64,000 nucleotides of DNA from Vulcanimicrobiota bacterium (GTDB lineage Bacteria; Vulcanimicrobiota; JAJTBE01): NCBI GenBank assembly GCA_021107945.1, contig JAIORV010000187.1, positions 1 to 64,000 of the forward strand, read 5' to 3'. Each line of letters opens with the position of its first letter. Position 1 is the first letter of the stretch. The translations under genes were made by a program, and so were the position numbers. Under the pieces are notes generated by a model that was not told the origin of the DNA, searched no databases, and was given only the letters and a program-made list of their open reading frames with translations. This document shows positions 1-64,000 of this stretch, one piece after another.

Positions 1-463
1 AACCGCTCCCGCCCCCATAATCTCGACATCCTGAGAGCTTAAACGAATGTGAATGGATTTTAATCGGGTGGTTAGAAGCCTATAAAATCTACCTCCCACC
101 TCAACTTAACCGTTTCAACGGTTTTTTAATGATATAAACCACTGAAGTGGTTAGGACGCTGTAGTGGTGGGGTTTACACTCAATTCACCACAATAAATTG
201 TGGTGCTGTCTTAAACCCCTTATAACGCCTGTTATCACCTGAAAAACACCTGTTATCACCTCAAAGCACTTAAAATAATTTCTATTACTTCTCAAGAAAT
301 TCACATGTGAGAAATATGAGTATTCATATCGTTTATTTGGGGAAGAAACTTTATACTATTGTTTTACATAACCTTATCCAATTAAATCACAAACTGAGAT
401 AATTTTGTATAAACGTAAAAACGCGGATCTGGCGTAATTGCCAAAACCCGCATTAAATATAAG
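1..463. other. Non-coding flank left of the integrated element
   Basis: No credible gene is seen. The stretch holds three different short palindromes (108-123, 137-152 and 186-205). It also has a direct repeat of CCTGTTATCACCT at 228-240 and 249-261, and a hairpin followed by a T-run near 417-451 that reads on the minus strand. The first palindrome, AACCGTTTCAACGGTT, is followed by six T and could act as a plus-strand terminator. Confidence 0.6.
417..451 (-). terminator. Probable original terminator of the tRNA-Ala gene
   Basis: On the minus strand, immediately downstream of the tRNA 3' fragment, GCGG and TGGC pair with GCCA and CCGC around an AATTAC loop. A run of five T follows. Before integration this hairpin would have lain 13 bases after the tRNA-Ala 3' end. 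The element now separates it from the tRNA by 12.8 kb. The pairing is seen directly; the role is inferred. Confidence 0.6.
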
Positions 464-505
464 TGGAGCTGGACGGGATCGAACCGACGACCTCTTGCAT
501 GCCAT
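464..505. repeat. attachment-site repeat (distal copy, tRNA-Ala 3' fragment)
   Basis: This 42-bp sequence is identical to 13235-13276 and corresponds to the 3' part of tRNA-Ala from the anticodon loop to the discriminator base. The next base differs (A here, G in the intact gene). The rest of the acceptor and D-arm sequence is missing, so this is a displaced 3' end and not a tRNA gene. The integrase gene lies 39 bp away, the usual arrangement for a tRNA-integrating island. Confidence 0.93.
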
Positions 506-544
506 ACAATTTATCCAATTGAGCAAACAGGCATGAATACTGCG

Positions 545-1606
545 TTATCGGACTACGTATTTTTGACATGGGACATATTTGGGACGAATTTTAGAATATT
601 CAATATCCTGCATATTCTGTTGAAATTTCTTCGATAACTTTTCCACTGCATTTTTCCTGTGGTCAGGTGATAGGTGGGAATATCTCATTGTCATATTTAT
701 TGTGGCATGTCCCATTAATTCTTTGACAGTGGCAAGATCAATTCCTTCCATAACGAGATAAGAAGCGAATGTATGACGGAGATCATGGAAACGAAAATTT
801 GTTATGTTTGCTCGGTTAACTGCACAATTAAAGGCTTTCTTGAAATCTTTAACCGGGAATATCATTCCATCCTCTTCTGTGTCATTAATCCATTTGGATA
901 ATAAAGAAAATAAATTCTCATTAATAGGAATATCCCGGCGTTTTCCACTTTTCGATTCTTTGACTGATATTAGCTTGTTGTCAAGGTCTATGTCCTCTGT
1001 CCTCAATGAAAGGATTTCTCCTTTTCTCATTCCTGTATTCAAAGCCATGACAACGGCAAGTTTCAAATATGGAATTCTACATTCATTCAGGAGGGTGGTT
1101 AATTCCTCATGGGATAGATAGCGTATTCTTCCCGGCGGTTCCGCTAACTTCTTTATATTGTCCATTGGATTATTATTAGCTTTACTCCATTTGATAGCCG
1201 TCCTGAAAAAATGGTTCAATGTAGATAATTCCCTGTTAACAGTGGAGGCGGAAACCTCTTTAAGACGTTTTACTTTATACTCCTCTATCAAAAAGGGCGT
1301 AATTTCGGACAAGAAAAAATCCCGGAATGACCTGGTAAGGGGTATTAAGTTATAGGAATGAGTTCTTGCGGTGTTTTCTTTCTTTGTAGCGTCGGCATGC
1401 TCTTTAAATTTCTCCGCAAAATCTCCGAATGTAATCTCCTCCGGCTTTTCAATCCCGAATCTTCTCTCAATAATATCAGTTTTTCTCTTTGCGAGTAACT
1501 TCTCCGCCAACTTCCTGTTATTTGTCCCGGTGGATTCTTTATGGCGTTTTCCTTGGGCATCGGTGTAATCCAGGTAATAAGTTCCCTTCCTCTTGAAGAT
1601 TCTCAT
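545..1606 (-). CDS. int: tyrosine recombinase integrase
   Basis: This site-specific recombinase of 353 residues is expected to join the element to the tRNA-Ala 3' end and, with an excisionase, cut it out. An N-terminal AP2-like arm-binding segment (about 1-55) is followed by a SAM-like core-binding domain (60-155) and a catalytic domain. The catalytic set is complete: R194 in TGMRKGE, H274 and R277 in FHDLRHTF, H300 in LMGHA and nucleophile Y309. The start overlaps the stop of the upstream zinc-finger gene by 4 bp, so the two are translationally coupled. The 3' end lies 39 bp from the attachment repeat and itself contains two TGGGAC repeats that recur at the other end of the element. Confidence 0.95.
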   Translation of the reverse strand: MRIFKRKGTYYLDYTDAQGKRHKESTGTNNRKLAEKLLAKRKTDIIERRFGIEKPEEITFGDFAEKFKEHADATKKENTARTHSYNLIPLTRSFRDFFLSEITPFLIEEYKVKRLKEVSASTVNRELSTLNHFFRTAIKWSKANNNPMDNIKKLAEPPGRIRYLSHEELTTLLNECRIPYLKLAVVMALNTGMRKGEILSLRTEDIDLDNKLISVKESKSGKRRDIPINENLFSLLSKWINDTEEDGMIFPVKDFKKAFNCAVNRANITNFRFHDLRHTFASYLVMEGIDLATVKELMGHATINMTMRYSHLSPDHRKNAVEKLSKKFQQNMQDIEYSKIRPKYVPCQKYVVR

Positions 1607-2781
1607 TGGTCATTCCCTCCGTCCTGCTTCTCCTTTATCATAGCGATAATATCATTGATAGTTTTGTTGGATTTACCTTTGATATATCCATCATAGACAC
1701 CCGGGTAATTGTCTTCGAATTGCTTTATGTCAACCCCGTGTTGGGAAAGGAGTTTTTCTAATTTTCTCTTCTTCTTTGAATACTTTTTTCGGCAGTGATC
1801 TGAACAGGTTTCTTGGTGTCCTCTTGTTTTGGGAGAAAATATAATTCCACAGTATTTACACATTCTAATTGTCTTCTTCCCTGCTAATACATGGTAAAGG
1901 AGGATTCCCATCCCTTGGGCAAAGTTGTTTGGTTTGATATGACTAACAAGGTGGGAGAGATAGAAATTAATAGTGAAGCTGACTCCTTTGAGCAGGTCAT
2001 TAATCCTATCGGAAACTTTGTTTAGGTGATTTTTCATATATTCATTTATTTTTATGATTGCAAATGCATAGTCAATGTGTTTATTCCATCGCGCTATATA
2101 TTTTTGTTGAAACTTTGCGTGTTCTCCTATGTGTTTGGAGTAGATTGTCTCCCGGTCTTTAATCGGTGAATAAACATTCCTGAAATTTGTTTCGATTTCT
2201 TTTTTTGTTAACGGAAATACTATAGAGAAGGGGGCTTTGTTTTCAAGAGTATGTCCTTGTTTATCCGTTATCTTAATAATACCTTCTCCCATCTTCTTCT
2301 CCCTAGGCTTACTAATAATTCTGATAATTGATTGCATAATTGAAATGTCATATTCTACACCGTATATTGTTTGTTTTATAATCTCACCGTCTTTGTGTGT
2401 TGCTTCTGTGTTACCTGGTAATCCAAAAGAATTTACGAAGTTGGTTAACCCTTCTATATCCTCAATGGATAATGAATCGATTTCATTACAAATATCAGCC
2501 AGTGATTTATCATAAAATTTCTGGTCAGTCCCTCTATAAGTTATTTTACACTCCTGGGGATTAGGACTAAACTTATACTCGACGGTGGTTACTTCCTGAT
2601 GGGTAATTCCCTTCCCATTTATCATTTCTACTTTTTCTGGTGATGGTTTATATACAAATTCATCACCTTCCACAACAAGCGAAGCCTTAAAGCGAATTAA
2701 TGTTTGTGGAAAAACACTGTTTTCTAGCGAATCTATTTCTGGATAAACACTGTTTTTTTCAAACGGAGGCTCTATTGGCAT
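1603..2781 (-). CDS. zinc-finger protein coupled to the integrase
   Basis: This protein of 392 residues has no clear family assignment over its first 300 residues. Near residues 305-340 it has a treble-clef-like zinc finger, with C-x2-C in CKYCG and then C-x3-C in CSDHC, followed by a very basic stretch (RKKYSKKKRK). CGNR-type fingers and many phage-encoded fingers look like this. It is the first gene of a two-gene minus-strand operon with the integrase (ATGA overlap) and is divergent from the XRE gene across a 120-bp control region. It could be a recombination directionality or regulatory factor. DNA or RNA binding is inferred from the finger; the role is unknown. Confidence 0.75.
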   Translation of the reverse strand: MPIEPPFEKNSVYPEIDSLENSVFPQTLIRFKASLVVEGDEFVYKPSPEKVEMINGKGITHQEVTTVEYKFSPNPQECKITYRGTDQKFYDKSLADICNEIDSLSIEDIEGLTNFVNSFGLPGNTEATHKDGEIIKQTIYGVEYDISIMQSIIRIISKPREKKMGEGIIKITDKQGHTLENKAPFSIVFPLTKKEIETNFRNVYSPIKDRETIYSKHIGEHAKFQQKYIARWNKHIDYAFAIIKINEYMKNHLNKVSDRINDLLKGVSFTINFYLSHLVSHIKPNNFAQGMGILLYHVLAGKKTIRMCKYCGIIFSPKTRGHQETCSDHCRKKYSKKKRKLEKLLSQHGVDIKQFEDNYPGVYDGYIKGKSNKTINDIIAMIKEKQDGGNDQ

Positions 2782-2901
2782 AGCGTTTCACTTCCTTTCT
2801 AAAAGAATCGAAGGGGGGGACAGATAATGACGTTTCCTCCCTTTTGTCTTTTAATATAGCATGCGGGAAAGTATAAGTAAAGAAAAAAAGGAGGTAGAAA
2901 A

Positions 2902-3114
2902 ATGTTTGAGGTGACGAAACTACGAGAAGAGAAAAAATGGTCAAAAAGTGAACTTTCCCGGCGATCCGGTCTGAATCTTCCACTGATTTCCCAACTGGAA
3001 AGCGGGAAAATCTTCCCCTATCCCGGCTGGAGGAAGAAAATTGGTAAAGCCCTGGAAGTTAAGCCGGATATACTATTCCAGGAGGTAAACGAGGATGACA
3101 AACCCTCTGAATAA
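2902..3114 (+). CDS. XRE-family helix-turn-helix regulator
   Basis: This 70-residue protein is almost entirely a Cro/CI-type HTH: LREEKKWSKSELSRRSGLN holds helices 1-2, and the recognition helix lies in PLISQLESGKIFP. The start ATG follows AAAGGAGGTAGAAAA, a strong ribosome binding site. It is the first rightward gene and is divergent from the zinc-finger/integrase operon, the usual place for the switch repressor of a phage or satellite. The next gene starts 20 bp before its stop. It lacks the C-terminal sensor domain of a classical CI, so it is a Cro-like or minimal repressor. Confidence 0.85.
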   Translation: MFEVTKLREEKKWSKSELSRRSGLNLPLISQLESGKIFPYPGWRKKIGKALEVKPDILFQEVNEDDKPSE

Positions 3115-3406
3115 AGTCATATATAATCTGGAATCCCGTTTGGAAAGGGCGGAGGATGTAGATCAAGCCCTTAGACTGACTGACCGGATTCTTGAAGCTT
3201 ATTCCCGACTTCCTGAGAGGCAAAAACTTTGGGGATTGGAAGAAACAGCGGAATACTTGGGTTTAAAGCCCGATACAATCCGAAAATTCTGTTCACAACA
3301 GAAAATCCCTCACATAAAACTTGGATCCCGTTGTAGATTCGAACCGGGGAGAATTAAAAAGTGGGTAATATCACGAGAGATCAAAGCCCATAGGGCATGG
3401 AGGTAG
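3095..3406 (+). CDS. MerR/excisionase-type helix-turn-helix protein
   Basis: This 103-residue protein has an N-terminal helical part (1-45) and a C-terminal excisionase-family wHTH. The key run is LWGLEETAEYLGLKPDTIRK, then HIKLGSRCRFEPGRIKKWV, the standard layout of a helix-turn-helix with a wing. The start ATG is 9 bases after AGGAGG and overlaps the end of the XRE gene, and the stop is 4 bp before the primase gene. In satellites an AlpA/Xis-like activator often sits here, between the repressor and the primase. An activator of the rightward operon is therefore a reasonable guess; a second excisionase is the alternative. Confidence 0.8.
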   Translation: MTNPLNKVIYNLESRLERAEDVDQALRLTDRILEAYSRLPERQKLWGLEETAEYLGLKPDTIRKFCSQQKIPHIKLGSRCRFEPGRIKKWVISREIKAHRAWR

Positions 3407-3410
3407 TGGC

Positions 3411-6005
3411 ATGATTAGCACAATAAGCCAAATAAAAGCAAGAGTATCCATCCTGGATGTTATTTCTTGGAATGGTGTTAGCCTTAACGGCAGGGGTAAA
3501 ATTCCTTGCCCACTGCCGGGGCATGATGACAAGGATCCCTCTTTCTTAGTTTATGAGAAGACTAATTCATTTAACTGTTTCGGATGTCACCGGGGCGGTG
3601 ACTTAATTACTCTTCATGCGTTACTCAAAGGAATTTCAAACAGTGAAGCGATCAAAGAACTTGCGCACAAATTTAACATCCCGATGGGGAACTTCGATCC
3701 GGTAAGATATAAAAAACAGCAAGACGAAAAAGCCCGGGTTCAGGAAGTCTTCAATGCTTTTCAAAAGCTATGTAAAGATGAATTAAAAAATAATAATAAT
3801 ATGCAGGCGTTTTGTGTGAAGAAATGGGGATTCGGCAGGGATATACAGGAGAAATTCGGCTTCGGATATTGCACGAAGGCGATATATTCAAAACTTTTTA
3901 AGACCATCAAAGCGAAGCGACTTAAACAAGCAGGACTCCTGGGAGAAACAGGATGGAAAGTATTTGAGAACCGTATTGTTTTACCGTATTTTGATTACTC
4001 TAACAAAACTGTTTACTTTATCGGAAGGCTAACAAAGCCCGAAAAATGGGGAGATATAGACGCGCCAAAGTATGTTAAGAGTCTAACGAAAACGGAGAAG
4101 AACCCGAATGTATCAGAAACCGTTAAGAACGTGTTATATATAATTCGAGGATCGGGAGAAATTGTATATAACACAGAGGGGATCGCGGATGCAATTTCGA
4201 TTCACCAGGCTACAGGGGTAACGGTTATAGCACCTGTTACGGTTTCTTTCAATAGTAAAGATATTCCAAAAATAGCCACTGTAGCAAAGCGATTTCATGA
4301 AGTAATAATTATAAATGATAACGAGGTAAACGAGAGCGGAGAGAAGGGCGCGCACAAGACCGTTCATGACCTGCGAAAGCACGGCGTTACCGGTATTAAA
4401 CTGATAGAACTATCACGTCCGGAAGGTGTTGAAAAAATTGATATAAATGACTTCCTCCGGGATCCTACAGAGGAGAAAAAGCAGGAATTCCAAGGACTTC
4501 CACGGCGGAAACTATGGGAGATAATGGCAGAAGAATTAACACTTGATAATTTGATAGATAAAATTGAACCTATATTTAAGGAAATATTGGAAGAAGAGGG
4601 GGAAACAACAGGAAAAATCCTTGCAAAAAAACTTCTTCGTAATATGAAAATAAAAGAGCGTGATCTTCCCGATAATATGAAGTTCTTCTCAAACCTTGTA
4701 AAAGCTAAAAAACAAGAAAAAGAGGAAACCATTGACCAGAAAATTATAAAAAAAGTGGAGGAACAGAAGGAACCCCTGTCCGATGAAGACCGTCAAAAGG
4801 CTGAAGAAATGGCGAAGAACCCACGGATATTTGAGGAAATCAGCACCGATATTAAGACTCTTGGTATTGTGGGAGAGGAAGATAACAGCTTAATGGTATA
4901 TCTTGCCGGAACTTCCCGACTCATGAGCAAACCTTTAAAGTTAAACCTCCGGGGCGATCCTTCGACAGGAAAAAATTACATTACCGATGGCGTTTTATCA
5001 CTTTTCCCGGAGAGTGAGAAAGTTAATGCGTCACGAATGACCAGGCAAGCATTAGCCTATATGGAGAAGGAGGCACTGAAACATAAAATCCTTCTTATCC
5101 AAGAAGAAGAGGGATCTGAGGATGGAAATTACAACCTCCGAATTTTACAATCGGAAGACGGAATTATAACACATGTTGTAGTTAAAGATCCAAAAACAGG
5201 GACACCGAAAACTGTAAAAATGGAAGTGCTAGGCCCAACCGCGACAATTACTACGACAAACAAAATAAAGCTATATGAAGACAACGAAACCCGAATAATT
5301 GTTTTATATGTCGATACCTCCGAGAAACAAACAAAACGAGTGTGTGAAGCGGTTAAACATAAAGAGAGTATTTACCAGGGAGATAAAGAAGAGCAAAAAG
5401 AGCAGATCCGGCGGAAACATCATGCCTTTCAACAGACACTCGAACCTCTTGATGTTGTTATCCCATTTTATAAATATATTAATTTTCCCACAAAACAGAA
5501 CAGAGCGCGACGCGACATTACGGCGTTTTCTGCAATAATAAAAGCTGTTGCATTTATTAATCAAAAACAAAAAGAGATAAAGCCCGAAGGATACATTGAA
5601 GCTGATATTAATGACTACGGCATAGCTTATGGAATATCGAAAAAGATATTAGACCGGACACTTTCAGGCATGCACCCGAATGCCCGAAAACTTCTTGTCA
5701 TACTCCAAGACCTTTGGGAGAGAAAGATCGAGAAATTAACACCAAAACAGGCACTTGACTATAGCTTCACACACAAGAATATAGAAAGAGAAACTGGGTT
5801 AAGTGGGAGCTTCATTCGGAAATATATGGAAGCCCTGCGACAAACGATATATCTGAAAGTGGCAAACAAGGGCGGGAAAGGAGCAACTCGTGAATACCGA
5901 TACAGGATGGATATTCAACCGGAGGATGACATTCAAGAAAAGGGCGTCGGGATCACGACACCGGAGGAGTTGGCAAAACTTTTAGAAGGGAAAATAGTGA
6001 TTTAG
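3411..6005 (+). CDS. primase-helicase replication protein (CHC2, Toprim, P-loop ATPase)
   Basis: This 864-residue protein is the likely replication initiator of the element. Residues about 25-65 form a CHC2 zinc-binding primase finger (CPLPGHDDKDPS, then CFGCHRGGD). The middle has a Toprim-like catalytic region with IINDNEVNESG and IDINDFLRD near residues 300-345. From about 500 there is an ATPase-like module with a modified Walker A, GDPSTGKN, where the usual final Thr/Ser is Asn, then LLIQEEEGSE as probable Walker B. A C-terminal helical region (about 740-830) may bind DNA. The fusion resembles Pri-Rep proteins of satellites and plasmids. A nested inverted-repeat region follows directly at its 3' end, as in SaPI replicons. 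Confidence 0.9.
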   Translation: MISTISQIKARVSILDVISWNGVSLNGRGKIPCPLPGHDDKDPSFLVYEKTNSFNCFGCHRGGDLITLHALLKGISNSEAIKELAHKFNIPMGNFDPVRYKKQQDEKARVQEVFNAFQKLCKDELKNNNNMQAFCVKKWGFGRDIQEKFGFGYCTKAIYSKLFKTIKAKRLKQAGLLGETGWKVFENRIVLPYFDYSNKTVYFIGRLTKPEKWGDIDAPKYVKSLTKTEKNPNVSETVKNVLYIIRGSGEIVYNTEGIADAISIHQATGVTVIAPVTVSFNSKDIPKIATVAKRFHEVIIINDNEVNESGEKGAHKTVHDLRKHGVTGIKLIELSRPEGVEKIDINDFLRDPTEEKKQEFQGLPRRKLWEIMAEELTLDNLIDKIEPIFKEILEEEGETTGKILAKKLLRNMKIKERDLPDNMKFFSNLVKAKKQEKEETIDQKIIKKVEEQKEPLSDEDRQKAEEMAKNPRIFEEISTDIKTLGIVGEEDNSLMVYLAGTSRLMSKPLKLNLRGDPSTGKNYITDGVLSLFPESEKVNASRMTRQALAYMEKEALKHKILLIQEEEGSEDGNYNLRILQSEDGIITHVVVKDPKTGTPKTVKMEVLGPTATITTTNKIKLYEDNETRIIVLYVDTSEKQTKRVCEAVKHKESIYQGDKEEQKEQIRRKHHAFQQTLEPLDVVIPFYKYINFPTKQNRARRDITAFSAIIKAVAFINQKQKEIKPEGYIEADINDYGIAYGISKKILDRTLSGMHPNARKLLVILQDLWERKIEKLTPKQALDYSFTHKNIERETGLSGSFIRKYMEALRQTIYLKVANKGGKGATREYRYRMDIQPEDDIQEKGVGITTPEELAKLLEGKIVI

Positions 6006-6010
6006 TGCTT

Positions 6011-6236
6011 TTAAATGTTTTAGACATTTTTTTACCTATAGCCATGCGGGTTTGAGTGTAAATGCTTTACTGTTTCAGAAAAGAGCATGGGGTAAACACA
6101 CACACAAAATTATGATAAAAATCGTGTGTGTGTAAATAGGTATATGTATTTTCGAAGCAATGAAACAATTAGCCATGAACGGCGTGAAATAAGGGCAAAA
6201 AATGTCTATGACAGGTTAAAACATTTCGAAACATTT
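6011..6236. other. putative replication origin with nested inverted repeats
   Basis: Directly after the primase-helicase gene lie nested inverted repeats. The outer arms TAGACATTTTTT (6021-6032) and AAAAAATGTCTA (6197-6208) are perfect complements. The inner arms are ten-base alternating AC (6096-6105) and GT (6124-6133) around an AT-rich 18-base loop. The hexamer AAATGT/ACATTT occurs at 6013, 6024, 6200, 6221 and 6231, clustered on both flanks. SaPI origins are known to lie 3' of rep and to have two sets of 6-bp iterons flanking an AT-rich zone, so an origin is the best reading. The left flank could also serve as a terminator of the primase gene (AAATGT/ACATTT hairpin plus T-run). Confidence 0.5.
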
Positions 6237-6250
6237 AACAGGAGGTAAAT

Positions 6251-6949
6251 ATGCTAATAAACGAGATATATCAACGGTTGGAGGCGATAAAGCACCCTGA
6301 AACAAATGTTTTATGTCCTAAAACAGCAGAAAATTCTCCTGTAGTTGTGAAAAGTTGTGAAGAAATCCCTCCTGCAAAACTGGAGCCACAGCAAGAGCAG
6401 AAACAAGAGCGGTCTCCTGGGGCGGTAAAAATTCCTCTTCGACTTCACGAGCCTGGGGCGCGTCCATTCTCTCTTCTGTGTCCAAAATGTGGAGCGACTG
6501 ATAATTTCTTCTTCCCTGCGTTGGAGCCGGCAGGTAATTCAGGCGGTGATCTTCTCGTGATCTGTGGCTATTGCAAGAGCAAGCTGATACCGGAAAAACA
6601 TTATTCAGGGACGGCACGGGAGATATATGAGAAGCTGGATCCTGTGAAAGAGGAGTCACCAGGGCAATATCCGGCACGTCCTCTTATAAAGCCATGCCCT
6701 GTTTGCGGTGGGTGTTTATTTTGGGAGAACTTGAACGGCGTTGTGTCCTGTATCAAATGTATCCCTCTATATAACAAATGGGCGGTTCTGCGTTACTGGA
6801 AGATTGAGGAAGGCGGGCAAGCCCTGGAAGTGGAGCATGGGCATGATTATGAGAAGGCAAGGCAAGAATTATTTCAGCATGCCCGGTCCCCGGGGCTTGT
6901 GGAGAGGGCAAAAAAACAAGAGAATGAAGCGGAAGAAACTCCATTTTAG
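6251..6949 (+). CDS. two-zinc-ribbon protein with SSB-like C-terminal tip
   Basis: This 232-residue protein has two separated zinc ribbons: LLCPKCGATD with ICGYCKSK at about 79-120, and PCPVCGGCLF with SCIKC at about 150-172. The second is reminiscent of Lar-type restriction-alleviation proteins, including the NKWAVLRYW that follows it. It starts after a strong AGGAGG and ends in acidic residues followed by EETPF, which resembles the DDIPF tip of bacterial SSB. It begins the operon downstream of the putative origin. A role in replication or in countering host DNA defences is inferred only. Confidence 0.75.
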   Translation: MLINEIYQRLEAIKHPETNVLCPKTAENSPVVVKSCEEIPPAKLEPQQEQKQERSPGAVKIPLRLHEPGARPFSLLCPKCGATDNFFFPALEPAGNSGGDLLVICGYCKSKLIPEKHYSGTAREIYEKLDPVKEESPGQYPARPLIKPCPVCGGCLFWENLNGVVSCIKCIPLYNKWAVLRYWKIEEGGQALEVEHGHDYEKARQELFQHARSPGLVERAKKQENEAEETPF

Positions 6950-6967
6950 GCGAAAGGCGGTAACATT

Positions 6968-7174
6968 ATGTTTATTATTGTGGGAGAAATGGGGGAAGGG
7001 GCGGTTCTGTGTCGAGAATGCTTTAATGAGTTTTTGAATATCACAACGGAAGCGGGACTCGAAATATCCTTCTATTGCACATTTATCGAAGGCGGTCATT
7101 GTGATACTTGCGGAAAGGGCAGTCAGGACAGAAGGGACAGAAATGTAATGGGTGTATCATTAAACTTAAATTGA
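6968..7174 (+). CDS. small protein with two cysteine pairs
   Basis: This 68-residue hypothetical has CREC near residue 18 and CDTC near residue 48, which together could bind one zinc ion. It starts 18 bp after the previous stop, with AAAGGCGG seven bases upstream of its ATG, and precedes the SpoVG-like gene by 13 bp, so it is probably translated as part of the same operon. No family is recognised. The codon pattern and spacing support a real gene. Confidence 0.6.
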   Translation: MFIIVGEMGEGAVLCRECFNEFLNITTEAGLEISFYCTFIEGGHCDTCGKGSQDRRDRNVMGVSLNLN

Positions 7175-7187
7175 GGAGTGATAAGCA

Positions 7188-7517
7188 ATGTTAAAGATAC
7201 TCAAATTCAAGTCTATGGATAGCGGGAGCCTTCGAGGTTTCCTGTCTATTGAATCGGATAAAATGAGAATGATATTCAACGATCTGCGACTTATGGAAAC
7301 AAATGGCACTGAATGGATAGCGTTCCCGGCGAATAAGTATGAGAATGATGAAGGGAAGACTCGTTACAGTCCGTATGTGAAATTCACCAGTAAGGCGATC
7401 AGTAAGGCATTCACGGAGCAGGTTCTACAAGCCCTGGAAGAATGGAAGAAATTGTACGGCGAAAATGTCGAGATAATTGCGGAGGACGTGGACACCGGGG
7501 AGATCATGCCATTTTGA
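7188..7517 (+). CDS. SpoVG-like nucleic-acid-binding protein with SSB-like tip
   Basis: This 109-residue protein resembles SpoVG, a small site-specific DNA/RNA-binding protein: an initial strand-rich part ending in the FNDLRLME region, then TEWIAFPANKY and a C-terminal helix (KAISKAFTEQVLQALEEWKK). SpoVG shows the same order in its IRVIDGNNGLFVAMPS core. It ends DVDTGEIMPF, similar to the acidic-IPF tip by which SSB recruits repair and replication proteins. The ATG follows GAGGAG. The next gene encodes a protein of similar size that also ends in -PF, so the two may be divergent paralogues or partners. Assignment to the SpoVG fold is by eye. Confidence 0.65.
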   Translation: MLKILKFKSMDSGSLRGFLSIESDKMRMIFNDLRLMETNGTEWIAFPANKYENDEGKTRYSPYVKFTSKAISKAFTEQVLQALEEWKKLYGENVEIIAEDVDTGEIMPF

Positions 7518-7554
7518 GGAGTATCCCGGCAATAATAATAACAGGAGGTAGAAT

Positions 7555-7854
7555 ATGAAAAAAATTATATTAGCAGAGGGGAGTTTATTTGGGAAGTTTG
7601 CATTTAAAAGCGAATTATTAGGAGGTTTAAGAATAAATGGCTTGGATCTTCGAGTAATGAAAAGCGACAGCGACAGCGAAGGGGGCGAAATAGTGCTAAT
7701 TCTCCCCGATGAAATATCATTCCCCGATAAGAAAAAAGAGGAAGAATTTATCCAAGAATTTCGATGGGCTTGTATTGCTCATTTACAAGGAGCTTTATTA
7801 TTTTTTCAGGAGAAAAAACTTTCTGTTTCATCCGGGGAACTTATCCCATTTTGA
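7555..7854 (+). CDS. small protein, possible divergent SpoVG-like partner, SSB-like tip
   Basis: This 99-residue hypothetical follows a strong AGGAGG. It has the same overall plan as the preceding SpoVG-like protein: an N-terminal strand-rich half with INGLDLRVMK, a middle LPDEISFPDK where SpoVG has its LFVAMPS strand, and a helical C-terminal half. Its last residues are SGELIPF, very close to the GEIMPF end of its neighbour. No database family is recognised by eye. It is most simply read as a second member of a pair of element-encoded ssDNA or RNA-binding proteins. Confidence 0.55.
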   Translation: MKKIILAEGSLFGKFAFKSELLGGLRINGLDLRVMKSDSDSEGGEIVLILPDEISFPDKKKEEEFIQEFRWACIAHLQGALLFFQEKKLSVSSGELIPF

Positions 7855-7919
7855 GCATATTCCCGGCGTTGGCAAAATGGTTCCAGGCAATAATGATAAT
7901 AATAACAGGAGGTAACATC

Positions 7920-8816
7920 ATGGCAAGGCGTAAATGGAGTTGGACAAAAAAACAGTTTGACAAGTTAAACAAAGTTCAAGAGATACTTGAAGAACTTGAT
8001 GAATACAAGCCGTTAACACTCCGACAAGTCTATTATCAACTTGTTGGCAAGGGATATATTGAGAATAGGGTTTCTGAATATGGCATGCTTTCAGGTTTAC
8101 TCAAATATGCAAGAATAGCGGGTTATATTCCCTGGGAGGATATTGAAGACCGGGGGAGGATATTCCATAATTTAACGGGATTTGAAGACTATCAGGAATT
8201 CATAAGTGCTTCATATTATCATTTTTTAAGAGGATACCGGCGTAATTTACTTCAAAAGCAAGGTAAATATCTCGAAATATGGATAGAAAAAGACGCGTTG
8301 AGCAGTATCTTTACAAGAACGGCAAAATATTACACTGTCCCGGTAATAGTTTGTAGAGGATTTAATTCAGTTAGTTTTCTGAATGCTTTTAAGGAGAGGA
8401 TTCAGGCGGAAGATCACCCTGTTGTTCTTTATTTTGGGGACTTCGATCCATCAGGCATGGCAATGTTAAATTCAAGTAAGATAACACTGGAGAATGAAAT
8501 GAATGTTCAAGGCGTAGAGTTTAAGAGAATAGCATTGAGCAAGGAGGATATTTTCGAATACAATTTGCCACATAATCCAAGTGCTATAAAAAAGAAGGAT
8601 ACTCGAACAAAGAAGCATGTAGCACAATACGGTGAAATAGCGGTGGAATTGGACGCGTTACCTCCGGCAATATTAGAAGAGAAAATCAGGAATGCAATTG
8701 AAGCGGAATTGGATATGAATTTTTTTAAGGAAGAGAAGAGAGAGGAAGAAAACGAGTTTGACTTGTTAAACGATATAAAAAAGGGGGTAGGTGAATTCCT
8801 GCAAAAGGTAGCTTAA
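7920..8816 (+). CDS. Topo mini-A: Spo11/Topo VI A-like topoisomerase-type protein
   Basis: This 298-residue protein starts at the ATG after AGGAGGTAACATC. The N-terminal winged-helix region carries TLRQVYYQL, which matches the R-x-x-[YF]-Y motif holding the catalytic tyrosine of Topo VI A and Spo11, here most likely Y39. A Toprim domain follows with E123 in WIEKDAL and D174/D176 in YFGDFDPSGM. The C-terminal ELDALPPAIL resembles the terminal helix of type IIB A subunits. No B (GHKL ATPase) subunit is nearby. Stand-alone A-like proteins on bacterial and archaeal viruses are known as Topo mini-A, and this fits that group. It could nick or cut DNA during replication or packaging, but activity is unproven for the family. 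Confidence 0.85.
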   Translation: MARRKWSWTKKQFDKLNKVQEILEELDEYKPLTLRQVYYQLVGKGYIENRVSEYGMLSGLLKYARIAGYIPWEDIEDRGRIFHNLTGFEDYQEFISASYYHFLRGYRRNLLQKQGKYLEIWIEKDALSSIFTRTAKYYTVPVIVCRGFNSVSFLNAFKERIQAEDHPVVLYFGDFDPSGMAMLNSSKITLENEMNVQGVEFKRIALSKEDIFEYNLPHNPSAIKKKDTRTKKHVAQYGEIAVELDALPPAILEEKIRNAIEAELDMNFFKEEKREEENEFDLLNDIKKGVGEFLQKVA

Positions 8817-9083
8817 AAATGGATGTTGATATTACACTATCTCCGGAGTATAATATTACCAAGTGAAACTGTTTCAGGAGGAAGTTTTTACAGTTATAAA
8901 AGGCACTTCTGGGGGGGTAGAATCCATTTCAACAAGCCTGGAGGGATAATGTTTAACCTGGAAGCAATTCAACGGCTTCTTAGGACGATATTCTGCGTTT
9001 CTGGGTAGTAAATATGATATTGAATTAACGATTTTATTCTATTGGAAGTGGGTTAACAAAAGTAACATGAAGAGGTCATAAAC

Positions 9084-9728
9084 GTGGCTCAAACTAAGGT
9101 AATAAAATTCAAAATAGATGAAAGCATTCTTCTTCCTCGGCTATTTAATGAAACTGGCAAGGGTTATTATTTCTTCTGTAAATATGCAATGATGGGAATA
9201 AACCGGAGTTTAAGGAAGTTATCAAAAACAGGGGGGAGAAGTTTTAGCCAACTAAGGCGTTGGTCTAAAAAGAACCAGTGGGTAAAAAGGGCGCAGGGAT
9301 ATGATAAAGCATTCCTCCAATGGGAATTAAGACAGATACGAGAGGAAGCAATTGAAGCCCGGAAACGTCGGATAAAACAACAGATGTTAAGACAACAAAC
9401 AGGGCGGAAACGGATACAGGCGATAAGCACGGATGGACAGGATTTCAAAGATGTGTTATCGGTGGAGACTGCATTAAAGATGATAGATAGCGGAGAGAAG
9501 GGGGAACGGATTGAATATGGTGAAATCGATGAAGCATTGCAGGAATCGAATAATGCTAATATTTCTTTGTCTATAGATAAATCCGGCGGTGTTGTTGAAT
9601 CCATAAAAGTTGGAATCAATCAGAAAGCATTATTGAAGGAGAAATTTCTCGAAGCAAGCCCGGAAGCGCAAAGAAACTTCATTCATGCTCTACGGGGGAT
9701 TCTTCCACAAAATAAATTGAGTTTTTGA
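9084..9728 (+). CDS. probable phage terminase small subunit
   Basis: This 214-residue protein has a GTG start after AGAGG. Residues about 40-80 (SLRKLSKTGG, then FSQLRRWSKKNQWVKRAQGY) match the layout common to many small terminases: a short HTH followed by a W-S-x-K-x-x-W-V-x-R-A-x-x-Y/W-D signature and a long basic coiled coil (about 85-130). Small terminases select the DNA to be packaged. A satellite-encoded one redirects helper-phage packaging to satellite DNA, which would explain its presence here without a large terminase. A generic HTH protein is the alternative. Confidence 0.7.
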   Translation: MAQTKVIKFKIDESILLPRLFNETGKGYYFFCKYAMMGINRSLRKLSKTGGRSFSQLRRWSKKNQWVKRAQGYDKAFLQWELRQIREEAIEARKRRIKQQMLRQQTGRKRIQAISTDGQDFKDVLSVETALKMIDSGEKGERIEYGEIDEALQESNNANISLSIDKSGGVVESIKVGINQKALLKEKFLEASPEAQRNFIHALRGILPQNKLSF

Positions 9729-10054
9729 AGTCTATAAAAAAAGGGGGAACAATCCGACAGCAGGGACTCTTATAAAGCCCATAAACAGCGTTTAACAAGC
9801 CCAAATGAATAGAAGACATACCTGGGAGCCTTTTGAATGCAAATTAAGGCGGTGTCCTGTGGCAGGATAGGGATATATTTGAACGAATCAGGAAATAATT
9901 CAATATTGACACTCAAAAGATAACATTTCCCCTGTCAAAAGATAATGATATATCCTCCGATTGAACTATTGCCCGGGGCGGGATACCCTGAATTATAATA
10001 GACTAACAAAAGGGGAAAAGATAATATTGACAAAAGATTCTTATTTAATATTAA
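9729..10054. promoter_or_regulatory. control region with CAAAAGAT repeats
   Basis: This 326-bp gap between the terminase and the cargo genes holds four copies of an AAAAGAT core (near 9915, 9937, 10015 and 10032). Two of them form a larger repeat of ATATTGACA followed by a CAAAAGAT copy. The last ATATTGACA contains a likely -35 TTGACA (10027-10032) with TATTAA (10049-10054) sixteen bases on. This probably starts separate transcription of the cargo genes, with the repeated motif as a regulator-binding site. Confidence 0.5.
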
Positions 10055-10075
10055 ATGAGTGGCGGAGGTATAATT

Positions 10076-10471
10076 GTGTCCGACAAAGATAAAAAATCTA
10101 TGTGGAATTTCATCATTATTATATTGGTAATAATATCTATATTCTTCTTTGTCCTATTGCTTCTGAAATATTCTGATAGTAAAGAGAAATATAATAACAT
10201 TCACGAGGCAGTTAAAGCTAGAGATATGCAGGCAGTAAAAGGTCTTATTAAAAAAAAGCATGAACTCGTTAATTCGAGAGATGAACATTTTTATACACCA
10301 TTGCATTGGGCGGTTTTTTCAGGCAAAAAAGACATGGCAAAGTTTCTTTTAGACAGCGGGGCGGATATTAATGCGAAGGATATGAATGGAGTTACACCAT
10401 TGAATATAGCGACTTCTGCAAGTGAGAAAGAAATGGTAGAATTCCTCCACAGACATGGGGCTAAAGAGTAA
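10076..10471 (+). CDS. membrane-anchored ankyrin-repeat protein
   Basis: This 131-residue protein is read from the GTG that has GGCGGAGG seven bases upstream; an in-frame ATG 21 bp earlier has no such site. It has a short basic N-terminus, one transmembrane helix (about 9-29, FIIIILVIISIFFFVLLLL), then about two and a half ankyrin repeats with the hallmarks TPLHWAVFSGKKDMAKFLL and GADINAKDMNGVTPLNIA. Ankyrin repeats bind other proteins, and the topology places them in the cytoplasm or periplasm next to the membrane. It begins the cargo segment of the element. Superinfection exclusion or helper interference would suit this position, but that is a guess. Confidence 0.8.
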   Translation: MSDKDKKSMWNFIIIILVIISIFFFVLLLLKYSDSKEKYNNIHEAVKARDMQAVKGLIKKKHELVNSRDEHFYTPLHWAVFSGKKDMAKFLLDSGADINAKDMNGVTPLNIATSASEKEMVEFLHRHGAKE

Positions 10472-10543
10472 TAAAGTACAAACCTGAAAAGCAAGGCGGG
10501 ACTGTGGGACTCCACCTATACCACCTTGGGACTGGAGGAAGGG

Positions 10544-10693
10544 ATGGAGATAGTATTGACGAAAAAAAAAGTTGTAACGGAGGAAGTGCTATATGATAAA
10601 AAACAAAACAAAGAGGATCTTTATCACTGTTATAGCAGTCAAAACCGGGAAGAAGAAATTCGCAAAGAGCAAATGAAGATGAAAGAATTCTAA
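10544..10693 (+). CDS. small hypothetical protein (49 residues)
   Basis: A short reading frame starts at an ATG immediately preceded by GGAGGAAGGG, a very strong ribosome binding site, and ends just before the zinc-ribbon gene. The product is highly charged (VVTEEVLYDKKQNKEDL, then REEEIRKEQMKMKEF) and predicted helical. No family is recognised. It could be a small regulator or the surviving end of a larger gene. Confidence 0.4.
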   Translation: MEIVLTKKKVVTEEVLYDKKQNKEDLYHCYSSQNREEEIRKEQMKMKEF

Positions 10694-10731
10694 TCTTAAA
10701 ATATATCGATAATTGATAGGAGGAATATAAT

Positions 10732-11271
10732 ATGGCAGAAAACAAAAATAAATGTCCATTTTGTGCAGAAGAGATTAAAATCGAGGCGATTAAATGTCCT
10801 TATTGTGGAGAATTTTTTACTCATACCTGGAAATTTTTTGCTGGCAAAGTACTTTGTGTTGTTGGATTTTTTCTACTAATTATGTGTGCGGTCTTATTAG
10901 CAAAATTTTATACTATGGATACCACTGTAGAAGGAATATCTGAAAAACGTATTCACAATATAGGCCTTATAGATGAGAAAAGAGCAGGTATTGATCTGGC
11001 ATCAGTTTTGGGTATAATTGGTGCGATTCTTTTTTCGGCAGGTGTTATAATTCAACCATCTATAACTCAGAGAAAACAAGAAAAATCTAAAGAACCATCC
11101 CAACAATCAATTATATCGAAAGTAGGAGAAACATTTTCATCTTCCAAAAAATTGACATTCGAATGTCCTCAATGTCAAGCTCCTCTGTCAGTTGATGCCG
11201 AACATGCCGGTAAAGAAATTCAGTGTCCGAATTGTGAAGCTAAAATCGAAGTGCCTATGGAATTAACTTGA
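10732..11271 (+). CDS. membrane protein with N- and C-terminal zinc ribbons
   Basis: This 179-residue protein starts after AGGAGG. An N-terminal zinc ribbon (CPFCAEEIKIEAIKCPYCG, residues 7-25) is followed by two transmembrane helices (about 38-60 and 92-113). A C-terminal zinc ribbon (about 144-175) has FECPQCQAPL and IQCPNCEAKI. Both ends should lie in the cytoplasm. The downstream gene, also zinc-ribbon plus membrane, overlaps or nearly abuts it, so the two are probably made together. No enzymatic motif is seen. It is cargo of the element with unknown function. Confidence 0.75.
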   Translation: MAENKNKCPFCAEEIKIEAIKCPYCGEFFTHTWKFFAGKVLCVVGFFLLIMCAVLLAKFYTMDTTVEGISEKRIHNIGLIDEKRAGIDLASVLGIIGAILFSAGVIIQPSITQRKQEKSKEPSQQSIISKVGETFSSSKKLTFECPQCQAPLSVDAEHAGKEIQCPNCEAKIEVPMELT

Positions 11272-11288
11272 AAGAAGGGTATTTAACA

Positions 11289-12014
11289 ATGCCAATGATA
11301 AAACTCTCCTGTAAATCCTGCGGAGCCAAACTTGAGCTTACCGATGACATAGACCGCTTCTCCTGCGCTCATTGTGGTTCGGAATGGATTGTTAACAAGA
11401 GCGGTGGGATTGTTAGTTTAAAAGCTGTGGAAGAAAGCGTGAAACATATTGAGGAATCCTCCCAGGCAACCGCAGAGCATACGGAAATATTGGCAGATGA
11501 AATACGAAAGAGAAAAATTCAAGAGAAAATTAACAAGTTAAAATTTAAAAAATTTAAAATTAATAAAAATCCAAAAATAAAGAACCCTGAATACGAAAAA
11601 ACTTACAAAAAAGCTAAAGAAGAATTTGATTTAAAATATAAACAAGTAATGGGTTCAGGTAAATGGAAGTTAATTTGGAAGATTTCTTTAATTACCTCAT
11701 TAGTGATAACAATTTTTTTCTATTTTTTTCAAAATACATTTGTAAATATTATTTTGGGTTACGAACCAGGTTTTGGAGTTGGGTTTAGTTTAATTCACTT
11801 GTTACTTATTTTGTTATTTTCATTTCTCTTAACATTGTTTGCCCTTATAATTATACTAAAACTAAAGTTTCCAACTCTTGATATTCCAGCTGATATTCCA
11901 GCTGCTATTCCAGACCCTGAACAACAAGAAAAAAACCTTGCTCTAATAAAAGAAATTGATAATGAAATAGCCGACTTAAAGGCAAAACTTCATGATATTG
12001 AAAATAGAATATGA
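11289..12014 (+). CDS. zinc-ribbon membrane protein
   Basis: This 241-residue protein is read from an ATG with AGAAGGG upstream; an in-frame TTG at 11268 overlaps the previous stop and is less likely. The N-terminus has a zinc ribbon (CKSCGAKLELTD, then FSCAHCGSEW), followed by a charged helical region. Two hydrophobic helices lie at about 120-145 and 155-185, and the C-terminal helix (EIDNEIADLKAKLHDIENRI) is coiled-coil-like. It shares its architecture with the preceding gene and probably works with it at the membrane. The role is unknown. Confidence 0.7.
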   Translation: MPMIKLSCKSCGAKLELTDDIDRFSCAHCGSEWIVNKSGGIVSLKAVEESVKHIEESSQATAEHTEILADEIRKRKIQEKINKLKFKKFKINKNPKIKNPEYEKTYKKAKEEFDLKYKQVMGSGKWKLIWKISLITSLVITIFFYFFQNTFVNIILGYEPGFGVGFSLIHLLLILLFSFLLTLFALIIILKLKFPTLDIPADIPAAIPDPEQQEKNLALIKEIDNEIADLKAKLHDIENRI

Positions 12015-12016
12015 AG

Positions 12017-12060
12017 TAAAAGGAAACAGCCGATCTCCTCCGTAAGCACGGGGGGAAGAA
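12017..12060 (+). pseudogene. C-terminal remnant of an ankyrin-repeat gene
   Basis: A 14-codon open stretch directly after the zinc-ribbon gene translates to KETADLLRKHGGKK and a stop, the typical last helix pair and tail of an ankyrin-repeat protein. It has no start and is out of frame with the gene before it. It suggests that an ankyrin gene once ended here and lost its upstream part when the two zinc-ribbon genes arrived, or that cargo genes were shuffled. Confidence 0.5.
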
Positions 12061-12389
12061 ATAATAACCTTGAATTATTCTCAAACGGCAATATTCAGAA
12101 TTCCACCGATGGATCCGGTTCCGGATGGGCGGGACGGACTGCACAGAGATAAAATTACAAGTGGCAAATAATGGGATAAAATAAGGGTTCCGGTATTGTT
12201 TCGAATTGTCTTTTTTTCGAAAGGAAGAGCAAGAAACTGTTTCAATTTACCCTCTGAAATGAGTAATATTTCTCAATATATAGAAAGAAATTAAAATCAC
12301 TCCTTCAAACCTCTTTTGATCGTCATTTGCGAAAAATACATCCTTTCACAAAACAAGTATTCATGCGGGTTTCCGGCGTTTATGTTAAA

Positions 12390-12421
12390 TTGGATCGTCA
12401 AATGACCATTTGACGATCCAA
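12390..12421. repeat. perfect 15-bp inverted repeat with 2-base spacer
   Basis: TTGGATCGTCAAATG is followed by AC and then its exact complement CATTTGACGATCCAA. A related half-site GATCGTCATTTG lies about 70 bp upstream. There is no T-run, so it is not an intrinsic terminator. It is more likely an operator or replication/excision protein site of the element. Confidence 0.75.
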
Positions 12422-12508
12422 AGTGCTTTGTTTCGTTTTTGCTATTTATTGTATGTTTGCGAAGCGTTTCTTGTATATTCACTCCAACAAGTAATTAATA
12501 ATAAGCTA

Positions 12509-12537
12509 TTGTAATTCAAAAAGGGATAATGTATAAT
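12509..12537 (+). promoter_or_regulatory. promoter of the excisionase-like gene
   Basis: A -35-like TTGTAA (12509-12514) and a perfect TATAAT (12532-12537) are separated by 17 bases. The start codon of the HTH gene follows 26 bp later behind GGAGGT. Confidence 0.6.
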
Positions 12538-12563
12538 ATAAAAAGGAAGGAGGTATTCTGCTA

Positions 12564-12773
12564 ATGGAAGAAATGCTAACAACTGTTGAAGTGGCAAAGA
12601 TACTCAAAATGAATCGGCAAACGGTTTCAAACCTCATGAAGCGGGGGGCGATCCCTGCGGTGAAGATAGGCATGAGATGGAGGGTAAGGAAATCCGACCT
12701 GGATAAACTAATGACACCGGGAGAAGAACAGGAGGACTCCAAAAGCACTGAAAAGCATGACGAGGACAAATAA
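12564..12773 (+). CDS. excisionase-family DNA-binding protein
   Basis: This 69-residue wHTH of the MerR/Xis type carries LTTVEVAKILKMNRQTVSNL, then AIPAVKIGMRWRVRKSDLDKL, the standard helix-turn-helix plus wing. An acidic tail follows. It stands alone behind its own consensus-like promoter, 460 bp inside the right end of the element and opposite the integrase end. This position and size fit the recombination directionality factor that would turn the integrase to excision; a transcription activator is the alternative. Confidence 0.8.
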   Translation: MEEMLTTVEVAKILKMNRQTVSNLMKRGAIPAVKIGMRWRVRKSDLDKLMTPGEEQEDSKSTEKHDEDK

Positions 12774-13234
12774 AGGCGAAATAATGGGGACAAATATGGG
12801 ACATATACCCTCTGGAATCCTGTGGTTAAGGGACTCATGGAAGGTGTTCTTTTCTCTTTTTTAAGCAATATCTGGGGATATTCAGGCAATTTATCGGGGG
12901 GATAAGAGATATTTTACAGAGGTATTTTCCACAGAAAAAAATATTTCGATATATAATCCGATGTTTTAAATGTAAAATTAATTTGGGACAAAAAGCGAAC
13001 TTCTCTTTCAGAAATTTCTCTCTTTTTCCTGGGGGACACTTTACTTCTCCGATTAGTATTCATGCGGGTTCAAGTGGGCAAGCATGAAAACTTTAAAATG
13101 AAGGAAATGTGGGACAAATTTGGGACAAAAAGTTTCCAAAACAGGGTAATTTTATGCTGTTTTACACCAAATATGACACGATATTCTGGAACCAAAAAAC
13201 CCACCGTTCCCTTGAAATGGCGGGCTTACTTTGA
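12774..13234. other. Non-coding right end of the element with repeated TGGGACA motifs
   Basis: No gene is seen. TGGGACA occurs at 12797, 12984, 13110 and 13121, plus a variant TGGGGACA near 12785, and GTATTCATGCGGGTT lies at 13056-13070. The same TGGGACA motif occurs at 569 and 580 (variant) at the opposite end, next to the other attachment repeat. These are probably arm-type integrase sites. Confidence 0.6.
13194..13224 (-). terminator. element-borne terminator downstream of tRNA-Ala
   Basis: On the minus strand, 11 bases past the tRNA 3' end, CCCGCC (13224-13219) can pair with GGTGGG (13205-13200) around a 13-base loop, followed by six T. It would replace the original chromosomal terminator that integration moved away. 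Confidence 0.55.
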
Positions 13235-13307
<73 letters not shown>

Positions 13308-13319
13308 ATGTCGAAGTAT

Positions 13320-13348
13320 ATGATAAATCAATTTCGCTTTTCTGTCAA
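13320..13348 (-). promoter_or_regulatory. promoter of tRNA-Ala
   Basis: On the minus strand TTGACA (13348-13343) and TATCAT (13325-13320) are separated by exactly 17 bases. The tRNA begins 12 bases downstream of the -10 box. Confidence 0.75.
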
Positions 13349-13877
13349 TAGGGATGGAAGATTTTTTTCAGGATTACGCTTATTATTTTGTGAAAATGGA
13401 GGAGAATTAAGGAGACATAGGCTTTTGGACAAAATTAATGAAATCCATTTCTTCTGCGGCGAGACACCGCAGCTACCCACATTGTTATTATGGTAGGGGC
13501 GGCGTCTCGCCGCCCAATTAAATCGTATTAAATAAGTTCTTTGGAGACCACTGATTTTATTAGACAGGAGTATTGGATGGTATTAGGCTAAAGTATTAAT
13601 ATTCATTAGACTAAAGTAAAAGCAAATGATTATACTATGGTATTAGGTGATTTAAAACTATTATAGTATTTCCAACAAGAGAGTTTTTGTGATATAAAAG
13701 TATTGAAAGAGATTAATTTGGTTTTCAAATAATTATTATTTGACGTTTAATCTCGTTGCTCTCTCTTTGCTTATCGGGAATCTACTACCTACAATTTGAT
13801 TCCCGATTTTTCTTTTTATATGTCTTTTTTACCAACCGTCTTTTCTTTGATTATTATCCGCATTGAAGACATAAGAT
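13349..13877. other. Non-coding stretch with GC-rich repeat and a plus-strand terminator
   Basis: No gene is supported. Near 13455-13515 there is an imperfect inverted repeat containing GGCGGCGTCTCGCCGCC, a dispersed-repeat-like sequence. A TA-rich zone follows, with nested inverted repeats (GAGATTAA to TTTAATCTC around a TCAAATAA/TTATTTGA hairpin, about 13711-13755). A clear intrinsic terminator comes at 13774-13817. With no plus-strand gene upstream, an unannotated small RNA ending there is possible. Confidence 0.5.
13774..13817 (+). terminator. intrinsic terminator
   Basis: TCGGGAATC (13774-13782) pairs with GATTCCCGA (13798-13806) around a 15-base loop, followed by TTTTTCTTTTT. It reads plus-strand, although the nearest upstream plus-strand gene is over 1 kb away. 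Confidence 0.65.
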
Positions 13878-14960
13878 TCAAGGAATGTAACTCCTCATTA
13901 TGTCCACCCTCATTAACTCCACTCCCTGGAACTCAAATATGAAACACCCCGGCTCCGCCCCCTTCGGAGGAAAGAAATCGGTGACTATATCCTCATCTTC
14001 CCCGGCCTGAACCGTATAATAGCCGATGTAATTCCCCACCCCAGGACCAAATGGATTCTCAAGAGCCGGAAGATTGCCGGAAATTCCCACGATATTCCCG
14101 GAATACCTGTTTCCCTTATCATCAGTCAGCACCAGGAAATAAGGCTCGACTTTTATGGGCTGCCTGAAGCCATTGCTCACCTGAATCACAATCCTGTAAC
14201 CGATAGGCTCTTTTGGGTTCAAAGTGCCGAATTGATAATCTGCACGATAACTCGCACTTATATTGTTCCTTATTTCTTTTATCTTTTCCAGGTTCTGCTT
14301 TTTTGCGGAGCTCTCCCCCTGATCGGGTTTGCCGGGAAGAATCCTTTTGCCGCAGGCGATTTGAAGCTCCGGGAGATAGACATAAGGTTCTCCCGTTTTA
14401 TACGCCCACCGCTCAATTCTCTTATTGTTGAAAACAGCGGTACCCGAGCTTCTATCCAGATTAAACTTCATCCCTGAATAGTCTGCAAATTCTTTTGCAT
14501 TCAGGAAAACATCGCGCTTGTATAAAATCGTGGAGAAATTCCGAGGTTCCTTACCCTCGACTTTCAATCGAATATTCCCGGATGAAGCAAGTCCGGGGTT
14601 GAGCATTCCGGGGTATAAAATGATATATTCACCTGATTTTGATTTATTGAACCGGACAAGGAAAAATTTGAAAAACGATTCAATCGGCACATAATGCGCG
14701 CCGTTTTGAAAAACCACATCCCCGTCAAACCGTATTCCGTTTATCCTTACATATTTCGAGTTCAATCCCGGTTGATAATCAAACCCGAATATTCTCTGCA
14801 GGTTAACCGTTCTGACATGATCCGTCTTTATATAACCGGTCTCGTATAACTTCCCGCCCATTTGAATCTTGATAACATTCGAAACCTGCGATTGAGCGGG
14901 CAGGAATAGGAGTGAAACAAGGGAGATTATGATTATGAGGATGATGTATTTTAGCTTCAT
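13878..14960 (-). CDS. secreted hypothetical protein with copper-amine-oxidase-N-like segment
   Basis: This 360-residue protein has a clear signal peptide (residues 1-25, hydrophobic core IILIIIISLVSLLFL, cut near AQSQ). The first half contains short repeats of a strand-rich unit, with GAHYVPIESFFKFFLVRF resembling the copper amine oxidase N-terminal (stalk) domain found in many exported proteins. The C-terminal half (about 235-355) looks like a beta-sandwich with no catalytic motif. No operon partner is seen. Export is well supported; the family is tentative. Confidence 0.7.
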   Translation of the reverse strand: MKLKYIILIIIISLVSLLFLPAQSQVSNVIKIQMGGKLYETGYIKTDHVRTVNLQRIFGFDYQPGLNSKYVRINGIRFDGDVVFQNGAHYVPIESFFKFFLVRFNKSKSGEYIILYPGMLNPGLASSGNIRLKVEGKEPRNFSTILYKRDVFLNAKEFADYSGMKFNLDRSSGTAVFNNKRIERWAYKTGEPYVYLPELQIACGKRILPGKPDQGESSAKKQNLEKIKEIRNNISASYRADYQFGTLNPKEPIGYRIVIQVSNGFRQPIKVEPYFLVLTDDKGNRYSGNIVGISGNLPALENPFGPGVGNYIGYYTVQAGEDEDIVTDFFPPKGAEPGCFIFEFQGVELMRVDIMRSYIP

Positions 14961-15178
14961 GGTTAATCATTCCTTTTTGTCAATATTCACCACAGAGGAC
15001 ACAGAGATACTTTTTTATTACCCCTTTCGAATCCTGCGAACTTTGCAGTAAAAAACCAGTAGTGTCCAAAAAACGTATTAGAAAAACTTTAAAAGGGTAT
15101 AAACAATGTTGGATGAATTTTTAAACTAAAGTCCATATAAGATATATCCTATAAAATCCATACAAGAGGAGGTTCTTT

Positions 15179-16750
15179 ATGACCGGATATAAAGGCAAAG
15201 CAATATTCCTGATCTCAATTGTAACAATCTTCCTGTTTATTTTTTGCATGGGGTTTATCGGATGCGGCGGAGGTGACGGTGGAGGAAACGGCGGCGACCC
15301 TGCCCCCATATACGGACTCGATTACGATACCGCATATTACTGGCAGGTGGAAGCTTGCAGTAGCAGCGGTGAGACCTCCGAGGGAGCTGTATGGAGCTTT
15401 ACAACCGAATCAGACGGATATTACTCCAAATCTGGCGGAGGCTCGATTCCCCCTGATACGGCGAAAAAAATTGCCCTTTCTCATATAGCAAGAGCAAAGA
15501 GCAGACCGGGAATAATGGAAAAATACGGCAAATTCCTTGGAAAAATGCCAAAAGATCCGGTGGGTACTCCCAGGGAAATTACTGATTCAAAGACCGGAAA
15601 GACACTTGCCTATGTATTTGAATTGAATCCACGGGGCTATATCGTTGTCCCGTCAAACACTGCGCTTCCCCCCGTTATTGCATACTCATTCAAGTCCAGA
15701 TTCTCTTGGAAAAAAGTACCGCAAAACATCCTTCTTTCAATGCTTTCAAAAGACCTGGAGCTTCGTTTTAAAGCGCTTGAGAAAGGTGTTTATGATAAAA
15801 AGGTAATTGCAGGAAATATTACCCTTCATCAGCAATATCTTGAAGGCAAATTACCTGTGAGTAAAAATGAAAAAGAAATATGGGGACCTCTTTTCACCTT
15901 CCCGACATGGCATCAGGAATCGCCTTATAATAACAACTGCCCCATTGACCCTCAAACCGACCTGAGAAGTGTCGTCGGGTGTGTAGCGACCTCCATTTCC
16001 CAGATCATGAACTACTGGCAATCGCCTACATCCGTTTCATTAACATCGGCAGACAACTATATTACCGAGACCCTGGCAATTGAAGTTGATGCCGCAACGG
16101 CAAGCTTCTCCAATATTGATTATGCCGGCGGTTACCCCGACGATCTCACGAAAGCGACAATTTGCTTTGCACCCGGTGTACTGGTGAAGATGGATTATAC
16201 AAGCGACACATCTGGAGCGTACTCCGACTCAATAATCCCGGCGTTGACAGAACATCTTGGATTTCCATCAAGCAAATACAGCGACGACTTCCCGAAAGAA
16301 AATGTGATTGAAGACATGAAAAACGGTTACCCGGGGATCCTGGCGATCTATGGATTGCTTGGCGGGCATGCCATCAATATAGACGGGTATGATGATAGCG
16401 AGGACACATTTCATCTTAATTTCGGATGGGACGGCGACAACGACGGATGGTATTCCCTTCCCGACGGACTGCCGTTTCCATTTTTGATGGTATTGGGAAC
16501 CGCATACAATATTACTACATCAGGCACTCCACCGACTCCCACACCCACGCCCACTTATACCCCGGGACCTCAGGTTCCATCCGATCCATATCCCGCCGAC
16601 ATAGATTATGATGTTTCAGTGAACTCGACACTTTACTGGTCGTCATCTGAAGGAGCGGATTATTATAATATTTATCTCTGGCAACAGAATCAGAGCAAAC
16701 CCTCATCCCCAACTGCAAGTGGACTGACGGACCCACAGTATTCTCCGTGA
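15179..16750 (+). CDS. C10-family cysteine protease lipoprotein (streptopain-like)
   Basis: This 523-residue protein has a lipoprotein signal with the cysteine at residue 29 (GFIGC). A SpeB-like inhibitory propeptide lies at about 93-215 and the peptidase domain at about 240-445. The catalytic dyad is present: C268 in VVGCVATS and H397 in GGHAINIDGYDD, with W417 in the conserved FGWDGDNDGWY. A Pro-Thr linker follows. Residues 45-76 are the second half of a fibronectin-like domain (GLDYDTAYYWQV to VWSFTTE). Residues 468-523 are the first half of one, cut off at DPQYSP by the stop. The two halves would join into a single domain. The ATG follows GAGGAGG. Confidence 0.85.
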   Translation: MTGYKGKAIFLISIVTIFLFIFCMGFIGCGGGDGGGNGGDPAPIYGLDYDTAYYWQVEACSSSGETSEGAVWSFTTESDGYYSKSGGGSIPPDTAKKIALSHIARAKSRPGIMEKYGKFLGKMPKDPVGTPREITDSKTGKTLAYVFELNPRGYIVVPSNTALPPVIAYSFKSRFSWKKVPQNILLSMLSKDLELRFKALEKGVYDKKVIAGNITLHQQYLEGKLPVSKNEKEIWGPLFTFPTWHQESPYNNNCPIDPQTDLRSVVGCVATSISQIMNYWQSPTSVSLTSADNYITETLAIEVDAATASFSNIDYAGGYPDDLTKATICFAPGVLVKMDYTSDTSGAYSDSIIPALTEHLGFPSSKYSDDFPKENVIEDMKNGYPGILAIYGLLGGHAINIDGYDDSEDTFHLNFGWDGDNDGWYSLPDGLPFPFLMVLGTAYNITTSGTPPTPTPTPTYTPGPQVPSDPYPADIDYDVSVNSTLYWSSSEGADYYNIYLWQQNQSKPSSPTASGLTDPQYSP

Positions 16751-17244
16751 GTTACTTCTTAAACCAAGAACGGATTTTACATACCTGCGAAGTCTTTCAC
16801 AAGGAAGGATCCCATCAAAGACACTCCCCGCGAGCTGTCATCCTGAGCGGAAAATGATCACATTACTTTACTCGATCAATCCTGTCAACAACGTATTTTT
16901 GCTTACCTCCAATGTAATAAATCAGCGAAGGATCTCTCCCGGGGTTTTCCTTCAAATAATCTTCTTTTTTATCAATACTTGCTCCATTAAACAATCAGGG
17001 TTGAGATTCTTCGCTATGTAAATCTGCGAACATCAAGCAAGCCCTGTCTTGAGGAAATCATCGGACTAAAGAAACTCATTCTTGATCCGCTCAGAATGAC
17101 AATTTACATGCTTTCTTCAATATTGCAAGCTTCGCTTTGTTAATCCCCGGATAAAAAAAGGCTGAAAGGTCATTGAGACAGAGGCATAATAAATGTAATA
17201 TAAGAGGATCTCTTCAGGGCTGAGACATAGAGGGTGGGTGCCGA
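16751..17244. repeat. dispersed intergenic repeat block
   Basis: No gene is seen. The block holds AAGAACGGATTTTACATACC, GTCATCCTGAGCGGAAAATG and ATCAGCGAAGGATCTC, words that recur in other gaps (45110-45290, 51205-51435 and 58160-58250). It fills the whole space after the protease gene. Confidence 0.65.
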
Positions 17245-19722
17245 CTACTTGCCTATTGCTTCCGAAATAACTCCTGCTATATTTGCGTTGGGTGAGACTT
17301 CAACATTAAATATCGGTACATCGTCTTTATATTTGTCTTTCATTGTGCCACTAATTTCTACATTCTTGAAATCAAGTCCCTTTTTCTGAAGGCTTATTTC
17401 TTTCTCTAAGAAGGGCTTATCCTGTCCCACTACCGCATCGGGAGAATCCTCAACTATTCCCTGCGCTACCGCCGAGATCAACAGGTTGAGGGGTAAAATA
17501 TCTTCTTTTGTTTGCTCTGTGCCAAACCGGGCGGTTTTCATCTTCAACCCACGGGGACTTGCTTCCAGGTGAAGACTTCCATTTTTCACACTCAGATTTA
17601 CAGGTATGGACATATTCACATTTATCTTGGCATCGGTTACCGCCTTTGGCACGGCATCAACCACGGCCCCCACGGTGCTGTCAATAACAGTCTTCGCACC
17701 GCCCACAATCTGATCAAGCAACCAGAACGGTGAGCGGATAACCTTGCCGGCAATCTCACCGGCCTCTCCCAGTTGACCCAGGGTACCCTCTGTGACAATC
17801 TTTGCGCCCTCGTCAACAATTCCCGTTCCAGCTTTGATTATACCGGTTCCGGACTCCACAGGACCTGCTCCGGCAAGATAGACACTCATATCAATATTTA
17901 TAACCGGCTTTCCGTCCTGCATTATCAACCTGGGATAAACCGTGTTCCCATTGGCATCCTGATTGAAGACAACATCCTTGACCATATCGCTTTCCTTAAC
18001 ACTTTTCAGAATCTGGTTCCAATTTACCGCTCCGCCGTCTTTCTGATCCTTCAACATTTCGTTTAACATCCTGCCGTCAAGCGTTACCATTGCGCTGTCG
18101 GCATTGACCGCTTGGTTTGTTGCCTCAAGATGACTGATAAAATCCGCCTGTCCTGTTGCCTTACCATCGGTATCCAATCTCAAGACCGCATGAGCTTTGC
18201 CGCCATGCTCCACAACCTGTAGTCCTGTCAGACTGGCGGTTATATTCTTGTTGAAACCCTCTTCCTCAACATTTGTAGAGAATTGTCCATTCTTCCTCAA
18301 TACCTCCGCAAGCTTCTGACTTGCTATTTGCTCTATGTCGGGTAATGTATCGGCGGTTTTTTTACGCATTGCCTCTTTCACATTATTCCTGATGGAGGAT
18401 TCCATGGACCTGACAGCTTTTCTTGTCTCTTTCTGAATTGTTTTCTCCACTAATTCATTCCCAATGCGCAGGAGTTTTCCATCAACATCCTTATGAGAAG
18501 GCGCCTTCATTTTCATCCTGCCCGGGCTTATGTTATCCATTCCTGAAAGGTCAATCTCCTGGGTAATATATATGTCCGCCTTACCGTCCGCATCTTTGTC
18601 GGGGCCAAGCCAGAAGTAATGTGTCGCCTCCGCAAGGGGTTTATCTTTATTCATTCTTACCGGCATTTCCACACTATTTGTCTGGTCTTTCATAACTTGC
18701 TCTATCAGATGGGTTGAGCCTGTCTTATCCATCCTTCCCCTTAATTGCCCGGACTTTTTCATCCTGTTTTGCAGCATTACAAATTGCTGTGAGGCCCGTT
18801 TTATCTGGTCGGATGAGGAGTTGGAATTCTGCATTACCTGCTTTAATTGATCGATCTTCTTCTGTGTACTGGTTCCATCCACATCAAGACTCACGCCTAT
18901 TCTGCCTTTTATATTCATTGTCGATTCCTCAGGTGTGACGGATGTCCTGATACCTGCAAGCAAAATATAAGGTTTATCGGTTGAAGGTGGAGCGGGAGTT
19001 TTATCCGGTTTTATAAGCTTGCTTTGAACTTTCACATTGGGCGCCGCCTGCTCCAGGTCATAGGATATAGCAATGGGAAGCTCCTCTTCCTGAATCGAGC
19101 CGAGCTTTGTGCCCGTGGGGTTAATAGTTGTCCAGTTATTTGACTCCATCGGGGAGCTATAAAAATCTCCGCTTAAAACATTCGGCACTTTCAGGTTGAA
19201 TATGGGATCATCACCTGTGGGCATGGGAACTCTCACAAGGGCAAGATGACCACCCTTGATCCTGTTTCCTGTTTCAATCTGTCCCTCAACCTGTGTGTCA
19301 ACTTTGGAAATGACCGCGGCCATCTTTTCCTGTGCTTCGGGGGTCTCCTCGATCTGTGCTATCACTCTCTGGAATGTCTTTGCCGGTATTTTCACCTCGG
19401 CGTCTTCACCGGCAGATGATGTTGCCGCTCTCTTTACGGTAACAGTCCCTGTTTTGGAGGATGCTGCTTTATCCTGCTCCGGTCCTTCCGCCAGGGGGCT
19501 GACATCGGTACTGTATTCAAACTGCTTTTTCAACTGTGTAACAGAGGGGCCGTCAACATCGGTCTGTACCATCTCAAATGTGTCGGCCTGGCGATCCTTG
19601 CTGGCGTCATAATTCATATACTGCTGGCCGACCCCGGCCGCGCCGATGAGCGACGTGCCCAGAGCAGTCCATTTTACGGCCTTGCCGAATTTTGAATTGA
19701 CAATCCTATCCATCATACCCAT
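17245..19722 (-). CDS. large hypothetical protein of unknown family
   Basis: This 825-residue protein starts at an ATG behind GGAGGG. A hydrophobic helix at about 17-31 (WTALGTSLIGAAGVG) could anchor it or act as an uncleaved signal. The rest is a long alternation of strand-rich segments with LRMGNE-like charged helical patches. Residues 560-680 hold a low-complexity Gly/Glu/Ile helix region (GTGIIKAGTGIVDEGAKIV). The C-terminal part has repeated LKMKTARFG-like and NVEISGTMKDKY beta segments, which suggests a lipid- or scaffold-binding barrel, but no family is recognised. It is co-transcribed with the upstream beta-propeller gene (18-bp gap). Confidence 0.7.
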   Translation of the reverse strand: MGMMDRIVNSKFGKAVKWTALGTSLIGAAGVGQQYMNYDASKDRQADTFEMVQTDVDGPSVTQLKKQFEYSTDVSPLAEGPEQDKAASSKTGTVTVKRAATSSAGEDAEVKIPAKTFQRVIAQIEETPEAQEKMAAVISKVDTQVEGQIETGNRIKGGHLALVRVPMPTGDDPIFNLKVPNVLSGDFYSSPMESNNWTTINPTGTKLGSIQEEELPIAISYDLEQAAPNVKVQSKLIKPDKTPAPPSTDKPYILLAGIRTSVTPEESTMNIKGRIGVSLDVDGTSTQKKIDQLKQVMQNSNSSSDQIKRASQQFVMLQNRMKKSGQLRGRMDKTGSTHLIEQVMKDQTNSVEMPVRMNKDKPLAEATHYFWLGPDKDADGKADIYITQEIDLSGMDNISPGRMKMKAPSHKDVDGKLLRIGNELVEKTIQKETRKAVRSMESSIRNNVKEAMRKKTADTLPDIEQIASQKLAEVLRKNGQFSTNVEEEGFNKNITASLTGLQVVEHGGKAHAVLRLDTDGKATGQADFISHLEATNQAVNADSAMVTLDGRMLNEMLKDQKDGGAVNWNQILKSVKESDMVKDVVFNQDANGNTVYPRLIMQDGKPVINIDMSVYLAGAGPVESGTGIIKAGTGIVDEGAKIVTEGTLGQLGEAGEIAGKVIRSPFWLLDQIVGGAKTVIDSTVGAVVDAVPKAVTDAKINVNMSIPVNLSVKNGSLHLEASPRGLKMKTARFGTEQTKEDILPLNLLISAVAQGIVEDSPDAVVGQDKPFLEKEISLQKKGLDFKNVEISGTMKDKYKDDVPIFNVEVSPNANIAGVISEAIGK

Positions 19723-19740
19723 TATCGGCCCTCCATCGGG

Positions 19741-21429
19741 TTACTTCCGCTTGTTTATCGGCAGGGAAACCCCTCCGATATTCACCTTGTTTTCTCCCAC
19801 TTCTATTGTCAGATCAGGCGTTTCACCTTGCTGTTCTTTCCCGGCGATCCTTTTCGCCGCTGATGATGTGGCGTTTCCATCGGAATGAATTGGGAAAGCC
19901 TGTACCGAGTTATCCTCGTTATTAACAGCGAATATTACTCCATCTTTCTCATTCAGGTAAAAATCACCAATCTCATTATCAGCCTTTATAATATATTTTA
20001 TGTTCCCCGTTTTGGGTTCAATTCCAAATATATTCTTGAAAGTTCTTATAAAAAGTGTGCCGTCCTCAGCTTTTTTTACCCTGTAATTATCAGGGTTCTC
20101 TTGGCGTACTCTCACAAATTGTCCCTGCCTGCCGATTACTCTCTGCCCGGAATTCCTGTCTTTCAAAGGATGCGACCATTTGGATTTTCCGGTCATCGGG
20201 TCCAGCGCCTCGATAGTGCCGGTGTCCTCGTCAATTGAATGTAAAAGGATATTAGCATCGTTATATATGGGTCCATTAAATATGGTTCCGGCAGAGGGTT
20301 TTTTCCAGTAAATCTTGTCGGGATTCCCGGGATCCATGCATATTAGCTCTTCACCTGATTTGCTTTTACGAAGCGGTCCCTCCATGTATCCCTGAACGAT
20401 CAACCGACCCTTTTGGGAATTAACGAATTTAATATATTGGTATTTAGGCTCGCCGTCAATTTCGAACACGCCGGCTCTGAAGTTACCCACACTGGGATGG
20501 TATGATTCATCTTGTTTCTCAAGCTTCCAGATTTCTTTTCCGGTATGCTTATCATAAGCCGCCATGCGTTGATAGTCCGTCATAAAGTAGTGAGCCGGGT
20601 CGGACGGAAAAGAGTCTGAAGGGTTAAGATTCCTGTTTTCCCAATTAACCCGGCCGTCAGATGTAACACTTAATGTCTTATTGAGAATAGAAATGTATTT
20701 CTGTCCCGGCTTCTTCTCCCCCACCCCGGCATGTACCAGGACGTTTCCATCTTTCTCATGGCTCACAAAAAGCGCCCCGCAACCGTTATCTCCAACTGGC
20801 TTGTCCCAGAAGCCAAGCTCGGCGCTGTTTTTCAGGGAGCCATCTTGATTGAGTCTTGAGAGGTGAAGTTTATCGCCAACCTTTCGAAAAGCAAGTATGT
20901 CGCCATTATCAAGCACTTTCACAGGTTTTTTGAAATGGAAGCCAAGGTCGAAGCTCCATTTCTCTTTTCCCGTTTTAGGATCCATCCCATGGAGCTTGTT
21001 ATCCTCGCAGGCGGCGATAACGGTACCGTCTTTCCCCTCAAAAAGGTGTCTGGATTGATCCAGGAGGGGCGATTTTAAAGCTACAGACCATTTCTCATCG
21101 CCTGATATTCCGTCCAATTTCGCTATTCCGTCTTTTGTGCGGGCATATACGGATCTGTCCTTGCCGGGGATAATTGATGCGTAATATTCAAGTCCGGGTC
21201 TGTCGGATTTCCATAATGTCTGTGATTTTATATTCCTGGTTCCGGCTGTGAAGAACCGTTTCAATTGTGACTGTGTAAGTCCGAATTTATCCGGTTTCTT
21301 GCCCAGTTGCACATTATCAGACCCAAAAGGCGATTGGGAAACGTCGGAAACTTTATTACCCTTGATTTGTGGTTGTTGGTTTGATGTTATTCTCTTTGAA
21401 ATTTCCATTGTATGATTAATGCCTTTCAC
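19741..21429 (-). CDS. PQQ-like beta-propeller repeat protein
   Basis: This 562-residue protein has repeated WSVAL/KSPLL and DPKTGKEKW-type blades (for example near 130-160, 285-310 and 395-420), typical of the pyrrolo-quinoline-quinone-like eight-bladed propeller used for protein binding. No signal peptide or dehydrogenase residues are seen. The first 70 residues are a low-complexity leader (QQPQIKGNKVSDVSQSP) similar in style to the leader of the GH13 enzyme at 41645-44908. The start may be the GTG at 21429 or the ATG seven codons later. It is the first gene of an operon with the 825-residue protein. Confidence 0.8.
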   Translation of the reverse strand: MKGINHTMEISKRITSNQQPQIKGNKVSDVSQSPFGSDNVQLGKKPDKFGLTQSQLKRFFTAGTRNIKSQTLWKSDRPGLEYYASIIPGKDRSVYARTKDGIAKLDGISGDEKWSVALKSPLLDQSRHLFEGKDGTVIAACEDNKLHGMDPKTGKEKWSFDLGFHFKKPVKVLDNGDILAFRKVGDKLHLSRLNQDGSLKNSAELGFWDKPVGDNGCGALFVSHEKDGNVLVHAGVGEKKPGQKYISILNKTLSVTSDGRVNWENRNLNPSDSFPSDPAHYFMTDYQRMAAYDKHTGKEIWKLEKQDESYHPSVGNFRAGVFEIDGEPKYQYIKFVNSQKGRLIVQGYMEGPLRKSKSGEELICMDPGNPDKIYWKKPSAGTIFNGPIYNDANILLHSIDEDTGTIEALDPMTGKSKWSHPLKDRNSGQRVIGRQGQFVRVRQENPDNYRVKKAEDGTLFIRTFKNIFGIEPKTGNIKYIIKADNEIGDFYLNEKDGVIFAVNNEDNSVQAFPIHSDGNATSSAAKRIAGKEQQGETPDLTIEVGENKVNIGGVSLPINKRK

Positions 21430-21632
21430 TTTTCTGGATATAATATAATAGACATGGGTAAAAATAGATATAAATTACCCGCATTTATTGTATCATAAAT
21501 GCGGGTAAAAAGATGTTTCCAACATGTTAATTTTAGGATAATAAGCCTATCTCCAATCCCCGAATAACACAAACTCTCCCCGGTAACATGGATGTAGTAT
21601 TATTGAGTTGTCAATTAACTTTATCTTAAAAA

Positions 21633-22202
21633 TTATGCCTTTACACTATGTTTTTTCTCGTAGGCTTCATGTGCTTTCGCATACATTTCCAACACCTGCT
21701 CTCTGGGCGCTGTATCTTCACCGCCCAGGGCGAATGAATCTATACCGGGAAGCCCCATCAGCTTGAGATACATAAACAACTGATACTTGTGACTTGCATT
21801 ATGCTCAATTACATTGAAAGCGATAAAAGGCATAGGCTCATCGTCAACCGTCCAGAAATAATACTTCTTATTCAGGAATTCCTTCTCGGTCATATTGTCA
21901 AGATACTCCATTACTTTTTCATGCTCTTCCTTGAATCTCTTTATTGCCTCTTCTTTTGACGCTGACGGATGGTTTGCCATGTATTCCATAAAATTCTTAT
22001 CCAGCTCTCTCATTGTCCCTTCAAATATCTTTTTCAGGAACATCTGACAATCACCCTGATGATATAATAACTGCCCCATTGTCATGAACTCCCCTGTTGG
22101 GGGTTTCCAGTCTTCTTTCCCCTCCGGCACTTTCTTCATAAGATGAAGAGTTGTGTCAGCCAGTGTTTTATAGGTTCTCTTAAAATCATGCAGACACCCC
22201 AT
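21633..22202 (-). CDS. DinB-family protein
   Basis: This 189-residue four-helix-bundle protein of the DinB/YfiT superfamily has the expected metal-binding histidines in QLLYHQGDCQ (first helix pair) and NVIEHNASHKYQLFMYLKLMG (last part). Members are putative metal-dependent transferases, many using small thiols, and most lack known substrates. The ATG follows GGGAGG. It is transcribed alone. Confidence 0.8.
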   Translation of the reverse strand: MGCLHDFKRTYKTLADTTLHLMKKVPEGKEDWKPPTGEFMTMGQLLYHQGDCQMFLKKIFEGTMRELDKNFMEYMANHPSASKEEAIKRFKEEHEKVMEYLDNMTEKEFLNKKYYFWTVDDEPMPFIAFNVIEHNASHKYQLFMYLKLMGLPGIDSFALGGEDTAPREQVLEMYAKAHEAYEKKHSVKA

Positions 22203-22510
22203 TTAGCATACCTCCCTTTTAATTTACCTTTCATATATGGCCTAAAAATATAATTCCATTCACTCAAATGATACTCCTTCTTGTTTCCTGTCAACTGCCG
22301 TCAACTATATGCCAATTATTATTCCTGAAATTTTACTTATGTGGCATGATAAAAACCTCCTGTCGAGAAGGTATATGTTACCAAATTGGCAGGAAGTGAA
22401 GTAAAGTAACCAAAAATTCATGAAGGTAAAATTATCATTTCATCGAAGTTTATTTTTATCCAGCTAATAGTGTTTATTGTCCGAGTTTCCATGTAAAGAA
22501 TGGAAAGAAT
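22203..22510. other. Non-coding gap before the pilus-linked operon
   Basis: No gene or strong repeat is seen. Divergent promoters for the DinB gene and for the rightward operon must lie here, but no consensus pair stands out. Confidence 0.5.
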
Positions 22511-25105
22511 GTGAGGCTGATAAGTATGAAAAAGAATGTTACTTTATGTGTATTTGTTTTTTTTCTGACTTGCCTGATTTTTTTCAACTCATCTATCACA
22601 CAGGCAAAGATTACAAAGGGTGATCAACCCGACAAAATCAAACACAGCGCCGCCGGGCTTGATATTCACTTACAAGATAAAGATAAACAACACTCAATAC
22701 CTGTTCATATAGAGATGCCACTCACCCACAGGGGATACCACGAAGCAACCGTTCATCTCGATAAATCAAGGAAGAAAATCAAATCGGCTCATATTCGAAA
22801 ACCGTTAATTGTGGAAGATTACAAGGGATTCCAATTTTTAATCAAAAAAGCAGTCTATGACAGTAAAACCGATTCTTTTATGGGGCATGGAGAGATAAAA
22901 AGTACATACCTGCCGGGGGTGCTATCTGCCGGCAAGATAATCTTCAATAAAAAGGGCATTATAGAAGTTGACAAGATAAGACCCAAAGGCAGTTGCGAGG
23001 GATGCAAGATCGCCAACTTCCCATATACCGCCGAGAAGATTACATGGACAGGGAACGGGATAAAGTCAAAAGGAATGCTGAACCTCAGAAAATTACATGC
23101 AGATGTAACCGTACTTGTTACCAAAGATGGTATAGAAATTCAGAAGTTTCACGGTCCGGTTCACTGCATTGTTGAAAGAAGACACGCAGAGATTACGGGG
23201 CTCCATCTGAAGGGAAACCAGGTATATGTTGACGGAAAGGTTCGTATCCATGACGGTTCCACATATAAATTCAAGAATGTACCGGTAGGCCCCACTGGAG
23301 TGATAAGTGCGAATGTGCCAAAACCCAAAGCTCCAAAACCTTATCCGATGTACATGAAAAAGAAAAAGTCGGGTAATATCTTCCAGGTTCCTATGAATAT
23401 TGCAAGCGGTCTTGCCGGTCTTCCAGGTGAGAAATTAATTAAAATCGCCAATACGAATATGATGATGACCGTTACCAGCGCCGATCTCGCTTCCAGCAAG
23501 GGAGTTGTATCAGGATATATTCCTCTCCCTCACCCCATAAAGCGGCTCAATGTATTTGAGGCAAGAGCGGAGGGTGGCAAGGCATTTATAAAAAATTCAA
23601 AGATGGAATGGCATATAAAAAAAATCAGGGTCCCAATAATACATTCCAATATTACTCTCAAAACACCCATAACTCTCAAGTATGACAGTGAATCCAAGAC
23701 AAACAAACTTGTCGCCGCGGCAATGGGAACGCTGAAAATACAAGAAGTGGGCGCGCCGGCTGCCGAGATACTTATTGATAATTATGAGATAGACTATAGG
23801 GTGAGCGAAACTCCCCTTAGCAATATAACATTGGGTTCAACAGGAAAATATACAAACGCGTTTCTAAATGTGGATCAGGGAGTACAATTCGACGTCCTTG
23901 AAACAAAGCAATGGATAGGATACAGATGTAATGTTCAATTGGGCAGTATGAGCTTTTCTCCCGCTAATATCAGTTGGTTCAGCAAGGGAGTAATGGAGAA
24001 ACCCTCATTTTTCTTCGAGATCCACTCCAGCGGTTATGTTAAGATCAAGATTACAACGGGCGATGATGTGCAGATACCGATTATCCCCGAGCTTTTAACA
24101 CTTGAAGCTCCCGGCTTTTTCTTTCTCCGTCAACCGGGACTTATCACTGAGTTTCAGGTATGGGGAACATTCCTGCCTCCTCCCGATTGTGATGATATCC
24201 TCAGAATCGATGCCGATTTTTATGTGGATAAATCAGGAATGTACCTTTCAAGTGGAACAGGGGCGAATATATGGTTGTTTGACATAAATATAGGCGAGAT
24301 GCAATGCGCCTTTTCAAGCGAGCATATGCAGTTTACCGTTGAAGGTTCTTTTAAGATATTTGGATATAAATTCTCGACAACGAATTGCCGTATAACACTG
24401 AAACGTGAAGGACACAGGGGAAACTCAAACCTTTTCCAGGGAAGCTCGGGCTTGAGAATACCTTATCCATGCCATTGTTACTGGAATAAGACGCCTCCCT
24501 TTTTTCATTGCCATACATGCCATAAAACAATCGGTATAAAAGTATGGATTCACTGGGACGGCGGTGTGGGTTTTGGACTGGGCAAATATCATTTCAAGAT
24601 GCCCCATGGCACTCAACAGGCAATGTATCAGGGACCTTTCAAGGCAGATAGTCTTGAGTATGACGGCACATTGATAATCGACCGGGAAACCGGAATTCAA
24701 GCAACGGGAATGGATAACATACGATCTACGTCAGGACACGATTCCGTCTCCGGTTCCCTGAATCTCACCGGAAGCTGGCTTGGTGAAGAGATGATGACGG
24801 GGACAATCAAAAGCAATGTTACATTGAAACTCGAGCCGGACCTGCCATACGCCGACGAAAAGGTGAATTTAACATTCAACAACCTTAAGAGAAAGTTCGT
24901 AAAGAATCCCCAGACAGGAATTTGGATCAATGTGGATCCAGGCAAGGTAAATGTGCAATTTGATTTCACAAAGGACGGCAACTCTCAGACGTTCAACAGG
25001 GATTGCCAGTTGAGAATGAATATAAGTGATTCAATTCTGAACATTGACCTCGATCTCCCATCGGAGTTCGGTGGAACATATTCACAGTCACTTAAAATCG
25101 ATTGA
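22511..25105 (+). CDS. large secreted protein, tandem paralogue A
   Basis: This 864-residue exported protein has a signal peptide ending near ITQAK; the ATG at 22526 may be the true start instead of the GTG at 22511. The mature part is beta-rich throughout. It has a cysteine/histidine cluster near residues 655-675 (PYPCHCYWNKTPP, then FHCHTCHK) and a conserved FFFLRQPGLITEFQVWG segment. The next gene encodes a paralogue of equal length with the same cysteines, and pilM follows that gene by 34 bp. An outer-surface or pilus-associated structural protein is therefore plausible. No family is recognised. Confidence 0.75.
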   Translation: MRLISMKKNVTLCVFVFFLTCLIFFNSSITQAKITKGDQPDKIKHSAAGLDIHLQDKDKQHSIPVHIEMPLTHRGYHEATVHLDKSRKKIKSAHIRKPLIVEDYKGFQFLIKKAVYDSKTDSFMGHGEIKSTYLPGVLSAGKIIFNKKGIIEVDKIRPKGSCEGCKIANFPYTAEKITWTGNGIKSKGMLNLRKLHADVTVLVTKDGIEIQKFHGPVHCIVERRHAEITGLHLKGNQVYVDGKVRIHDGSTYKFKNVPVGPTGVISANVPKPKAPKPYPMYMKKKKSGNIFQVPMNIASGLAGLPGEKLIKIANTNMMMTVTSADLASSKGVVSGYIPLPHPIKRLNVFEARAEGGKAFIKNSKMEWHIKKIRVPIIHSNITLKTPITLKYDSESKTNKLVAAAMGTLKIQEVGAPAAEILIDNYEIDYRVSETPLSNITLGSTGKYTNAFLNVDQGVQFDVLETKQWIGYRCNVQLGSMSFSPANISWFSKGVMEKPSFFFEIHSSGYVKIKITTGDDVQIPIIPELLTLEAPGFFFLRQPGLITEFQVWGTFLPPPDCDDILRIDADFYVDKSGMYLSSGTGANIWLFDINIGEMQCAFSSEHMQFTVEGSFKIFGYKFSTTNCRITLKREGHRGNSNLFQGSSGLRIPYPCHCYWNKTPPFFHCHTCHKTIGIKVWIHWDGGVGFGLGKYHFKMPHGTQQAMYQGPFKADSLEYDGTLIIDRETGIQATGMDNIRSTSGHDSVSGSLNLTGSWLGEEMMTGTIKSNVTLKLEPDLPYADEKVNLTFNNLKRKFVKNPQTGIWINVDPGKVNVQFDFTKDGNSQTFNRDCQLRMNISDSILNIDLDLPSEFGGTYSQSLKID

Positions 25106-25193
25106 CAGAAGGAATAATCCCGATTTACTCGAAATTAATTTCTATAACACAAAAGACAACATTAGATAGGCTGTTTAAAAGGGGAGAGAGTTT

Positions 25194-27767
25194 ATGAGAA
25201 AAAAGCTGAATTTATTTTCCATTATTTTAATTCTGATTCTTGCATCCATTATAATTATATATCCAGTTTCGGCAAAAATGGCGACGGGCAAAAAACCAAA
25301 AGACGTCAATGCCAAATATAGCGCAGGAGGGCACAATGTCCATCTGGCGGAACCTCAGAAAAAGCATTCCATTCCCGCCCACATAGAGATGCCCCTTACT
25401 CAAAAGGGATATCATGAAGCTACGGTTCATCTGGACAATTCCAGGAAAAAGATAGTTTCAGCGCATATAAGGAAGCCCCTTGTGATTGAAGATTACAAGG
25501 GCTTTCACTTTACTATCATGAATGCCGTCTATGACGGAAAGTTAAATTCATTTGTGGGGCATGGGGAAATAAGGAGTGTGTATTTGCCGGGAGTTCTTTA
25601 TGCAAGCCGGATAGTATTTAATAAGGACGGTATTCAGAAGGTCGAAAAAATAAGGAGCAAGACTTCCTGCACCGATTGTAAAATCGGTGGTTTTTCATAC
25701 ACGGCTGAGAAAATTACATGGACGGGCGATGGGATTAAATCAAAAGGACAACTGAACCTGAATAAGTTTCATGCCGATATTACGGTACTGGTAACGGATA
25801 AGGCTATAAAACTTCTAAAATTCCATGGTCCTGTGCATTGTCTCATCGAGGGAAGACCTGCGGAAATTACAAATTTGACTCTCAAGGGAAATCGGTTCTA
25901 TATTGATGGAAATACAATAATATTTACCGGAAAAACTTACCGGTTCAAGAATGTCCTTGTAGGCCCCACCGGAATGATAAGGGCAAATGTTCCAAAAGTG
26001 AAAAGACCAAAACCCTATCCTCTTTATAAGGATAAAAAAGCTTTCCTGGAAACCCCGATGGATATGATCGCCGGATTGGCCGGTCTTCCCGGAGAAAACC
26101 TCAAACAAATAATAGATACAAATATGACAATGATCATAACGAGCGCCGATATGGCGGACTCAAACAGGGCTGTATCCGGTTACATACCACTTCCTGATCC
26201 CATAAAGAGAGTAAACGTAGTTGACGCACGGATCATCAACAATAAGGTCTCCGTCGAAGAAGCGGAGATGAAGTGGCAGGGAAAGAAAATCAGGGTGCCG
26301 ATCATCCATTCAACATTGTCGCTCAAGACTCCAATTGAATTGGAGGAGGATGAGGAAAGCGGATATAAAAAGCTTACGGCGAAAGCCGACGGCATACTGA
26401 AAATATTTGAAATGGTCGCTCCCGCCTCAAAGATATATGTTGATAATTATGAAATCGATTACCGGGTACAACCCACAACCATTCCCGGTACTACCCTGAA
26501 TTCCATCGGCTCATATACAAGTGCCTTTATACAAACAGAACAAAAAATACAATTTGATGTAATAGAGGCAAAAGAATGGATTGGCTTCAAGTGTGATATT
26601 GAACTTGGTGAGATGAAATTTTCCCCGGGAAATGTAAGTTGGTTTGAAAAACCCCTGATTGAAAAACCCTCATTATACTTTGAGATTCATTCCGATGGGT
26701 ATATAAAGGTAAAAATAACCACCGGCAAAGAATGCAAAATTCCAATTATTCCCGAATTACTTGAACTTGAAAATCCAGGATTTTTCTTTCTGAGACAACC
26801 GGGGCTCATTACCGAGTTCCAGATATCAGGGACATTTCTCCCACCCGAGGCAGGAGATATTCTCAAAGTTAAAGCAGATTTCTATCTGGACGGACATGGA
26901 ATGTATTTATGCGGAGGGACCGGCGCAGAGATCTACCTTTTTGATATGAATGTGGGTGATTTGCAATGCGCCTTTGCCAGCAAGAACATGCAATATACGG
27001 TTGAGGGGGATTTAAAGCTCTTTGGATATAAATTCTTTAAGGTTAATTGCCGTATAACATTAAAACCTGCCGGACACCGGGGAAGCGCAAACCTCTTCCA
27101 GGGAAGCTCCGGATTGAGAATACCGTATCCTTGCCATTGTTGGTGGGATAGGCATTTTCCATTTTTCCACTGCCATACATGCCACAAAACCATTGGCATA
27201 AAAGTATGGATTCATTGGAACGGACATGTGGGTTTCAATTTTGGAACCTACCATTTCAAGATGCCCCACGGCACAAAACAGGCGGTATATTCCGGTCCCT
27301 TCAAGGCAGACGGTCTTGAGTACGACGGCACACTGATAATCGACCAAAAAACCGGGATACAGGCAACAGGAAAAGATAATATAAAATCGACTTCCGGGCA
27401 TGATTCCCTCTCCGGCTCTCTGAGTCTTAAAGGAAGTTGGCTCAGCGAGGAAATGATGACGGGAACTATTAATAGCAAAGTTACGGTTGAAATCAAGCCG
27501 GACCTGCCATACGCCGACGAAAAGGTGGATTTTACATTCAACAATCTCAAGAGGAAGTTCGTAAAGAATCCCCAGACAGGAATTTGGATCAATGTGGATC
27601 CAGGCAATGTAAATGTACAATTTGATTACACGAAGGACGGCAACTCTCAGACATTCAGCAAAGATTGCCAGTTGAGAATGTATATAAGTGATTCAATTAT
27701 GAACATAGACCTCGATCTTCCCGCGGAGTTCGGCGGAACATATTCACAGGCATACAGAATTAAATGA
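25194..27767 (+). CDS. large secreted protein, tandem paralogue B
   Basis: This 857-residue protein is roughly 60-65 per cent identical by eye to the gene before it over its full length. It has a signal peptide (ILILILASIIIIYPVSA) and the same C/H cluster (PYPCHCWWDRHFP, then FHCHTCHK). The ATG follows GGGGAGAG. The 3' parts of the two genes contain a nearly unchanged stretch at the DNA level (about 24895-24950 and 27555-27610). This points to a tandem duplication with later gene conversion. It lies just upstream of pilM in the same orientation. Confidence 0.75.
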   Translation: MRKKLNLFSIILILILASIIIIYPVSAKMATGKKPKDVNAKYSAGGHNVHLAEPQKKHSIPAHIEMPLTQKGYHEATVHLDNSRKKIVSAHIRKPLVIEDYKGFHFTIMNAVYDGKLNSFVGHGEIRSVYLPGVLYASRIVFNKDGIQKVEKIRSKTSCTDCKIGGFSYTAEKITWTGDGIKSKGQLNLNKFHADITVLVTDKAIKLLKFHGPVHCLIEGRPAEITNLTLKGNRFYIDGNTIIFTGKTYRFKNVLVGPTGMIRANVPKVKRPKPYPLYKDKKAFLETPMDMIAGLAGLPGENLKQIIDTNMTMIITSADMADSNRAVSGYIPLPDPIKRVNVVDARIINNKVSVEEAEMKWQGKKIRVPIIHSTLSLKTPIELEEDEESGYKKLTAKADGILKIFEMVAPASKIYVDNYEIDYRVQPTTIPGTTLNSIGSYTSAFIQTEQKIQFDVIEAKEWIGFKCDIELGEMKFSPGNVSWFEKPLIEKPSLYFEIHSDGYIKVKITTGKECKIPIIPELLELENPGFFFLRQPGLITEFQISGTFLPPEAGDILKVKADFYLDGHGMYLCGGTGAEIYLFDMNVGDLQCAFASKNMQYTVEGDLKLFGYKFFKVNCRITLKPAGHRGSANLFQGSSGLRIPYPCHCWWDRHFPFFHCHTCHKTIGIKVWIHWNGHVGFNFGTYHFKMPHGTKQAVYSGPFKADGLEYDGTLIIDQKTGIQATGKDNIKSTSGHDSLSGSLSLKGSWLSEEMMTGTINSKVTVEIKPDLPYADEKVDFTFNNLKRKFVKNPQTGIWINVDPGNVNVQFDYTKDGNSQTFSKDCQLRMYISDSIMNIDLDLPAEFGGTYSQAYRIK

Positions 27768-27801
27768 GGTAATGGGAGTCATTTTTTCCAGGAGGTAACT
27801 G

Positions 27802-28752
27802 ATGAAGAAAAAATATATCGGAATGGATCTGGGTCATCAATATGCAAATGTTGCAATTATTGACCAGGAGAAAGGGGACGTGTCCACAACATACCGGGTC
27901 GGATGGGATACGAAACCGGATGAACTTAAAAATGAGCATGAGGCGATGGCGACAGCACTGCTGAAATTGCCACATGAAAGTGAAGTCGCGTTATCATTAC
28001 CCGGGGACAAGGTTCAGACCCGGTATATCGAACTTCCCTCGTTAAGGGGGGACGAGCTTCAAACTGCTATGCATACCGAGGTCAGAAAATTCTTCCCATA
28101 CAACAAAAACATCCACCAGATGACACACGTTGAAATACCGACGTTATCCGGGCAAAAGAAGAGGAAAGGTTACCTGCTTATTGTTATACGAAAAGATTAT
28201 ATGGAAGAGCAGATTTCATTGCTTCGCTCGGTAGGTTTTAGTATCGCTCACGTGGATTTTCCCCATGATTCCCTGGTTCGTCTTTACCTCTGGGAGGATG
28301 AGAAGCTGCAACAAGGCGGGCATATGTTTATCCACCTGATGAAAGATATGATCCTGATTGGAGTTTTCCTGGATAAGGCTCTGTGTTTTTCCAGGACAAT
28401 AAAGCCTCAAATGCTTGATTTACCGGGCTGGAAACAGGAAGAAAAAGTTGACATTGCCAATTACAAGCCTTTTGCCCAGACATTTGCAAAAGAAATTGCA
28501 GCCTCATTGGCTTTTGTAAAATACAGACTTGTTTCCAGGATAATTAACCTGGACAGTATTATCCTGTCAGGTCAAAACTGTAAGGACGAGACTCTTAATT
28601 CAGTTATTTCCAATGAAACAGGTATGCAAGTCAGGGTATTTGAGTCGAGTAAGTTGAAATTCAAAAAGAATATTACTCCCGATAAAATGTATAAATATGA
28701 ATTGGCCTGTAGTCTATCCCTTAGAGTTTTGGAGGAATATATATGGGTATGA
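27802..28752 (+). CDS. pilM: type IV pilus assembly protein PilM
   Basis: This 316-residue actin-like protein has an N-terminal phosphate-binding strand (KYIGMDLGHQYANVAII) and the ELPSLRGDELQTAMHTEVRKFFPY region typical of PilM. PilM normally sits in the cytoplasm and binds the N-terminus of PilN to link the membrane alignment complex to the motor ATPase. Here pilB overlaps its 3' end by 10 bp and there is no pilN or pilO. Translation starts after a strong AGGAGG. Confidence 0.85.
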   Translation: MKKKYIGMDLGHQYANVAIIDQEKGDVSTTYRVGWDTKPDELKNEHEAMATALLKLPHESEVALSLPGDKVQTRYIELPSLRGDELQTAMHTEVRKFFPYNKNIHQMTHVEIPTLSGQKKRKGYLLIVIRKDYMEEQISLLRSVGFSIAHVDFPHDSLVRLYLWEDEKLQQGGHMFIHLMKDMILIGVFLDKALCFSRTIKPQMLDLPGWKQEEKVDIANYKPFAQTFAKEIAASLAFVKYRLVSRIINLDSIILSGQNCKDETLNSVISNETGMQVRVFESSKLKFKKNITPDKMYKYELACSLSLRVLEEYIWV

Positions 28753-30449
28753 TAGTGAAAGAACATCCCCTTTATCAAAAATTAAACGAGTTGAAGTTGA
28801 TCGACGGTCTTGATCTTCAGGGTCAGGCTATTGGCAATCCCGAGGCGGACATACCTGATCTTATTGTTTCTCATGGATTGGCCACGCTCCCCGGAATGCT
28901 GTTAGTCCTGGAAGATTTTTACAATCTTCCAGGGATTTTCCTGGGAGAATTCAAGTCGGAATTTGACGCGCTTTCCCTGGCTTCCGAGGATATATGCAAA
29001 GAGATGAGCTTTATACCGCTGGCACAGACTGATGATCGTATATGCCTTGCAATGGCGGATCCTTGGGATATCGATGCCAGAAATTTTGTTGAGATGAAAA
29101 CGGGCAAGGTGGTCGATCCCATAATTGCTATAAAATCGGATATTAACGGCTCAGTTGACAAACAATACGGCTCCAGCGAGGTTCTTTCCCAGGCGATACA
29201 GAACCTTGTGGGAGACGTCGGCATGGCGGATGACTCGGAGATGCAGAAACCCGACTTTCAGATCGAATGGGAAGACGCTCCCGTTATTAAGCTTGTGAAT
29301 TACATCTTCCAGCAGGGAATAAGTCTGCGGGCAAGCGATATTCACCTGGAGCCGGAGGAAAACAGCAGTAACTTGCGTTACCGGATAGACGGAGTTCTTC
29401 ACAAATATCCCTCTCCACCGCCGGAGATATACAAGGCGGTCGTTTCAAGAATAAAAGTGCTTGCCAATCTTGATGTCACGGAAAGCCGATTTCCTCAGGA
29501 CGGAAGAATAAGTTTCAAAATGGGTATCAGAACCATTGACTTCCGTATTTCAATAATTCCCTTCTATCATGGAGAGGGTGTTGATATAAGGATCCTTGAT
29601 AAATCCAGAGTTTCCCTCGATCTCGATTCTCTTGGTTTCCCGGAAGATCAATATAAGCAATATTCCAAAGCTTTCAACAGTCCTCATGGATTGATTCTTG
29701 TGTCGGGACCAACCGGATCGGGAAAAACCACAACCCTATACGCCACGCTGAAAATTGTCGCCACACCCGACAAGAAGACCATTACCATCGAGGATCCTGT
29801 TGAGTACGATATGAAAGGCATTGAACAGTCGCAGGTGAGGGAGGATATCGGATATAATTTTGCCATGGGATTGAGAGCGATGTTACGTCATGATCCCGAT
29901 ATTATGATGATCGGAGAAATGAGAGACCTGGAATCGGCGGAAATAGGAGTCAGGAGCGCTCTTACCGGTCATCTGGTATTCAGTACGATACACACGAATG
30001 ACTCGGTCTCGGCAATCACCCGCCTCACCGACATGGGAATTAAACCATACCTTGTCAGCGCTGTGCTTCAGATGGTCCTTGCCCAGAGACTTGTAAGAAG
30101 GTTATGTAAAAAGTGTAGAAAACTGGTGTCAATCGAGAAAAAGAAGTTCGAGGAGCTTGGTCTTGACAAAGCTTCTCTTGATGAACTTGATGATAATGTG
30201 AAGGTTTATGAACCCGTAGGTTGTAAAGCTTGCAAGAACTTGGGTTATTTAGGTAGAATAGGTATCTTCGAGATTCTTGATGCTGAAAAGCTTTTCAGGC
30301 ATACAAAAGAGCCGAATATGACACTCCAGGATATGACCGATCTTGCGTTGAAGCTGGGAATGAGAAATCTCAGGGCAAGCGGACTTAAAAGGGTGATTGA
30401 AGGCACAACATCCCTTAAGGAAATTTTGAAAGTAACGGCCGATTATTAG
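28743..30449 (+). CDS. pilB: type IV pilus extension ATPase PilB (GspE family)
   Basis: This 568-residue motor ATPase has an N-terminal GspE-N-like domain (about 20-140), Walker A GPTGSGKT at 322-329, an Asp box and a Walker B region in MMIGEMRDLESAEI, and the His box in STIHTNDS. The C-terminal zinc site has the cysteine pairs CKKC and CKAC, which separate assembly ATPases from many retraction ATPases. No pilT is in the window. The start is embedded in the pilM 3' end behind GGAGGA. Confidence 0.93.
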   Translation: MGMIVKEHPLYQKLNELKLIDGLDLQGQAIGNPEADIPDLIVSHGLATLPGMLLVLEDFYNLPGIFLGEFKSEFDALSLASEDICKEMSFIPLAQTDDRICLAMADPWDIDARNFVEMKTGKVVDPIIAIKSDINGSVDKQYGSSEVLSQAIQNLVGDVGMADDSEMQKPDFQIEWEDAPVIKLVNYIFQQGISLRASDIHLEPEENSSNLRYRIDGVLHKYPSPPPEIYKAVVSRIKVLANLDVTESRFPQDGRISFKMGIRTIDFRISIIPFYHGEGVDIRILDKSRVSLDLDSLGFPEDQYKQYSKAFNSPHGLILVSGPTGSGKTTTLYATLKIVATPDKKTITIEDPVEYDMKGIEQSQVREDIGYNFAMGLRAMLRHDPDIMMIGEMRDLESAEIGVRSALTGHLVFSTIHTNDSVSAITRLTDMGIKPYLVSAVLQMVLAQRLVRRLCKKCRKLVSIEKKKFEELGLDKASLDELDDNVKVYEPVGCKACKNLGYLGRIGIFEILDAEKLFRHTKEPNMTLQDMTDLALKLGMRNLRASGLKRVIEGTTSLKEILKVTADY

Positions 30450-30744
30450 CTTTAAATTACTATTAACCGCAGAGGGCGAAGAGATAGGGATGAGAAGTGA
30501 ATATTCTGTAGCAAAGAGTTTCAGCTTTCACTGTTAATCACTCAGCCCCCTGAAATGTTTGTCATTCCATAAGGAGGAATTTAAATAAACCGCAAAGAAG
30601 CAAAAAACGTAAACGGTTGTTGGAAGTCAAAAATTAGAAGAGAAGTTCGAAATCGGATCCTGCTTCCAACTTTTTACTTCTTTTTTTCCTATGTGGTCTT
30701 TGTGGCGAACAGATACCACTGTTAAAAGGTAAGGAGCATTTTTT
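30450..30744. other. Gap with intergenic repeat words before pilC
   Basis: No gene is seen. It contains ACCGCAGAGG-type words, and GTTGGAAG pairs with CTTCCAAC over a long loop followed by TTTTT (about 30615-30695), which may attenuate transcription between pilB and pilC. Confidence 0.45.
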
Positions 30745-31983
30745 ATGGCGATGAAAAAATTCAAATATTCCGGGATTGATTCAAACGGCGAAAATACAAC
30801 CGGCACAATTGACGCGAGCAACAGGGACGAAGCTCTTACCATTCTTGCCCGGCGCAACCTTATTATAAAGTCCGTAAAGGAAGCGGGTGATGCTGAGGAA
30901 GAAGTTAAGCCCTTCAAGCTCAATATTCCCGAGCTGTTGCACCGGAAAGTCGGATATGAAGACCTTGCAAACTTCGCTTTCGAAGGAGCTTCACTTATTG
31001 ACTCCGGAGTTTCTCTACCCAAAACCCTTGAACTCCTTATCAAGGGGGAGAAAAATCCAACAATGAAGGAGACTTTAAAAGATGTTCTCAGAACTGTCAG
31101 GGCAGGATCTCCTCTTTCAAAAGCCGTTGCTGATCACCCCGATGTATTTCCACCTCTATTCAGCGCACTTATAAGATCCGGGGAAGGTTCAGGAACTCTG
31201 GAAAAATCACTCATGCAGTTGAGCGATTATTTCGATAATCTGAACAGTATAAGAAATCGAATTATATCGGCGCTTGCATATCCTGTGGTTGTAGTAATAT
31301 TTGCATTCCTCATCTTTACGGGACTTTTCCTGTTTGTTGCGCCGAAATTCGTGAAAGTTTATAGTGAGCTTGGTGTGGCGGTCCCGTTTTCCACAAGAAT
31401 TTTACTTGATATGGGTAAATATTCCGATGATGTTTTTTTTGGGGTGCTTATATCTCTGGTGGTTATCATACCCCTTTTAATTGCCTATTCAAGGACGGAG
31501 AACGGCAGTATGGCGATTGACAAATTAAAGCTTCAATTCCCGGTTCTCGGACCCATATTCGAACAGGTGGCAATCAATAACTTTGTCAAGACAATGGCAA
31601 TCCTGATCAGAAGCGGAATTAATTTGAGAACATCCGTGGAGCTTGCCGCACATGTAACGGGAAATCGCTACCTTATAAAGCGAATCCTGGTTATGGAAAA
31701 ACCCCTCACGGAAGGTAAGCAACTTAGCGAAGCCCTCCGTTATACCAATCTTCTGGGCGATGAGGTATTGGGAATGCTTGAGGCCGGTGAGAAATCAGGT
31801 AAACTCGGTGATATGCTGGAGAAGGTCGCCAACTTTACAGGTAATAAAATGCAAAGGGAAGTGGAGAGAATAATGGCAATGGTGGAGCCTTTATTAATAG
31901 GCATGATTGGAATTGTCCTGGGTGCGGCAATGATCATGCTTGCAGGCCCCTTATTCAACTTGCCGTCGGAGATAAATCCGTAA
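30745..31983 (+). CDS. pilC: type IV pilus inner-membrane platform protein PilC (GspF family)
   Basis: This 412-residue protein has the N-terminal ASNRDEALTILARRNL segment of the family and two T2SF domains, each ending in a hydrophobic helix: VVVVIFAFLIFTGLFLFVA near 180-200 and the C-terminal LLIGMIGIVLGAAMIMLAGP. GEGSGTLEKSLMQLSDYF and its second-domain counterpart GEKSGKLGDMLEKVA are the hallmark motifs. It forms the rotor-like platform driven by PilB. Its own AAGGAG site precedes the ATG. Confidence 0.92.
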   Translation: MAMKKFKYSGIDSNGENTTGTIDASNRDEALTILARRNLIIKSVKEAGDAEEEVKPFKLNIPELLHRKVGYEDLANFAFEGASLIDSGVSLPKTLELLIKGEKNPTMKETLKDVLRTVRAGSPLSKAVADHPDVFPPLFSALIRSGEGSGTLEKSLMQLSDYFDNLNSIRNRIISALAYPVVVVIFAFLIFTGLFLFVAPKFVKVYSELGVAVPFSTRILLDMGKYSDDVFFGVLISLVVIIPLLIAYSRTENGSMAIDKLKLQFPVLGPIFEQVAINNFVKTMAILIRSGINLRTSVELAAHVTGNRYLIKRILVMEKPLTEGKQLSEALRYTNLLGDEVLGMLEAGEKSGKLGDMLEKVANFTGNKMQREVERIMAMVEPLLIGMIGIVLGAAMIMLAGPLFNLPSEINP

Positions 31984-32166
31984 CCCGGATAACGGATTAC
32001 GGATAATGGACAATAGAACTGTAGGAGGGACGTCCCCGTCCCGATAAATGGATAACGGAAGATGGATGGTGGAAAATGGAAGATGGATCTCGTTTCCCCT
32101 TATCCCATTTCCCTCATCCCCTTTCCCGTATCCCGCATCTCATTTCCATACATGGGAGGAATTAAA

Positions 32167-32502
32167 TTGAAAATACTTGTTATAGATCCCGATTCCAAAA
32201 ACGCAAAAGTTTACGGAGAAAAAATCATCAAGGCAGGCGCTGAAATGGAGCTTGCAACCAGCGCTTATGAGTCCACAAAAATGCTCAGAAAGCTGGAGTC
32301 TTTTAAAAAGGGGCAGGACGAGCTAGTAGGAATTATTGTCTCGGAACTGCTCCCTGACATATCCGGGGAGCTGTTCAAAGCGGTTTTAACGGAAATGAAA
32401 AAACCCAAGCTACCCCCATCAATCCTTGTAAAATCAATCAATGAAGATGATATGACGATTAACGATTACATTGGTACAGTTTTGCAGGCAAAGGACAATT
32501 GA
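32167..32502 (+). CDS. degenerate receiver-domain protein
   Basis: This 111-residue protein starts at a TTG behind GGGAGG. Its fold matches a response-regulator receiver (ILVIDPDSKNAKVYGEKIIK at the start). The phospho-acceptor loop reads VSELLPDISG, so the usual Asp is replaced by Ser and phosphorylation through it is not expected. It lies inside the pilus operon between pilC and the pseudopilin genes, with a repeat-filled gap upstream. It may act as a constitutive adaptor in the machine. Confidence 0.7.
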   Translation: MKILVIDPDSKNAKVYGEKIIKAGAEMELATSAYESTKMLRKLESFKKGQDELVGIIVSELLPDISGELFKAVLTEMKKPKLPPSILVKSINEDDMTINDYIGTVLQAKDN

Positions 32503-33029
32503 TATTTTCCATGAAAAAAACACATTCAAACAACATAATAAGTAAAATCAGTGGTTATACCATCCTGGAGGCGGTTGTCGCCTTCCTGGTTCTGATGATC
32601 TTTTTCATTGCCATAAGCTCACTGGAAGTTGTGGCGATTCATTCCACAAAATCAATCCAGAGAAAGCAGGCCGCCGAGATTATATGCAGTGCAATATTTG
32701 AAGAAGTGCGGAGTAACGGCATTCCATATAACAAGGAACCGGAGCCGGTGTTAAAAGGGGTTGCTACGATAGGCTCGGTTGAATATAAATGGAAAAGAGA
32801 AGTATCAGATATAGGTGATAAGCCCAAAATGGGCAGATATTTGAAACTGGTGAGAGTAACGGTCAGGTGGCCCACATCAAAGGGAAAGGGTTTTCTTATC
32901 AGGGAAACAAGAATTGTCCTTCCCGGCGTGGCGGACCCGTCGCCGACTCCTTCGCCCACACATAGCCCACATAATCTGAAAGAAAATAATTTAAAATCCG
33001 GTGAAAATGATGCTAAATCCGAAAAGTAA
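32499..33029 (+). CDS. type IV pseudopilin with class III signal
   Basis: This 176-residue protein is read from a TTG behind AAAGGA that overlaps the previous stop; an ATG four codons in is an alternative. The prepilin cleavage site is SG^YTILEAVVAF, with Glu at +5 and a long hydrophobic helix. The rest has the strand-rich layout of a PilV/GspI-like minor pilin. It forms a set with the next two genes. Confidence 0.8.
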   Translation: MIFSMKKTHSNNIISKISGYTILEAVVAFLVLMIFFIAISSLEVVAIHSTKSIQRKQAAEIICSAIFEEVRSNGIPYNKEPEPVLKGVATIGSVEYKWKREVSDIGDKPKMGRYLKLVRVTVRWPTSKGKGFLIRETRIVLPGVADPSPTPSPTHSPHNLKENNLKSGENDAKSEK

Positions 33030-33819
33030 TAATAAAAAAATCGGCTCCAGGGGCTTTACGCTTATCGAGCTTATTATCGCCATGGCGCTGGGCATGATAG
33101 TTACAACGGCCGCATATTCGCTTTATGTCGGGGTTCTTCATGTTTCATCCAGGCTCCAGGGAGAAAAAGATGTCATTAACAGGCTCAGAGTAATCACAGA
33201 ATTCATGGATCACGACCTGGGGCAGACCGATTTGAAAAAGACCACTATAATAAATGCTGAAAAGCCCGGGTATAAAAAAAAGCAGGTCTATCTTGTGGCG
33301 ATGGCAATGCCCCGGGCTTATGACAAAGACGACGAAAAATTCCAGACTGTAAAAGACACGGGGCTTCCTATATGGAAAAGTCTGCGCGTCTATTACAAAC
33401 TGCCCAAATCCGACAAGTTGAGGATGAAAGAGGTCTATCCGGAAGATCCCTCAGAACTGAAACTGCCCATTTCTGAAAAAGAGCTGAAGTCATACTGTGA
33501 CGGCAAGGACGATCAACTTGTCGCAGGCAAGGTGACATATTTCAATCCCCAACCGATTTACCTCAAGGGAAAAGAGTTGTCCGAAGAACCGAAGGACAGG
33601 CTTGGCAGAATGGATATTTATATGACATTGTTTTACACCAACAAGAAAGGTATAAATACCCATTACGAGGCGAAGCCCTCGTTTGTTGCACGAAATTCTT
33701 TTTACGAAAAAGCCGGACCCCCGCATTTTCCCATACCAACACCGACGCCGCCGGCGGATGCCCCCATTACTCCGTCCGACTGGAAAGGAGCATCCACTGA
33801 ATCTGAAAAAGTTGAGTGA
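33001..33819 (+). CDS. type IV pseudopilin (PilW/GspJ-like)
   Basis: This 272-residue protein has the cleavage site RG^FTLIELIIAM (Gly18, Glu at +5), a hydrophobic N-terminal helix, then LRVITEFMDHDLGQT, the usual 'xxRxxxxMxxD' helix of GspJ/PilW proteins. The C-terminal linker is rich in Pro and Thr (PTPTPP). It overlaps the preceding gene and is followed by the PilX-like gene. Confidence 0.85.
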   Translation: MKMMLNPKSNNKKIGSRGFTLIELIIAMALGMIVTTAAYSLYVGVLHVSSRLQGEKDVINRLRVITEFMDHDLGQTDLKKTTIINAEKPGYKKKQVYLVAMAMPRAYDKDDEKFQTVKDTGLPIWKSLRVYYKLPKSDKLRMKEVYPEDPSELKLPISEKELKSYCDGKDDQLVAGKVTYFNPQPIYLKGKELSEEPKDRLGRMDIYMTLFYTNKKGINTHYEAKPSFVARNSFYEKAGPPHFPIPTPTPPADAPITPSDWKGASTESEKVE

Positions 33820-33835
33820 AAAGTAAACATCTGAA

Positions 33836-35026
33836 ATGAAAAAGTTAAAAAAAGAAAAAGCTTATATATTAATAATAACCCTGGTGTTCGGCGCCCTGGT
33901 TTTTTATATTCTTCTCGTCAGCGCCGTGGGACAGATGGATTTCAGTCTTTTAAAGCAAAAAATGCACAAGGATTATTGCATTGACGGCGCGCTGGGCACA
34001 CAGGATTTCGCCGTTGCCGAGATAATATACGATCCATCCTGGGATCATGGATTCAAGAAACAGGATCTGGATTTTCCCGACGCAGACACGGAGATGGTAT
34101 TCTGGAAAAAGCCCGACGCTACTCCATTACCCCATCCCACAACATCTCCGGTTCCAGAAGTTCCAGATAACAATGAAGTGTCAATAAAAGAAGCAATGAC
34201 AAAACCAATCCCCACAAAAACTCCTGTTCCAAAACCCACAATTCCATATTGTACAAATAATTTCGGTAACTTTGATCCCGCCGTTGGATGGAACGACAGG
34301 AATGTACCGCCAGGCTATGTCCACGTTGTTACTAACTCGGAATCATCAGAAGTGAAGGAAGTCCGTGAGGCTCTTGTAAATCCATACTACCGCCTGTTTT
34401 TCGAGGATTTTAACGCAAACGGCAAGGGAACGGAAGCTCGCAATAAATGGAATTACATGGAAGGCACAATGGGCTATCTTATCAAGGACAAGTTTCTATT
34501 CATGGGATCTCCGGAACCGGAGAAAAATGTGGCAGAATATGCCACCGCCGGAAAAGATTACTGGACAGATTACGACTTCATATCGAACCTCGCCTATTAT
34601 GGAAACGATCCGTTTGCCTTATATTTCAGATGCAAGGATTTTGAGGGATACGCCTTCCTGATATCACCTCTGGTATCGGGGAATATGATAGAGGGAGCAA
34701 CAGTCGAAATATGCAAGGTGGATAGTGACGGAAAGAACTGGGTGGGATTCGATTACTGCGATGTCTTATATGCAGGAAACCCATTTGAATCAGATAAACT
34801 ACCGGCATTCTGGAAATTGCAAGCTTCCGTAGAGGATGACAAAGCATGGCTATGCGTGAATGAAAAGGTAGTAACAAGAAAGTTTGACCTCGCAAAGGGA
34901 GGAAATATAATCAAGTCAGGCTACATAGGCTTCTGGGCAGAAGAAAACGGCACGGAGATAGGCGTAACAAGAGTGATTGTAAATAAACGCGGGTTGGCTA
35001 TGATAACAATCCCGGCTCAGTGGTGA
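33836..35026 (+). CDS. PilX-like protein with C-terminal sandwich-like domain
   Basis: This 396-residue protein has a hydrophobic N-terminal helix (AYILIITLVFGALVFYILL) but no Glu at +5, as in PilX/GspK-type components. A Pro-Thr linker (residues 95-140) leads to a C-terminal domain of about 210 residues, beginning FFEDFNANGKGTEARNKW and ending EIGVTRVIV. That domain resembles a concanavalin/LamG-like sandwich, suggesting surface exposure and a binding role at the pilus tip. It is the last gene of the operon. Confidence 0.7.
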   Translation: MKKLKKEKAYILIITLVFGALVFYILLVSAVGQMDFSLLKQKMHKDYCIDGALGTQDFAVAEIIYDPSWDHGFKKQDLDFPDADTEMVFWKKPDATPLPHPTTSPVPEVPDNNEVSIKEAMTKPIPTKTPVPKPTIPYCTNNFGNFDPAVGWNDRNVPPGYVHVVTNSESSEVKEVREALVNPYYRLFFEDFNANGKGTEARNKWNYMEGTMGYLIKDKFLFMGSPEPEKNVAEYATAGKDYWTDYDFISNLAYYGNDPFALYFRCKDFEGYAFLISPLVSGNMIEGATVEICKVDSDGKNWVGFDYCDVLYAGNPFESDKLPAFWKLQASVEDDKAWLCVNEKVVTRKFDLAKGGNIIKSGYIGFWAEENGTEIGVTRVIVNKRGLAMITIPAQW

Positions 35027-35154
35027 GGTTTGTTTCAGGACTTGCCGGAAGGATATGTGCGTTTGAGGATGGACATAATAATATAGAAGGTTTAAGAAAG
35101 ATAATCTTAATCCAATAAATAGGTAAAATTCCTATTTGTTGGCGTTATGCGCTC

Positions 35155-35604
35155 TCAATCTTTCTGACAATTTGGGGGATTCTTATCGTGTTTATTCTCT
35201 GAGAGAATTTGTGTGAAATCAAGTGTTGGGAGGACAAAAGAACCGCCAGGAAAATTCCCGGTTGCCTCGAGAATAATTCCTCTTGCTGTGCTAAAAAGCA
35301 TTGCAACACAATTATATGGAATTATTTTTTGCCTCAGTTCCCTGGGAATATTTGGATGAACAAAGAACTGACCCTCCAGGGCAATTTCCACCTTTTTTAG
35401 CTCACAAGCTTTCTTGTTGTGCTTTGCCTTGTTCTCTATGAAAAGGAAAACTTTTATTATCGATTCTTGTTCCGGTTCTCCAACTCTCATACTCGCTTCG
35501 ATAGAATATTGACCATCTTTTTTATAGTTAGAATCGAATTTATCATTTGCCTCGATTGACAGTTTTTGGATTAGAACTTTCTTAAGCTGCAATGGGGATA
35601 GCAT
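35155..35604 (-). CDS. SecB-like chaperone of a toxin-antitoxin system
   Basis: This 149-residue protein starts at the ATG eight bases after GGAGG inside the 3' end of the antitoxin gene. The C-terminal part (IIPYNCVAMLFSTARGIILE, then FVLPTLDFTQIL) matches the YPFAR-to-LxPINF signature region of SecB-type proteins, as in TAC chaperones such as Rv1957. In such systems the chaperone protects an aggregation-prone antitoxin from degradation. It overlaps the antitoxin gene by 23 bp and completes the three-gene operon. Confidence 0.8.
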   Translation of the reverse strand: MLSPLQLKKVLIQKLSIEANDKFDSNYKKDGQYSIEASMRVGEPEQESIIKVFLFIENKAKHNKKACELKKVEIALEGQFFVHPNIPRELRQKIIPYNCVAMLFSTARGIILEATGNFPGGSFVLPTLDFTQILSENKHDKNPPNCQKD

Positions 35605-36049
35605 CTGCATTCTCCTCCATAGAGACTTCTGTCTCATATTTTTCTATGCCGCTTCTCGTGTAAGGCTGAATATTCCGAAAGCTTCTCTCGACTTCAAACA
35701 ATATGCTTGGCGTATTATAATTAATGTAGCTTGCCAATGCCGGGAATTCGGCTTCCCGCTCAGGCTTTTCCTTAATAACGGAAGTCCCCAGTTCCACTCT
35801 GATGTCGGTCTCAAGCGCAATTGCAATTTTCATTAAAGTCTCGATAGTAATATTGGGCGGACCCCCAAGCAATCTCGTAACGTAGGATTTGTCAACTCCC
35901 ATTCTTCTCGCAAGTTCTGTCCGATTGATGCCTTTCTCTTTCATTATTTCGCAAATTTTCTCAGTCAAATCAAAGAGGATTTCCTCCGCCCTGAATTCAG
36001 GATCATCTTTCCATTCATCAATAAGCTTCTCATAACGAGTTTTTCTCAT
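35582..36049 (-). CDS. HigA-like XRE antitoxin with C-terminal chaperone-addiction tail
   Basis: This 155-residue protein starts at the ATG behind GGGAGG, one base after the toxin stop. It has an XRE helix-turn-helix at about 37-85 (NRTELARRMGVDKSYVTRLL). A C-terminal extension of about 60 residues (YINYNTPSILFEVERSFRNI onward) is longer than in classical HigA and matches the place of the chaperone-addiction region in TAC antitoxins. It should repress its own promoter and neutralise the upstream toxin with help from the SecB-like protein. Confidence 0.82.
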   Translation of the reverse strand: MRKTRYEKLIDEWKDDPEFRAEEILFDLTEKICEIMKEKGINRTELARRMGVDKSYVTRLLGGPPNITIETLMKIAIALETDIRVELGTSVIKEKPEREAEFPALASYINYNTPSILFEVERSFRNIQPYTRSGIEKYETEVSMEENADAIPIAA

Positions 36050-36050
36050 T

Positions 36051-36449
36051 TCAACTACCTCCCTGTGGTTCCATTGGTTTAAGCGTTTCTGCAATTTTCA
36101 TTCTTTTATTGGCTCTATTCAATTCACCTGGCGGCCATTCATCCTGTTTTTTTCTGAACATATGAGTTATCACAATATAATTCCGATATTTTTTATGATA
36201 GAAAAAAGGAATTCGTATTTGTCCCGCCTTTATTTCAAAAATACGATCATCTATTTTTTTACATTTTTCCTGGCTCCAATTCACGCCAAAGTTAGTAATC
36301 CTATTTAGCATGTATAAAACTTTTTTTTGTTCTCTATTTGTTAAAGAGTCAAAGAAAGGCTCGTAATCGTATTTCTGATTCAATTCCAGCCAGCAGATTC
36401 TAAGTACTGAACCTCTTATTAGATACCATAAATTGCATTTTTTATGCAT
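36051..36449 (-). CDS. HigB/RelE-family toxin
   Basis: This 132-residue protein starts at the ATG six bases after AGGA; longer in-frame starts overlap the promoter. The RelE/HigB fold is recognisable from FFDSLTNREQKKVLYMLNRI, the strand pair IFEIKAGQIRIPFFYHKKYR, IVITHMFRKKQDEWPPGELN and the basic C-terminal helix with NRANKRM. Such toxins cut mRNA at the ribosome. It is the first gene of the TAC operon, the usual order for HigB-type systems. Confidence 0.85.
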   Translation of the reverse strand: MHKKCNLWYLIRGSVLRICWLELNQKYDYEPFFDSLTNREQKKVLYMLNRITNFGVNWSQEKCKKIDDRIFEIKAGQIRIPFFYHKKYRNYIVITHMFRKKQDEWPPGELNRANKRMKIAETLKPMEPQGGS

Positions 36450-36465
36450 CTCACATCCTACTTTA

Positions 36466-36495
36466 TATGTTGACATAAAAGTCAACTATTGTCAA
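36466..36495 (-). promoter_or_regulatory. promoter and operator of the TAC operon
   Basis: On the minus strand TTGACA (36495-36490) is followed 18 bases later by AACATA as a -10 candidate. A palindrome GTTGAC-N6-GTCAAC (36469-36486) lies between and over the boxes, a typical autoregulatory operator for an XRE antitoxin. Confidence 0.55.
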
Positions 36496-36574
36496 ATATT
36501 TTCTGCATGCTCATTAAGTCCTGCTTATATGTAAAATATTTTTAAATAGTCATCATAAATGTTTTCATAACGAT

Positions 36575-36905
36575 TAATTCCCCGATATCGGTCTCTTTAA
36601 CGCCAGGTAGTCGCCGCAGAAGTCAAGGAGTGCCGGGGCGAACCAACCGGAGCCGGTGATTTGATGTTTTGCAGGTCTTCAATTTTGGAGCCTATTCGCT
36701 TGTAAAATTCCACTCTATAACAGCCATAATATGCAGTACGGTAACGCCGGTATCTCATCGGTAGATCCTGTTCATCCATCGACCTGGAGAGCACGCCGGC
36801 GTCACTCCATTTCATCTTCATTCCACTGGGAAGAGTTTCAATGATTTCCGGGGCAAGATCCGGATCGGTGAGGTAGTGTTGGGGTATTGGGGGTGATCAC
36901 TCCTT
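36575..36905 (-). pseudogene. decayed gene fragment of unknown family
   Basis: On the minus strand, stretches such as YRRYRTAYYGCYRVEF and WFAPALLDFCGDYLALKRP lie in different frames with no start. The protein-like composition and frameshifts suggest the tail of a lost gene. No family is recognised. Confidence 0.45.
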
Positions 36906-37010
36906 TGAGGTGGTTTGGATGGATAGGGAGAGAATGTGGAAGGCCTGATTTATTGGCATTTGAAAAGATAAGTATCAATTTTTCTTTAATTAATTTTACG
37001 AATTGCAGGC

Positions 37011-37103
37011 TCAGGTCAGGGCTACAGCAGTACCAATTATGACACCGTCAATGAGTTTGATAGTTACAATGTTGTCCTTTGGATTGTTTAGACATTTCCT
37101 CAT
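37011..37103 (-). CDS. 30-residue peptide with a perfect ribosome binding site
   Basis: ATG lies a few bases after AAGGAGGTGATAGCAC, one of the strongest Shine-Dalgarno matches in the window. The peptide has a polar start and a hydrophobic end (TIKLIDGVIIGTAVALT). The same frame is open for 50 more codons upstream without a ribosome site. It could be a small membrane peptide, a leader peptide or a chance frame in a decaying region. Confidence 0.4.
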   Translation of the reverse strand: MRKCLNNPKDNIVTIKLIDGVIIGTAVALT

Positions 37104-37285
37104 TGTGCTATCACCTCCTTTTTGTTTCAAAGCTATCCTCAAATTAAAGAGTGCTATCATGGTTGAAATCAACCAAGAAACTAAAAACAAAGCCTCCGAC
37201 CCTAGCAATAATAGCGCTAGCCTGAGCCTACAATATATTAAAATATAACAAATCATACAGTTTAAGTCAACTACAATTCAGGAAG
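37104..37285. other. Non-coding gap in the defence-like patch
   Basis: No supported gene is seen. The stretch is AT-rich and separates the small peptide from the HsdR remnant. Confidence 0.4.
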
Positions 37286-37545
37286 TTAGCTCACCCAACA
37301 CTCACACAACGTCTCCGCCTGTTTCAAAACCGTTTCCGTCGCCTTATCTTGTTTGTCCGGCGGGTATCCGTATTTTTTAATCCTCCACAAGTTCAATATA
37401 TGTTAAAATCTCTTTCATTACCTTCCTGAAAGTCAAAGCCTCCATATCATCTTCATCTGCTCAAAGTCTATCCTGGCCCTATTATAGATCATCTTACAAT
37501 AGTCCGCCACCTTATCCAAATCAAAATGTGGGTCATCGCTGGGGA
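37286..37545 (-). pseudogene. C-terminal remnant of type I restriction subunit HsdR
   Basis: The last part reads [30 protein letters not shown] and a stop, the very recognisable C-terminus of HsdR. Upstream, DLDKVADYCKMIYNRARIDF and [20 protein letters not shown] lie in other frames, separated by frameshifts. The start, helicase and nuclease parts are missing from the window, so the gene is dead and mostly deleted. Confidence 0.75.
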
Positions 37546-37693
37546 GGAGTTCGGAAGAGTCCTCGGTTTATATTAACTCCTAATGATTAGGGCGTTTTTC
37601 ATATATATTTTTTTGCCCAAGAACTCTTTCTTCATAATGAAAACCTTACTTCTAAACCCAAGGTAGTCCTATGTCTCTTGGGAATATTATGAT

Positions 37694-39295
37694 TTATTGA
37701 TTTGTCTCAAATTTTTCCACTTTTTCCAAGTACTCAAACAATTCTATGGCGGCATTAAATACTTCCCCGACAGATTCTTCACTTACCTCTTCAATCTTAC
37801 CTTCATGTACTATTTTATTGCGTATCTTCCTTCCTTTATTTATCATATTAATCATGTTCCCAGAAGGCTTCATTGAATCAGGCGCCAGAGTTGGCAATTC
37901 AAGGTTTAGCTTCATACTAAGGCCCAAGTCTTTCTCGGAATCTTTAATTTTATTATTTGAAACTCCAGCACTTTGATACTTACTAACAACATATTTTGTG
38001 ATAACTATTTCACATGCAATAATTATTTGCAATAAAGCAAAGGCAAAGTGTCCATTCATAATTAGCTGTTTGCTTGAGTATAGTAGTTCTTTTGCTATAT
38101 TACATTCATCTCCTATTGTCTTGTGGAATCTATTCAATTCTTCCTTAGACAATATGGTTGGATTAAGGGCAGATCTCCCTAAATGAGGAGCGATTCTCAT
38201 CTGCTTAATTATATCTTTCTTTTCCCCTTGCATTAGAACATAAAAGCAATCAAAATTTGATTTATCGTATCGAATAGAAAACACACTGGGATGGGGATCT
38301 GATCCCTTCGCCATAATGTACGCATCTAAGAGAATATTTATTAGAGATGAAAATTCATTGATACATTTTTCCAATTCACTCGTTAAAGCATCTTCAGCGG
38401 TTGTCCCTTTAATAATGAATCTTGAGGTAACCATAGTTTTCAAGAATTCTACCGATGCTGTCTGAGGAATTCTCAATTTTATGTTATTGAGAGTCTCATA
38501 AATAGCTCTCTTATCAACAAGCCAATAAAAATAACCATAACTTCTCTTAATTAATCTCAAATATATTGATTCAAAAATAATACGATTAAATTTTCGAATA
38601 TTAGCTCCATCTAAATTGCCTAAGCCAATTTTCAACAAATTTATGCCCTCTTTACAAATAGATAAATTCTTAAAATAATATTCATCATAGAAATTCCGCA
38701 TTTCTATTACTTTATTTATATTTTTGATAAGCAAATCTCTTATATCTTGTGAAGGGGACTGGCCACCCACCCATTTGCCAATTATTTCTTGTAATTCTGG
38801 ATCAAGAAATTCCCATATTCGTTTAAGCGGTTGAGATTTACGAGTCTTAAGACTACTCATAAATTCTGATTCATCAAGTATATCACTAATTTGAAAAGAA
38901 GACTTTTCTCGTCTTTGACAATATGATATTTTAGCCATTGTATTTGATACACATAAAATTCTTTGCTCCCCCTGGAATGGGATATTAATAATATGAGCAT
39001 GATTTTCATTATGACTAGGGAGATAATCTGGCAAAACAACACCTAATTCTATTGTGAAAGATCCGTCCTCTTTTGGCTCCAAGTCCTCAAAGATAATCCC
39101 GAGAGATGAATCTTTTTTTATTCCAGGAATCCCGAATCCAAATAATTCTTTATAAGAAAACCTCAATGCATGATTAAATAGCCAGCTAGAATCGAATCCT
39201 ATGCACATTTCCTTAGGAAATGGAGGAGCATATAGCCCTATATAAATTATTGGCGAACTCTTTATTCGTTTTGGTCCTTCAGTCAAAATGATCAT
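37694..39295 (-). CDS. large hypothetical protein with C-terminal HEPN motif
   Basis: This 533-residue protein has a C-terminal helical domain (about 410-525) with the HEPN ribonuclease signature R-x4-H in GRKIRNKIVHEG, preceded by the helix LLQIIIACEIVITKYVVSKY. HEPN domains of this type are RNases in antiviral and toxin systems. The N-terminal 400 residues are unassigned. A TTG three codons downstream of the annotated ATG has better ribosome-site spacing. It lies beside a dead HsdR tail and a TAC operon, which supports a defence role by context only. Confidence 0.65.
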   Translation of the reverse strand: MIILTEGPKRIKSSPIIYIGLYAPPFPKEMCIGFDSSWLFNHALRFSYKELFGFGIPGIKKDSSLGIIFEDLEPKEDGSFTIELGVVLPDYLPSHNENHAHIINIPFQGEQRILCVSNTMAKISYCQRREKSSFQISDILDESEFMSSLKTRKSQPLKRIWEFLDPELQEIIGKWVGGQSPSQDIRDLLIKNINKVIEMRNFYDEYYFKNLSICKEGINLLKIGLGNLDGANIRKFNRIIFESIYLRLIKRSYGYFYWLVDKRAIYETLNNIKLRIPQTASVEFLKTMVTSRFIIKGTTAEDALTSELEKCINEFSSLINILLDAYIMAKGSDPHPSVFSIRYDKSNFDCFYVLMQGEKKDIIKQMRIAPHLGRSALNPTILSKEELNRFHKTIGDECNIAKELLYSSKQLIMNGHFAFALLQIIIACEIVITKYVVSKYQSAGVSNNKIKDSEKDLGLSMKLNLELPTLAPDSMKPSGNMINMINKGRKIRNKIVHEGKIEEVSEESVGEVFNAAIELFEYLEKVEKFETNQ

Positions 39296-39846
39296 CCTTC
39301 TTTAAAAGTAAATGGTCAAGGCTAAGGGTGGCAGAAGCTACACGAAATATATCCGGCATTAGACAATGAAAATGTTTCAAAAAATCCTTCTCCTCCGACT
39401 ACACAGGGCTAATATAATCGTAAAAGTCCAGGCTAAAAATGCTTGTCAAAACCGCAGGATTCTTTTTTGAGTAATTCTGCCTTATCCATTTTCTTCACAG
39501 GTATTCTTCATCATTTCTCTAATATTATTCTATTAATGGAATAAGAATCCTCCATGATGGTTATTTTGCAATTCTGTTTGTATGTTGTGGAATGGCGTTG
39601 CCTGTGTTTTATGAATGATTTTTTAAAATTTATCTCATTCGGCACATTTTTCATAGACCCTGAGATGACCCTGGATAGATCCTGAAACAAGTTCAGGATG
39701 ACGTTTGTGGCATGGTGGTTTCAGGGTGTTTGATCTGAAGACCTCCTGCTGTAGGAGAGCCTTCCAGGCTCGGTTTTCGTGGCAGGATGCCACTCCTGCA
39801 TAGATGTTCGTGCCTGCAAAGATTTTCGTGCTTAATTCCTTGATTA
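39296..39846. other. Non-coding gap with dispersed repeats
   Basis: No gene is seen. Near 39675-39705 is TCCTGAAACAAGTTCAGGAT, a palindromic word found as a dispersed repeat in many bacterial genomes. Near 39749 is GTAGGAGAGCCTTCCAGGCT, which recurs in inverted form at about 60403-60425. Confidence 0.55.
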
Positions 39847-40374
39847 TTATGATATTTCTAATATATCCAACGGGTATCCCATTCTGTACCATTTTATCCA
39901 CTCAAATGCAAGTTGTTCTATGTCTTTGTTATCCATTCTTATGCAGCCTTTTGTTAGGGTTTCGTAGGGTCTTCCTGCGTGAATTAGTATTTCTCTTTCC
40001 CATGCCATTTTGTCGGTAAAGCCTTCCGGGGCGTCGTTTGACCCCAGGGCGAACCTGACTCTTCCCATTTGAGACTGCTCAAATTCGTCCCATTCCTGCA
40101 CATAAGACTCTTCCGGCACTACATTATAGAAGCCAAAGTGGGCACGGTAGAACTCTTTTCTGAAATCTTCCGATATAAAATCAGGAGGCGACAAAGTAAG
40201 AAAACCCCCGGGGGCGGGTCCCCAACTTTCTATAACGAGGGGATCCCCGTGAGGTTTTTCTGTATTGTTATGGGCAGGGAATGAAAACATGACCCTGTTT
40301 GATATTCTCTCAAACAGGTAAATTGTATTTATTTCCCTGAAAAATATAAGTAAGGGCGATTGCCGGCGATTCAC
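39847..40374 (-). CDS. L,D-transpeptidase (YkuD-like)
   Basis: This 175-residue protein has the YkuD active-site pattern: His in ILIHAGRPYETLTKG and the catalytic cysteine in the following GCIRMDNKDIEQL. Such enzymes make 3-3 cross-links in peptidoglycan or attach proteins to it. No signal peptide is seen and the start is a GTG with a weak ribosome site, so a longer or exported form is possible. It follows the zinc-ribbon gene by 5 bp, so the two are probably co-transcribed. Confidence 0.85.
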   Translation of the reverse strand: MNRRQSPLLIFFREINTIYLFERISNRVMFSFPAHNNTEKPHGDPLVIESWGPAPGGFLTLSPPDFISEDFRKEFYRAHFGFYNVVPEESYVQEWDEFEQSQMGRVRFALGSNDAPEGFTDKMAWEREILIHAGRPYETLTKGCIRMDNKDIEQLAFEWIKWYRMGYPLDILEIS

Positions 40375-40379
40375 GGGAA

Positions 40380-40901
40380 TCAGAGTGTAATACTTTCATC
40401 CTGCCTGTAGAGGTCGGCATGAGCTCCCAGGCGTTTGTCCCTGTCTCTGTTGATAATGCGGGCGCGATGAATCTGTTCATTCCCCTTGCGTATTTTTATC
40501 AATCCCTCGTCAAGATGAACGGGATTCTCGTCTTCTATAAATTCCATCATTTCTTTCATGCCCTCATTATAGAGCTTGACTCCTGCAAAACCCACATCGA
40601 GCTCTTCCTCGAAGTCCTCCATAATTTCTTCAGTGATGGGGACTTGCCCTATTTCACTCTCGATAGTTTTGAGTTTGTTATATATCTTTTCCATAAATTC
40701 TTCGAATTCTTCGATGGACCATTCTCCGGATTTCACCATTTCAGCAGCTTTGACAAATCCCATATACCTTTCATTAACTTTTTCCACGCTTGCCATATCA
40801 ATTGCATAAGCCAGCTTGGGAAGTGTTGCGCCGCATTTCTCACAGTAATTTTCATCGGGTGAGTTAGGCTCACCGCATCTGAGACAAAGAATCATTCCCA
40901 T
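40380..40901 (-). CDS. zinc-ribbon protein with helical C-terminus
   Basis: This 173-residue protein has an N-terminal zinc ribbon (LCLRCGEPN and YCEKCGATLPKL). The rest is helical and very acidic (EEFEEFMEKIYNKLKTIESE, then EDFEEELDVGF). No family is recognised. It starts after GGGAGG and precedes the L,D-transpeptidase gene. It may be a cytoplasmic regulatory or scaffold protein. Confidence 0.7.
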   Translation of the reverse strand: MGMILCLRCGEPNSPDENYCEKCGATLPKLAYAIDMASVEKVNERYMGFVKAAEMVKSGEWSIEEFEEFMEKIYNKLKTIESEIGQVPITEEIMEDFEEELDVGFAGVKLYNEGMKEMMEFIEDENPVHLDEGLIKIRKGNEQIHRARIINRDRDKRLGAHADLYRQDESITL

Positions 40902-41644
40902 TTTAAATTCCTCCCTTTATAGAATTGAAATGTTAGATGTGAGGGTATCGAACAAGTGATTTTTTACCGCAAAGACCGCAAATTTCGCAGATAATGAATA
41001 TTGAGAGACAGTTGACCCCGGTCTATGCCCTCCCGGTAGATGATTAATAACGTGTATAGAAAGCTTTCTTCGATTCATATATATATCCTGCTTGCATACA
41101 TATTCTGCATTCATCGGGACGGGGAAGTCCCTCCTACATACTGGAGGCGAGAGGTGGGAAATGGGGTACGTCCTCTGATATCCGTTATCCGTTCCCTTCT
41201 GCGATCTCTGCGGTGAACAAACAAATCCATCATCCGCCATTTGTTTTCCTTTTCGGGAAGACGCTGAAGCGTCTGAAAGTTTTTGTTAGAGAGGCGTGGA
41301 GTGTGATTCCTTCTATCCCCCCGGATAAATCCGGGGGATAATCTCATGGGAGGTTTAAAAACCTCCGCTACCGCTAATGGAAGTGGGAGGTGGCAAGTGG
41401 GAGGTGGGAGGTGGGAGGTGGGGACGCGATTTGTCATCTACAATGCGTACTCTATCCTTTTCTTCGTGTCCTTCGTGGCTTCGTGGTTAAAATTTCCCAT
41501 CCACAGCCCGGTATCCGGCATCCATTTATCGGGACGGGGACGTCCCTCCTACAGATCGAGAGGTGATAAATGAGAAGTGAGAATGAGATCCGTTCTCCGT
41601 TTTCCTAATTTCCTTAGAGGATAAAACCTTATTTCCTCATTTCG
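40902..41644. repeat. large composite intergenic repeat block
   Basis: No gene is seen over 740 bp. The block mixes several repeat words: a TATCGAACAAGTGATTTTTT unit with ACCGC (40946-40970), CGGGACGGGGAAGTCCCTCC (from 41114), TTTATCGGGACGGGGACGTC (from 41525), purine-rich GGGAGGTGG runs at about 41380-41422, and ACCACGAAG-type words near 41455-41490. The same words recur at 48980-49180 and in other gaps. Confidence 0.65.
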
Positions 41645-44600
41645 TTATCCGATCCTCTTATATACCAGCATTCCACCGGCTGGCAGGTCAAACCTCGACC
41701 CGGCGTTTCCTTCAACATACTCTTTGCCGTTCCCGAATCCCTTGCCCCCATATTCTGTGTTATCGCTGTTGAAAGTTAGCTTCCATTTGCCGTCCAGAAG
41801 CGGAATATTGTAATTCCCCATGTCGTTCTTGTTCAGGGAGCTGAATACGAGAAACTCCTCGTTGTTTTTCTTTCTGTGGAATGCCATCACCGAATTTTCA
41901 TTATGGGTATAGACCCTGTTTATTTCTGCATCGCCGTCAAACGCGGGGCTGTTCTTTCGAAGTGATATTACATCCCTGGAGAAATTGGAATGCATCTTTC
42001 TCATCACATTATATTTTGCTTTATCTATATTTTCCGGATCCTGCGAGGTGAGGTACTCGAAGATTTTCTTGTTATCAATTGACAAATCCTTGTAGAACCG
42101 GTCATTCTCCCTCTGCTCCGGGGACATTGAGAGAAGCCTGTCGTACTGGGTAATCTGTCCGTCGTTGAATGTTACATTTTTCCAGTTGGCATCCTTGCCC
42201 ACATCCTGCCAATCCCAGCCGATATCCCACGAGGATGTTATCGCCCAGCTAAAACGGTTGTTTGCAAGGGACTCGCTTCCCTGGAAGAATATGGGAATAC
42301 CCGGCGAGAGCATTCCGACGCCAAAGGCGAAGCGCGATGCATTACGTGCCCATTGTTCGGGAGCATCCGCTTGCTTGCCGCCCTGTGCAACGTTTATTAT
42401 TCTATCAGCGTTCCCGACCTCATCGTGATTCGATATTACCGTTACCGAGTTCATTTGCGATTCGAAACCGGGATGCTCAATCATATGTCCCATAAACTTG
42501 TCCATATTTGTTTTCGCACCCTGAGCCGCTTCCTGTAGAATTCCCCATTGGTGATGTGAATGAACCAGTCTGTGCTGGAACTCGGTATTCCACATATTAT
42601 CGAAACCTGCCCCACCCTTGCCGTCGGATAACGCGGGTTTTGTTATCAGGGGAGAGTTGGGGAATTCCTCGGCGGAAGTGATGGCATCGGGATGGAAGAA
42701 ATGGATTTCCCTGTTCATCTTCCTGAGCATATTCCAACCCGGTGTGGCTCCGCTGGATTGATCGTGAATCGGATTAGTGAAATCGAATCTCAGTCCGTCG
42801 AAATTAAGCTCATCCAACTGCATCATGGCATTATTCACAAGAAATCCGCTTACCTGCGGTTGGTCGTATGCAGGCATGGCTCCCCAGGGTGTATCACGAA
42901 GTCCTTTAAACAGGCTGTTTTTACCGGATTCAACTTTCGTCTTTTCATCAGACTTGGGCTGCGCATCTTTCATCACACCCCTTAAATGGACGTCGGACTT
43001 GCTTCCGGATGATTTGAACAGTCCGGCCGCTCCCACATTTTCCGTTGGCTGATCCCAGTTAAACCAGGGGTTGTTGCTGCCGTCGGATTCCCAGGACTGG
43101 TTGAATTCACCGCCAAAATGATTATATACGACATCGTTGATCACATTAAATCCCTTGCCGTGGGCGGCATCGACAAATCTTTTGAGCGCCTCGGTTCCGT
43201 TAACCCACTTTCCGTTGTCGTCAACGAAGCCATAGTTTGAGGTCTGAGCGAATGAATTTGTTCCAATGTATCCCCAGTCGCGTGTTCCTTCCGCCGCGTT
43301 GGTGGGCAGAAGTTCTATTGTGTTAACACCAATATCCTTAAAATATTCAAGCTTCTTTATCATGTCCTTGAATGTGCTTCTGCGGACATTTCCCGCTTCG
43401 CCGAATATGGATCCGACATGCGCCTGATATATTACATACTTGCTCTTGTCTGTGGTCATTCTCGGCACATCGTCATTTTTCCATTCGAACGCTTTCAGGT
43501 CGGTTATTATCCCGGCGCGTTCGAACCCGATCTCTTTCTGTATCTCATTTGTATAGGGATCGTTGAAAGGAGTCGCCTTTCTCTCGACGGGCTGGAGGAT
43601 GCCGTCTTTATTGACATCTCCCACCATTTGCAGATTCCCGCTTTCATCTCTGTTATAGACTTCAAGCTGATAGTCAAGTCCAGTGAGTCCCTGCGCGCCA
43701 TTAATCATTGAAGCCCAGGCGTCTCCCTGTTTTGTGAGTTTGATACGCCCCTGCTCATCTATATTGTTTTCATAAAAATCGTTAAATTCACCCTCGTGAA
43801 ATTTCTCTACAAGGGAGCCGTCGATCTTGCCCAGTCTTTCCTGGAGGGCTTCCCTTGTCATGGGTTTTCCTTCCTTGTCAAAAAGCTTGAGGTATGCCGC
43901 CTCCGCATTGCCATGTCCCTGAATCTCGAACCTGGTGAAGCGCATGAATGTCTTTTTGCCGTCCTCGTAATGGAACTGGTGAACCTGTTTTCCTGTTTTC
44001 GGGTGGAGGTAAATCGTGTTTATTCCCTTCTGGATTCCCTGGACTTCCCTGGCGTAGGGATCCGTCCTCTCAATCCTCTTTCCCTCAGATGTGACCATGT
44101 CATAGACATAGTTCTTGCCCACCATATCCTTCCATCCATTGTCTATTTTTGCACTCCAGGTACCGGTTTTTGCGTCTTTTTCCATCGGGATATATTGCGC
44201 TTTTACCGGGTCGTCGTCCCAGACTTTTACACTCAAGTCCCGGGCGTGTGGAGCCCAGTAGCGGAAATTAATATCTTCTTTCTCACGGTATGCGCCCATC
44301 TTATGGCTTGTCGTGGGGGAATACAGGAATGTCTTGTCCTTTACAGACGGATCAAATTTGAGATTGCCCTCCTCAAAGACCGCCCATTTCCCCTTACCGC
44401 TCGGACCGTCCGCCAGAACACCCCATTGCCAATCGTGGGGGGCGTCGTCAAGGACGGTTATCGTGGCTTTGTATCTTCCATCTTCCATTTTTTCCATAGG
44501 TACAGCGGAGCTTTTCCATTCTGTCGAATACTTACCGGAGCATTTATCCCAGCTTCCGATAAGCTTCAGGTTCTCAAGGCATTCCCTTCCGCCGGGGTCG

Positions 44601-44908
44601 TATATGAATGTTACTTTCTCAACCTTTTTACCGCCGTCGCCAACACTGTAAAGGTCTTTTCTGAAGAGTGGAGCCTGTTCCATTAACTTTTTTTCTTCCG
44701 GTCTTACAATAGTTGATGCTCTCGGTGACTCTTTCGATGTTTTTTCTTTTACCGGGAAGTTACCCGAAATATCAACCAGATCTACTTTTGCCTTTACATC
44801 TTCGGCTTTCACATCGGTCTTGGATGATATCTTTATTGTATCCTTTGCAACCGCTTGCTTTACCTTAGCGACATCTGGTCTTGTGTAAATATTATCTCGG
44901 ATCTCCAC
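41645..44908 (-). CDS. GH13 alpha-glucan enzyme, branching-enzyme-like
   Basis: This 1087-residue protein is read from the GTG behind GGCGGAG. A low-complexity leader (about 1-75) is followed by two starch-binding-like beta domains (about 80-200 and 205-290, the second CBM48-like). The GH13 catalytic barrel shows all four conserved regions: NDVVYNHF, GLRFDFTN with the nucleophile Asp, ITSAEEFP with the acid/base Glu, and VISNHDEVGN. A C-terminal beta domain ends the protein. The order and the HDEV motif fit glycogen branching or debranching enzymes. It is transcribed alone. Confidence 0.88.
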   Translation of the reverse strand: MEIRDNIYTRPDVAKVKQAVAKDTIKISSKTDVKAEDVKAKVDLVDISGNFPVKEKTSKESPRASTIVRPEEKKLMEQAPLFRKDLYSVGDGGKKVEKVTFIYDPGGRECLENLKLIGSWDKCSGKYSTEWKSSAVPMEKMEDGRYKATITVLDDAPHDWQWGVLADGPSGKGKWAVFEEGNLKFDPSVKDKTFLYSPTTSHKMGAYREKEDINFRYWAPHARDLSVKVWDDDPVKAQYIPMEKDAKTGTWSAKIDNGWKDMVGKNYVYDMVTSEGKRIERTDPYAREVQGIQKGINTIYLHPKTGKQVHQFHYEDGKKTFMRFTRFEIQGHGNAEAAYLKLFDKEGKPMTREALQERLGKIDGSLVEKFHEGEFNDFYENNIDEQGRIKLTKQGDAWASMINGAQGLTGLDYQLEVYNRDESGNLQMVGDVNKDGILQPVERKATPFNDPYTNEIQKEIGFERAGIITDLKAFEWKNDDVPRMTTDKSKYVIYQAHVGSIFGEAGNVRRSTFKDMIKKLEYFKDIGVNTIELLPTNAAEGTRDWGYIGTNSFAQTSNYGFVDDNGKWVNGTEALKRFVDAAHGKGFNVINDVVYNHFGGEFNQSWESDGSNNPWFNWDQPTENVGAAGLFKSSGSKSDVHLRGVMKDAQPKSDEKTKVESGKNSLFKGLRDTPWGAMPAYDQPQVSGFLVNNAMMQLDELNFDGLRFDFTNPIHDQSSGATPGWNMLRKMNREIHFFHPDAITSAEEFPNSPLITKPALSDGKGGAGFDNMWNTEFQHRLVHSHHQWGILQEAAQGAKTNMDKFMGHMIEHPGFESQMNSVTVISNHDEVGNADRIINVAQGGKQADAPEQWARNASRFAFGVGMLSPGIPIFFQGSESLANNRFSWAITSSWDIGWDWQDVGKDANWKNVTFNDGQITQYDRLLSMSPEQRENDRFYKDLSIDNKKIFEYLTSQDPENIDKAKYNVMRKMHSNFSRDVISLRKNSPAFDGDAEINRVYTHNENSVMAFHRKKNNEEFLVFSSLNKNDMGNYNIPLLDGKWKLTFNSDNTEYGGKGFGNGKEYVEGNAGSRFDLPAGGMLVYKRIG

Positions 44909-45319
44909 AATAACTCCGCCTTTCAAACAAGGAAAAATTTGGGATTAGAAACCTAATTAAAAATACACTCTCCCAAGTAATATTATACCTTTTTATTTGA
45001 GTCATGTTTGTTAAAGTTTCGTTAACGTTTTGTAAAAAGATGGATTCCGGGTGATTTTCAAGGAATTTCTATATATTTAGATAAGTAATAAAGTGCGATA
45101 TATTGTCAAGAACGGGCTTTTATTTGACTCCGATATTAATCAGCGAAGGATCTCCGAAAAACGAATCGTCCACGCTGTCATCCTGAGCGGAATATGATCT
45201 TTATCTTTCCTGAATAAGCCCTGGCAAGAACGGGTTTTGCATACCTCCGAAGTATTAATCAGCGAAGGATCTCTACCCCTGCGAACTTTGCGGTAAATAA
45301 TTACTTTTCATCAAAAAAC
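44909..45319. repeat. intergenic repeat block
   Basis: The gap holds a copy of the family with ATCAGCGAAGGATCTC (twice), GTCATCCTGAGCGGAATATG (from 45177) and GCCCTGGCAAGAACGG, matching the blocks near 16.8, 51.3 and 58.2 kb. CCTGCGAACTTTGC near its right end also occurs near 15035. No gene is seen. Confidence 0.65.
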
Positions 45320-46594
45320 ATGCCAGACAACAGAAACACTCATAAAAACAGCAATATAGAAATACATCAAAATCCTTACCCGGAATGGTATAGGTTTGTT
45401 ATTGAGGTAATTCTGTTTCTCACATATGTCGTGTTTGGAATGACATTTGCCGCGGCAGGAAGCTTTCTTAAAGATATTATGAAAGAGCTTTCGCTCACAT
45501 TGAGCCAGGCAAGTTTCTTGAATACAAGCGTGACATTTGCCAAAGTATTCGGACCCACGCTGGCGGCATTCATCGCGGCAAAACTGGGACTGAAGAAAGC
45601 TTTCCTCCTTGCCTCCACACTGATATGCCTGGGAATATTCGCTCCCCTCGCCCCCGATTACCCGATGCTTTTGCTTGCCCGGTTCGGAATGGGGATTGGT
45701 GGAGCACTTGTTATTGTCTATTTCACACCAATAACTATGCAATGGTTCTCCAAAGAAGAGAGGATTTTTGTAAACGGGATAAACTTTGTCTCCATCAGCG
45801 TCGGTATGATGCTGGGCTTTTTCATTACGGATCCTTTGATTAATGCACTGGGGGGATCCTGGAAAAAAGCTCTCATCATATATAGCTCCATCAGCATATT
45901 CCTTGCCATAATGTGGCTTATTTTCGGAAAAGAAAAAGACGGAAAGAATATACCTGCCCAAAAAACGGGAAATCCGTCGTGTATTTCAGGTTATATAGAT
46001 GCGCTAAAAGATAAGAATACATGGAAGATCACATTTGCATATGCGGGGACTCTCTGCCATTATATGACATTCATTACATATTTTCCGACTTTCTACAAGA
46101 ACTCACCGTTTTTTGCAACGGACTCATGGGTCTTAAAAGCTCCGGCCATCGTGATGTTATCGGGGATACCCGCGGTGCTTACAGGAATAATGTTATTGAA
46201 AATGTTCAAATTAAGAATTCCCATAATCAGGCTTGCAGGCTGTATTCTTGTGCCTGCGGCGATGGGGATGTTTCTATTCAAGGGTGAAGCTTCTATCCTT
46301 ATATGTGCCGTACTCACAGGGTTCGGCATGTTCTTATGGCGGTCTCCCTTTTTCACAATACCCCAGGAACTGCCCGGCGCTACCCCGGAGAAAGCCGGTT
46401 ATATGATGAGCATATTCTGGGCTGTGTCATACACTGCGGCGACCATAGCGGTATGGTCTGTGGGGAGACTCACGGAGATAACGGGGACTTTCATCCCCGG
46501 GTTTATCCTTGTTTCAATCCTTGCAGGATCATTACTGGTAGGATCGTTTATAATTCCGGAGACAGGCCAAAGTAGGATTAAAAAAAATAGCTAA
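45320..46594 (+). CDS. MFS transporter
   Basis: This 424-residue protein has 12 predicted transmembrane helices and the family's first-half pattern (LSQASFLNTSVTFAKVFGPT, then a helix-loop with LGLKKAFLLA and GMGIGGALVIVYF). It probably moves a small organic molecule; the substrate cannot be told. The start lacks a strong ribosome site, and a long repeat block lies upstream. Confidence 0.85.
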   Translation: MPDNRNTHKNSNIEIHQNPYPEWYRFVIEVILFLTYVVFGMTFAAAGSFLKDIMKELSLTLSQASFLNTSVTFAKVFGPTLAAFIAAKLGLKKAFLLASTLICLGIFAPLAPDYPMLLLARFGMGIGGALVIVYFTPITMQWFSKEERIFVNGINFVSISVGMMLGFFITDPLINALGGSWKKALIIYSSISIFLAIMWLIFGKEKDGKNIPAQKTGNPSCISGYIDALKDKNTWKITFAYAGTLCHYMTFITYFPTFYKNSPFFATDSWVLKAPAIVMLSGIPAVLTGIMLLKMFKLRIPIIRLAGCILVPAAMGMFLFKGEASILICAVLTGFGMFLWRSPFFTIPQELPGATPEKAGYMMSIFWAVSYTAATIAVWSVGRLTEITGTFIPGFILVSILAGSLLVGSFIIPETGQSRIKKNS

Positions 46595-46640
46595 GGGATT
46601 GGGGCTTGATATTTGGTTATATATATGATACCATTAATTT

Positions 46641-46889
46641 GTGAACATTAAAAAGTTCTATAAAAAAATTGAAGGCAATCCTTATAATGTAAGGTTCAAA
46701 GAATTAAGAACATTCCTTGATAAGATTGGTTTCAAGGCAAGGCGTTCGGGAAAGGGATCAAGCCATATTATTTACAAGATGGACGGCGTAAAGGGTATTT
46801 TAAACATTCAGGAAGATAAGAATAGAGAGGCAAAATATTACCAGGTCCAACAAGTGGTTAATTTTATCAAAAAGAATAATCTGATATAA
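46641..46889 (+). CDS. hicA: HicA-family toxin
   Basis: This 82-residue protein has the double-stranded-RNA-binding-like HicA fold, the family's GSSHIIYKM histidine motif (GxSH) and a basic N-terminus. HicA cuts mRNA. The GTG start is 46 bp after the transporter stop, and the antitoxin gene starts 13 bp after its stop. No strong promoter is seen. Confidence 0.85.
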   Translation: MNIKKFYKKIEGNPYNVRFKELRTFLDKIGFKARRSGKGSSHIIYKMDGVKGILNIQEDKNREAKYYQVQQVVNFIKKNNLI

Positions 46890-46902
46890 GGTGGTATTAA
46901 AT

Positions 46903-47253
46903 ATGTTTTATAATCTGGAAGATTATACTCTTAAAATATTTCCTGGCGAAGATGGAAAGGGATATATAGCAACTACTTTTGAGATGCCAGCTATTTCAGG
47001 TTTCGGGGATACAATTGAGGATGCTATGAAGGAGTTCAGAGAAGCGTTTAGCCTTGCAAGAGAAGTTCTTGAGGAAGATAACGAAGACATGCCGGAACCG
47101 CTCAGTAAGAAAAGATACAGTGGGCAATTCACCATTCGAATCCCAAAGGATCTGCATTATCGTCTTGCTGAAGCTGCATCAAATCAACAGATAAGCGTTA
47201 ATCAACTGATAAATTATTTACTATCGAAAAGTGTCGGAGAATTATGCGCTTGA
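46903..47253 (+). CDS. hicB: HicB-family antitoxin
   Basis: This 116-residue protein is read from the ATG eight bases after AAGGTGG. The N-terminal RNase-H-like HicB fold has GKGYIATTFEMPAISGFGD, and DAMKEFREAFSLAREVLEE follows. The C-terminal part is a ribbon-helix-helix (QFTIRIPKDLHYRLAEAASN, then ISVNQLINYLLS). It neutralises HicA and represses the operon. This is the ordinary toxin-first arrangement. Confidence 0.88.
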   Translation: MFYNLEDYTLKIFPGEDGKGYIATTFEMPAISGFGDTIEDAMKEFREAFSLAREVLEEDNEDMPEPLSKKRYSGQFTIRIPKDLHYRLAEAASNQQISVNQLINYLLSKSVGELCA

Positions 47254-47304
47254 TAATTTATTGAATTGATATAAGCATTTCTATCGCTTGATACCATTTT
47301 GCAT

Positions 47305-48075
47305 TCAAATTTTGACGCCATCTTCGAACAGCTTTCTTGTCAGCTCCAGATCCTCAGGATTGTCAACATTAAAACCCGCCTCGGCGTATTTTGTCTCGAT
47401 TCCCTTGCCTGAACATTTCATTATTGTATATATTTGGCCCTCTATCTCTTTTATGGTAAGTTTCCCCAAAATAAGTTTTATCAGGAAACCAAATCCCAGG
47501 AGCGATGCAAGTCCGAATGGATTTTTCCTATTATCGGAAAGCTTGTTAAAAAAAGCTTCGCACGAATCTATTATCTCCGGGTTCATGAGAAACAATCCTG
47601 TTCCGCAAAATGTCCCGTCTTTTAATTTAACATATGTATGTCTTAAATCCGGATATTTCTTTTCCGAGTTTTTCTTTGAAAGGTATGCGTATGTAATATC
47701 CACCCGCACTCCGACGCTTCTTGTAATGAAGTCTTCAATCACATTGGAATTGATCATAGGCAAATCACATGGAAGCACGAGAACCCGCTTTGGCTTTGGT
47801 TCAAGGGCTTTAACGCCCAATTTAAGCGATGTGGCGATTGAATCTCCCCCGTTGACAATTAAATCAACTTTATTCTTAATGTCCGCCGGGACATGCTCCG
47901 GATCTGCAACCAGGACCACTCTGTCGATCTGCTCAACCTGGCGAACGGCATCTATGGAATATTCAACCATTATTTTATTGTCGATTTTTATAAATGCTTT
48001 GCCACGGGATTTGCAATATTTCTTCAGGGATTTATCTACTCCACCCCCGGCAAGTATTATTGCATCAATTTTCAT
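47305..48075 (-). CDS. MobA-like NTP-transferase family protein
   Basis: This 256-residue protein has the nucleotidyltransferase signature AIILAGGG followed by KSRGKAFIKI, which supplies the conserved Lys, and VLPCDLPMI with the metal-binding Asp. It is closer to MobA/MocA-type proteins than to IspD. The next gene upstream in the operon is ispE (20-bp gap), an order also seen in some Firmicutes-like genomes. Its substrate cannot be told. Confidence 0.8.
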   Translation of the reverse strand: MKIDAIILAGGGVDKSLKKYCKSRGKAFIKIDNKIMVEYSIDAVRQVEQIDRVVLVADPEHVPADIKNKVDLIVNGGDSIATSLKLGVKALEPKPKRVLVLPCDLPMINSNVIEDFITRSVGVRVDITYAYLSKKNSEKKYPDLRHTYVKLKDGTFCGTGLFLMNPEIIDSCEAFFNKLSDNRKNPFGLASLLGFGFLIKLILGKLTIKEIEGQIYTIMKCSGKGIETKYAEAGFNVDNPEDLELTRKLFEDGVKI

Positions 48076-48095
48076 TCCTATCCAACACTCCGATT

Positions 48096-48977
48096 TTAAA
48101 TGGTTGTTGCCCTGACAACCCTCCCCAGTTTCATTAGGTTATTCAAAACATCATCACTTAAATTCATATTCTCAAATATCCCAAATACGGCGGAACCACT
48201 GCCGGTCATGAGCGCGCCAAGGGCACCGGATCTCATAAGTCTATTCTTTATGGCCTGGATAGGAGAGTGTTTCTTTATTATCAAAGCTTCAAAATCATTA
48301 AACAGGTTCCCCGCCATTCCCATGAGATTCCTTCCATAAAGGGACTTCATGAAACTGTCAAGTCCGCTTCCCCTTGAAAAGTAGCCTCCCTCGTCCCATT
48401 CCATGTAAGCATCGGCAGTGGAGACTTTGAAAGTCGGGCAGACAAGTATGATGGGAAATTTTGGTCTCATGCCCCTGCTGATATATGTAATTTTATCTCC
48501 TTTTCCTTTCCCGATCGCAAGTCCTCCCCTGAGGAAAAACGGTACATCCGCCCCTATCTGAGCGGCATAATTCTGAAGCTCCAACTCGGTAAGGTTTAAT
48601 TTCCAGAGCCTGTTCAAACCCTTGAGTGTGCAAGCGGCATCACTGCTTCCACCGCCAAGCCCCGCTCCTATGGGAATATTCTTTCTAAGGAATATCTTTG
48701 CGCCCTTGTTGACATTTTTCATTCTCGCGACCAGACTTGCAGATTTGAAAACAAGGTTTGCCAGGGGATCCTGGAGTTCATCTGAGTCGGTCAGAACTTC
48801 AATATCTCTGTTTGTCTCCTGAAAATAGAGGTGATCATAAAAAGATATAGTTTGATAGACGGTATTAATCTCATGATAACCGTCCTCTCGTCGTTCAAGT
48901 ACCTCAAGCACATAATTGATTTTTGCGGGAGCTTGCATATTAAATTGAAAATTGTCCGGGTTTATGGTTTTCATCAT
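48096..48977 (-). CDS. ispE: 4-diphosphocytidyl-2-C-methyl-D-erythritol kinase
   Basis: This 293-residue protein starts at the ATG five bases after GGAAGG; the frame is open for 32 codons more but without support. It is a GHMP kinase of the MEP isoprenoid route. Motif 1 is APAKINYVLEVLERREDGYH, and the ATP loop is PIGAGLGGGSSDAA. The C-terminal GSGSAVFGIF is motif 3. The gene overlaps none of its neighbours and precedes the MobA-like gene. Confidence 0.95.
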   Translation of the reverse strand: MMKTINPDNFQFNMQAPAKINYVLEVLERREDGYHEINTVYQTISFYDHLYFQETNRDIEVLTDSDELQDPLANLVFKSASLVARMKNVNKGAKIFLRKNIPIGAGLGGGSSDAACTLKGLNRLWKLNLTELELQNYAAQIGADVPFFLRGGLAIGKGKGDKITYISRGMRPKFPIILVCPTFKVSTADAYMEWDEGGYFSRGSGLDSFMKSLYGRNLMGMAGNLFNDFEALIIKKHSPIQAIKNRLMRSGALGALMTGSGSAVFGIFENMNLSDDVLNNLMKLGRVVRATTI

Positions 48978-49181
48978 ACCTGCCTTCCAGACTGGAGGCG
49001 AGAAATGAGAAGCGGGAGGCGGGATCCAACCTCTGATCTCTGACCTGAGACTATCGAATAAGTGATTTTTCACCGCGGAGTTCGCAGAGGATAATCGAAG
49101 TCCGTTTATCGGGATGGGGACATCCCTCCTACAGATCCGGCCTCTGGCCTCCGATCTCCATTATCCATTATCCATTATCCA
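48978..49181. repeat. composite intergenic repeat block
   Basis: It carries the TATCGAATAAGTGATTTTTC unit with ACCGC (49052-49076), TTTATCGGGATGGGGACATC (from 49105) and tandem TTATCCATTATCC words near 49160-49190. It shares these with 40902-41644. Confidence 0.65.
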
Positions 49182-51167
49182 TTATCCGTTATTCATAATC
49201 CTTCTTGCTTCGGGCTTTCCGCCGGATTTCTTTTCCTTCATTAAAAGGATTACTTCCCTGGAATTTTTTCCGGCTGCATCGTAAAGCCGTTTCAAATCCA
49301 CGTAATGTTTTGCAGGGACATAGTATTTTTCAAGTTTGAAAACATATGAATACTCTATCTTATTACCTTCCTGCTTACACTTGATATCAAGGGAGCCTGC
49401 CCAGTTCTTCAGGCTGACTTCTTTGGGAAGGGACACAACTTTAACATCATCAGGAAGTGTAAGAGTTAATGATTTTTTCTCCATTCCCAGGCTACCGAGA
49501 AGCACCGGGAATTTCCTTTCCGACGACTCTTGCTGAATAAATGTCATCTTCCTGCTTGCCGGAATAAGGGGAAGATTAACAATCCAGTAGTTGCCGGATA
49601 CAACGGGATAATCCTGCGCCATAAATGCAATTTCAATTTCGATCCTGTCTTTATCGTCATTCTTGTTAAAATCAACACTCAGAAGTTTCGCCTCTTCGCT
49701 CATTGTCTGGATAAGTCTTCCAAAAACAGCATTTTTCTGGACGGACGTCCGCATCATTATCAGGAGTCCTTCCCATAGCGCCCTCTTTGTCCCTGTTTCA
49801 TAAAGTGTCATTTTTACGCCGAGTGCTCCATCGGATGAAAGCTCGGCCCTGGAGGTCATCTCCTCGACATTTTTTTCAGGAGCGCTGATGGATGTCAAGG
49901 CAAGGCCCATTCCGCCGGGCTTCAGAACAAGTATTCCCCTGCCCTGCTCACCGGGATAAAGCGACATCGATTTGCTCATGGGATGGTTTGCATTGAGATA
50001 CTTCCATTTTCCATCAATCTTCACCGCCGCCATAATAGTGCCAAACTGATATGGAATGGCAATCTGGGGGAGGACCTTCCCGTGCTTCTGATTGCTCATA
50101 ATTGCAGGATAGGCGTCAAACCCCGCCGCCCTTAACATTGATATGAAAAGCAGTTGGGCATCATTTGAGCTCATTACTTTTGCCTCAAGCAATTTATCGG
50201 ACATAAAAACAGTATAATGATCTGAGTCAAATCCCAGGTTCATCGTTCTTTTTTTCCTGATAAAATCAGCGAGGACAAGGATAATATCGTTTTTATCGGT
50301 TACTCCGCGGGTTAGTTCTTTCACCTTCTCCTTCACCTTTACTCCGGGCTGTAATTCAACCTCCATTGCCTTGTAGAGCACATCTGACATTGTCTTCCAG
50401 TTGGGGAAAGTGGAGACCATAACAGAGGATATCCGGTCCCTGAGAGGTGGCGCCGCAGGCTCGTTCTCCACGCTTTTCATGTCCTTCAACTGCCATTTAT
50501 AGCTCTTACCGCCTTTTATACGTGAAACTTTCGGAGACGCCTTTCCTTTGTCCATCCCGGGAGTAAAGTAATGTATCTTCACCCCTTTTTTAAAGATTTT
50601 TACAACAAATTGGGTGTCAAGAATGGGTATCTCATCCCTGGTGAATGAAAGAGCCCAATAATAATTGCTGATCCAGGGCTTTTTATTATAAGTTAAAAAT
50701 TTGAATTCAATAATATCTCCCTCTTTTGCCTCAGCAAAATCAAGAGTGGTGATTCCCATGTCTTTATAAAGGGGCATTCTTTCCTTAAAAGGAAAACTCT
50801 TTGTAATTTGCTTCTTTTTGTCAAGCTCCTTTACAGTGCCGTCCGGTTTGATTATCCTTGCAATCTCAACCTTGACCACCTGATCGGGCTTCAGAAACGG
50901 TCTTGAAATCCTGTGATATTTTCTGAAGGACTCCTTTTTCAATAATTTGATTACTTCATGCTCAGTAAGAGTTACGGAGGAGTCCTTGTTGTAATCGGAG
51001 CCGATGTAATCATATAAAATGATCGCATTTGCATCGGGGAATTTCTCCTTACCCGGTGAGTCTTTCCATTTCTCGATTTTCTCCGAATAAGATACACAAG
51101 TCAGGAGAAGAGAAAATGCAATTGTAAGTATTATCACAGATGATAATATTTTTGACTTTATTCTCAT
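49182..51167 (-). CDS. secreted DUF3857/transglutaminase-like protein
   Basis: This 661-residue protein has a signal peptide (IILTIAFSLLLTCVSYS). The N-terminal DUF3857 domain runs from about 45 to 230 (SVTLTEHEVIKLLK, then YKDMGITTLDFAEAKEGDII). A transglutaminase-like fold (about 260-390) has LFISMLRAAGFDAYPAIM, in which the catalytic cysteine of active enzymes is not seen. A C-terminal beta domain (about 420-640) completes it. Such proteins are exported and have no fixed role. The ATG follows GAGGTG. Confidence 0.8.
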   Translation of the reverse strand: MRIKSKILSSVIILTIAFSLLLTCVSYSEKIEKWKDSPGKEKFPDANAIILYDYIGSDYNKDSSVTLTEHEVIKLLKKESFRKYHRISRPFLKPDQVVKVEIARIIKPDGTVKELDKKKQITKSFPFKERMPLYKDMGITTLDFAEAKEGDIIEFKFLTYNKKPWISNYYWALSFTRDEIPILDTQFVVKIFKKGVKIHYFTPGMDKGKASPKVSRIKGGKSYKWQLKDMKSVENEPAAPPLRDRISSVMVSTFPNWKTMSDVLYKAMEVELQPGVKVKEKVKELTRGVTDKNDIILVLADFIRKKRTMNLGFDSDHYTVFMSDKLLEAKVMSSNDAQLLFISMLRAAGFDAYPAIMSNQKHGKVLPQIAIPYQFGTIMAAVKIDGKWKYLNANHPMSKSMSLYPGEQGRGILVLKPGGMGLALTSISAPEKNVEEMTSRAELSSDGALGVKMTLYETGTKRALWEGLLIMMRTSVQKNAVFGRLIQTMSEEAKLLSVDFNKNDDKDRIEIEIAFMAQDYPVVSGNYWIVNLPLIPASRKMTFIQQESSERKFPVLLGSLGMEKKSLTLTLPDDVKVVSLPKEVSLKNWAGSLDIKCKQEGNKIEYSYVFKLEKYYVPAKHYVDLKRLYDAAGKNSREVILLMKEKKSGGKPEARRIMNNG

Positions 51168-51587
51168 ATGTACACCTCGTTTGCCAGAATTGAATCAGGA
51201 GTAACGCAATTGTCATTCTGAGCGTTACAAGAAAGAATAACTTAACTCCAATGACTTTCTCAAAGACGGAATATTCTTGATGTTCGTTATTCACATAGCG
51301 AAGAATCTCCTTATGCCTTGGATTGGTTTGACGAGATCCTTCGCTGTGGAAGACATCGGAGATAAGTAAAATCCGTCCTTGCCAAGGTTATTCAGGAAAG
51401 GTAAAGATCATATTCCACTCAGGATGACAGTTTTACGCATTTCTTTCCTGTAAATGCGTAAGTCCAATTAAAAAATATATAAAGTGGTCATTATGCAAAA
51501 CCGGAATCAGAGCAAGCTTTTTATAACGAATATATAACTATTTCCAATTTAAATAACGATTAATAATATCCTGTAAGAATTCCGTTT
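51168..51587. repeat. intergenic repeat block
   Basis: The stretch at 51371-51428 is the reverse complement of the 45177-45235 copy (CATATTCCACTCAGGATGAC and related words). No gene is seen in the gap. Confidence 0.65.
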
Positions 51588-52565
51588 TCAGTCCAAAATA
51601 TTATGACAAGCCACAAATCTCCCTTCGATTTTTTCCTCAATTGGAGGCATCGATTTTTTACATATTGCGGTTGAATTCTCACAACGTGGACAGAAAGGGC
51701 ATCCCGGTGGGATATTAAGAGGATCCGGCGGTTCCCCGGGTATTACACCCAATTCACGTTTTGCACTCACATCGGGAACCGACTCCAGTAATCCCCCCGT
51801 ATATGGATGGAGAGGCTTCTTGAAAATTGAGTCAGTTGGGCCGATTTCAACTATTCTTCCAAAATACATTACAGCGACTCGCCGGGAAATATTCCTGACA
51901 ACTGCAAGATCATGACTGATGAAGAGGCAGGAAAAACCTATTTTTTCTCTCAAGTCTTCCAGCATATTTATAATCTGCGCCTGAATTGACACATCCAGCG
52001 CAGAGACAGGCTCATCGGCGACAATAAATGAAGGTGAAAGTGAAAGCGAGCGAGCTATAAGAACCCTCTGTCGCTGGCCGCCACTCAACTGGTGAGGGAA
52101 ACGATTGAGAAAGGTTGAATTCAGCCCCACCTCTTCTAATCTCTTTACCGTTTCCTCTTTCAGCTTTGATTTTGGCACGATATTATGAATCCTCAGAGGC
52201 TCGGATACTATCTCGCAAATTGACATACGAGGATTCAGCGAGGAGAGCGGATCCTGGAAAATTATCTGAATTTTTCTCCTCAGCTTTCTCAGGGACTCTC
52301 CCTTAATATTCTGTATCTCATTTCCCTCAAAGATAATTTTGCCGCTGTCGGGTTGGATAAGCCTTGCTATAATTCTTCCCATTGTAGTCTTTCCACATCC
52401 TGATTCACCCACGAGCCCGAATGTCTCGCCTTTCATGATATGGAAGCTGACATTATCAACAGCCCTAATCACTCCATGCTTCCTTGCAAAAAAATAACCC
52501 GTTTGAACGGGAAATTCTTTAACAAGATTATTAACTCTTAGTATGCAATCATTATTTACTATCAT
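51588..52565 (-). CDS. Opp/Dpp/Nik-type ABC transporter ATP-binding protein
   Basis: This 325-residue ATPase has Walker A GESGCGKTT, signature LSGGQRQRV, and Walker B with the switch residues in FIVADEPVSALD. The C-terminal oligopeptide/dipeptide extension contains PPGCPFCPRC. It fits OppF/DppF/NikE proteins. No permease, partner ATPase or binding protein is in the window. The gene begins 3 bp after the LarA-family gene, so the two are one transcript. Confidence 0.9.
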   Translation of the reverse strand: MIVNNDCILRVNNLVKEFPVQTGYFFARKHGVIRAVDNVSFHIMKGETFGLVGESGCGKTTMGRIIARLIQPDSGKIIFEGNEIQNIKGESLRKLRRKIQIIFQDPLSSLNPRMSICEIVSEPLRIHNIVPKSKLKEETVKRLEEVGLNSTFLNRFPHQLSGGQRQRVLIARSLSLSPSFIVADEPVSALDVSIQAQIINMLEDLREKIGFSCLFISHDLAVVRNISRRVAVMYFGRIVEIGPTDSIFKKPLHPYTGGLLESVPDVSAKRELGVIPGEPPDPLNIPPGCPFCPRCENSTAICKKSMPPIEEKIEGRFVACHNILD

Positions 52566-52568
52566 CAG

Positions 52569-53843
52569 TTAACTTTTCAATTTCAATAATTTCTTGCTTC
52601 CGTCTTTCATAATAACAGCCCGGATATCCCTGTTGAACATATCGAACGGGATGAGACTCTGTGCGAGGAAGCCCATATTTAGAAGCTCTTTATTCGGAAT
52701 GCTTGAGCCGAATATATTAATTTTATTTTTCATCATTGCTTGTGCCACCATGAAAGCCCTTTGCTCTCCCGGCTTTGTCTGTTTTCCCGACATCGAAAGC
52801 AGGATTGCCGCCGGGTTGGGGAATTTCAGCATTTTCTCTTTGAATCTCATCTCTCCGACTCCCTTACCGATACCTTCCGGGCAACTGCATATAAGATTGA
52901 TAATGCCATCTCTTTTCATGACAGGATTGTCGGAAAGCGCTTGGTATGTGGCGGGTCTGGTTGCCTGATACAGGTTAATATCCTTGGGGTACGGCACTCC
53001 CAGGAAAGCAATATCGAAACCTTTATCCACCTCATATTCAAAAATCTCTCTTGCTTTGACCACCATATTATCAAAAACCGTTCTTGGTTTTCCGGCATCA
53101 ATTTCGAGAATCTTTCCATCTTCGTTTACTATAACATTAATGGAGAAATCAAATGGAACAGGTTCCACTATCTCCCAGAGTGTATCCTGGAACAGGTTTC
53201 CATTCACATTACCGGGAATAGCGCCCGACTTTTCAAGGAAATTCGCCGAGTGGGTAAATTGAATGGTCTCCTCGCCTGCACAACCCACGGCTATGGTCTT
53301 TGCGCCCCCGGAATATCCGGCATATTGATGAAGATCTGTCACGCCCACATTTATTATATGATCCACCATCGTAAGAACCATATTTAAAACAATCGGTGCG
53401 CCGGAGCTTGTTTTTCCCAGTTCCCTGAGTTGGTAGCTATCGCGGCTGTTATGGTTGAGTATTCGAAAATTTGAGCTGGCATAATAACCATATTTTGTTT
53501 TCATTTCTTCCAGGGTCACATCCCTGTGACTGCCCGTACCGATAATAATCGTAATATTCTGCCTTGCAATTCCTGCTTTCTCAAGCTCCACCAAAAGGGG
53601 CGGCAAGAGAATGAAATCGGGTGAGTTACGGGAGATATCCGTCACACATATTGCAATTTGCTCACTTGGCTTTACCAACTTCGATAGTGGAGGAGAATCC
53701 GTCGGATTCCTCAGTAATGTTTTTATATCATTTTCCGGGTTGGTAAGTGGAGCTTTGTTCACCATTGGTATTTCTACGTTATCCCACTTACCGGGGATAT
53801 CCAGCGTAGCGAGTTTTTTTCCATGAAAGACTTCGTATTTCAA
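52569..53843 (-). CDS. larA: LarA-family nickel-pincer racemase
   Basis: This 424-residue protein starts at the TTG with GGGGGAG upstream. It has the DUF2088 LarA fold. The GTGSHRDVTLEEM motif carries one of the conserved His, and LHQYAGYSGGAKTIAVG and IQFTHSANF carry the later His/Lys set. LarA proteins racemise or epimerise 2-hydroxy acids with a nickel-pincer cofactor made by LarB, LarC and LarE, which are not in the window. The adjacent ATPase might import the metal or the substrate, but that is only context. Confidence 0.85.
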   Translation of the reverse strand: MKYEVFHGKKLATLDIPGKWDNVEIPMVNKAPLTNPENDIKTLLRNPTDSPPLSKLVKPSEQIAICVTDISRNSPDFILLPPLLVELEKAGIARQNITIIIGTGSHRDVTLEEMKTKYGYYASSNFRILNHNSRDSYQLRELGKTSSGAPIVLNMVLTMVDHIINVGVTDLHQYAGYSGGAKTIAVGCAGEETIQFTHSANFLEKSGAIPGNVNGNLFQDTLWEIVEPVPFDFSINVIVNEDGKILEIDAGKPRTVFDNMVVKAREIFEYEVDKGFDIAFLGVPYPKDINLYQATRPATYQALSDNPVMKRDGIINLICSCPEGIGKGVGEMRFKEKMLKFPNPAAILLSMSGKQTKPGEQRAFMVAQAMMKNKINIFGSSIPNKELLNMGFLAQSLIPFDMFNRDIRAVIMKDGSKKLLKLKS

Positions 53844-54033
53844 ATGTCTCCCCCCATTTTTTTTGCTAAGTAATTGACACTTATAACTTAGTAATAAACT
53901 GTGAAAAATCCTGCTATAAGTTTGCATTCCTTGTATTTGATCCGACCTTTTCCATCCCGTATTACTTCATTTCATATCGGAGTTGGTAAAGTTTGATTTT
54001 TTTTCGAATTCAAGAATCAACCATCCGAGAATC

Positions 54034-54060
54034 TTGACATTTGAATTATTATGATATAAT
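54034..54060 (+). promoter_or_regulatory. promoter of the corrinoid-activation gene
   Basis: TTGACA (54034-54039) and an extended -10, TGATATAAT (TATAAT at 54055-54060), are separated by 15 bases. The start codon follows 31 bp later. Confidence 0.55.
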
Positions 54061-54090
54061 CTAAAAAAACTGATGGAGTTGTAATATTTC

Positions 54091-54801
54091 ATGTTAACAA
54101 TATACAAAATTGATAGAAATGAATTGAAACCAACACCGGACAAAATCGCCGATGTTCTATATAAAGGAGCCGACAGGAAAACCAGGGATAAATATGCCTC
54201 AAGTAAGCAATTCATCGAAAGATATGAAATTCTTTTGAGTAAATACACGGTCATGCTTCAGTCCAACGGTGTTTCCGAGATAATACAGAACAAAGATTTC
54301 AGAGATATCTTTTATGAATCCCTGCCTGAGTCCTCCCCTATCTATAAAGCGGCAGATTTCTGGGAGACAGGGGCGTTGTTTATCGCCACAATTGGACCCG
54401 CTCTGGAGGAGTCAGTTGCGCAGTTAACAACTAACGGACACCTGACCGATGCACTTTTTCTTGATGCGCTGGGATCGGTGCTTGTGGAGGAGACAGTTGA
54501 GAGAATCCAGAAGGTATGGTCTGGAAATGTAATTAAGGAAAGTGATTTTGGGCGGAATGTGGTCCCTGTTCGATATAGTCCCGGGTATTGTCAATGGGAT
54601 GTAAGAGCTCAGGAAGCTCTATTTGGATATATCGGAGATAAAGGAATACCTGTTTCCCTGACAAGCGGGGGTATGATGATGCCAAGAAAATCGATATCGG
54701 GAATTATGGTCATGGAGAGAACGGATCCCGGGTCTTCCCTTGTTGCTTCATGCCGTATATGTGGCAGAAAGTGTGAATATATGAGGGTCCATAACGGATA
54801 G
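54091..54801 (+). CDS. stand-alone methionine-synthase-activation-domain protein
   Basis: This 236-residue protein matches the B12-dependent methionine synthase activation domain. RYSPGYCQWDVRAQEALF is the AdoMet-binding region, followed by VSLTSGGMMMPRKSISG. It ends with the cysteine cluster CRICGRKCEY, which is not found in MetH itself. In anaerobes stand-alone copies of this domain are thought to reactivate corrinoid methyltransferases. It stands alone behind its own promoter, upstream of ispH. Confidence 0.85.
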   Translation: MLTIYKIDRNELKPTPDKIADVLYKGADRKTRDKYASSKQFIERYEILLSKYTVMLQSNGVSEIIQNKDFRDIFYESLPESSPIYKAADFWETGALFIATIGPALEESVAQLTTNGHLTDALFLDALGSVLVEETVERIQKVWSGNVIKESDFGRNVVPVRYSPGYCQWDVRAQEALFGYIGDKGIPVSLTSGGMMMPRKSISGIMVMERTDPGSSLVASCRICGRKCEYMRVHNG

Positions 54802-54951
54802 CGGAGGCCGGATGACGGAGAACAGAGGAATATAATCACCACGAAGGCACGAAGTTCATGAAGAATTTAGGTAGATTTAAACCTTTCCCGTCTCCCCTTT
54901 CCCATATCCCATGTCCCATATCCCACTTCCCAATAAAGGAGTTTGAAAAAA

Positions 54952-55797
54952 TTGAATATAATAATAGCTGACAAGGCCGGTTTTTGCTTCGGTGTAAAAA
55001 GAGCGATACGAATGGCATACGAGGAGTTAGAGAAAGCCAATGGAAGGCCTGTATATACACTGGGTTCTCTTGTTCACAACCCCCAGGTAATCGAGAAGCT
55101 GGAGGATGATAAAATTAAATCGATTGAGGAGCTTGACGATTATCCCGTAGGACACCTTCTCATTCGCACTCATGGTGTTTCTCCATCAACACGTAAAAGA
55201 GCGGAGGAGCTAGGATATAAGATAGTTGATGCCACCTGCCCCCTTGTGAAGAAAATTCACACAATTGTCTTCAAGCTGAAAGAGTGGGGTTATAAAATCC
55301 TTGTAATAGGACATTCTTCTCACCCCGAGGTTGAGGGAATTGTTGGGGAAGTTGAGAAAGACTGCAAGGTGATAGATAGTGTGGAAGATGCAAAAAGTCT
55401 TGAAAATTATACAAAATTGGGAGTGGTTGTCCAGACCACCGCGCTGTGGTCGAAGTTCCGCGAGATTGCCGGGCATCTTCCGGAAAAAGCACAGGAATGC
55501 CGGATATTCAATACGATATGTCATGCAACAATAGAAAGGCAGGATACCGCATTGAAATTGGCAAAAGAGACAGGAGTGATGATAATCGTCGGAGGCAAAA
55601 AATCCTCAAACACACGAAGATTGCTCGAAATATGCAGAAGTGTAAATCCCAATTCGCATCAGGTCGAATATACGGAGGAACTGCAACCGGAATGGTTTCA
55701 CAATGTGGAGGAAGTTGGAGTGACTGCCGGAGCATCAACACCGGATCACATAATAAGAAAAATAGTTGAAAACATAAAAAACATAGGTACTATCTAA
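54952..55797 (+). CDS. ispH: 4-hydroxy-3-methylbut-2-enyl diphosphate reductase
   Basis: This 281-residue protein starts at the TTG ten bases after AAAGGAG; another in-frame TTG at 54943 is too close to that site. The three iron-sulphur cysteines are in AGFCFGVKRA, DATCPLVKKIH and NTICHATIERQ, with the catalytic Glu in HPEVEGI. It makes IPP and DMAPP at the end of the MEP route. Its 3' end overlaps the convergent pseudokinase gene by 8 bp. The gap upstream has short tandem TCCCATATCCCA words. Confidence 0.95.
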   Translation: MNIIIADKAGFCFGVKRAIRMAYEELEKANGRPVYTLGSLVHNPQVIEKLEDDKIKSIEELDDYPVGHLLIRTHGVSPSTRKRAEELGYKIVDATCPLVKKIHTIVFKLKEWGYKILVIGHSSHPEVEGIVGEVEKDCKVIDSVEDAKSLENYTKLGVVVQTTALWSKFREIAGHLPEKAQECRIFNTICHATIERQDTALKLAKETGVMIIVGGKKSSNTRRLLEICRSVNPNSHQVEYTEELQPEWFHNVEEVGVTAGASTPDHIIRKIVENIKNIGTI

Positions 55798-58012
55798 AAA
55801 AGCACATCGAGGAAGACTTCCTGCCCAGGTTAATTCTCTTGAGAATCTTGCCCGTGGAAGCTATTACCGCCACATCCTTTGTCCCCTCATTGAGAATCCA
55901 GAAAGATGAACTCTTAGCATTATAATAGATCTTTGAGGGTTTCCCGTTCACCTGGATCGGCTCACTGAATTTCTCGGTTTCCGGATCAAATGAAACCACC
56001 TGGTTTGAATCTGCAGATGTAATCCAGATTGTGTTATTTGTGGTATCCATAGTCATGTCCGATGGAATCATTTTTTCCGATAGTGGGTATTCACTTATTT
56101 GCGATAATTCCTTTTCCCCGGATGGAGCTTTCTCGCCGGAAGTCGGCAAGTTTTCAAAACCGACAGGCGATTCATCTGAAACCTGCTTCTTTTTTTGGGG
56201 AATCTCGACCGGTATTTTCAACAAACTCTTGCGCTCGGTGTCCAGGGCAAAAATATGTTTATTACCCTTTGCAAGCAACATTTTGCCGGGTCTGCCCTTA
56301 AGAATAAAAGTCCTCTTGGGGCTACCCGTGAAGGAGTCAAGAAAATAGATGTTTCTTGCCCCTCGATTCGCCACAACTAGAGTGGAGGAGGGCATCTTCT
56401 TCTTTTTTTCCTTTCGCCTCCCGGTGAAGATATCTCCGGTTTTCTCTGCCTGGTTCTTTTTTTCTTTCGCCTCCCGGAGCATTTTCTTTCTCAATTCCTT
56501 TTGCTCCGTGGTCATTGGAATATAGAGAAAAGAGACAGGCTCTATTCCTGTGGGGAAAACCCTCTCCATTCTCATATTTTTAATATTGATGACGGAAACA
56601 TTTGACTTGTTTTTATGAAGGACAAAAAGCCTTTTCTTTTCTTCATCCGTGATCATGAGACCGGGATCGTTGTCGGTTCGGATTAAACCGATCTCATTAT
56701 TTGAGCTGATTTCCAAAATGCGAATTCTATTGCCGCCTTTTGCGGAGATAAGAAGTACCTCTTTCATCACTTTTTTCGATTTCTTTCCTGCTTTCTTATC
56801 TTTGGGAAGTGAAAGAACCATAGGCAACACATCAACGGGCTCATAATCAAGCTTCTTTTCATTATGCATCTCAAAAAATTCCGCACGTATCGTAAACAGT
56901 TCATTCTGTCCCGCCACAAAAGCAAGCTCCCCTTGGGGAGCAACATAAACACTTTGAATTACGTGAAAAACTCCCATTAAAACAATGAAAAGCACAAAAA
57001 TCACTTCAAACGCAACCATATAAGACTTCTGGTTCAAGAATGCGCTCATCCATTCATATGCGAATGTAAAATCAGGTCTTATATCGATTTTCGGGAATAC
57101 AATTCCCTTTCTCTTTACCTCTTCTTCTTTATCGGGAGCGAGTGTACCCTCAAGTCTTGCTTTGAACTCCTTTATGGAACCTATACTTTTTTGATTGGGA
57201 TTGCATGTTACCTGTAAAAGCTTTCTCATCTTGGGAAGCATTTCCCGTAAGGCCTGCGGATCAAGTGCATTCTCATCATATTCTTCTTTTGTCATCAGAA
57301 AATATAGAACCTGGGAAAGCTTTGTTATATCTTCATAAAGTTTTTCCGGGTTATCGGGCATAAATTCAAGTGTGCGGTCAACATCAAAAAATCTCTGGAG
57401 ATCATAGTTGATAACATTCAGAACGCCTTCACCATCAACCACAATTGTTTCGGGGGTAAAATCTCCCAGAGTGAAAGGCTTGGGACGGTAATGCATAAAT
57501 TCTATTGCGTCACAAAGCTCAAGTCCCCATTCCACAACTTTTTCAGGGGGAAATGTCGTCGTGCTCATCTCCGAAAGTCTCTCCAGATCAAGTCCTTCCA
57601 CATATTCCATGACGCAATATGTCCTGTTGTTTTCCATGAAGCCTACATAGACCTCTGCAAGGTTCTTGTGTTTGAAAGTGTGAAGAATACGAACTATCTC
57701 CCTGAATTTCTCCCTTCGTTCCTTTAATTCGCTATGTGGCATGGAAACGGGAATTATCTCCCGAAGTATGAATTTCTTATCGGTGATTTTTATATCTTTT
57801 ACCAGGTATGTGGCACGGTTCTCTTTATCAGTGATCACTTTTATAACTTTATATTTTTCGCTTATTATGGAGCCTTGCAAAAGTGCTTTCCCCCCGGAGG
57901 ACTTTTCCCCGGAGGACTTTTTTTTGGAAGATTTCCCCTCCAACTTTGCAATCTCTTCCTTAATTTTTTCATCACCGACAATTGATGCCAGGTCTTTAAA
58001 TTCAGGGCACAT
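55790..58012 (-). CDS. membrane pseudokinase with C-terminal beta-propeller
   Basis: This 740-residue protein has a Ser/Thr kinase-like domain (about 50-290) that has lost key residues. The glycine loop is gone, the beta-3 Lys is Arg (R84 in FILREI), and DFG is replaced by NYD (202-204), while the catalytic-loop Asp is kept in LGDFTPETI (D184). A transmembrane helix (331-353) is followed by about 380 residues of propeller blades (for example NRIRILEISSNNEIG, then NTIWITSADSNQVVSFDP). Such a protein probably senses or scaffolds at the membrane without phosphorylating anything. Confidence 0.8.
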   Translation of the reverse strand: MCPEFKDLASIVGDEKIKEEIAKLEGKSSKKKSSGEKSSGGKALLQGSIISEKYKVIKVITDKENRATYLVKDIKITDKKFILREIIPVSMPHSELKERREKFREIVRILHTFKHKNLAEVYVGFMENNRTYCVMEYVEGLDLERLSEMSTTTFPPEKVVEWGLELCDAIEFMHYRPKPFTLGDFTPETIVVDGEGVLNVINYDLQRFFDVDRTLEFMPDNPEKLYEDITKLSQVLYFLMTKEEYDENALDPQALREMLPKMRKLLQVTCNPNQKSIGSIKEFKARLEGTLAPDKEEEVKRKGIVFPKIDIRPDFTFAYEWMSAFLNQKSYMVAFEVIFVLFIVLMGVFHVIQSVYVAPQGELAFVAGQNELFTIRAEFFEMHNEKKLDYEPVDVLPMVLSLPKDKKAGKKSKKVMKEVLLISAKGGNRIRILEISSNNEIGLIRTDNDPGLMITDEEKKRLFVLHKNKSNVSVINIKNMRMERVFPTGIEPVSFLYIPMTTEQKELRKKMLREAKEKKNQAEKTGDIFTGRRKEKKKKMPSSTLVVANRGARNIYFLDSFTGSPKRTFILKGRPGKMLLAKGNKHIFALDTERKSLLKIPVEIPQKKKQVSDESPVGFENLPTSGEKAPSGEKELSQISEYPLSEKMIPSDMTMDTTNNTIWITSADSNQVVSFDPETEKFSEPIQVNGKPSKIYYNAKSSSFWILNEGTKDVAVIASTGKILKRINLGRKSSSMCFFR

Positions 58013-58314
58013 TATTCTCTATTCCCCTTTTGATCTTTTTCTGTATTAAAATCCCGTTTTATTTAAACCAAATAAAAAAAGCCTGCACCCACTTATACGA
58101 CATTCTAATTTAATTCCCCTCTATGAGTCCTGACTGTTTTTATAGAAAAAACTTGACAAGAATAAATCGGAGGAATACAAAACCCGTTCTTACCAGGGCT
58201 TTGCCAGGAATGCTTACTCTCGTATTCCATTCAGGAGCATGCAGGTCACGCGGAGGATAATCCTTCATTTTTCATGTCTCCGCGATCTCTGCGACCTCTG
58301 CAGTGAATAGCAAC
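58013..58314. other. Gap with a dispersed-repeat copy
   Basis: Around 58163-58205 the minus strand carries CCTGGTAAGAACGGGTTTTG, the family also found near 16.8, 45.2 and 51.4 kb. ACCTCTGCAGTGAA-type words come at its end. No gene is seen. Confidence 0.55.
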
Positions 58315-59721
58315 CTAATATCTCTGCCAAGAAACAACACTTATTACTCTAATGTCGTCGGCAAGTCTTCCCAATGCCACATCGTAATGAAAATCCGGGT
58401 GTCCGTGGACCCATATTGTCTCACCCACAAGAGCTCCATACAATTCCGCGTTTCCACGCATATTAATCTCCGCGTTAGGAGCATAGACTCCGAGATATGC
58501 CTCCGAGTTTCCTGTAAGATCGAGAGTTGTGCAGTTTTGAGTTCCATAGATGAGAAGATCCGTGGGCTTCGGTGCTCCGCCGTCGTGATCGTTATATATG
58601 CTGCCGGTTGAGGATCCTCCTGTAAGTTTCATATCGCCGTTTAAATAGATTTTGACGGGACCTCCTGTAGTGTTAACCTGTATCTCTCCCTGTGCCGCAA
58701 TATTTATACCGTCAAATACATACGTTCCCGGTCCGGTAAGAACAACCTCCTGGTGGTTTGACACATTCAGAGTTCCACTGTATTGACCCGGAGCAAGTGG
58801 AATCGTAGTACTTCCACCACCGCCTCCCCCTCCCGGCGCCCTACTGGACAGGTGAGCAAATTTATATTTCCCCTTTTCCGAGAGATATTTCGATGAATAT
58901 GCAATATAAGTACGAATATGGCTTACTGATGACGGGAGGACCATCTGTGGCAATCCGGACGGTATCTGAACATCAGGCATCGGAATCTCCTGGGGAAGTA
59001 TCTCCTCATCACCCGTTATCGAGGGATGACCTGTAACGGTAATTGCTCCGTTTGTGCCAAGAATTGAGCCGGGACCTACCCATAGAGATCCGTCAATGGA
59101 TGCCGCGCTTCCATTTATTGTAATGGCTCCCTGCTGATTGCCGTTTGTCCCGGTATCTCCCTCACCGGACAGGTTTTGCCCGGTAGATGAATCATATGCA
59201 TCAATGTTGATATTACCGTTAAATCTAACACTGTCATCTCCAAAGAGTCCGAATTCATCAAACGGTGTTCCTTTTTTCAGCATTGTTCCCACGTGCTTTG
59301 CTGCCCTTTCATTTGCAGTGGTTCCCACCCTGCCTGTTGATACTATATATGCATATCCCGGTGGAACAACCACATCTTTAAAGCCTGCCATATCCTGTGA
59401 TCCGCTGTAATTATTCCAGATCTGCACGGTGTAAGTATCGTCGCTTGATTCCAACTTGACTTCATTATATGTGAGCGTGGTATCCTGTTCGCTAACGGTT
59501 CCGTCCCAGGTAAGATCCGCTCTCGATTTCGCGATCCCTCTCGCAAGACCGGCCTCAGCGGCATAAAATGCCCGGGTGTTATATTTATCCTTATTTACAA
59601 AATTGAGGTCTCTCATTCCCACCGCCGAAATGGCAAGTCCAATAACGGAAACCACCAGGATTATTATGAGCACCAGGGCAATTGATATTCCACTTGATTT
59701 ATTATATTTCTTCACAGACAT
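58315..59721 (-). CDS. PilX-like protein with DUF7305-like beta-helix (copy 1)
   Basis: This 468-residue protein starts at the ATG eight bases after GAGG. A hydrophobic N-terminal helix (ISIALVLIIILVVSVIGLAI) and the PilX-type ARAFYAAEAGLARGIAKSR helix are followed by a long beta-helix-like region (about 155-455) with repeats such as GNINIDAYDSSTG and AEINMRGNAELYGALVGE, as in DUF7305 proteins. It is the last gene of a three-gene minor-pilin set and overlaps the end of the gene before it. Confidence 0.8.
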   Translation of the reverse strand: MSVKKYNKSSGISIALVLIIILVVSVIGLAISAVGMRDLNFVNKDKYNTRAFYAAEAGLARGIAKSRADLTWDGTVSEQDTTLTYNEVKLESSDDTYTVQIWNNYSGSQDMAGFKDVVVPPGYAYIVSTGRVGTTANERAAKHVGTMLKKGTPFDEFGLFGDDSVRFNGNINIDAYDSSTGQNLSGEGDTGTNGNQQGAITINGSAASIDGSLWVGPGSILGTNGAITVTGHPSITGDEEILPQEIPMPDVQIPSGLPQMVLPSSVSHIRTYIAYSSKYLSEKGKYKFAHLSSRAPGGGGGGGSTTIPLAPGQYSGTLNVSNHQEVVLTGPGTYVFDGINIAAQGEIQVNTTGGPVKIYLNGDMKLTGGSSTGSIYNDHDGGAPKPTDLLIYGTQNCTTLDLTGNSEAYLGVYAPNAEINMRGNAELYGALVGETIWVHGHPDFHYDVALGRLADDIRVISVVSWQRY

Positions 59722-59731
59722 TTTTAACACC

Positions 59732-60349
59732 TCAATTTCTTACAAATATAGACGTTTGAACCGCCAGTTGGTTGGGCTTTGTCGTATCGGTGGTCTGATC
59801 AAAAACCAGATTGAAATCATATCTTTGTAAATCGGTGGCTTTTACAATTGTCATGCTCTGCATGCCCCTCCCCACGGAAATGTCCTTTAACGAGGACTGA
59901 GCAAACTGCTGAACACTAGTGTAAGGACAGACTCCAGGATCGCTTGAAGGGGTTGTAAGATAGCTCTCTTTGAGCATTAAGTCATACCTGCCGTTGCCGA
60001 TATCTTTCAGATAATAGCATACCCATTTCTGCCATTTCAGTTGTCCGTCGCTGTCAAATTCATAATTGCCGTTGCTGTTCCTCGCCGAGACAAATATAAG
60101 TCCGGAAGGATTCTGAGATGTTTCAATAATAATAGATGATCCTCTTGTTCCCGCCATATCACCGCAAAGCTTTGACATCACCAACAAGGCATTTTGATGA
60201 AGAACGGTTCTTGTCTCTCCCACCCGGAAATATTTCATACTTGAAACGAATACACCATAAATACCGGTAAGAACAATCCCCAGAAGCACTGCGTAAACCA
60301 TTGTCTCTGCCAAAGTCATACCTTTATTTTTTTTTCTTAATTTAGTCAT
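59732..60349 (-). CDS. PilW-like pseudopilin (copy 1)
   Basis: This 205-residue protein has the cleavage site KG^MTLAETMVYAVLLG (Gly10, Glu at +5) and the LVMSKLCGDMAG helix. The remainder resembles its paralogue at 61459-62058, including FDSDGQLKWQKWVCYYLKD. It starts behind GGGGAGG. Confidence 0.85.
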   Translation of the reverse strand: MTKLRKKNKGMTLAETMVYAVLLGIVLTGIYGVFVSSMKYFRVGETRTVLHQNALLVMSKLCGDMAGTRGSSIIIETSQNPSGLIFVSARNSNGNYEFDSDGQLKWQKWVCYYLKDIGNGRYDLMLKESYLTTPSSDPGVCPYTSVQQFAQSSLKDISVGRGMQSMTIVKATDLQRYDFNLVFDQTTDTTKPNQLAVQTSIFVRN

Positions 60350-60451
60350 TTGATTTTCCTCCCCGGAGATAATTACTCAATTTATGAAAAGCCATTATAA
60401 TCGAGGTTGGAAGCCTCTCCTACAGTGAAGAATATTGGTATATAATGAAAA

Positions 60452-60910
60452 CTATTGTTCGGGATTATTGAGCATAGTCTCAAGTTGAACATAGTAGAAT
60501 TTGTCTCCTCTGGAAGATCCGATCACCCAGCTTACCTGGACTCGCACAACTTTAATGTTGTCCGGGTCTTCAGTAAGCGGGTCTATTCTAATAATTGAAT
60601 TGAATGTTGTATTATGAGTTACCCCGTTTATTGTCGATGTCACGACGGTAGGCGGTCGCTCATTAATCTCGTCATTATCCATGGATAACTCGTCCCATTG
60701 CAATGTTTTCAGGAATTCAATCTCCTGTGTCGCCACTTGGTTGGCCAGGAAATTCTTTTCCGCTTTCGTAATTGCCTGCATGGCAACAGGAAATGTGCCA
60801 TATATTGCAAGAAGACTGACAGCAAAAATTGTCAGGGCAATTAATAACTCGATAAGACTGAAGCCTCTTTGCTTCCCGGAGGGCCACTTTCTTCCGGAGA
60901 ATCTGACCAT
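60452..60910 (-). CDS. PilV-like pseudopilin (copy 1)
   Basis: This 152-residue protein is read from the ATG eight bases after GGGAAG. The cleavage site is RG^FSLIELLIALTIF with Glu at +5. The rest resembles PilV/GspI, with ANQVATQEIEFLKTLQWDEL. It is the first gene of the set; a gap of about 100 bp follows it, with a repeat word at 60403-60425. Confidence 0.85.
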   Translation of the reverse strand: MVRFSGRKWPSGKQRGFSLIELLIALTIFAVSLLAIYGTFPVAMQAITKAEKNFLANQVATQEIEFLKTLQWDELSMDNDEINERPPTVVTSTINGVTHNTTFNSIIRIDPLTEDPDNIKVVRVQVSWVIGSSRGDKFYYVQLETMLNNPEQ

Positions 60911-61458
60911 AAAAATCACTTCCCGCTTTTAAATACTATTAAAGTTATACACTTTTCCCCGTTGATTCGATCCTGATAAAATTCTCGCCCCATTAATAGT
61001 TATTCCCTGAGTTCCAAAAGATTCCCATAAAGAAAGCTTTTATTCGGCCAAAGAATCCGGCCTTACTTTGAATTATTACACCACATAGGATATTATAACT
61101 CAATCAACAGGAAATTTCTTGTGATTTCAATCACATGATGTTACTATATTCAACAACAAAACCATTTATCATTCCGAAATAAAATAAAAAAACATTGCCA
61201 TGAACCGACTATTAATGTTTCGGTGGATTCAAGGTTCTTCAGGTTTATGTTATATTCAAAATGAATGTTGCGGAGACAGTAACATTAATGGTTTTGTGAG
61301 GCAGGTTGTCCGGCAGTTTGACATCTTTTAAATATTATTCACAGGAGCCGGTTTATTAATAGAGCGACAGCGATAATTATTAAGAGTAGTAATATAGTTT
61401 TAACAATTGGCAACCCGGATTCATTTTTTCAACAACCTGTGAAACATTGTCTGCTCAT
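60911..61458. other. Non-coding gap between the two pseudopilin sets
   Basis: No gene is supported. The stretch is AT-rich without a strong repeat. The promoter of the copy-1 set must lie at its left part, but no clear box pair is seen. Confidence 0.5.
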
Positions 61459-62058
61459 TTAATTCCTGATGAGTATCTCTGTTACCCCCTGAATTTGATT
61501 GAGCCTCGTTGAATCCGTGGTCATATCAACAAGCAGTGAAACTTTGTAGCCTCCAGCGTAACCGGCATTCTCTACGGTAAATGTCCTGACTCCATCCGAT
61601 ATTTTTCTTTCCGGCACACTTGCACCTGAGAATTGACTGACAGTATCAAACGGCGGGCTTCCGGGATCTACCGAAGGAGAAGAGATTGGAATTTCTTTCT
61701 TTACGAGGATTTTATCATCCCCGGAATTCTTGATAAAATAGCAGACCCATTTTTGCCAGTATAATGAGCCGTCGCTTGCAAAGCTGAATCCCCCCGCAGC
61801 GTTTCTGGGAGAAGCGAAAATCATCCCGTTCTGTTCGATTTGCAGGCTATTACGATTTGCCACGCTCAAATCATGGGAGATGTGTGACATGGATACAAGG
61901 AGTCTTTGCTGTAAAGTGGTTTCTATGTCAATGAGGCGATAATATTTCAAGCTGTTTATTACAAAAGTACCTGCAAATAAAATAATTATAAGCAGAACGC
62001 CCATATAGGACATCACTTCCGCCAGGGTAAACCCTTTGGACTTTCTTTTCACGGGCAT
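61459..62058 (-). CDS. PilW-like pseudopilin (copy 2)
   Basis: This 199-residue protein starts at the ATG behind AGGAGT. The cleavage site is KG^FTLAEVMSYMGVLL with Glu at +5. The C-terminal half closely matches copy 1 (FASDGSLYWQKWVCYFIKN). It sits 23 bp after the PilV-like gene of its set. Confidence 0.85.
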   Translation of the reverse strand: MPVKRKSKGFTLAEVMSYMGVLLIIILFAGTFVINSLKYYRLIDIETTLQQRLLVSMSHISHDLSVANRNSLQIEQNGMIFASPRNAAGGFSFASDGSLYWQKWVCYFIKNSGDDKILVKKEIPISSPSVDPGSPPFDTVSQFSGASVPERKISDGVRTFTVENAGYAGGYKVSLLVDMTTDSTRLNQIQGVTEILIRN

Positions 62059-62081
62059 TATTAACAACTCCTGATTTCTTA

Positions 62082-62534
62082 TTAATCTTTGGCTACCAGG
62101 ATTTCCATTTCTACTTTTCTGGTCTGGTCTTTCTGTCCGGAAGAACCCATATCCCAATAGACTTTAACATTAACAGCTTTTATATCATCCGGATCTTCCG
62201 GCAAGGGATTGACTGTGAAATATGATTTGAAATCTGTAGTGGAAGTGATCCCATTCACAGTTGAGATAATACTTACTTCCCTGTTTTGAAGATATGTACC
62301 GTCTGTTACAAGATCATCCCAGGGAAGTTGTTTTGCAAATTCAAGCTCTCTCTTCGCCAGTTGGGTTGCAAGTATGATTCTTCTACTTTTATTCACGGCC
62401 TTGATCGTATATGGGAATGTCTCAACTACAAACAATATACAAATAACAAAAATAAAAAGAGATACTACAATTTCAATCAAACTCAATCCCCTGGATTTTT
62501 TTGATTTATTAACTTTATCAATTAATGATTTCAC
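62082..62534 (-). CDS. PilV-like pseudopilin (copy 2)
   Basis: This 150-residue protein is read from the GTG six bases after GAGAGGA; a TTG five codons upstream is possible. The cleavage site is RG^LSLIEIVVSLFIF with Glu at +5. The soluble part parallels copy 1, with ATQLAKRELEFAKQLPWDDL. Confidence 0.85.
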   Translation of the reverse strand: MKSLIDKVNKSKKSRGLSLIEIVVSLFIFVICILFVVETFPYTIKAVNKSRRIILATQLAKRELEFAKQLPWDDLVTDGTYLQNREVSIISTVNGITSTTDFKSYFTVNPLPEDPDDIKAVNVKVYWDMGSSGQKDQTRKVEMEILVAKD

Positions 62535-62581
62535 ATAAATTCCTCTCAAACATATCTCTCATCCGCAAGAGATATTAAACA

Positions 62582-63868
62582 TCAAAAATACTGCCATGAC
62601 TTGACCGCAACCGCCCCTCCCCCCGGCCAAGTCCTTAACGACAAGTCATATTTAAAATCAGAATGTCCTATGATTCGAGCGGTGTCCACAACTATAGCTC
62701 CAAAAAAATCAGAGTTGCCGGCCATGTCGAAAGTGGAATCAGGAGCATATATAGCGCAGGATAACTCCGCTCTTCCCCTGATCTTGATTTCATCAACATC
62801 CGAGGTAGCTAATATCTGCACATCGCCTGTGAGTGGCATACCGGCCGGACCGTCGTTTAATATTTCTATTCCGGAATTCGCGGAAAAGAAGGCATTTGCC
62901 GTGAGATATATCTTGACCGGACCGTTCGTTGAATCAATTTGCAACTTGCCCCGACTGGTGGCATTAATACCGTCAAAAATGTATTCCGAACCACCCGGAG
63001 AGCCGGTGAGGATAATATCGTTTCTTCTTATGGTAAGTGTCCCGGCGTTGGAATAATCCCCCGGCGACAGGTTGGTTCCGGAGATAGACATTTGCGGAAG
63101 ACCTGTCGGAAGAGTCACGGGATCCAAATCTCTTTCAGTGGGAAGAGCTTCCCTGATCGGATCACCTGTGATGGTTGGATGTCCACTTATTGTTATAGAT
63201 CCGTCTGCGCCAAGATCCGCTCCCGGACCTGCTACAAGACTTCCGTCAATAGTTATCGCACTTCCATGTAGTTCAATAGATGATTGTAGTGTATTGTTGG
63301 TAGCGATATCGGCTTCTCCGGGTGCGGCGAGGCCGGTGGAAGAATCATAAGCGGATATATCGACATTGCCCGACACTTGGACTTTTTCTTCAGCGAATAT
63401 GCCGTCTTCATAAATCGACTGGGAGCTTAACATAATACTGACATACTTGACACTGTTTAAATTTGACTTTCCCTCGCCAAGAATATAACAGCTTCCAGAA
63501 GGTACTACGGTTCCGTTTGAAGCTGTTATATCACCGCTTCCCGATAGGTTATTAAATACCCATACTGTATATGTGCTTATGCTATTGGGCATTGAAACAT
63601 CACGAAAAGTAAGCTTGCTGTCATCGCCGGAACCATCAGTGGTGCCGTCCCAGGACGAGTTTTTCTTGATTTCCTCAATTCCGCGATAAACACCCGATTC
63701 ACCTGCAAATTGTGCAGCCATAACAAGTTTTTGCTTCTTGGAAAAATTGGAAACGCGAATCGCCATCGAAGAAACAGCGAGCGCATAGACCAAGAGCAAA
63801 ACCATTATTATTATTGTCATGCACAATACAAAACCGGAGTTTTTGTTTTGCCTTCTTTTTAGTTTCAT
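62582..63868 (-). CDS. PilX-like protein with DUF7305-like beta-helix (copy 2)
   Basis: This 428-residue protein starts at the ATG behind AGAGGT. It is a paralogue of copy 1 at 58315-59721: helix FVLCMTIIIMVLLLVYALAV, a PilX-type AAQFAGESGVYRGIEEIKK, then a beta-helix region with VDISAYDSSTGLAAPGE and FDMAGNSDFFGAIVVDTARI. Here it is first in its set, not last as in copy 1. It is truncated by no visible change. Confidence 0.8.
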   Translation of the reverse strand: MKLKRRQNKNSGFVLCMTIIIMVLLLVYALAVSSMAIRVSNFSKKQKLVMAAQFAGESGVYRGIEEIKKNSSWDGTTDGSGDDSKLTFRDVSMPNSISTYTVWVFNNLSGSGDITASNGTVVPSGSCYILGEGKSNLNSVKYVSIMLSSQSIYEDGIFAEEKVQVSGNVDISAYDSSTGLAAPGEADIATNNTLQSSIELHGSAITIDGSLVAGPGADLGADGSITISGHPTITGDPIREALPTERDLDPVTLPTGLPQMSISGTNLSPGDYSNAGTLTIRRNDIILTGSPGGSEYIFDGINATSRGKLQIDSTNGPVKIYLTANAFFSANSGIEILNDGPAGMPLTGDVQILATSDVDEIKIRGRAELSCAIYAPDSTFDMAGNSDFFGAIVVDTARIIGHSDFKYDLSLRTWPGGGAVAVKSWQYF

Positions 63869-64000
63869 TTTGAACAACCTCTGCTATAAGCTAAATATTT
63901 CATTTACTAAATAATATCATCATTACTTTTGAAAACAATTGTAAAGAAAACAAACTTGACTTCTGGGAATTATGAAAATAGCGGAGCTTTTGATGGCAAG
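63869..64000. other. Window end, upstream region
   Basis: The last 130 bases hold no supported gene. A promoter for the copy-2 pseudopilin set would be expected here. Confidence 0.4.

Follow-up and report, generated by a model that had tools for sequence, protein, structure and literature searches.

The non-coding gap at 6006-6250 is the probable replication origin of a 12.8-kb mobile element integrated near the start of the window (the whole stretch of 64,000 nucleotides analysed here). We put the probability of this reading at about 0.6. The gap is 245 bases long and separates the stop codon of a primase gene (6005) from the next start codon (6251). Folding and repeat counts present it as one long imperfect hairpin. 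The first-pass annotation had placed a candidate origin directly 3' of the primase gene, and the location holds, the gap beginning right after the stop. As to whether the gap is an origin at all, the position, the type of protein encoded upstream and the direct repeats found at the same place in relatives argue in favor; the lack of conservation of the repeat words argues against.

The element extends from 464 to 13276, its computed borders being exact 42-bp repeats at a tRNA-Ala(ggc) gene. The left attachment repeat (464-505) is a copy of the 3' part of the tRNA gene, and the right one (13235-13276) lies inside the gene itself (13233-13308). Between them are encoded a tyrosine integrase (545-1606, minus strand; PF00589, E 1.5e-37; phrog_1), a Cro/CI-type HTH regulator (2902-3114, plus strand; HTH_3 above the Pfam cut-off), an AlpA/excisionase-like HTH_17 protein (3095-3406, plus strand; PF12728, E 1.4e-9; phrog_66), the primase, and a terminase-small-subunit-like protein (9084-9728, plus strand; phrog_6299, E 2.1e-15). 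The PICI gene set of att repeats, integrase, xis/AlpA-like, primase-rep and terS-like genes is present in this one small element, and from its sequence the element appears satellite-like, with a gene order and a terS-like gene reminiscent of phage satellites. The subset of its ORFs that was scanned yielded no capsid or portal gene, and the SPP1-type portal family PF05133, the one portal family searched, has no match in the genome. The genome has no second copy of the primase or terS-like gene; its sole match to the element's primase is a distant DnaG-type one on contig 126.

Other genes of the element are less easily placed. The gene after the gap (6251-6949, plus strand) has AGGAGG ahead of its start codon and no assigned function; its product matches no Pfam family at E 0.01, the best being a below-cutoff match at E 0.046. 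The protein at 7914-8816 matches phrog_6247, a family annotated as DNA topoisomerase (the longer ORF 7764-8816 gives E 7e-62), and a Pfam search with it returned no family. The right end codes for an ankyrin-repeat protein and for another HTH_17 protein of excisionase type (10055-10471, 12564-12773).

The candidate initiator is an 864-residue protein (3411-6005, plus strand) with an unusual composition: a bacterial DnaG-type primase (CHC2 zinc ribbon, DnaG_N and Toprim) joined to an MCM-like AAA+ helicase. In the available text of PMC5862659, MCM helicases are mostly regarded as archaeal or eukaryotic, with phage and plasmid exceptions. Residues 4-412 are DnaG-like, with PF01807, PF08275 and PF13362 all above the Pfam cut-off and a match to the NCBIfam dnaG equivalog model below its own. 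The C-terminal 424 residues (441-864) match no Pfam family. Their AlphaFold model is confident (pLDDT 89.3, 45 sequences in the alignment) and resembles MCM helicases (Foldseek E 3.6e-9; VIA Z 23.2, rmsd 3.4 over 288 residues). As modelled, this half has an MCM-type AAA+ fold, and helicase activity is predicted from the fold alone. The structure model also contains a C-terminal winged-helix domain, presumed to bind the origin, at residues 778-831 (5742-5903, plus strand), with the pattern of helices at 338-342, 348-355 and 359-370 and strands at 375-379 and 388-391 of the model. Among the 45 alignment members, three match phrog_678, two phrog_270 and one phrog_345; phrog_678 and phrog_345 are replication initiation O-like and phrog_270 is replication initiation. 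For example, the C-terminal winged-helix region of the relative L189 matches phrog_270, phage replication initiation, at E 1.8e-5. We infer that the 3411-6005 product would act as the initiator. The alpha protein of phage P4, with ori/crr, is likewise a satellite's primase-helicase-origin-binding fusion, the likeness being one of description alone. As to the earlier label "Pri-Rep", the primase is of the DnaG type (CHC2/Toprim) and is joined to an MCM-like helicase; a SaPI-type identity is not established by the domains.

The nested inverted repeats first reported for the gap (12-bp outer arms, alternating AC/GT inner arms and five hexamers) are all there. The left outer arm TAGACATTTTTT (6021-6032, plus strand) pairs perfectly with its complement AAAAAATGTCTA (6197-6208, minus strand). 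Overlapping or flanking these arms are 10-bp half-sites, exact copies of AAATGTTTTA, at 6013-6022 (plus strand) and, inverted, at 6217-6226 (minus strand), and a further right half-site AAATGTTT at 6229-6236 (minus strand), 10 bp from the neighbouring one. Further in, a 10-bp (AC)5 tract (6096-6105, plus strand) pairs with an equally long tract that reads (GT)5 on the plus strand (6124-6133, minus strand). Hexamers of the AAATGT/ACATTT type occur five times in the gap, at 6013, 6024, 6200, 6221 and 6231; a sixth, beyond 6011-6236, is within a third exact AAATGTTTTA (6304-6313, plus strand) inside the next gene. AAATGTTTTA has exactly three copies in the 64 kb (6013, 6217 and 6304), all inside 301 bp, and among the 12 listed 10-mers with at least three copies in 320 bp it is the sole one that is neither tandem nor A-rich.

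The inverted symmetry of the gap is beyond chance; its direct repeats are marginal. Inverted 7-mer pairs, pooled, number 18 against 4.1 expected, and none of 2000 dinucleotide shuffles scored as high; with the AC/GT tracts removed the count is 20 against 3.3, again unmatched in 2000 shuffles. Direct 7-mer pairs number 7 against 3.1 (P 0.09), rising to 14 against 4.7 (P 0.005) when the gap is extended to 6320. Five occurrences of AAATGT/ACATTT have a P of 0.0005 for that word and of 0.03 for any hexamer found at least five times. When one half of the gap is compared with the other, the gapped palindrome score is 14.7, against a shuffle mean of 8.0 and with 0/1000 shuffles reaching it. By number of repeat pairs the region after the primase gene comes second to that at 41644 among the 105 300-bp stretches compared behind the window's ORF ends. 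The 300 bp after this other ORF end (minus strand) contain 53 direct 7-mer pairs. Another repeat-rich site in the window is a 7-bp tandem array at 49157-49180.

When folded, the 12-bp, AAATGTTTTA and AC/GT arms stack up within a single imperfect hairpin, about 200 nt long. The plus-strand fold has 80 pairs (68 Watson-Crick and 12 G-U). Computed as RNA, the gap has fold z values of -4.7 (plus strand) and -5.8 (minus strand), with 0/200 shuffles as low on either; computed as DNA, the values are -4.0 and -4.1, respectively. Among 234 230-bp windows starting in 1-14000, 6001-6230 has the lowest z, -6.4, and the runner-up is at -3.8. The AT-rich centre that had been described for the gap is confined to the 18 bases between the inner arms (6106-6123, 89% AT). 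Between the outer arms (6033-6196) the AT content is 62.8%, compared with 61.4% in the whole element, and 41% of the element's 164-bp windows equal or exceed it. The gap contains none of the element's 12 least stable 60-bp stretches.

Relatives of the primase-helicase are widespread and distant. Scans of viral_contigs and genome_contigs for literal peptides of this one protein recovered none. Profile-based scans yielded distant relatives only, with a best identity of about 36%; for the closest ones, full-length identity is about 28%, and identity across the helicase half mostly 30-36%. A close relative of the whole element was not found by either type of scan. Conservation of the hexamers, which the first-pass annotation had proposed as a check, was not seen, close relatives of the element being missing from the scans and distant ones having other words. 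In genome_contigs, 282 relatives were confirmed and 78 loci retained; with plasmid, viral and same-phylum additions the set came to 98 loci, 94 gene ends and, at a redundancy of about 75%, 57 non-redundant loci, 47 of which had usable upstream regions. Word length was fixed once at 7, without tuning. For L176, whose gap a spurious ORF had masked, a gap of 352 was entered manually on the basis of the annotation.

Repeats are enriched directly behind the gene across this family. Repeats of 7-mers reached P<=0.01 within 300 bp of the gene's end in 16/57 loci (the window included), compared with 2/47 upstream regions and 16/141 other gene ends. Where the gap is at least 90 bp, and with the window excluded, the proportion is 11/28 (Fisher 0.0002 against upstream regions and 0.0009 against gene ends); with shorter gaps it is 2/20. 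When orientations were separated, using a second draw of controls (100 other gene ends), direct repeats at P<=0.01 followed 13 of the 28 genes with such a gap, as opposed to 1/47 upstream regions and 5/100 other gene ends, with rank tests of 5e-6 and 9e-7, respectively. Inverted repeats have no clear excess (3/28 against 2/47 upstream and 3/100 controls), nor does folding (z<=-3 in 3/28 against 6/100; rank test 0.26), and the idea of a long hairpin common to the family was dropped for this lack of folding excess. A direct-repeat excess at P<=0.01 is absent from 15 of the 28 relatives with a gap and from 25 of the 28 whose gap is short or undefined.

The repeated words are particular to each locus. 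L171, a viral contig and the only full-length match of the first profile scan, has a dense AACTTCGTT/AACGAAGTT array after the gene, while ACCTTGC occurs seven times in L160, CAACTTG 11 times in L210 and CCGACCA five times in L200. Words that differ by lineage would be expected if initiator and origin co-evolve. A shared core, ACTTNG, was considered from the first 15 loci (2.47 against 0.48 per 303 bp) and abandoned on 41 held-out loci (0.71 against 0.54 per 303 bp); it has no occurrence in the 303 bp after the window's primase gene. Because distant relatives have an excess of direct repeats right after the gene, an origin 3' of its initiator is supported. The window resembles the family in the position and presence of repeats and differs in their architecture; since its strong signal is inverted and that of the relatives direct, the comparison speaks for the location and for repeats being there, not for the hairpin.

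Several relatives have features of their own. In 52 of the 57 loci a recombinase-like match follows on the gene's own strand, no more than 2.5 kb downstream. A recurrent plasmid unit consists of an HTH regulator, the DnaG/MCM-like primase-helicase and a tyrosine recombinase (L178 5447-9410, L179 5467-10166 and Leptospira L174-L177), and in two cases annotated RHS or TpsA2 genes lie upstream of it. Outer inverted arms of 17-22 nt, about 215-237 bp apart, flank the post-primase gap of three of the four Leptospira plasmids (L174, 8927-8948/9185-9206; L175, 8944-8963/9179-9198; L176, 8923-8939/9177-9193), with TTCGCC-type repeats between them. Photorhabdus thracensis DSM 15199 has at least eight chromosomal loci of the family (L210-L212, L214, L219, L236, L244 and L245).

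Origins behind initiator genes are described for several other systems, each of which is compared here from the part of its source that was available. For PICIs, PMC6092414 gives the outline and an origin 3' of the initiator. Like the SaPI/PICI origin, the gap is a non-coding region directly 3' of a primase/initiator gene with repeats at both ends, and like a PICI the element has an integrase, an AlpA-like gene, a primase-rep, a terS-like gene and att repeats. Unlike those elements, it has a DnaG-type primase, an MCM-like helicase and a rightward HTH regulator, and no helper phage was identified. The SaPI origin plan that had been invoked for the gap applies to its ends, with half-sites in 6013-6032 and 6197-6236; it does not extend to the middle, which is not AT-rich, or to the orientation of the repeats, where inverted symmetry (0/2000 shuffles) dominates over direct iterons (P 0.09). 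In SCCmec, repeats in a putative origin between cch2 and ccrC are bound by the C-terminal domain of the initiator-helicase, and for Cch2 binding direct repeats mattered and inverted ones did not (PMC7581432). SCCmec shares with the window the presence of both inverted and direct repeats right behind the gene of an initiator-helicase, and with the wider family of the window's protein a recombinase gene that comes next; in the window, by contrast, no recombinase follows the gap, the primase is fused (SCC has CCPol-MP) and the sequence words are other ones. In pRN1 a large stem-loop directly downstream of a primase-helicase-winged-helix gene is needed for replication, and its sequence is poorly conserved within its family (PMC4234260). 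This arrangement of a stem-loop behind a gene for primase, helicase and winged helix is like that of the window, although pRN1 has an archaeo-eukaryotic primase, an SF3 helicase, a stem-loop of about 100 nt and an archaeal host, compared with a DnaG-type and MCM-like protein and an imperfect hairpin of about 200 nt here. By analogy, the hairpin-like symmetry of the gap appears closer to the pRN1 origin than to a direct iteron array. From their available texts, neither the PLE satellite (PMC7145576) nor the Leptospira plasmids of PMC4338851, whose vectors depend on different rep genes for replication, is a close parallel.

Other functions could be proposed for the gap. A hairpin in an RNA made from the stretch that separates the primase gene and the operon at 6251 might be an attenuator, a processing site or a small RNA, and the RNA fold far below shuffles on either strand, the co-directional genes on both sides and the 12 G-U among 80 pairs of the plus-strand fold are consistent with this. 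We regard it as unlikely, since both strands fold strongly, as in a DNA palindrome, and give no clear strand preference. The gap also has no Rfam family at gathering score and no intrinsic terminator in a search for one, and relatives have no clear folding excess at this place. Palindromic half-sites would also suit a dimeric regulator: one of the element's HTH proteins (2902-3114 or 3095-3406) could bind the inverted ACATTT sites and control the co-directional genes downstream of the gap. This role is quite improbable. A simple operator does not usually have arms some 150-200 bp apart. In the divergent region 2782-2901, the likely place for a repressor operator, there is no exact AAATGTTTTA, the only near match (2900-2909, one mismatch) spanning the start codon. 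One of three promoter-like matches in 5900-6400 is in the gap, facing left, and shuffles give 1.3.

Two further explanations receive still less weight. The relatives' repeats could be binding sites of the tyrosine recombinase that follows, with the window's gap as a relic or variant, in keeping with the 52/57 loci that have a recombinase-like match downstream and the inverted arms that bound 3/4 Leptospira gaps ahead of the recombinase gene. The window's integrase, however, lies on the opposite strand at a distance of 4.4 kb, its att repeats are elsewhere (464-505, 13235-13276), and a repeat excess occurs in two of three loci that have a gap and no recombinase found downstream (the window and L171, not L156_2), a small sample; we think this explanation very unlikely. 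Least probable of all is that the palindrome arose by chance, is neutral or is left over from a small inverted-repeat insertion. In favor of this, the gap is a single known instance whose sequence is not conserved; against it, 0/2000 shuffles matched its inverted symmetry, and the 5.56-Mb genome contains no second copy, only matches of 19-29 bases. The best of these, on contig 33, turned out to be ordinary sequence on inspection, and mobile-insertion copies were not found in the organism's own genome. DNA searches with the gap gave five weak matches of 26-31 bases in phages and no match in plasmids; a 16-base pattern from the gap occurs in at least 120 stretches of viral_contigs and was taken as chance.

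If the gap is the origin, replication might proceed as follows. The element would be excised by its integrase, as the att repeats and the gene suggest. The protein encoded upstream would bind the gap at both ends, likeliest through its C-terminal winged helix on ACATTT-type half-sites. Judging from its fold, the MCM-fold AAA+ domain would form a ring and open the DNA at the hairpin or AT core, and the first primers would come from the DnaG-type domain that this chain also carries. A host polymerase would presumably elongate these after excision.

The stretch 3411-6250 is a candidate minimal replicon of a PICI-like element. Fusions of the DnaG/MCM-like type usually adjoin a tyrosine recombinase and sometimes polymorphic-toxin genes. 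A name for the fusion family was not found in the literature searched, a weak negative as that literature lacked most subscription papers. Tentatively, and with the odds somewhat against it, fusions of DnaG-type primase and MCM-like helicase in many bacterial phyla may mark a broad class of integrative elements, so far without a name, that replicate themselves and each have a fast-evolving cognate origin right behind the gene, and in the window's lineage an extended palindrome may have replaced the iteron array. For this protein family the comparative result offers an origin-finding rule, which is to look straight behind the gene.

Follow-up and report, generated by a model that had tools for sequence, protein, structure and literature searches.

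The protein of 298 amino acids encoded at 7920-8816 (+) of the analysed window (the first 64,000 nucleotides of contig JAIORV010000187.1, from the Vulcanimicrobiota bacterium assembly GCA_021107945.1) is, as judged from its sequence, a bona fide and ordinary Topo mini-A, a member of a widespread named family of phages, archaeal viruses and plasmids. Its gene lies in the replication module of an integrated element of about 12.8 kb that is, by gene content, plausibly a PICI-like, TerS-carrying satellite, and we consider it probable that the protein works as a stand-alone homodimer serving the element's replication or recombination. The novelty is modest and consists of the address, a mini-A on a satellite-like element with a packaging gene; the system itself is not of a new kind. 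Mini-A is a viral relative of the enzyme whose DNA cuts initiate meiosis, and no smaller form of the Topo VI-A/Spo11 cutting module is known. A short element that carries few further genes offers an uncomplicated place to ask what it does. The case also bears on the ability of an A subunit to function in cells that have no B subunit at all.

The mini-A gene and its family

The open reading frame extends from an ATG at 7920 to a stop ending at 8816, with a strong ribosome-binding site, AACAGGAGGTAACATC, immediately 5' of the ATG. An alternative start at 7764, located inside the preceding gene and without relatives, was rejected, and 7920 is the likely start. An identical 19-nt leader that includes the ribosome-binding site, ATAATAATAACAGGAGGTA, was observed at 7532-7550 and at 7896-7914, before a 99-aa ORF and mini-A, respectively. 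Because Pfam and NCBIfam scans returned no match to the protein, which is below detection by Pfam TP6A_N, and single-sequence phmmer against the PDB returned chance matches only, placing the protein required searches by PHROG, by profile and by fold. Among PHROG profiles, phrog_6247 ("DNA topoisomerase") matched residues 9-280 with E = 4e-62, so that the residue pattern described below is not due to chance.

Homologues of mini-A were detected in 76 phage records by tblastn, including the Mini-A of Pseudomonas phage NP1 (36% identity, 9e-35), which is given as an example of the family in a review (PMC7614492), and Haloarcula californiae icosahedral virus 1 (HCIV-1) was among the viral records. 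A further 53 plasmid records carry homologues, two of them archaeal and annotated as Topo mini-A (30% identity, 1e-19; P-7H_11 included), and more than 500 stretches of IMG/VR viral contigs matched the protein. About 40 Streptomyces plasmids (matches H52-H80) carry unannotated homologues with 25-32% identity. Reviews describe mini-A genes as residing mostly on mobile elements and their function as unknown (PMC8185306, PMC8084294), and the literature found contains no report of DNA cleavage, relaxation or any other tested function for a mini-A.

Active site and fold

An alignment of 71 diverse relatives revealed T33, R35, Q36, Y39, Y54, R65, D77, R80, E123, K124, A126, G147, S150, D174, D176, G179 and D245 to be invariant, with conservation of the predicted catalytic tyrosine in an RQ-x-Y-Y motif and of the Toprim glutamate and DxD. 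The motif TLRQVYYQL with Y39, E123 and D174/D176 had been proposed beforehand as the catalytic set of type IIB topoisomerase A subunits, and both the positions and the assignment were correct. Position 38 is occupied by phenylalanine in eight loci and by tryptophan in one, so that the invariant Y39, and not Y38, is the candidate nucleophile. Y39 is located in a winged-helix-like part and E123, D174 and D176 in a Toprim part, E123 being assigned by motif and invariance rather than by residue-level alignment to a solved structure.

The AlphaFold2 monomer model had a mean pLDDT of 85.5, with a linker (79-86) below 50. Its top PDB matches in Foldseek were 1d3y, 9o8p and 9o0g (probability 0.99-1.00, TM-score 0.33-0.38), and only 1d3y (M. 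jannaschii) and 9o8p (M. mazei), both Topo VI A, had E < 0.001; the TM-scores are low because the domains are oriented differently or their orientation is badly predicted, which leaves a related topology but not the same domain arrangement. A search of PDB sequences with a profile of the 71 relatives retrieved 1d3y as its sole match at E <= 10, and this match was weak (E = 0.8), with the mini-A GDhDpSG falling on FTDGDPYG and the matching tyrosine motif of 1d3y, TLREAYY, aligned at an insignificant score. The aligned chain positions 35, 181 and 183 correspond, at one constant offset of 68, to Y103, D249 and D251, which we take to be the catalytic residues of 1d3y. A better match to an unrelated Toprim family was also looked for and such an identity was rejected, only Topo VI A standing out by both fold and profile. 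In SPO11 and Topo VI the tyrosine acts at the metal site of the partner subunit (PMC11922746), so the proximity of Y39 to the Toprim residues cannot be judged from a monomer model.

Absence of a B subunit and distribution in the phylum

The preliminary description had noted no B subunit near the gene, and this extends to the whole host genome (98.6% complete), in which a profile search with positive archaeal controls yielded no match to TP6A_N or Topo-VIb_trans. No B subunit is fused to mini-A, which ends at 298 aa, or adjacent to it, and the genome holds no second mini-A. Among the 198 genomes of the phylum that were searched, this is the only one with a mini-A, a single occurrence of the kind expected for a mobile passenger. 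With this host, the family reaches a bacterial phylum whose other 197 searched genomes are without it.

The integrated element

The element is bracketed by a 46-nt direct repeat of the 3' part of a tRNA-Ala (GGC) gene (13233-13308, -), its integration site, with the left att copy at 464-509 and the right one, within the tRNA gene and with one mismatch relative to the left, at 13235-13280. Start to start, the copies are 12,771 bp apart (12.77 kb), and the GC content is 38.6% in the element versus 42.6% in the host part of the window. A tyrosine integrase gene (545-1606, -; Phage_integrase 1.5e-37, phrog_1 1e-82) adjoins the left att and is followed by the gene for a 392-aa protein whose C-terminus weakly matches a treble clef (1603-2781, -). 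On the plus strand are a Cro/CI-type HTH regulator (2902-3114; HTH_3 4.9e-6), an AlpA/excisionase-type HTH_17 protein (3095-3406; HTH_17 1.4e-9, phrog_66 6.7e-7) and a replication protein (3411-6005; Zn_ribbon_DnaG 9.8e-15, dnaG domain 4e-41), whose DnaG-type primase N-terminal half comprises the CHC2 zinc finger, the catalytic core and Toprim and whose C-terminal half, assigned by eye, reads as a P-loop/helicase-like region. Mini-A belongs to one strand-coherent block running from this primase to a TerS-like gene (9084-9728, +; phrog_6299 2.1e-15), the first recognised gene 3' of mini-A, whose product has 35% identity over 65 aa to that of the TerS gene located immediately before TerL in phage CL131. 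Accessory genes for an ankyrin-repeat protein and two zinc-ribbon/membrane-like proteins follow (10055-12014, +), and a second AlpA/excisionase-type HTH_17 protein is encoded near the right end (12564-12773, +; TIGR01764 2e-11, HTH_17 2.3e-16).

The three successive plus-strand genes 5' of mini-A encode a zinc-ribbon-like protein ending in -EETPF (6251-6949), a small and weakly SpoVG-like protein ending in -EIMPF (7188-7517; SpoVG 1.3e-4, below the cut-off), which is a candidate ssDNA-binding protein, and the small product of the 99-aa ORF, ending in -ELIPF (7555-7854). Their C-termini resemble the SSB tip, and the three may be ssDNA-binding or replisome-docking proteins. The ankyrin-repeat protein (10055-10471) has a membrane-anchor-like N-terminus and weak matches to candidate defence models. 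No relatives of the primase or of the TerS-like protein were detected in IMG/VR, which therefore contains no close relative of the whole element.

The integrase, AlpA-type regulators, primase and TerS-like gene are traits of PICI-type elements, and the element ORFs scanned included no recognisable TerL, portal, capsid or tail gene. The earlier placement of mini-A on a satellite is plausible by layout, the att repeats, integrase, primase, TerS-like gene and missing structural genes agreeing with it. A smaller but real chance is that the element is an integrative plasmid or a remnant prophage in which the TerS-like gene is a relic. Mini-A genes do occur on small plasmids, such as those of 15 kb from Paenibacillus and 8.8 kb from an archaeon, and the lack of TerL, portal and capsid would be compatible with such an origin, but the att repeats are clean, pseudogenised structural genes are missing and the integrase, AlpA-like, primase, mini-A and TerS ORFs are all intact with ribosome-binding sites. 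Elsewhere in the host genome, a search via TerL located, on contig C3 (L106:1-20000), a phage-like region that has genes for portal, capsid and head decoration and a TerL split over two frames; no HK97-type portal (phrog_12) was found in the genome. This region might be a helper, a helper-derived element or a remnant prophage, and no link between it and the mini-A element was found. The literature found, whose coverage leaves out many journals, contains no paper linking mini-A with PICIs or other phage satellites. The novelty is nevertheless smaller than the preliminary description suggested, the family being widespread and by definition without B subunits.

Gene neighbourhoods of related mini-A genes

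The nearest relatives of the protein, with about 61-62% identity, are encoded in Brocadiaceae metagenome-assembled genomes (MAGs) and on two viral contigs, and the mini-A of L022/L001 is the sister of the window gene in the tree (support 93/85). The 11-kb contig L022:1-11004 carries a P4-type integrase, an AlpA-like regulator, a DnaD-like gene, HNH, TerL, capsid/protease, portal and a regulator followed by mini-A, after which the integrated element ends at a host HlyIII gene; it has no tail genes and might be a decayed prophage or a satellite of the capsid-forming type. The mini-A of L013 lies two genes away from an integrase that abuts a tRNA-Thr gene, and in the close relatives L014, L015 and L023, as in the window, replication genes precede mini-A. 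The L015 copy, from a Neomarinimicrobiota MAG, is frameshifted. Directly 5' of it, at L015:8718-9598, are two tandem TerS-like genes that share a 181-nt repeat (81% identical).

Across relatives, the immediate same-strand neighbours of mini-A encode helicases, primases, polymerases, ligase, RecE, Erf/Sak4 annealing proteins, Holliday junction resolvases and ThyX. In phage NP1 the neighbours are a primase/helicase, dUTPase, an RNase H-like protein, ThyX, ligase, a RecA-like ATPase and a RecB-type exonuclease. By association, these neighbourhoods point to replication and recombination and not to packaging.

Discussion

Sequence and fold comparison establish the family of the protein, its intact catalytic set, its replication-module context and the genome's lack of an A or B partner, and from these we infer a chemistry and a role. 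Mini-A would act as a metal (Mg)-dependent homodimer in which Y39 from one subunit works with the partner's metal-binding Toprim residues to cut both DNA strands, the protein remaining reversibly and covalently bound to the 5' ends through a 5'-phosphotyrosine link. As no GHKL subunit is present to gate strand passage, cleavage would be independent of ATP. Mouse SPO11 cleaves DNA alone in vitro, needs dimerisation to do so and can relax plasmids (PMC11922746), which by analogy would make such chemistry feasible without a B subunit. The enzyme could relax or unlink the replicating circle, by nick-and-swivel or by break-and-rejoin, or could introduce breaks from which recombination-dependent copying yields concatemers, the preferred substrate of terminases; its contribution to packaging would then be indirect, and it would not itself be a packaging protein.

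A dedicated Spo11-like nuclease that starts recombination-dependent replication or makes packaging ends in direct coupling to the TerS-like protein would account for the gene order in the window, for the TerS-like genes also found near mini-A in L014 and L015 and for the position of the NP1 gene between DNA ligase and the RecA-like ATPase, near the RecB-type exonuclease, and SPO11 is able to make breaks alone. We nevertheless regard this reading as unlikely, since terminases are missing from the PHROG families listed for immediate mini-A neighbours in other loci and the superfamily cleaves reversibly by default. A conserved mini-A/TerS pair was moreover rejected, the TerS-like proteins of the window, L014 and L015 belonging to three different PHROG families (6299, 57 and 24579), and that of the window having no BLAST similarity to that of L015. 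The broadest form of this reading, in which satellites would use a B-less Spo11-like enzyme for programmed breaks that lead to recombination-dependent replication and to concatemers for TerS-directed packaging, is a long shot; if true, it would be the equivalent, in bacteria and in mobile-element parasitism, of the machinery that makes meiotic breaks.

Two further readings concern the partner and the target. Topo VI A normally requires a B subunit, and GyrB is to our knowledge present in every bacterium, so mini-A could recruit a host GHKL protein (GyrB/ParE) for ATP-driven strand passage. This seems improbable given that only about 32 residues precede TLRQ in mini-A, so that the N-terminal region in contact with the B transducer seems to be missing, and that the genome has no B-type gene; M. 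jannaschii Topo VI A presumably has nearly 100 residues before that motif (Y103 versus Y39). Wadjet JetD is a Spo11/TopoVIA-like nuclease, and a few mini-A members match DUF2399 and JetD_C weakly at family level, which would fit a weapon that cuts helper-phage or host DNA to the element's advantage. We consider such a function very improbable, as no PADLOC match and no JetABC partners were found and mini-A is common in ordinary phage replication modules. A homodimer serving the element's own replication or recombination is the reading that we prefer.

Comparison with known systems

The closest counterparts are the other Topo mini-A proteins (phrog_6247; NP1, HCIV-1, P-7H_11), which have the same full-length homology, the invariant Y/E/DxD set, no B subunit and a location on mobile elements; the window protein differs in its setting, a 12.8-kb integrated element with TerS only, whereas the smallest phage among the matches listed has a genome of 22.5 kb. 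With Topo VI A and Spo11 the protein shares fold and catalytic residues, but its N-terminus is much shorter and its genome lacks a B subunit. Topo VIII is likewise a type IIB relative found on plasmids and integrated elements; the window mini-A, with 298 aa only, has no fused or separately encoded GHKL/transducer part. To Wadjet JetD the mini-A family has a remote TopoVIA-like kinship, and a JetD or defence identity was rejected, JetD_C being absent from the genome along with JetABC and any PADLOC match. With TerS-carrying PICIs the element has in common its size, att sites in a tRNA gene, integrase, AlpA-type regulators, primase, a TerS-like gene and no capsid genes of its own; unlike the PICIs in the literature found, it carries a mini-A.
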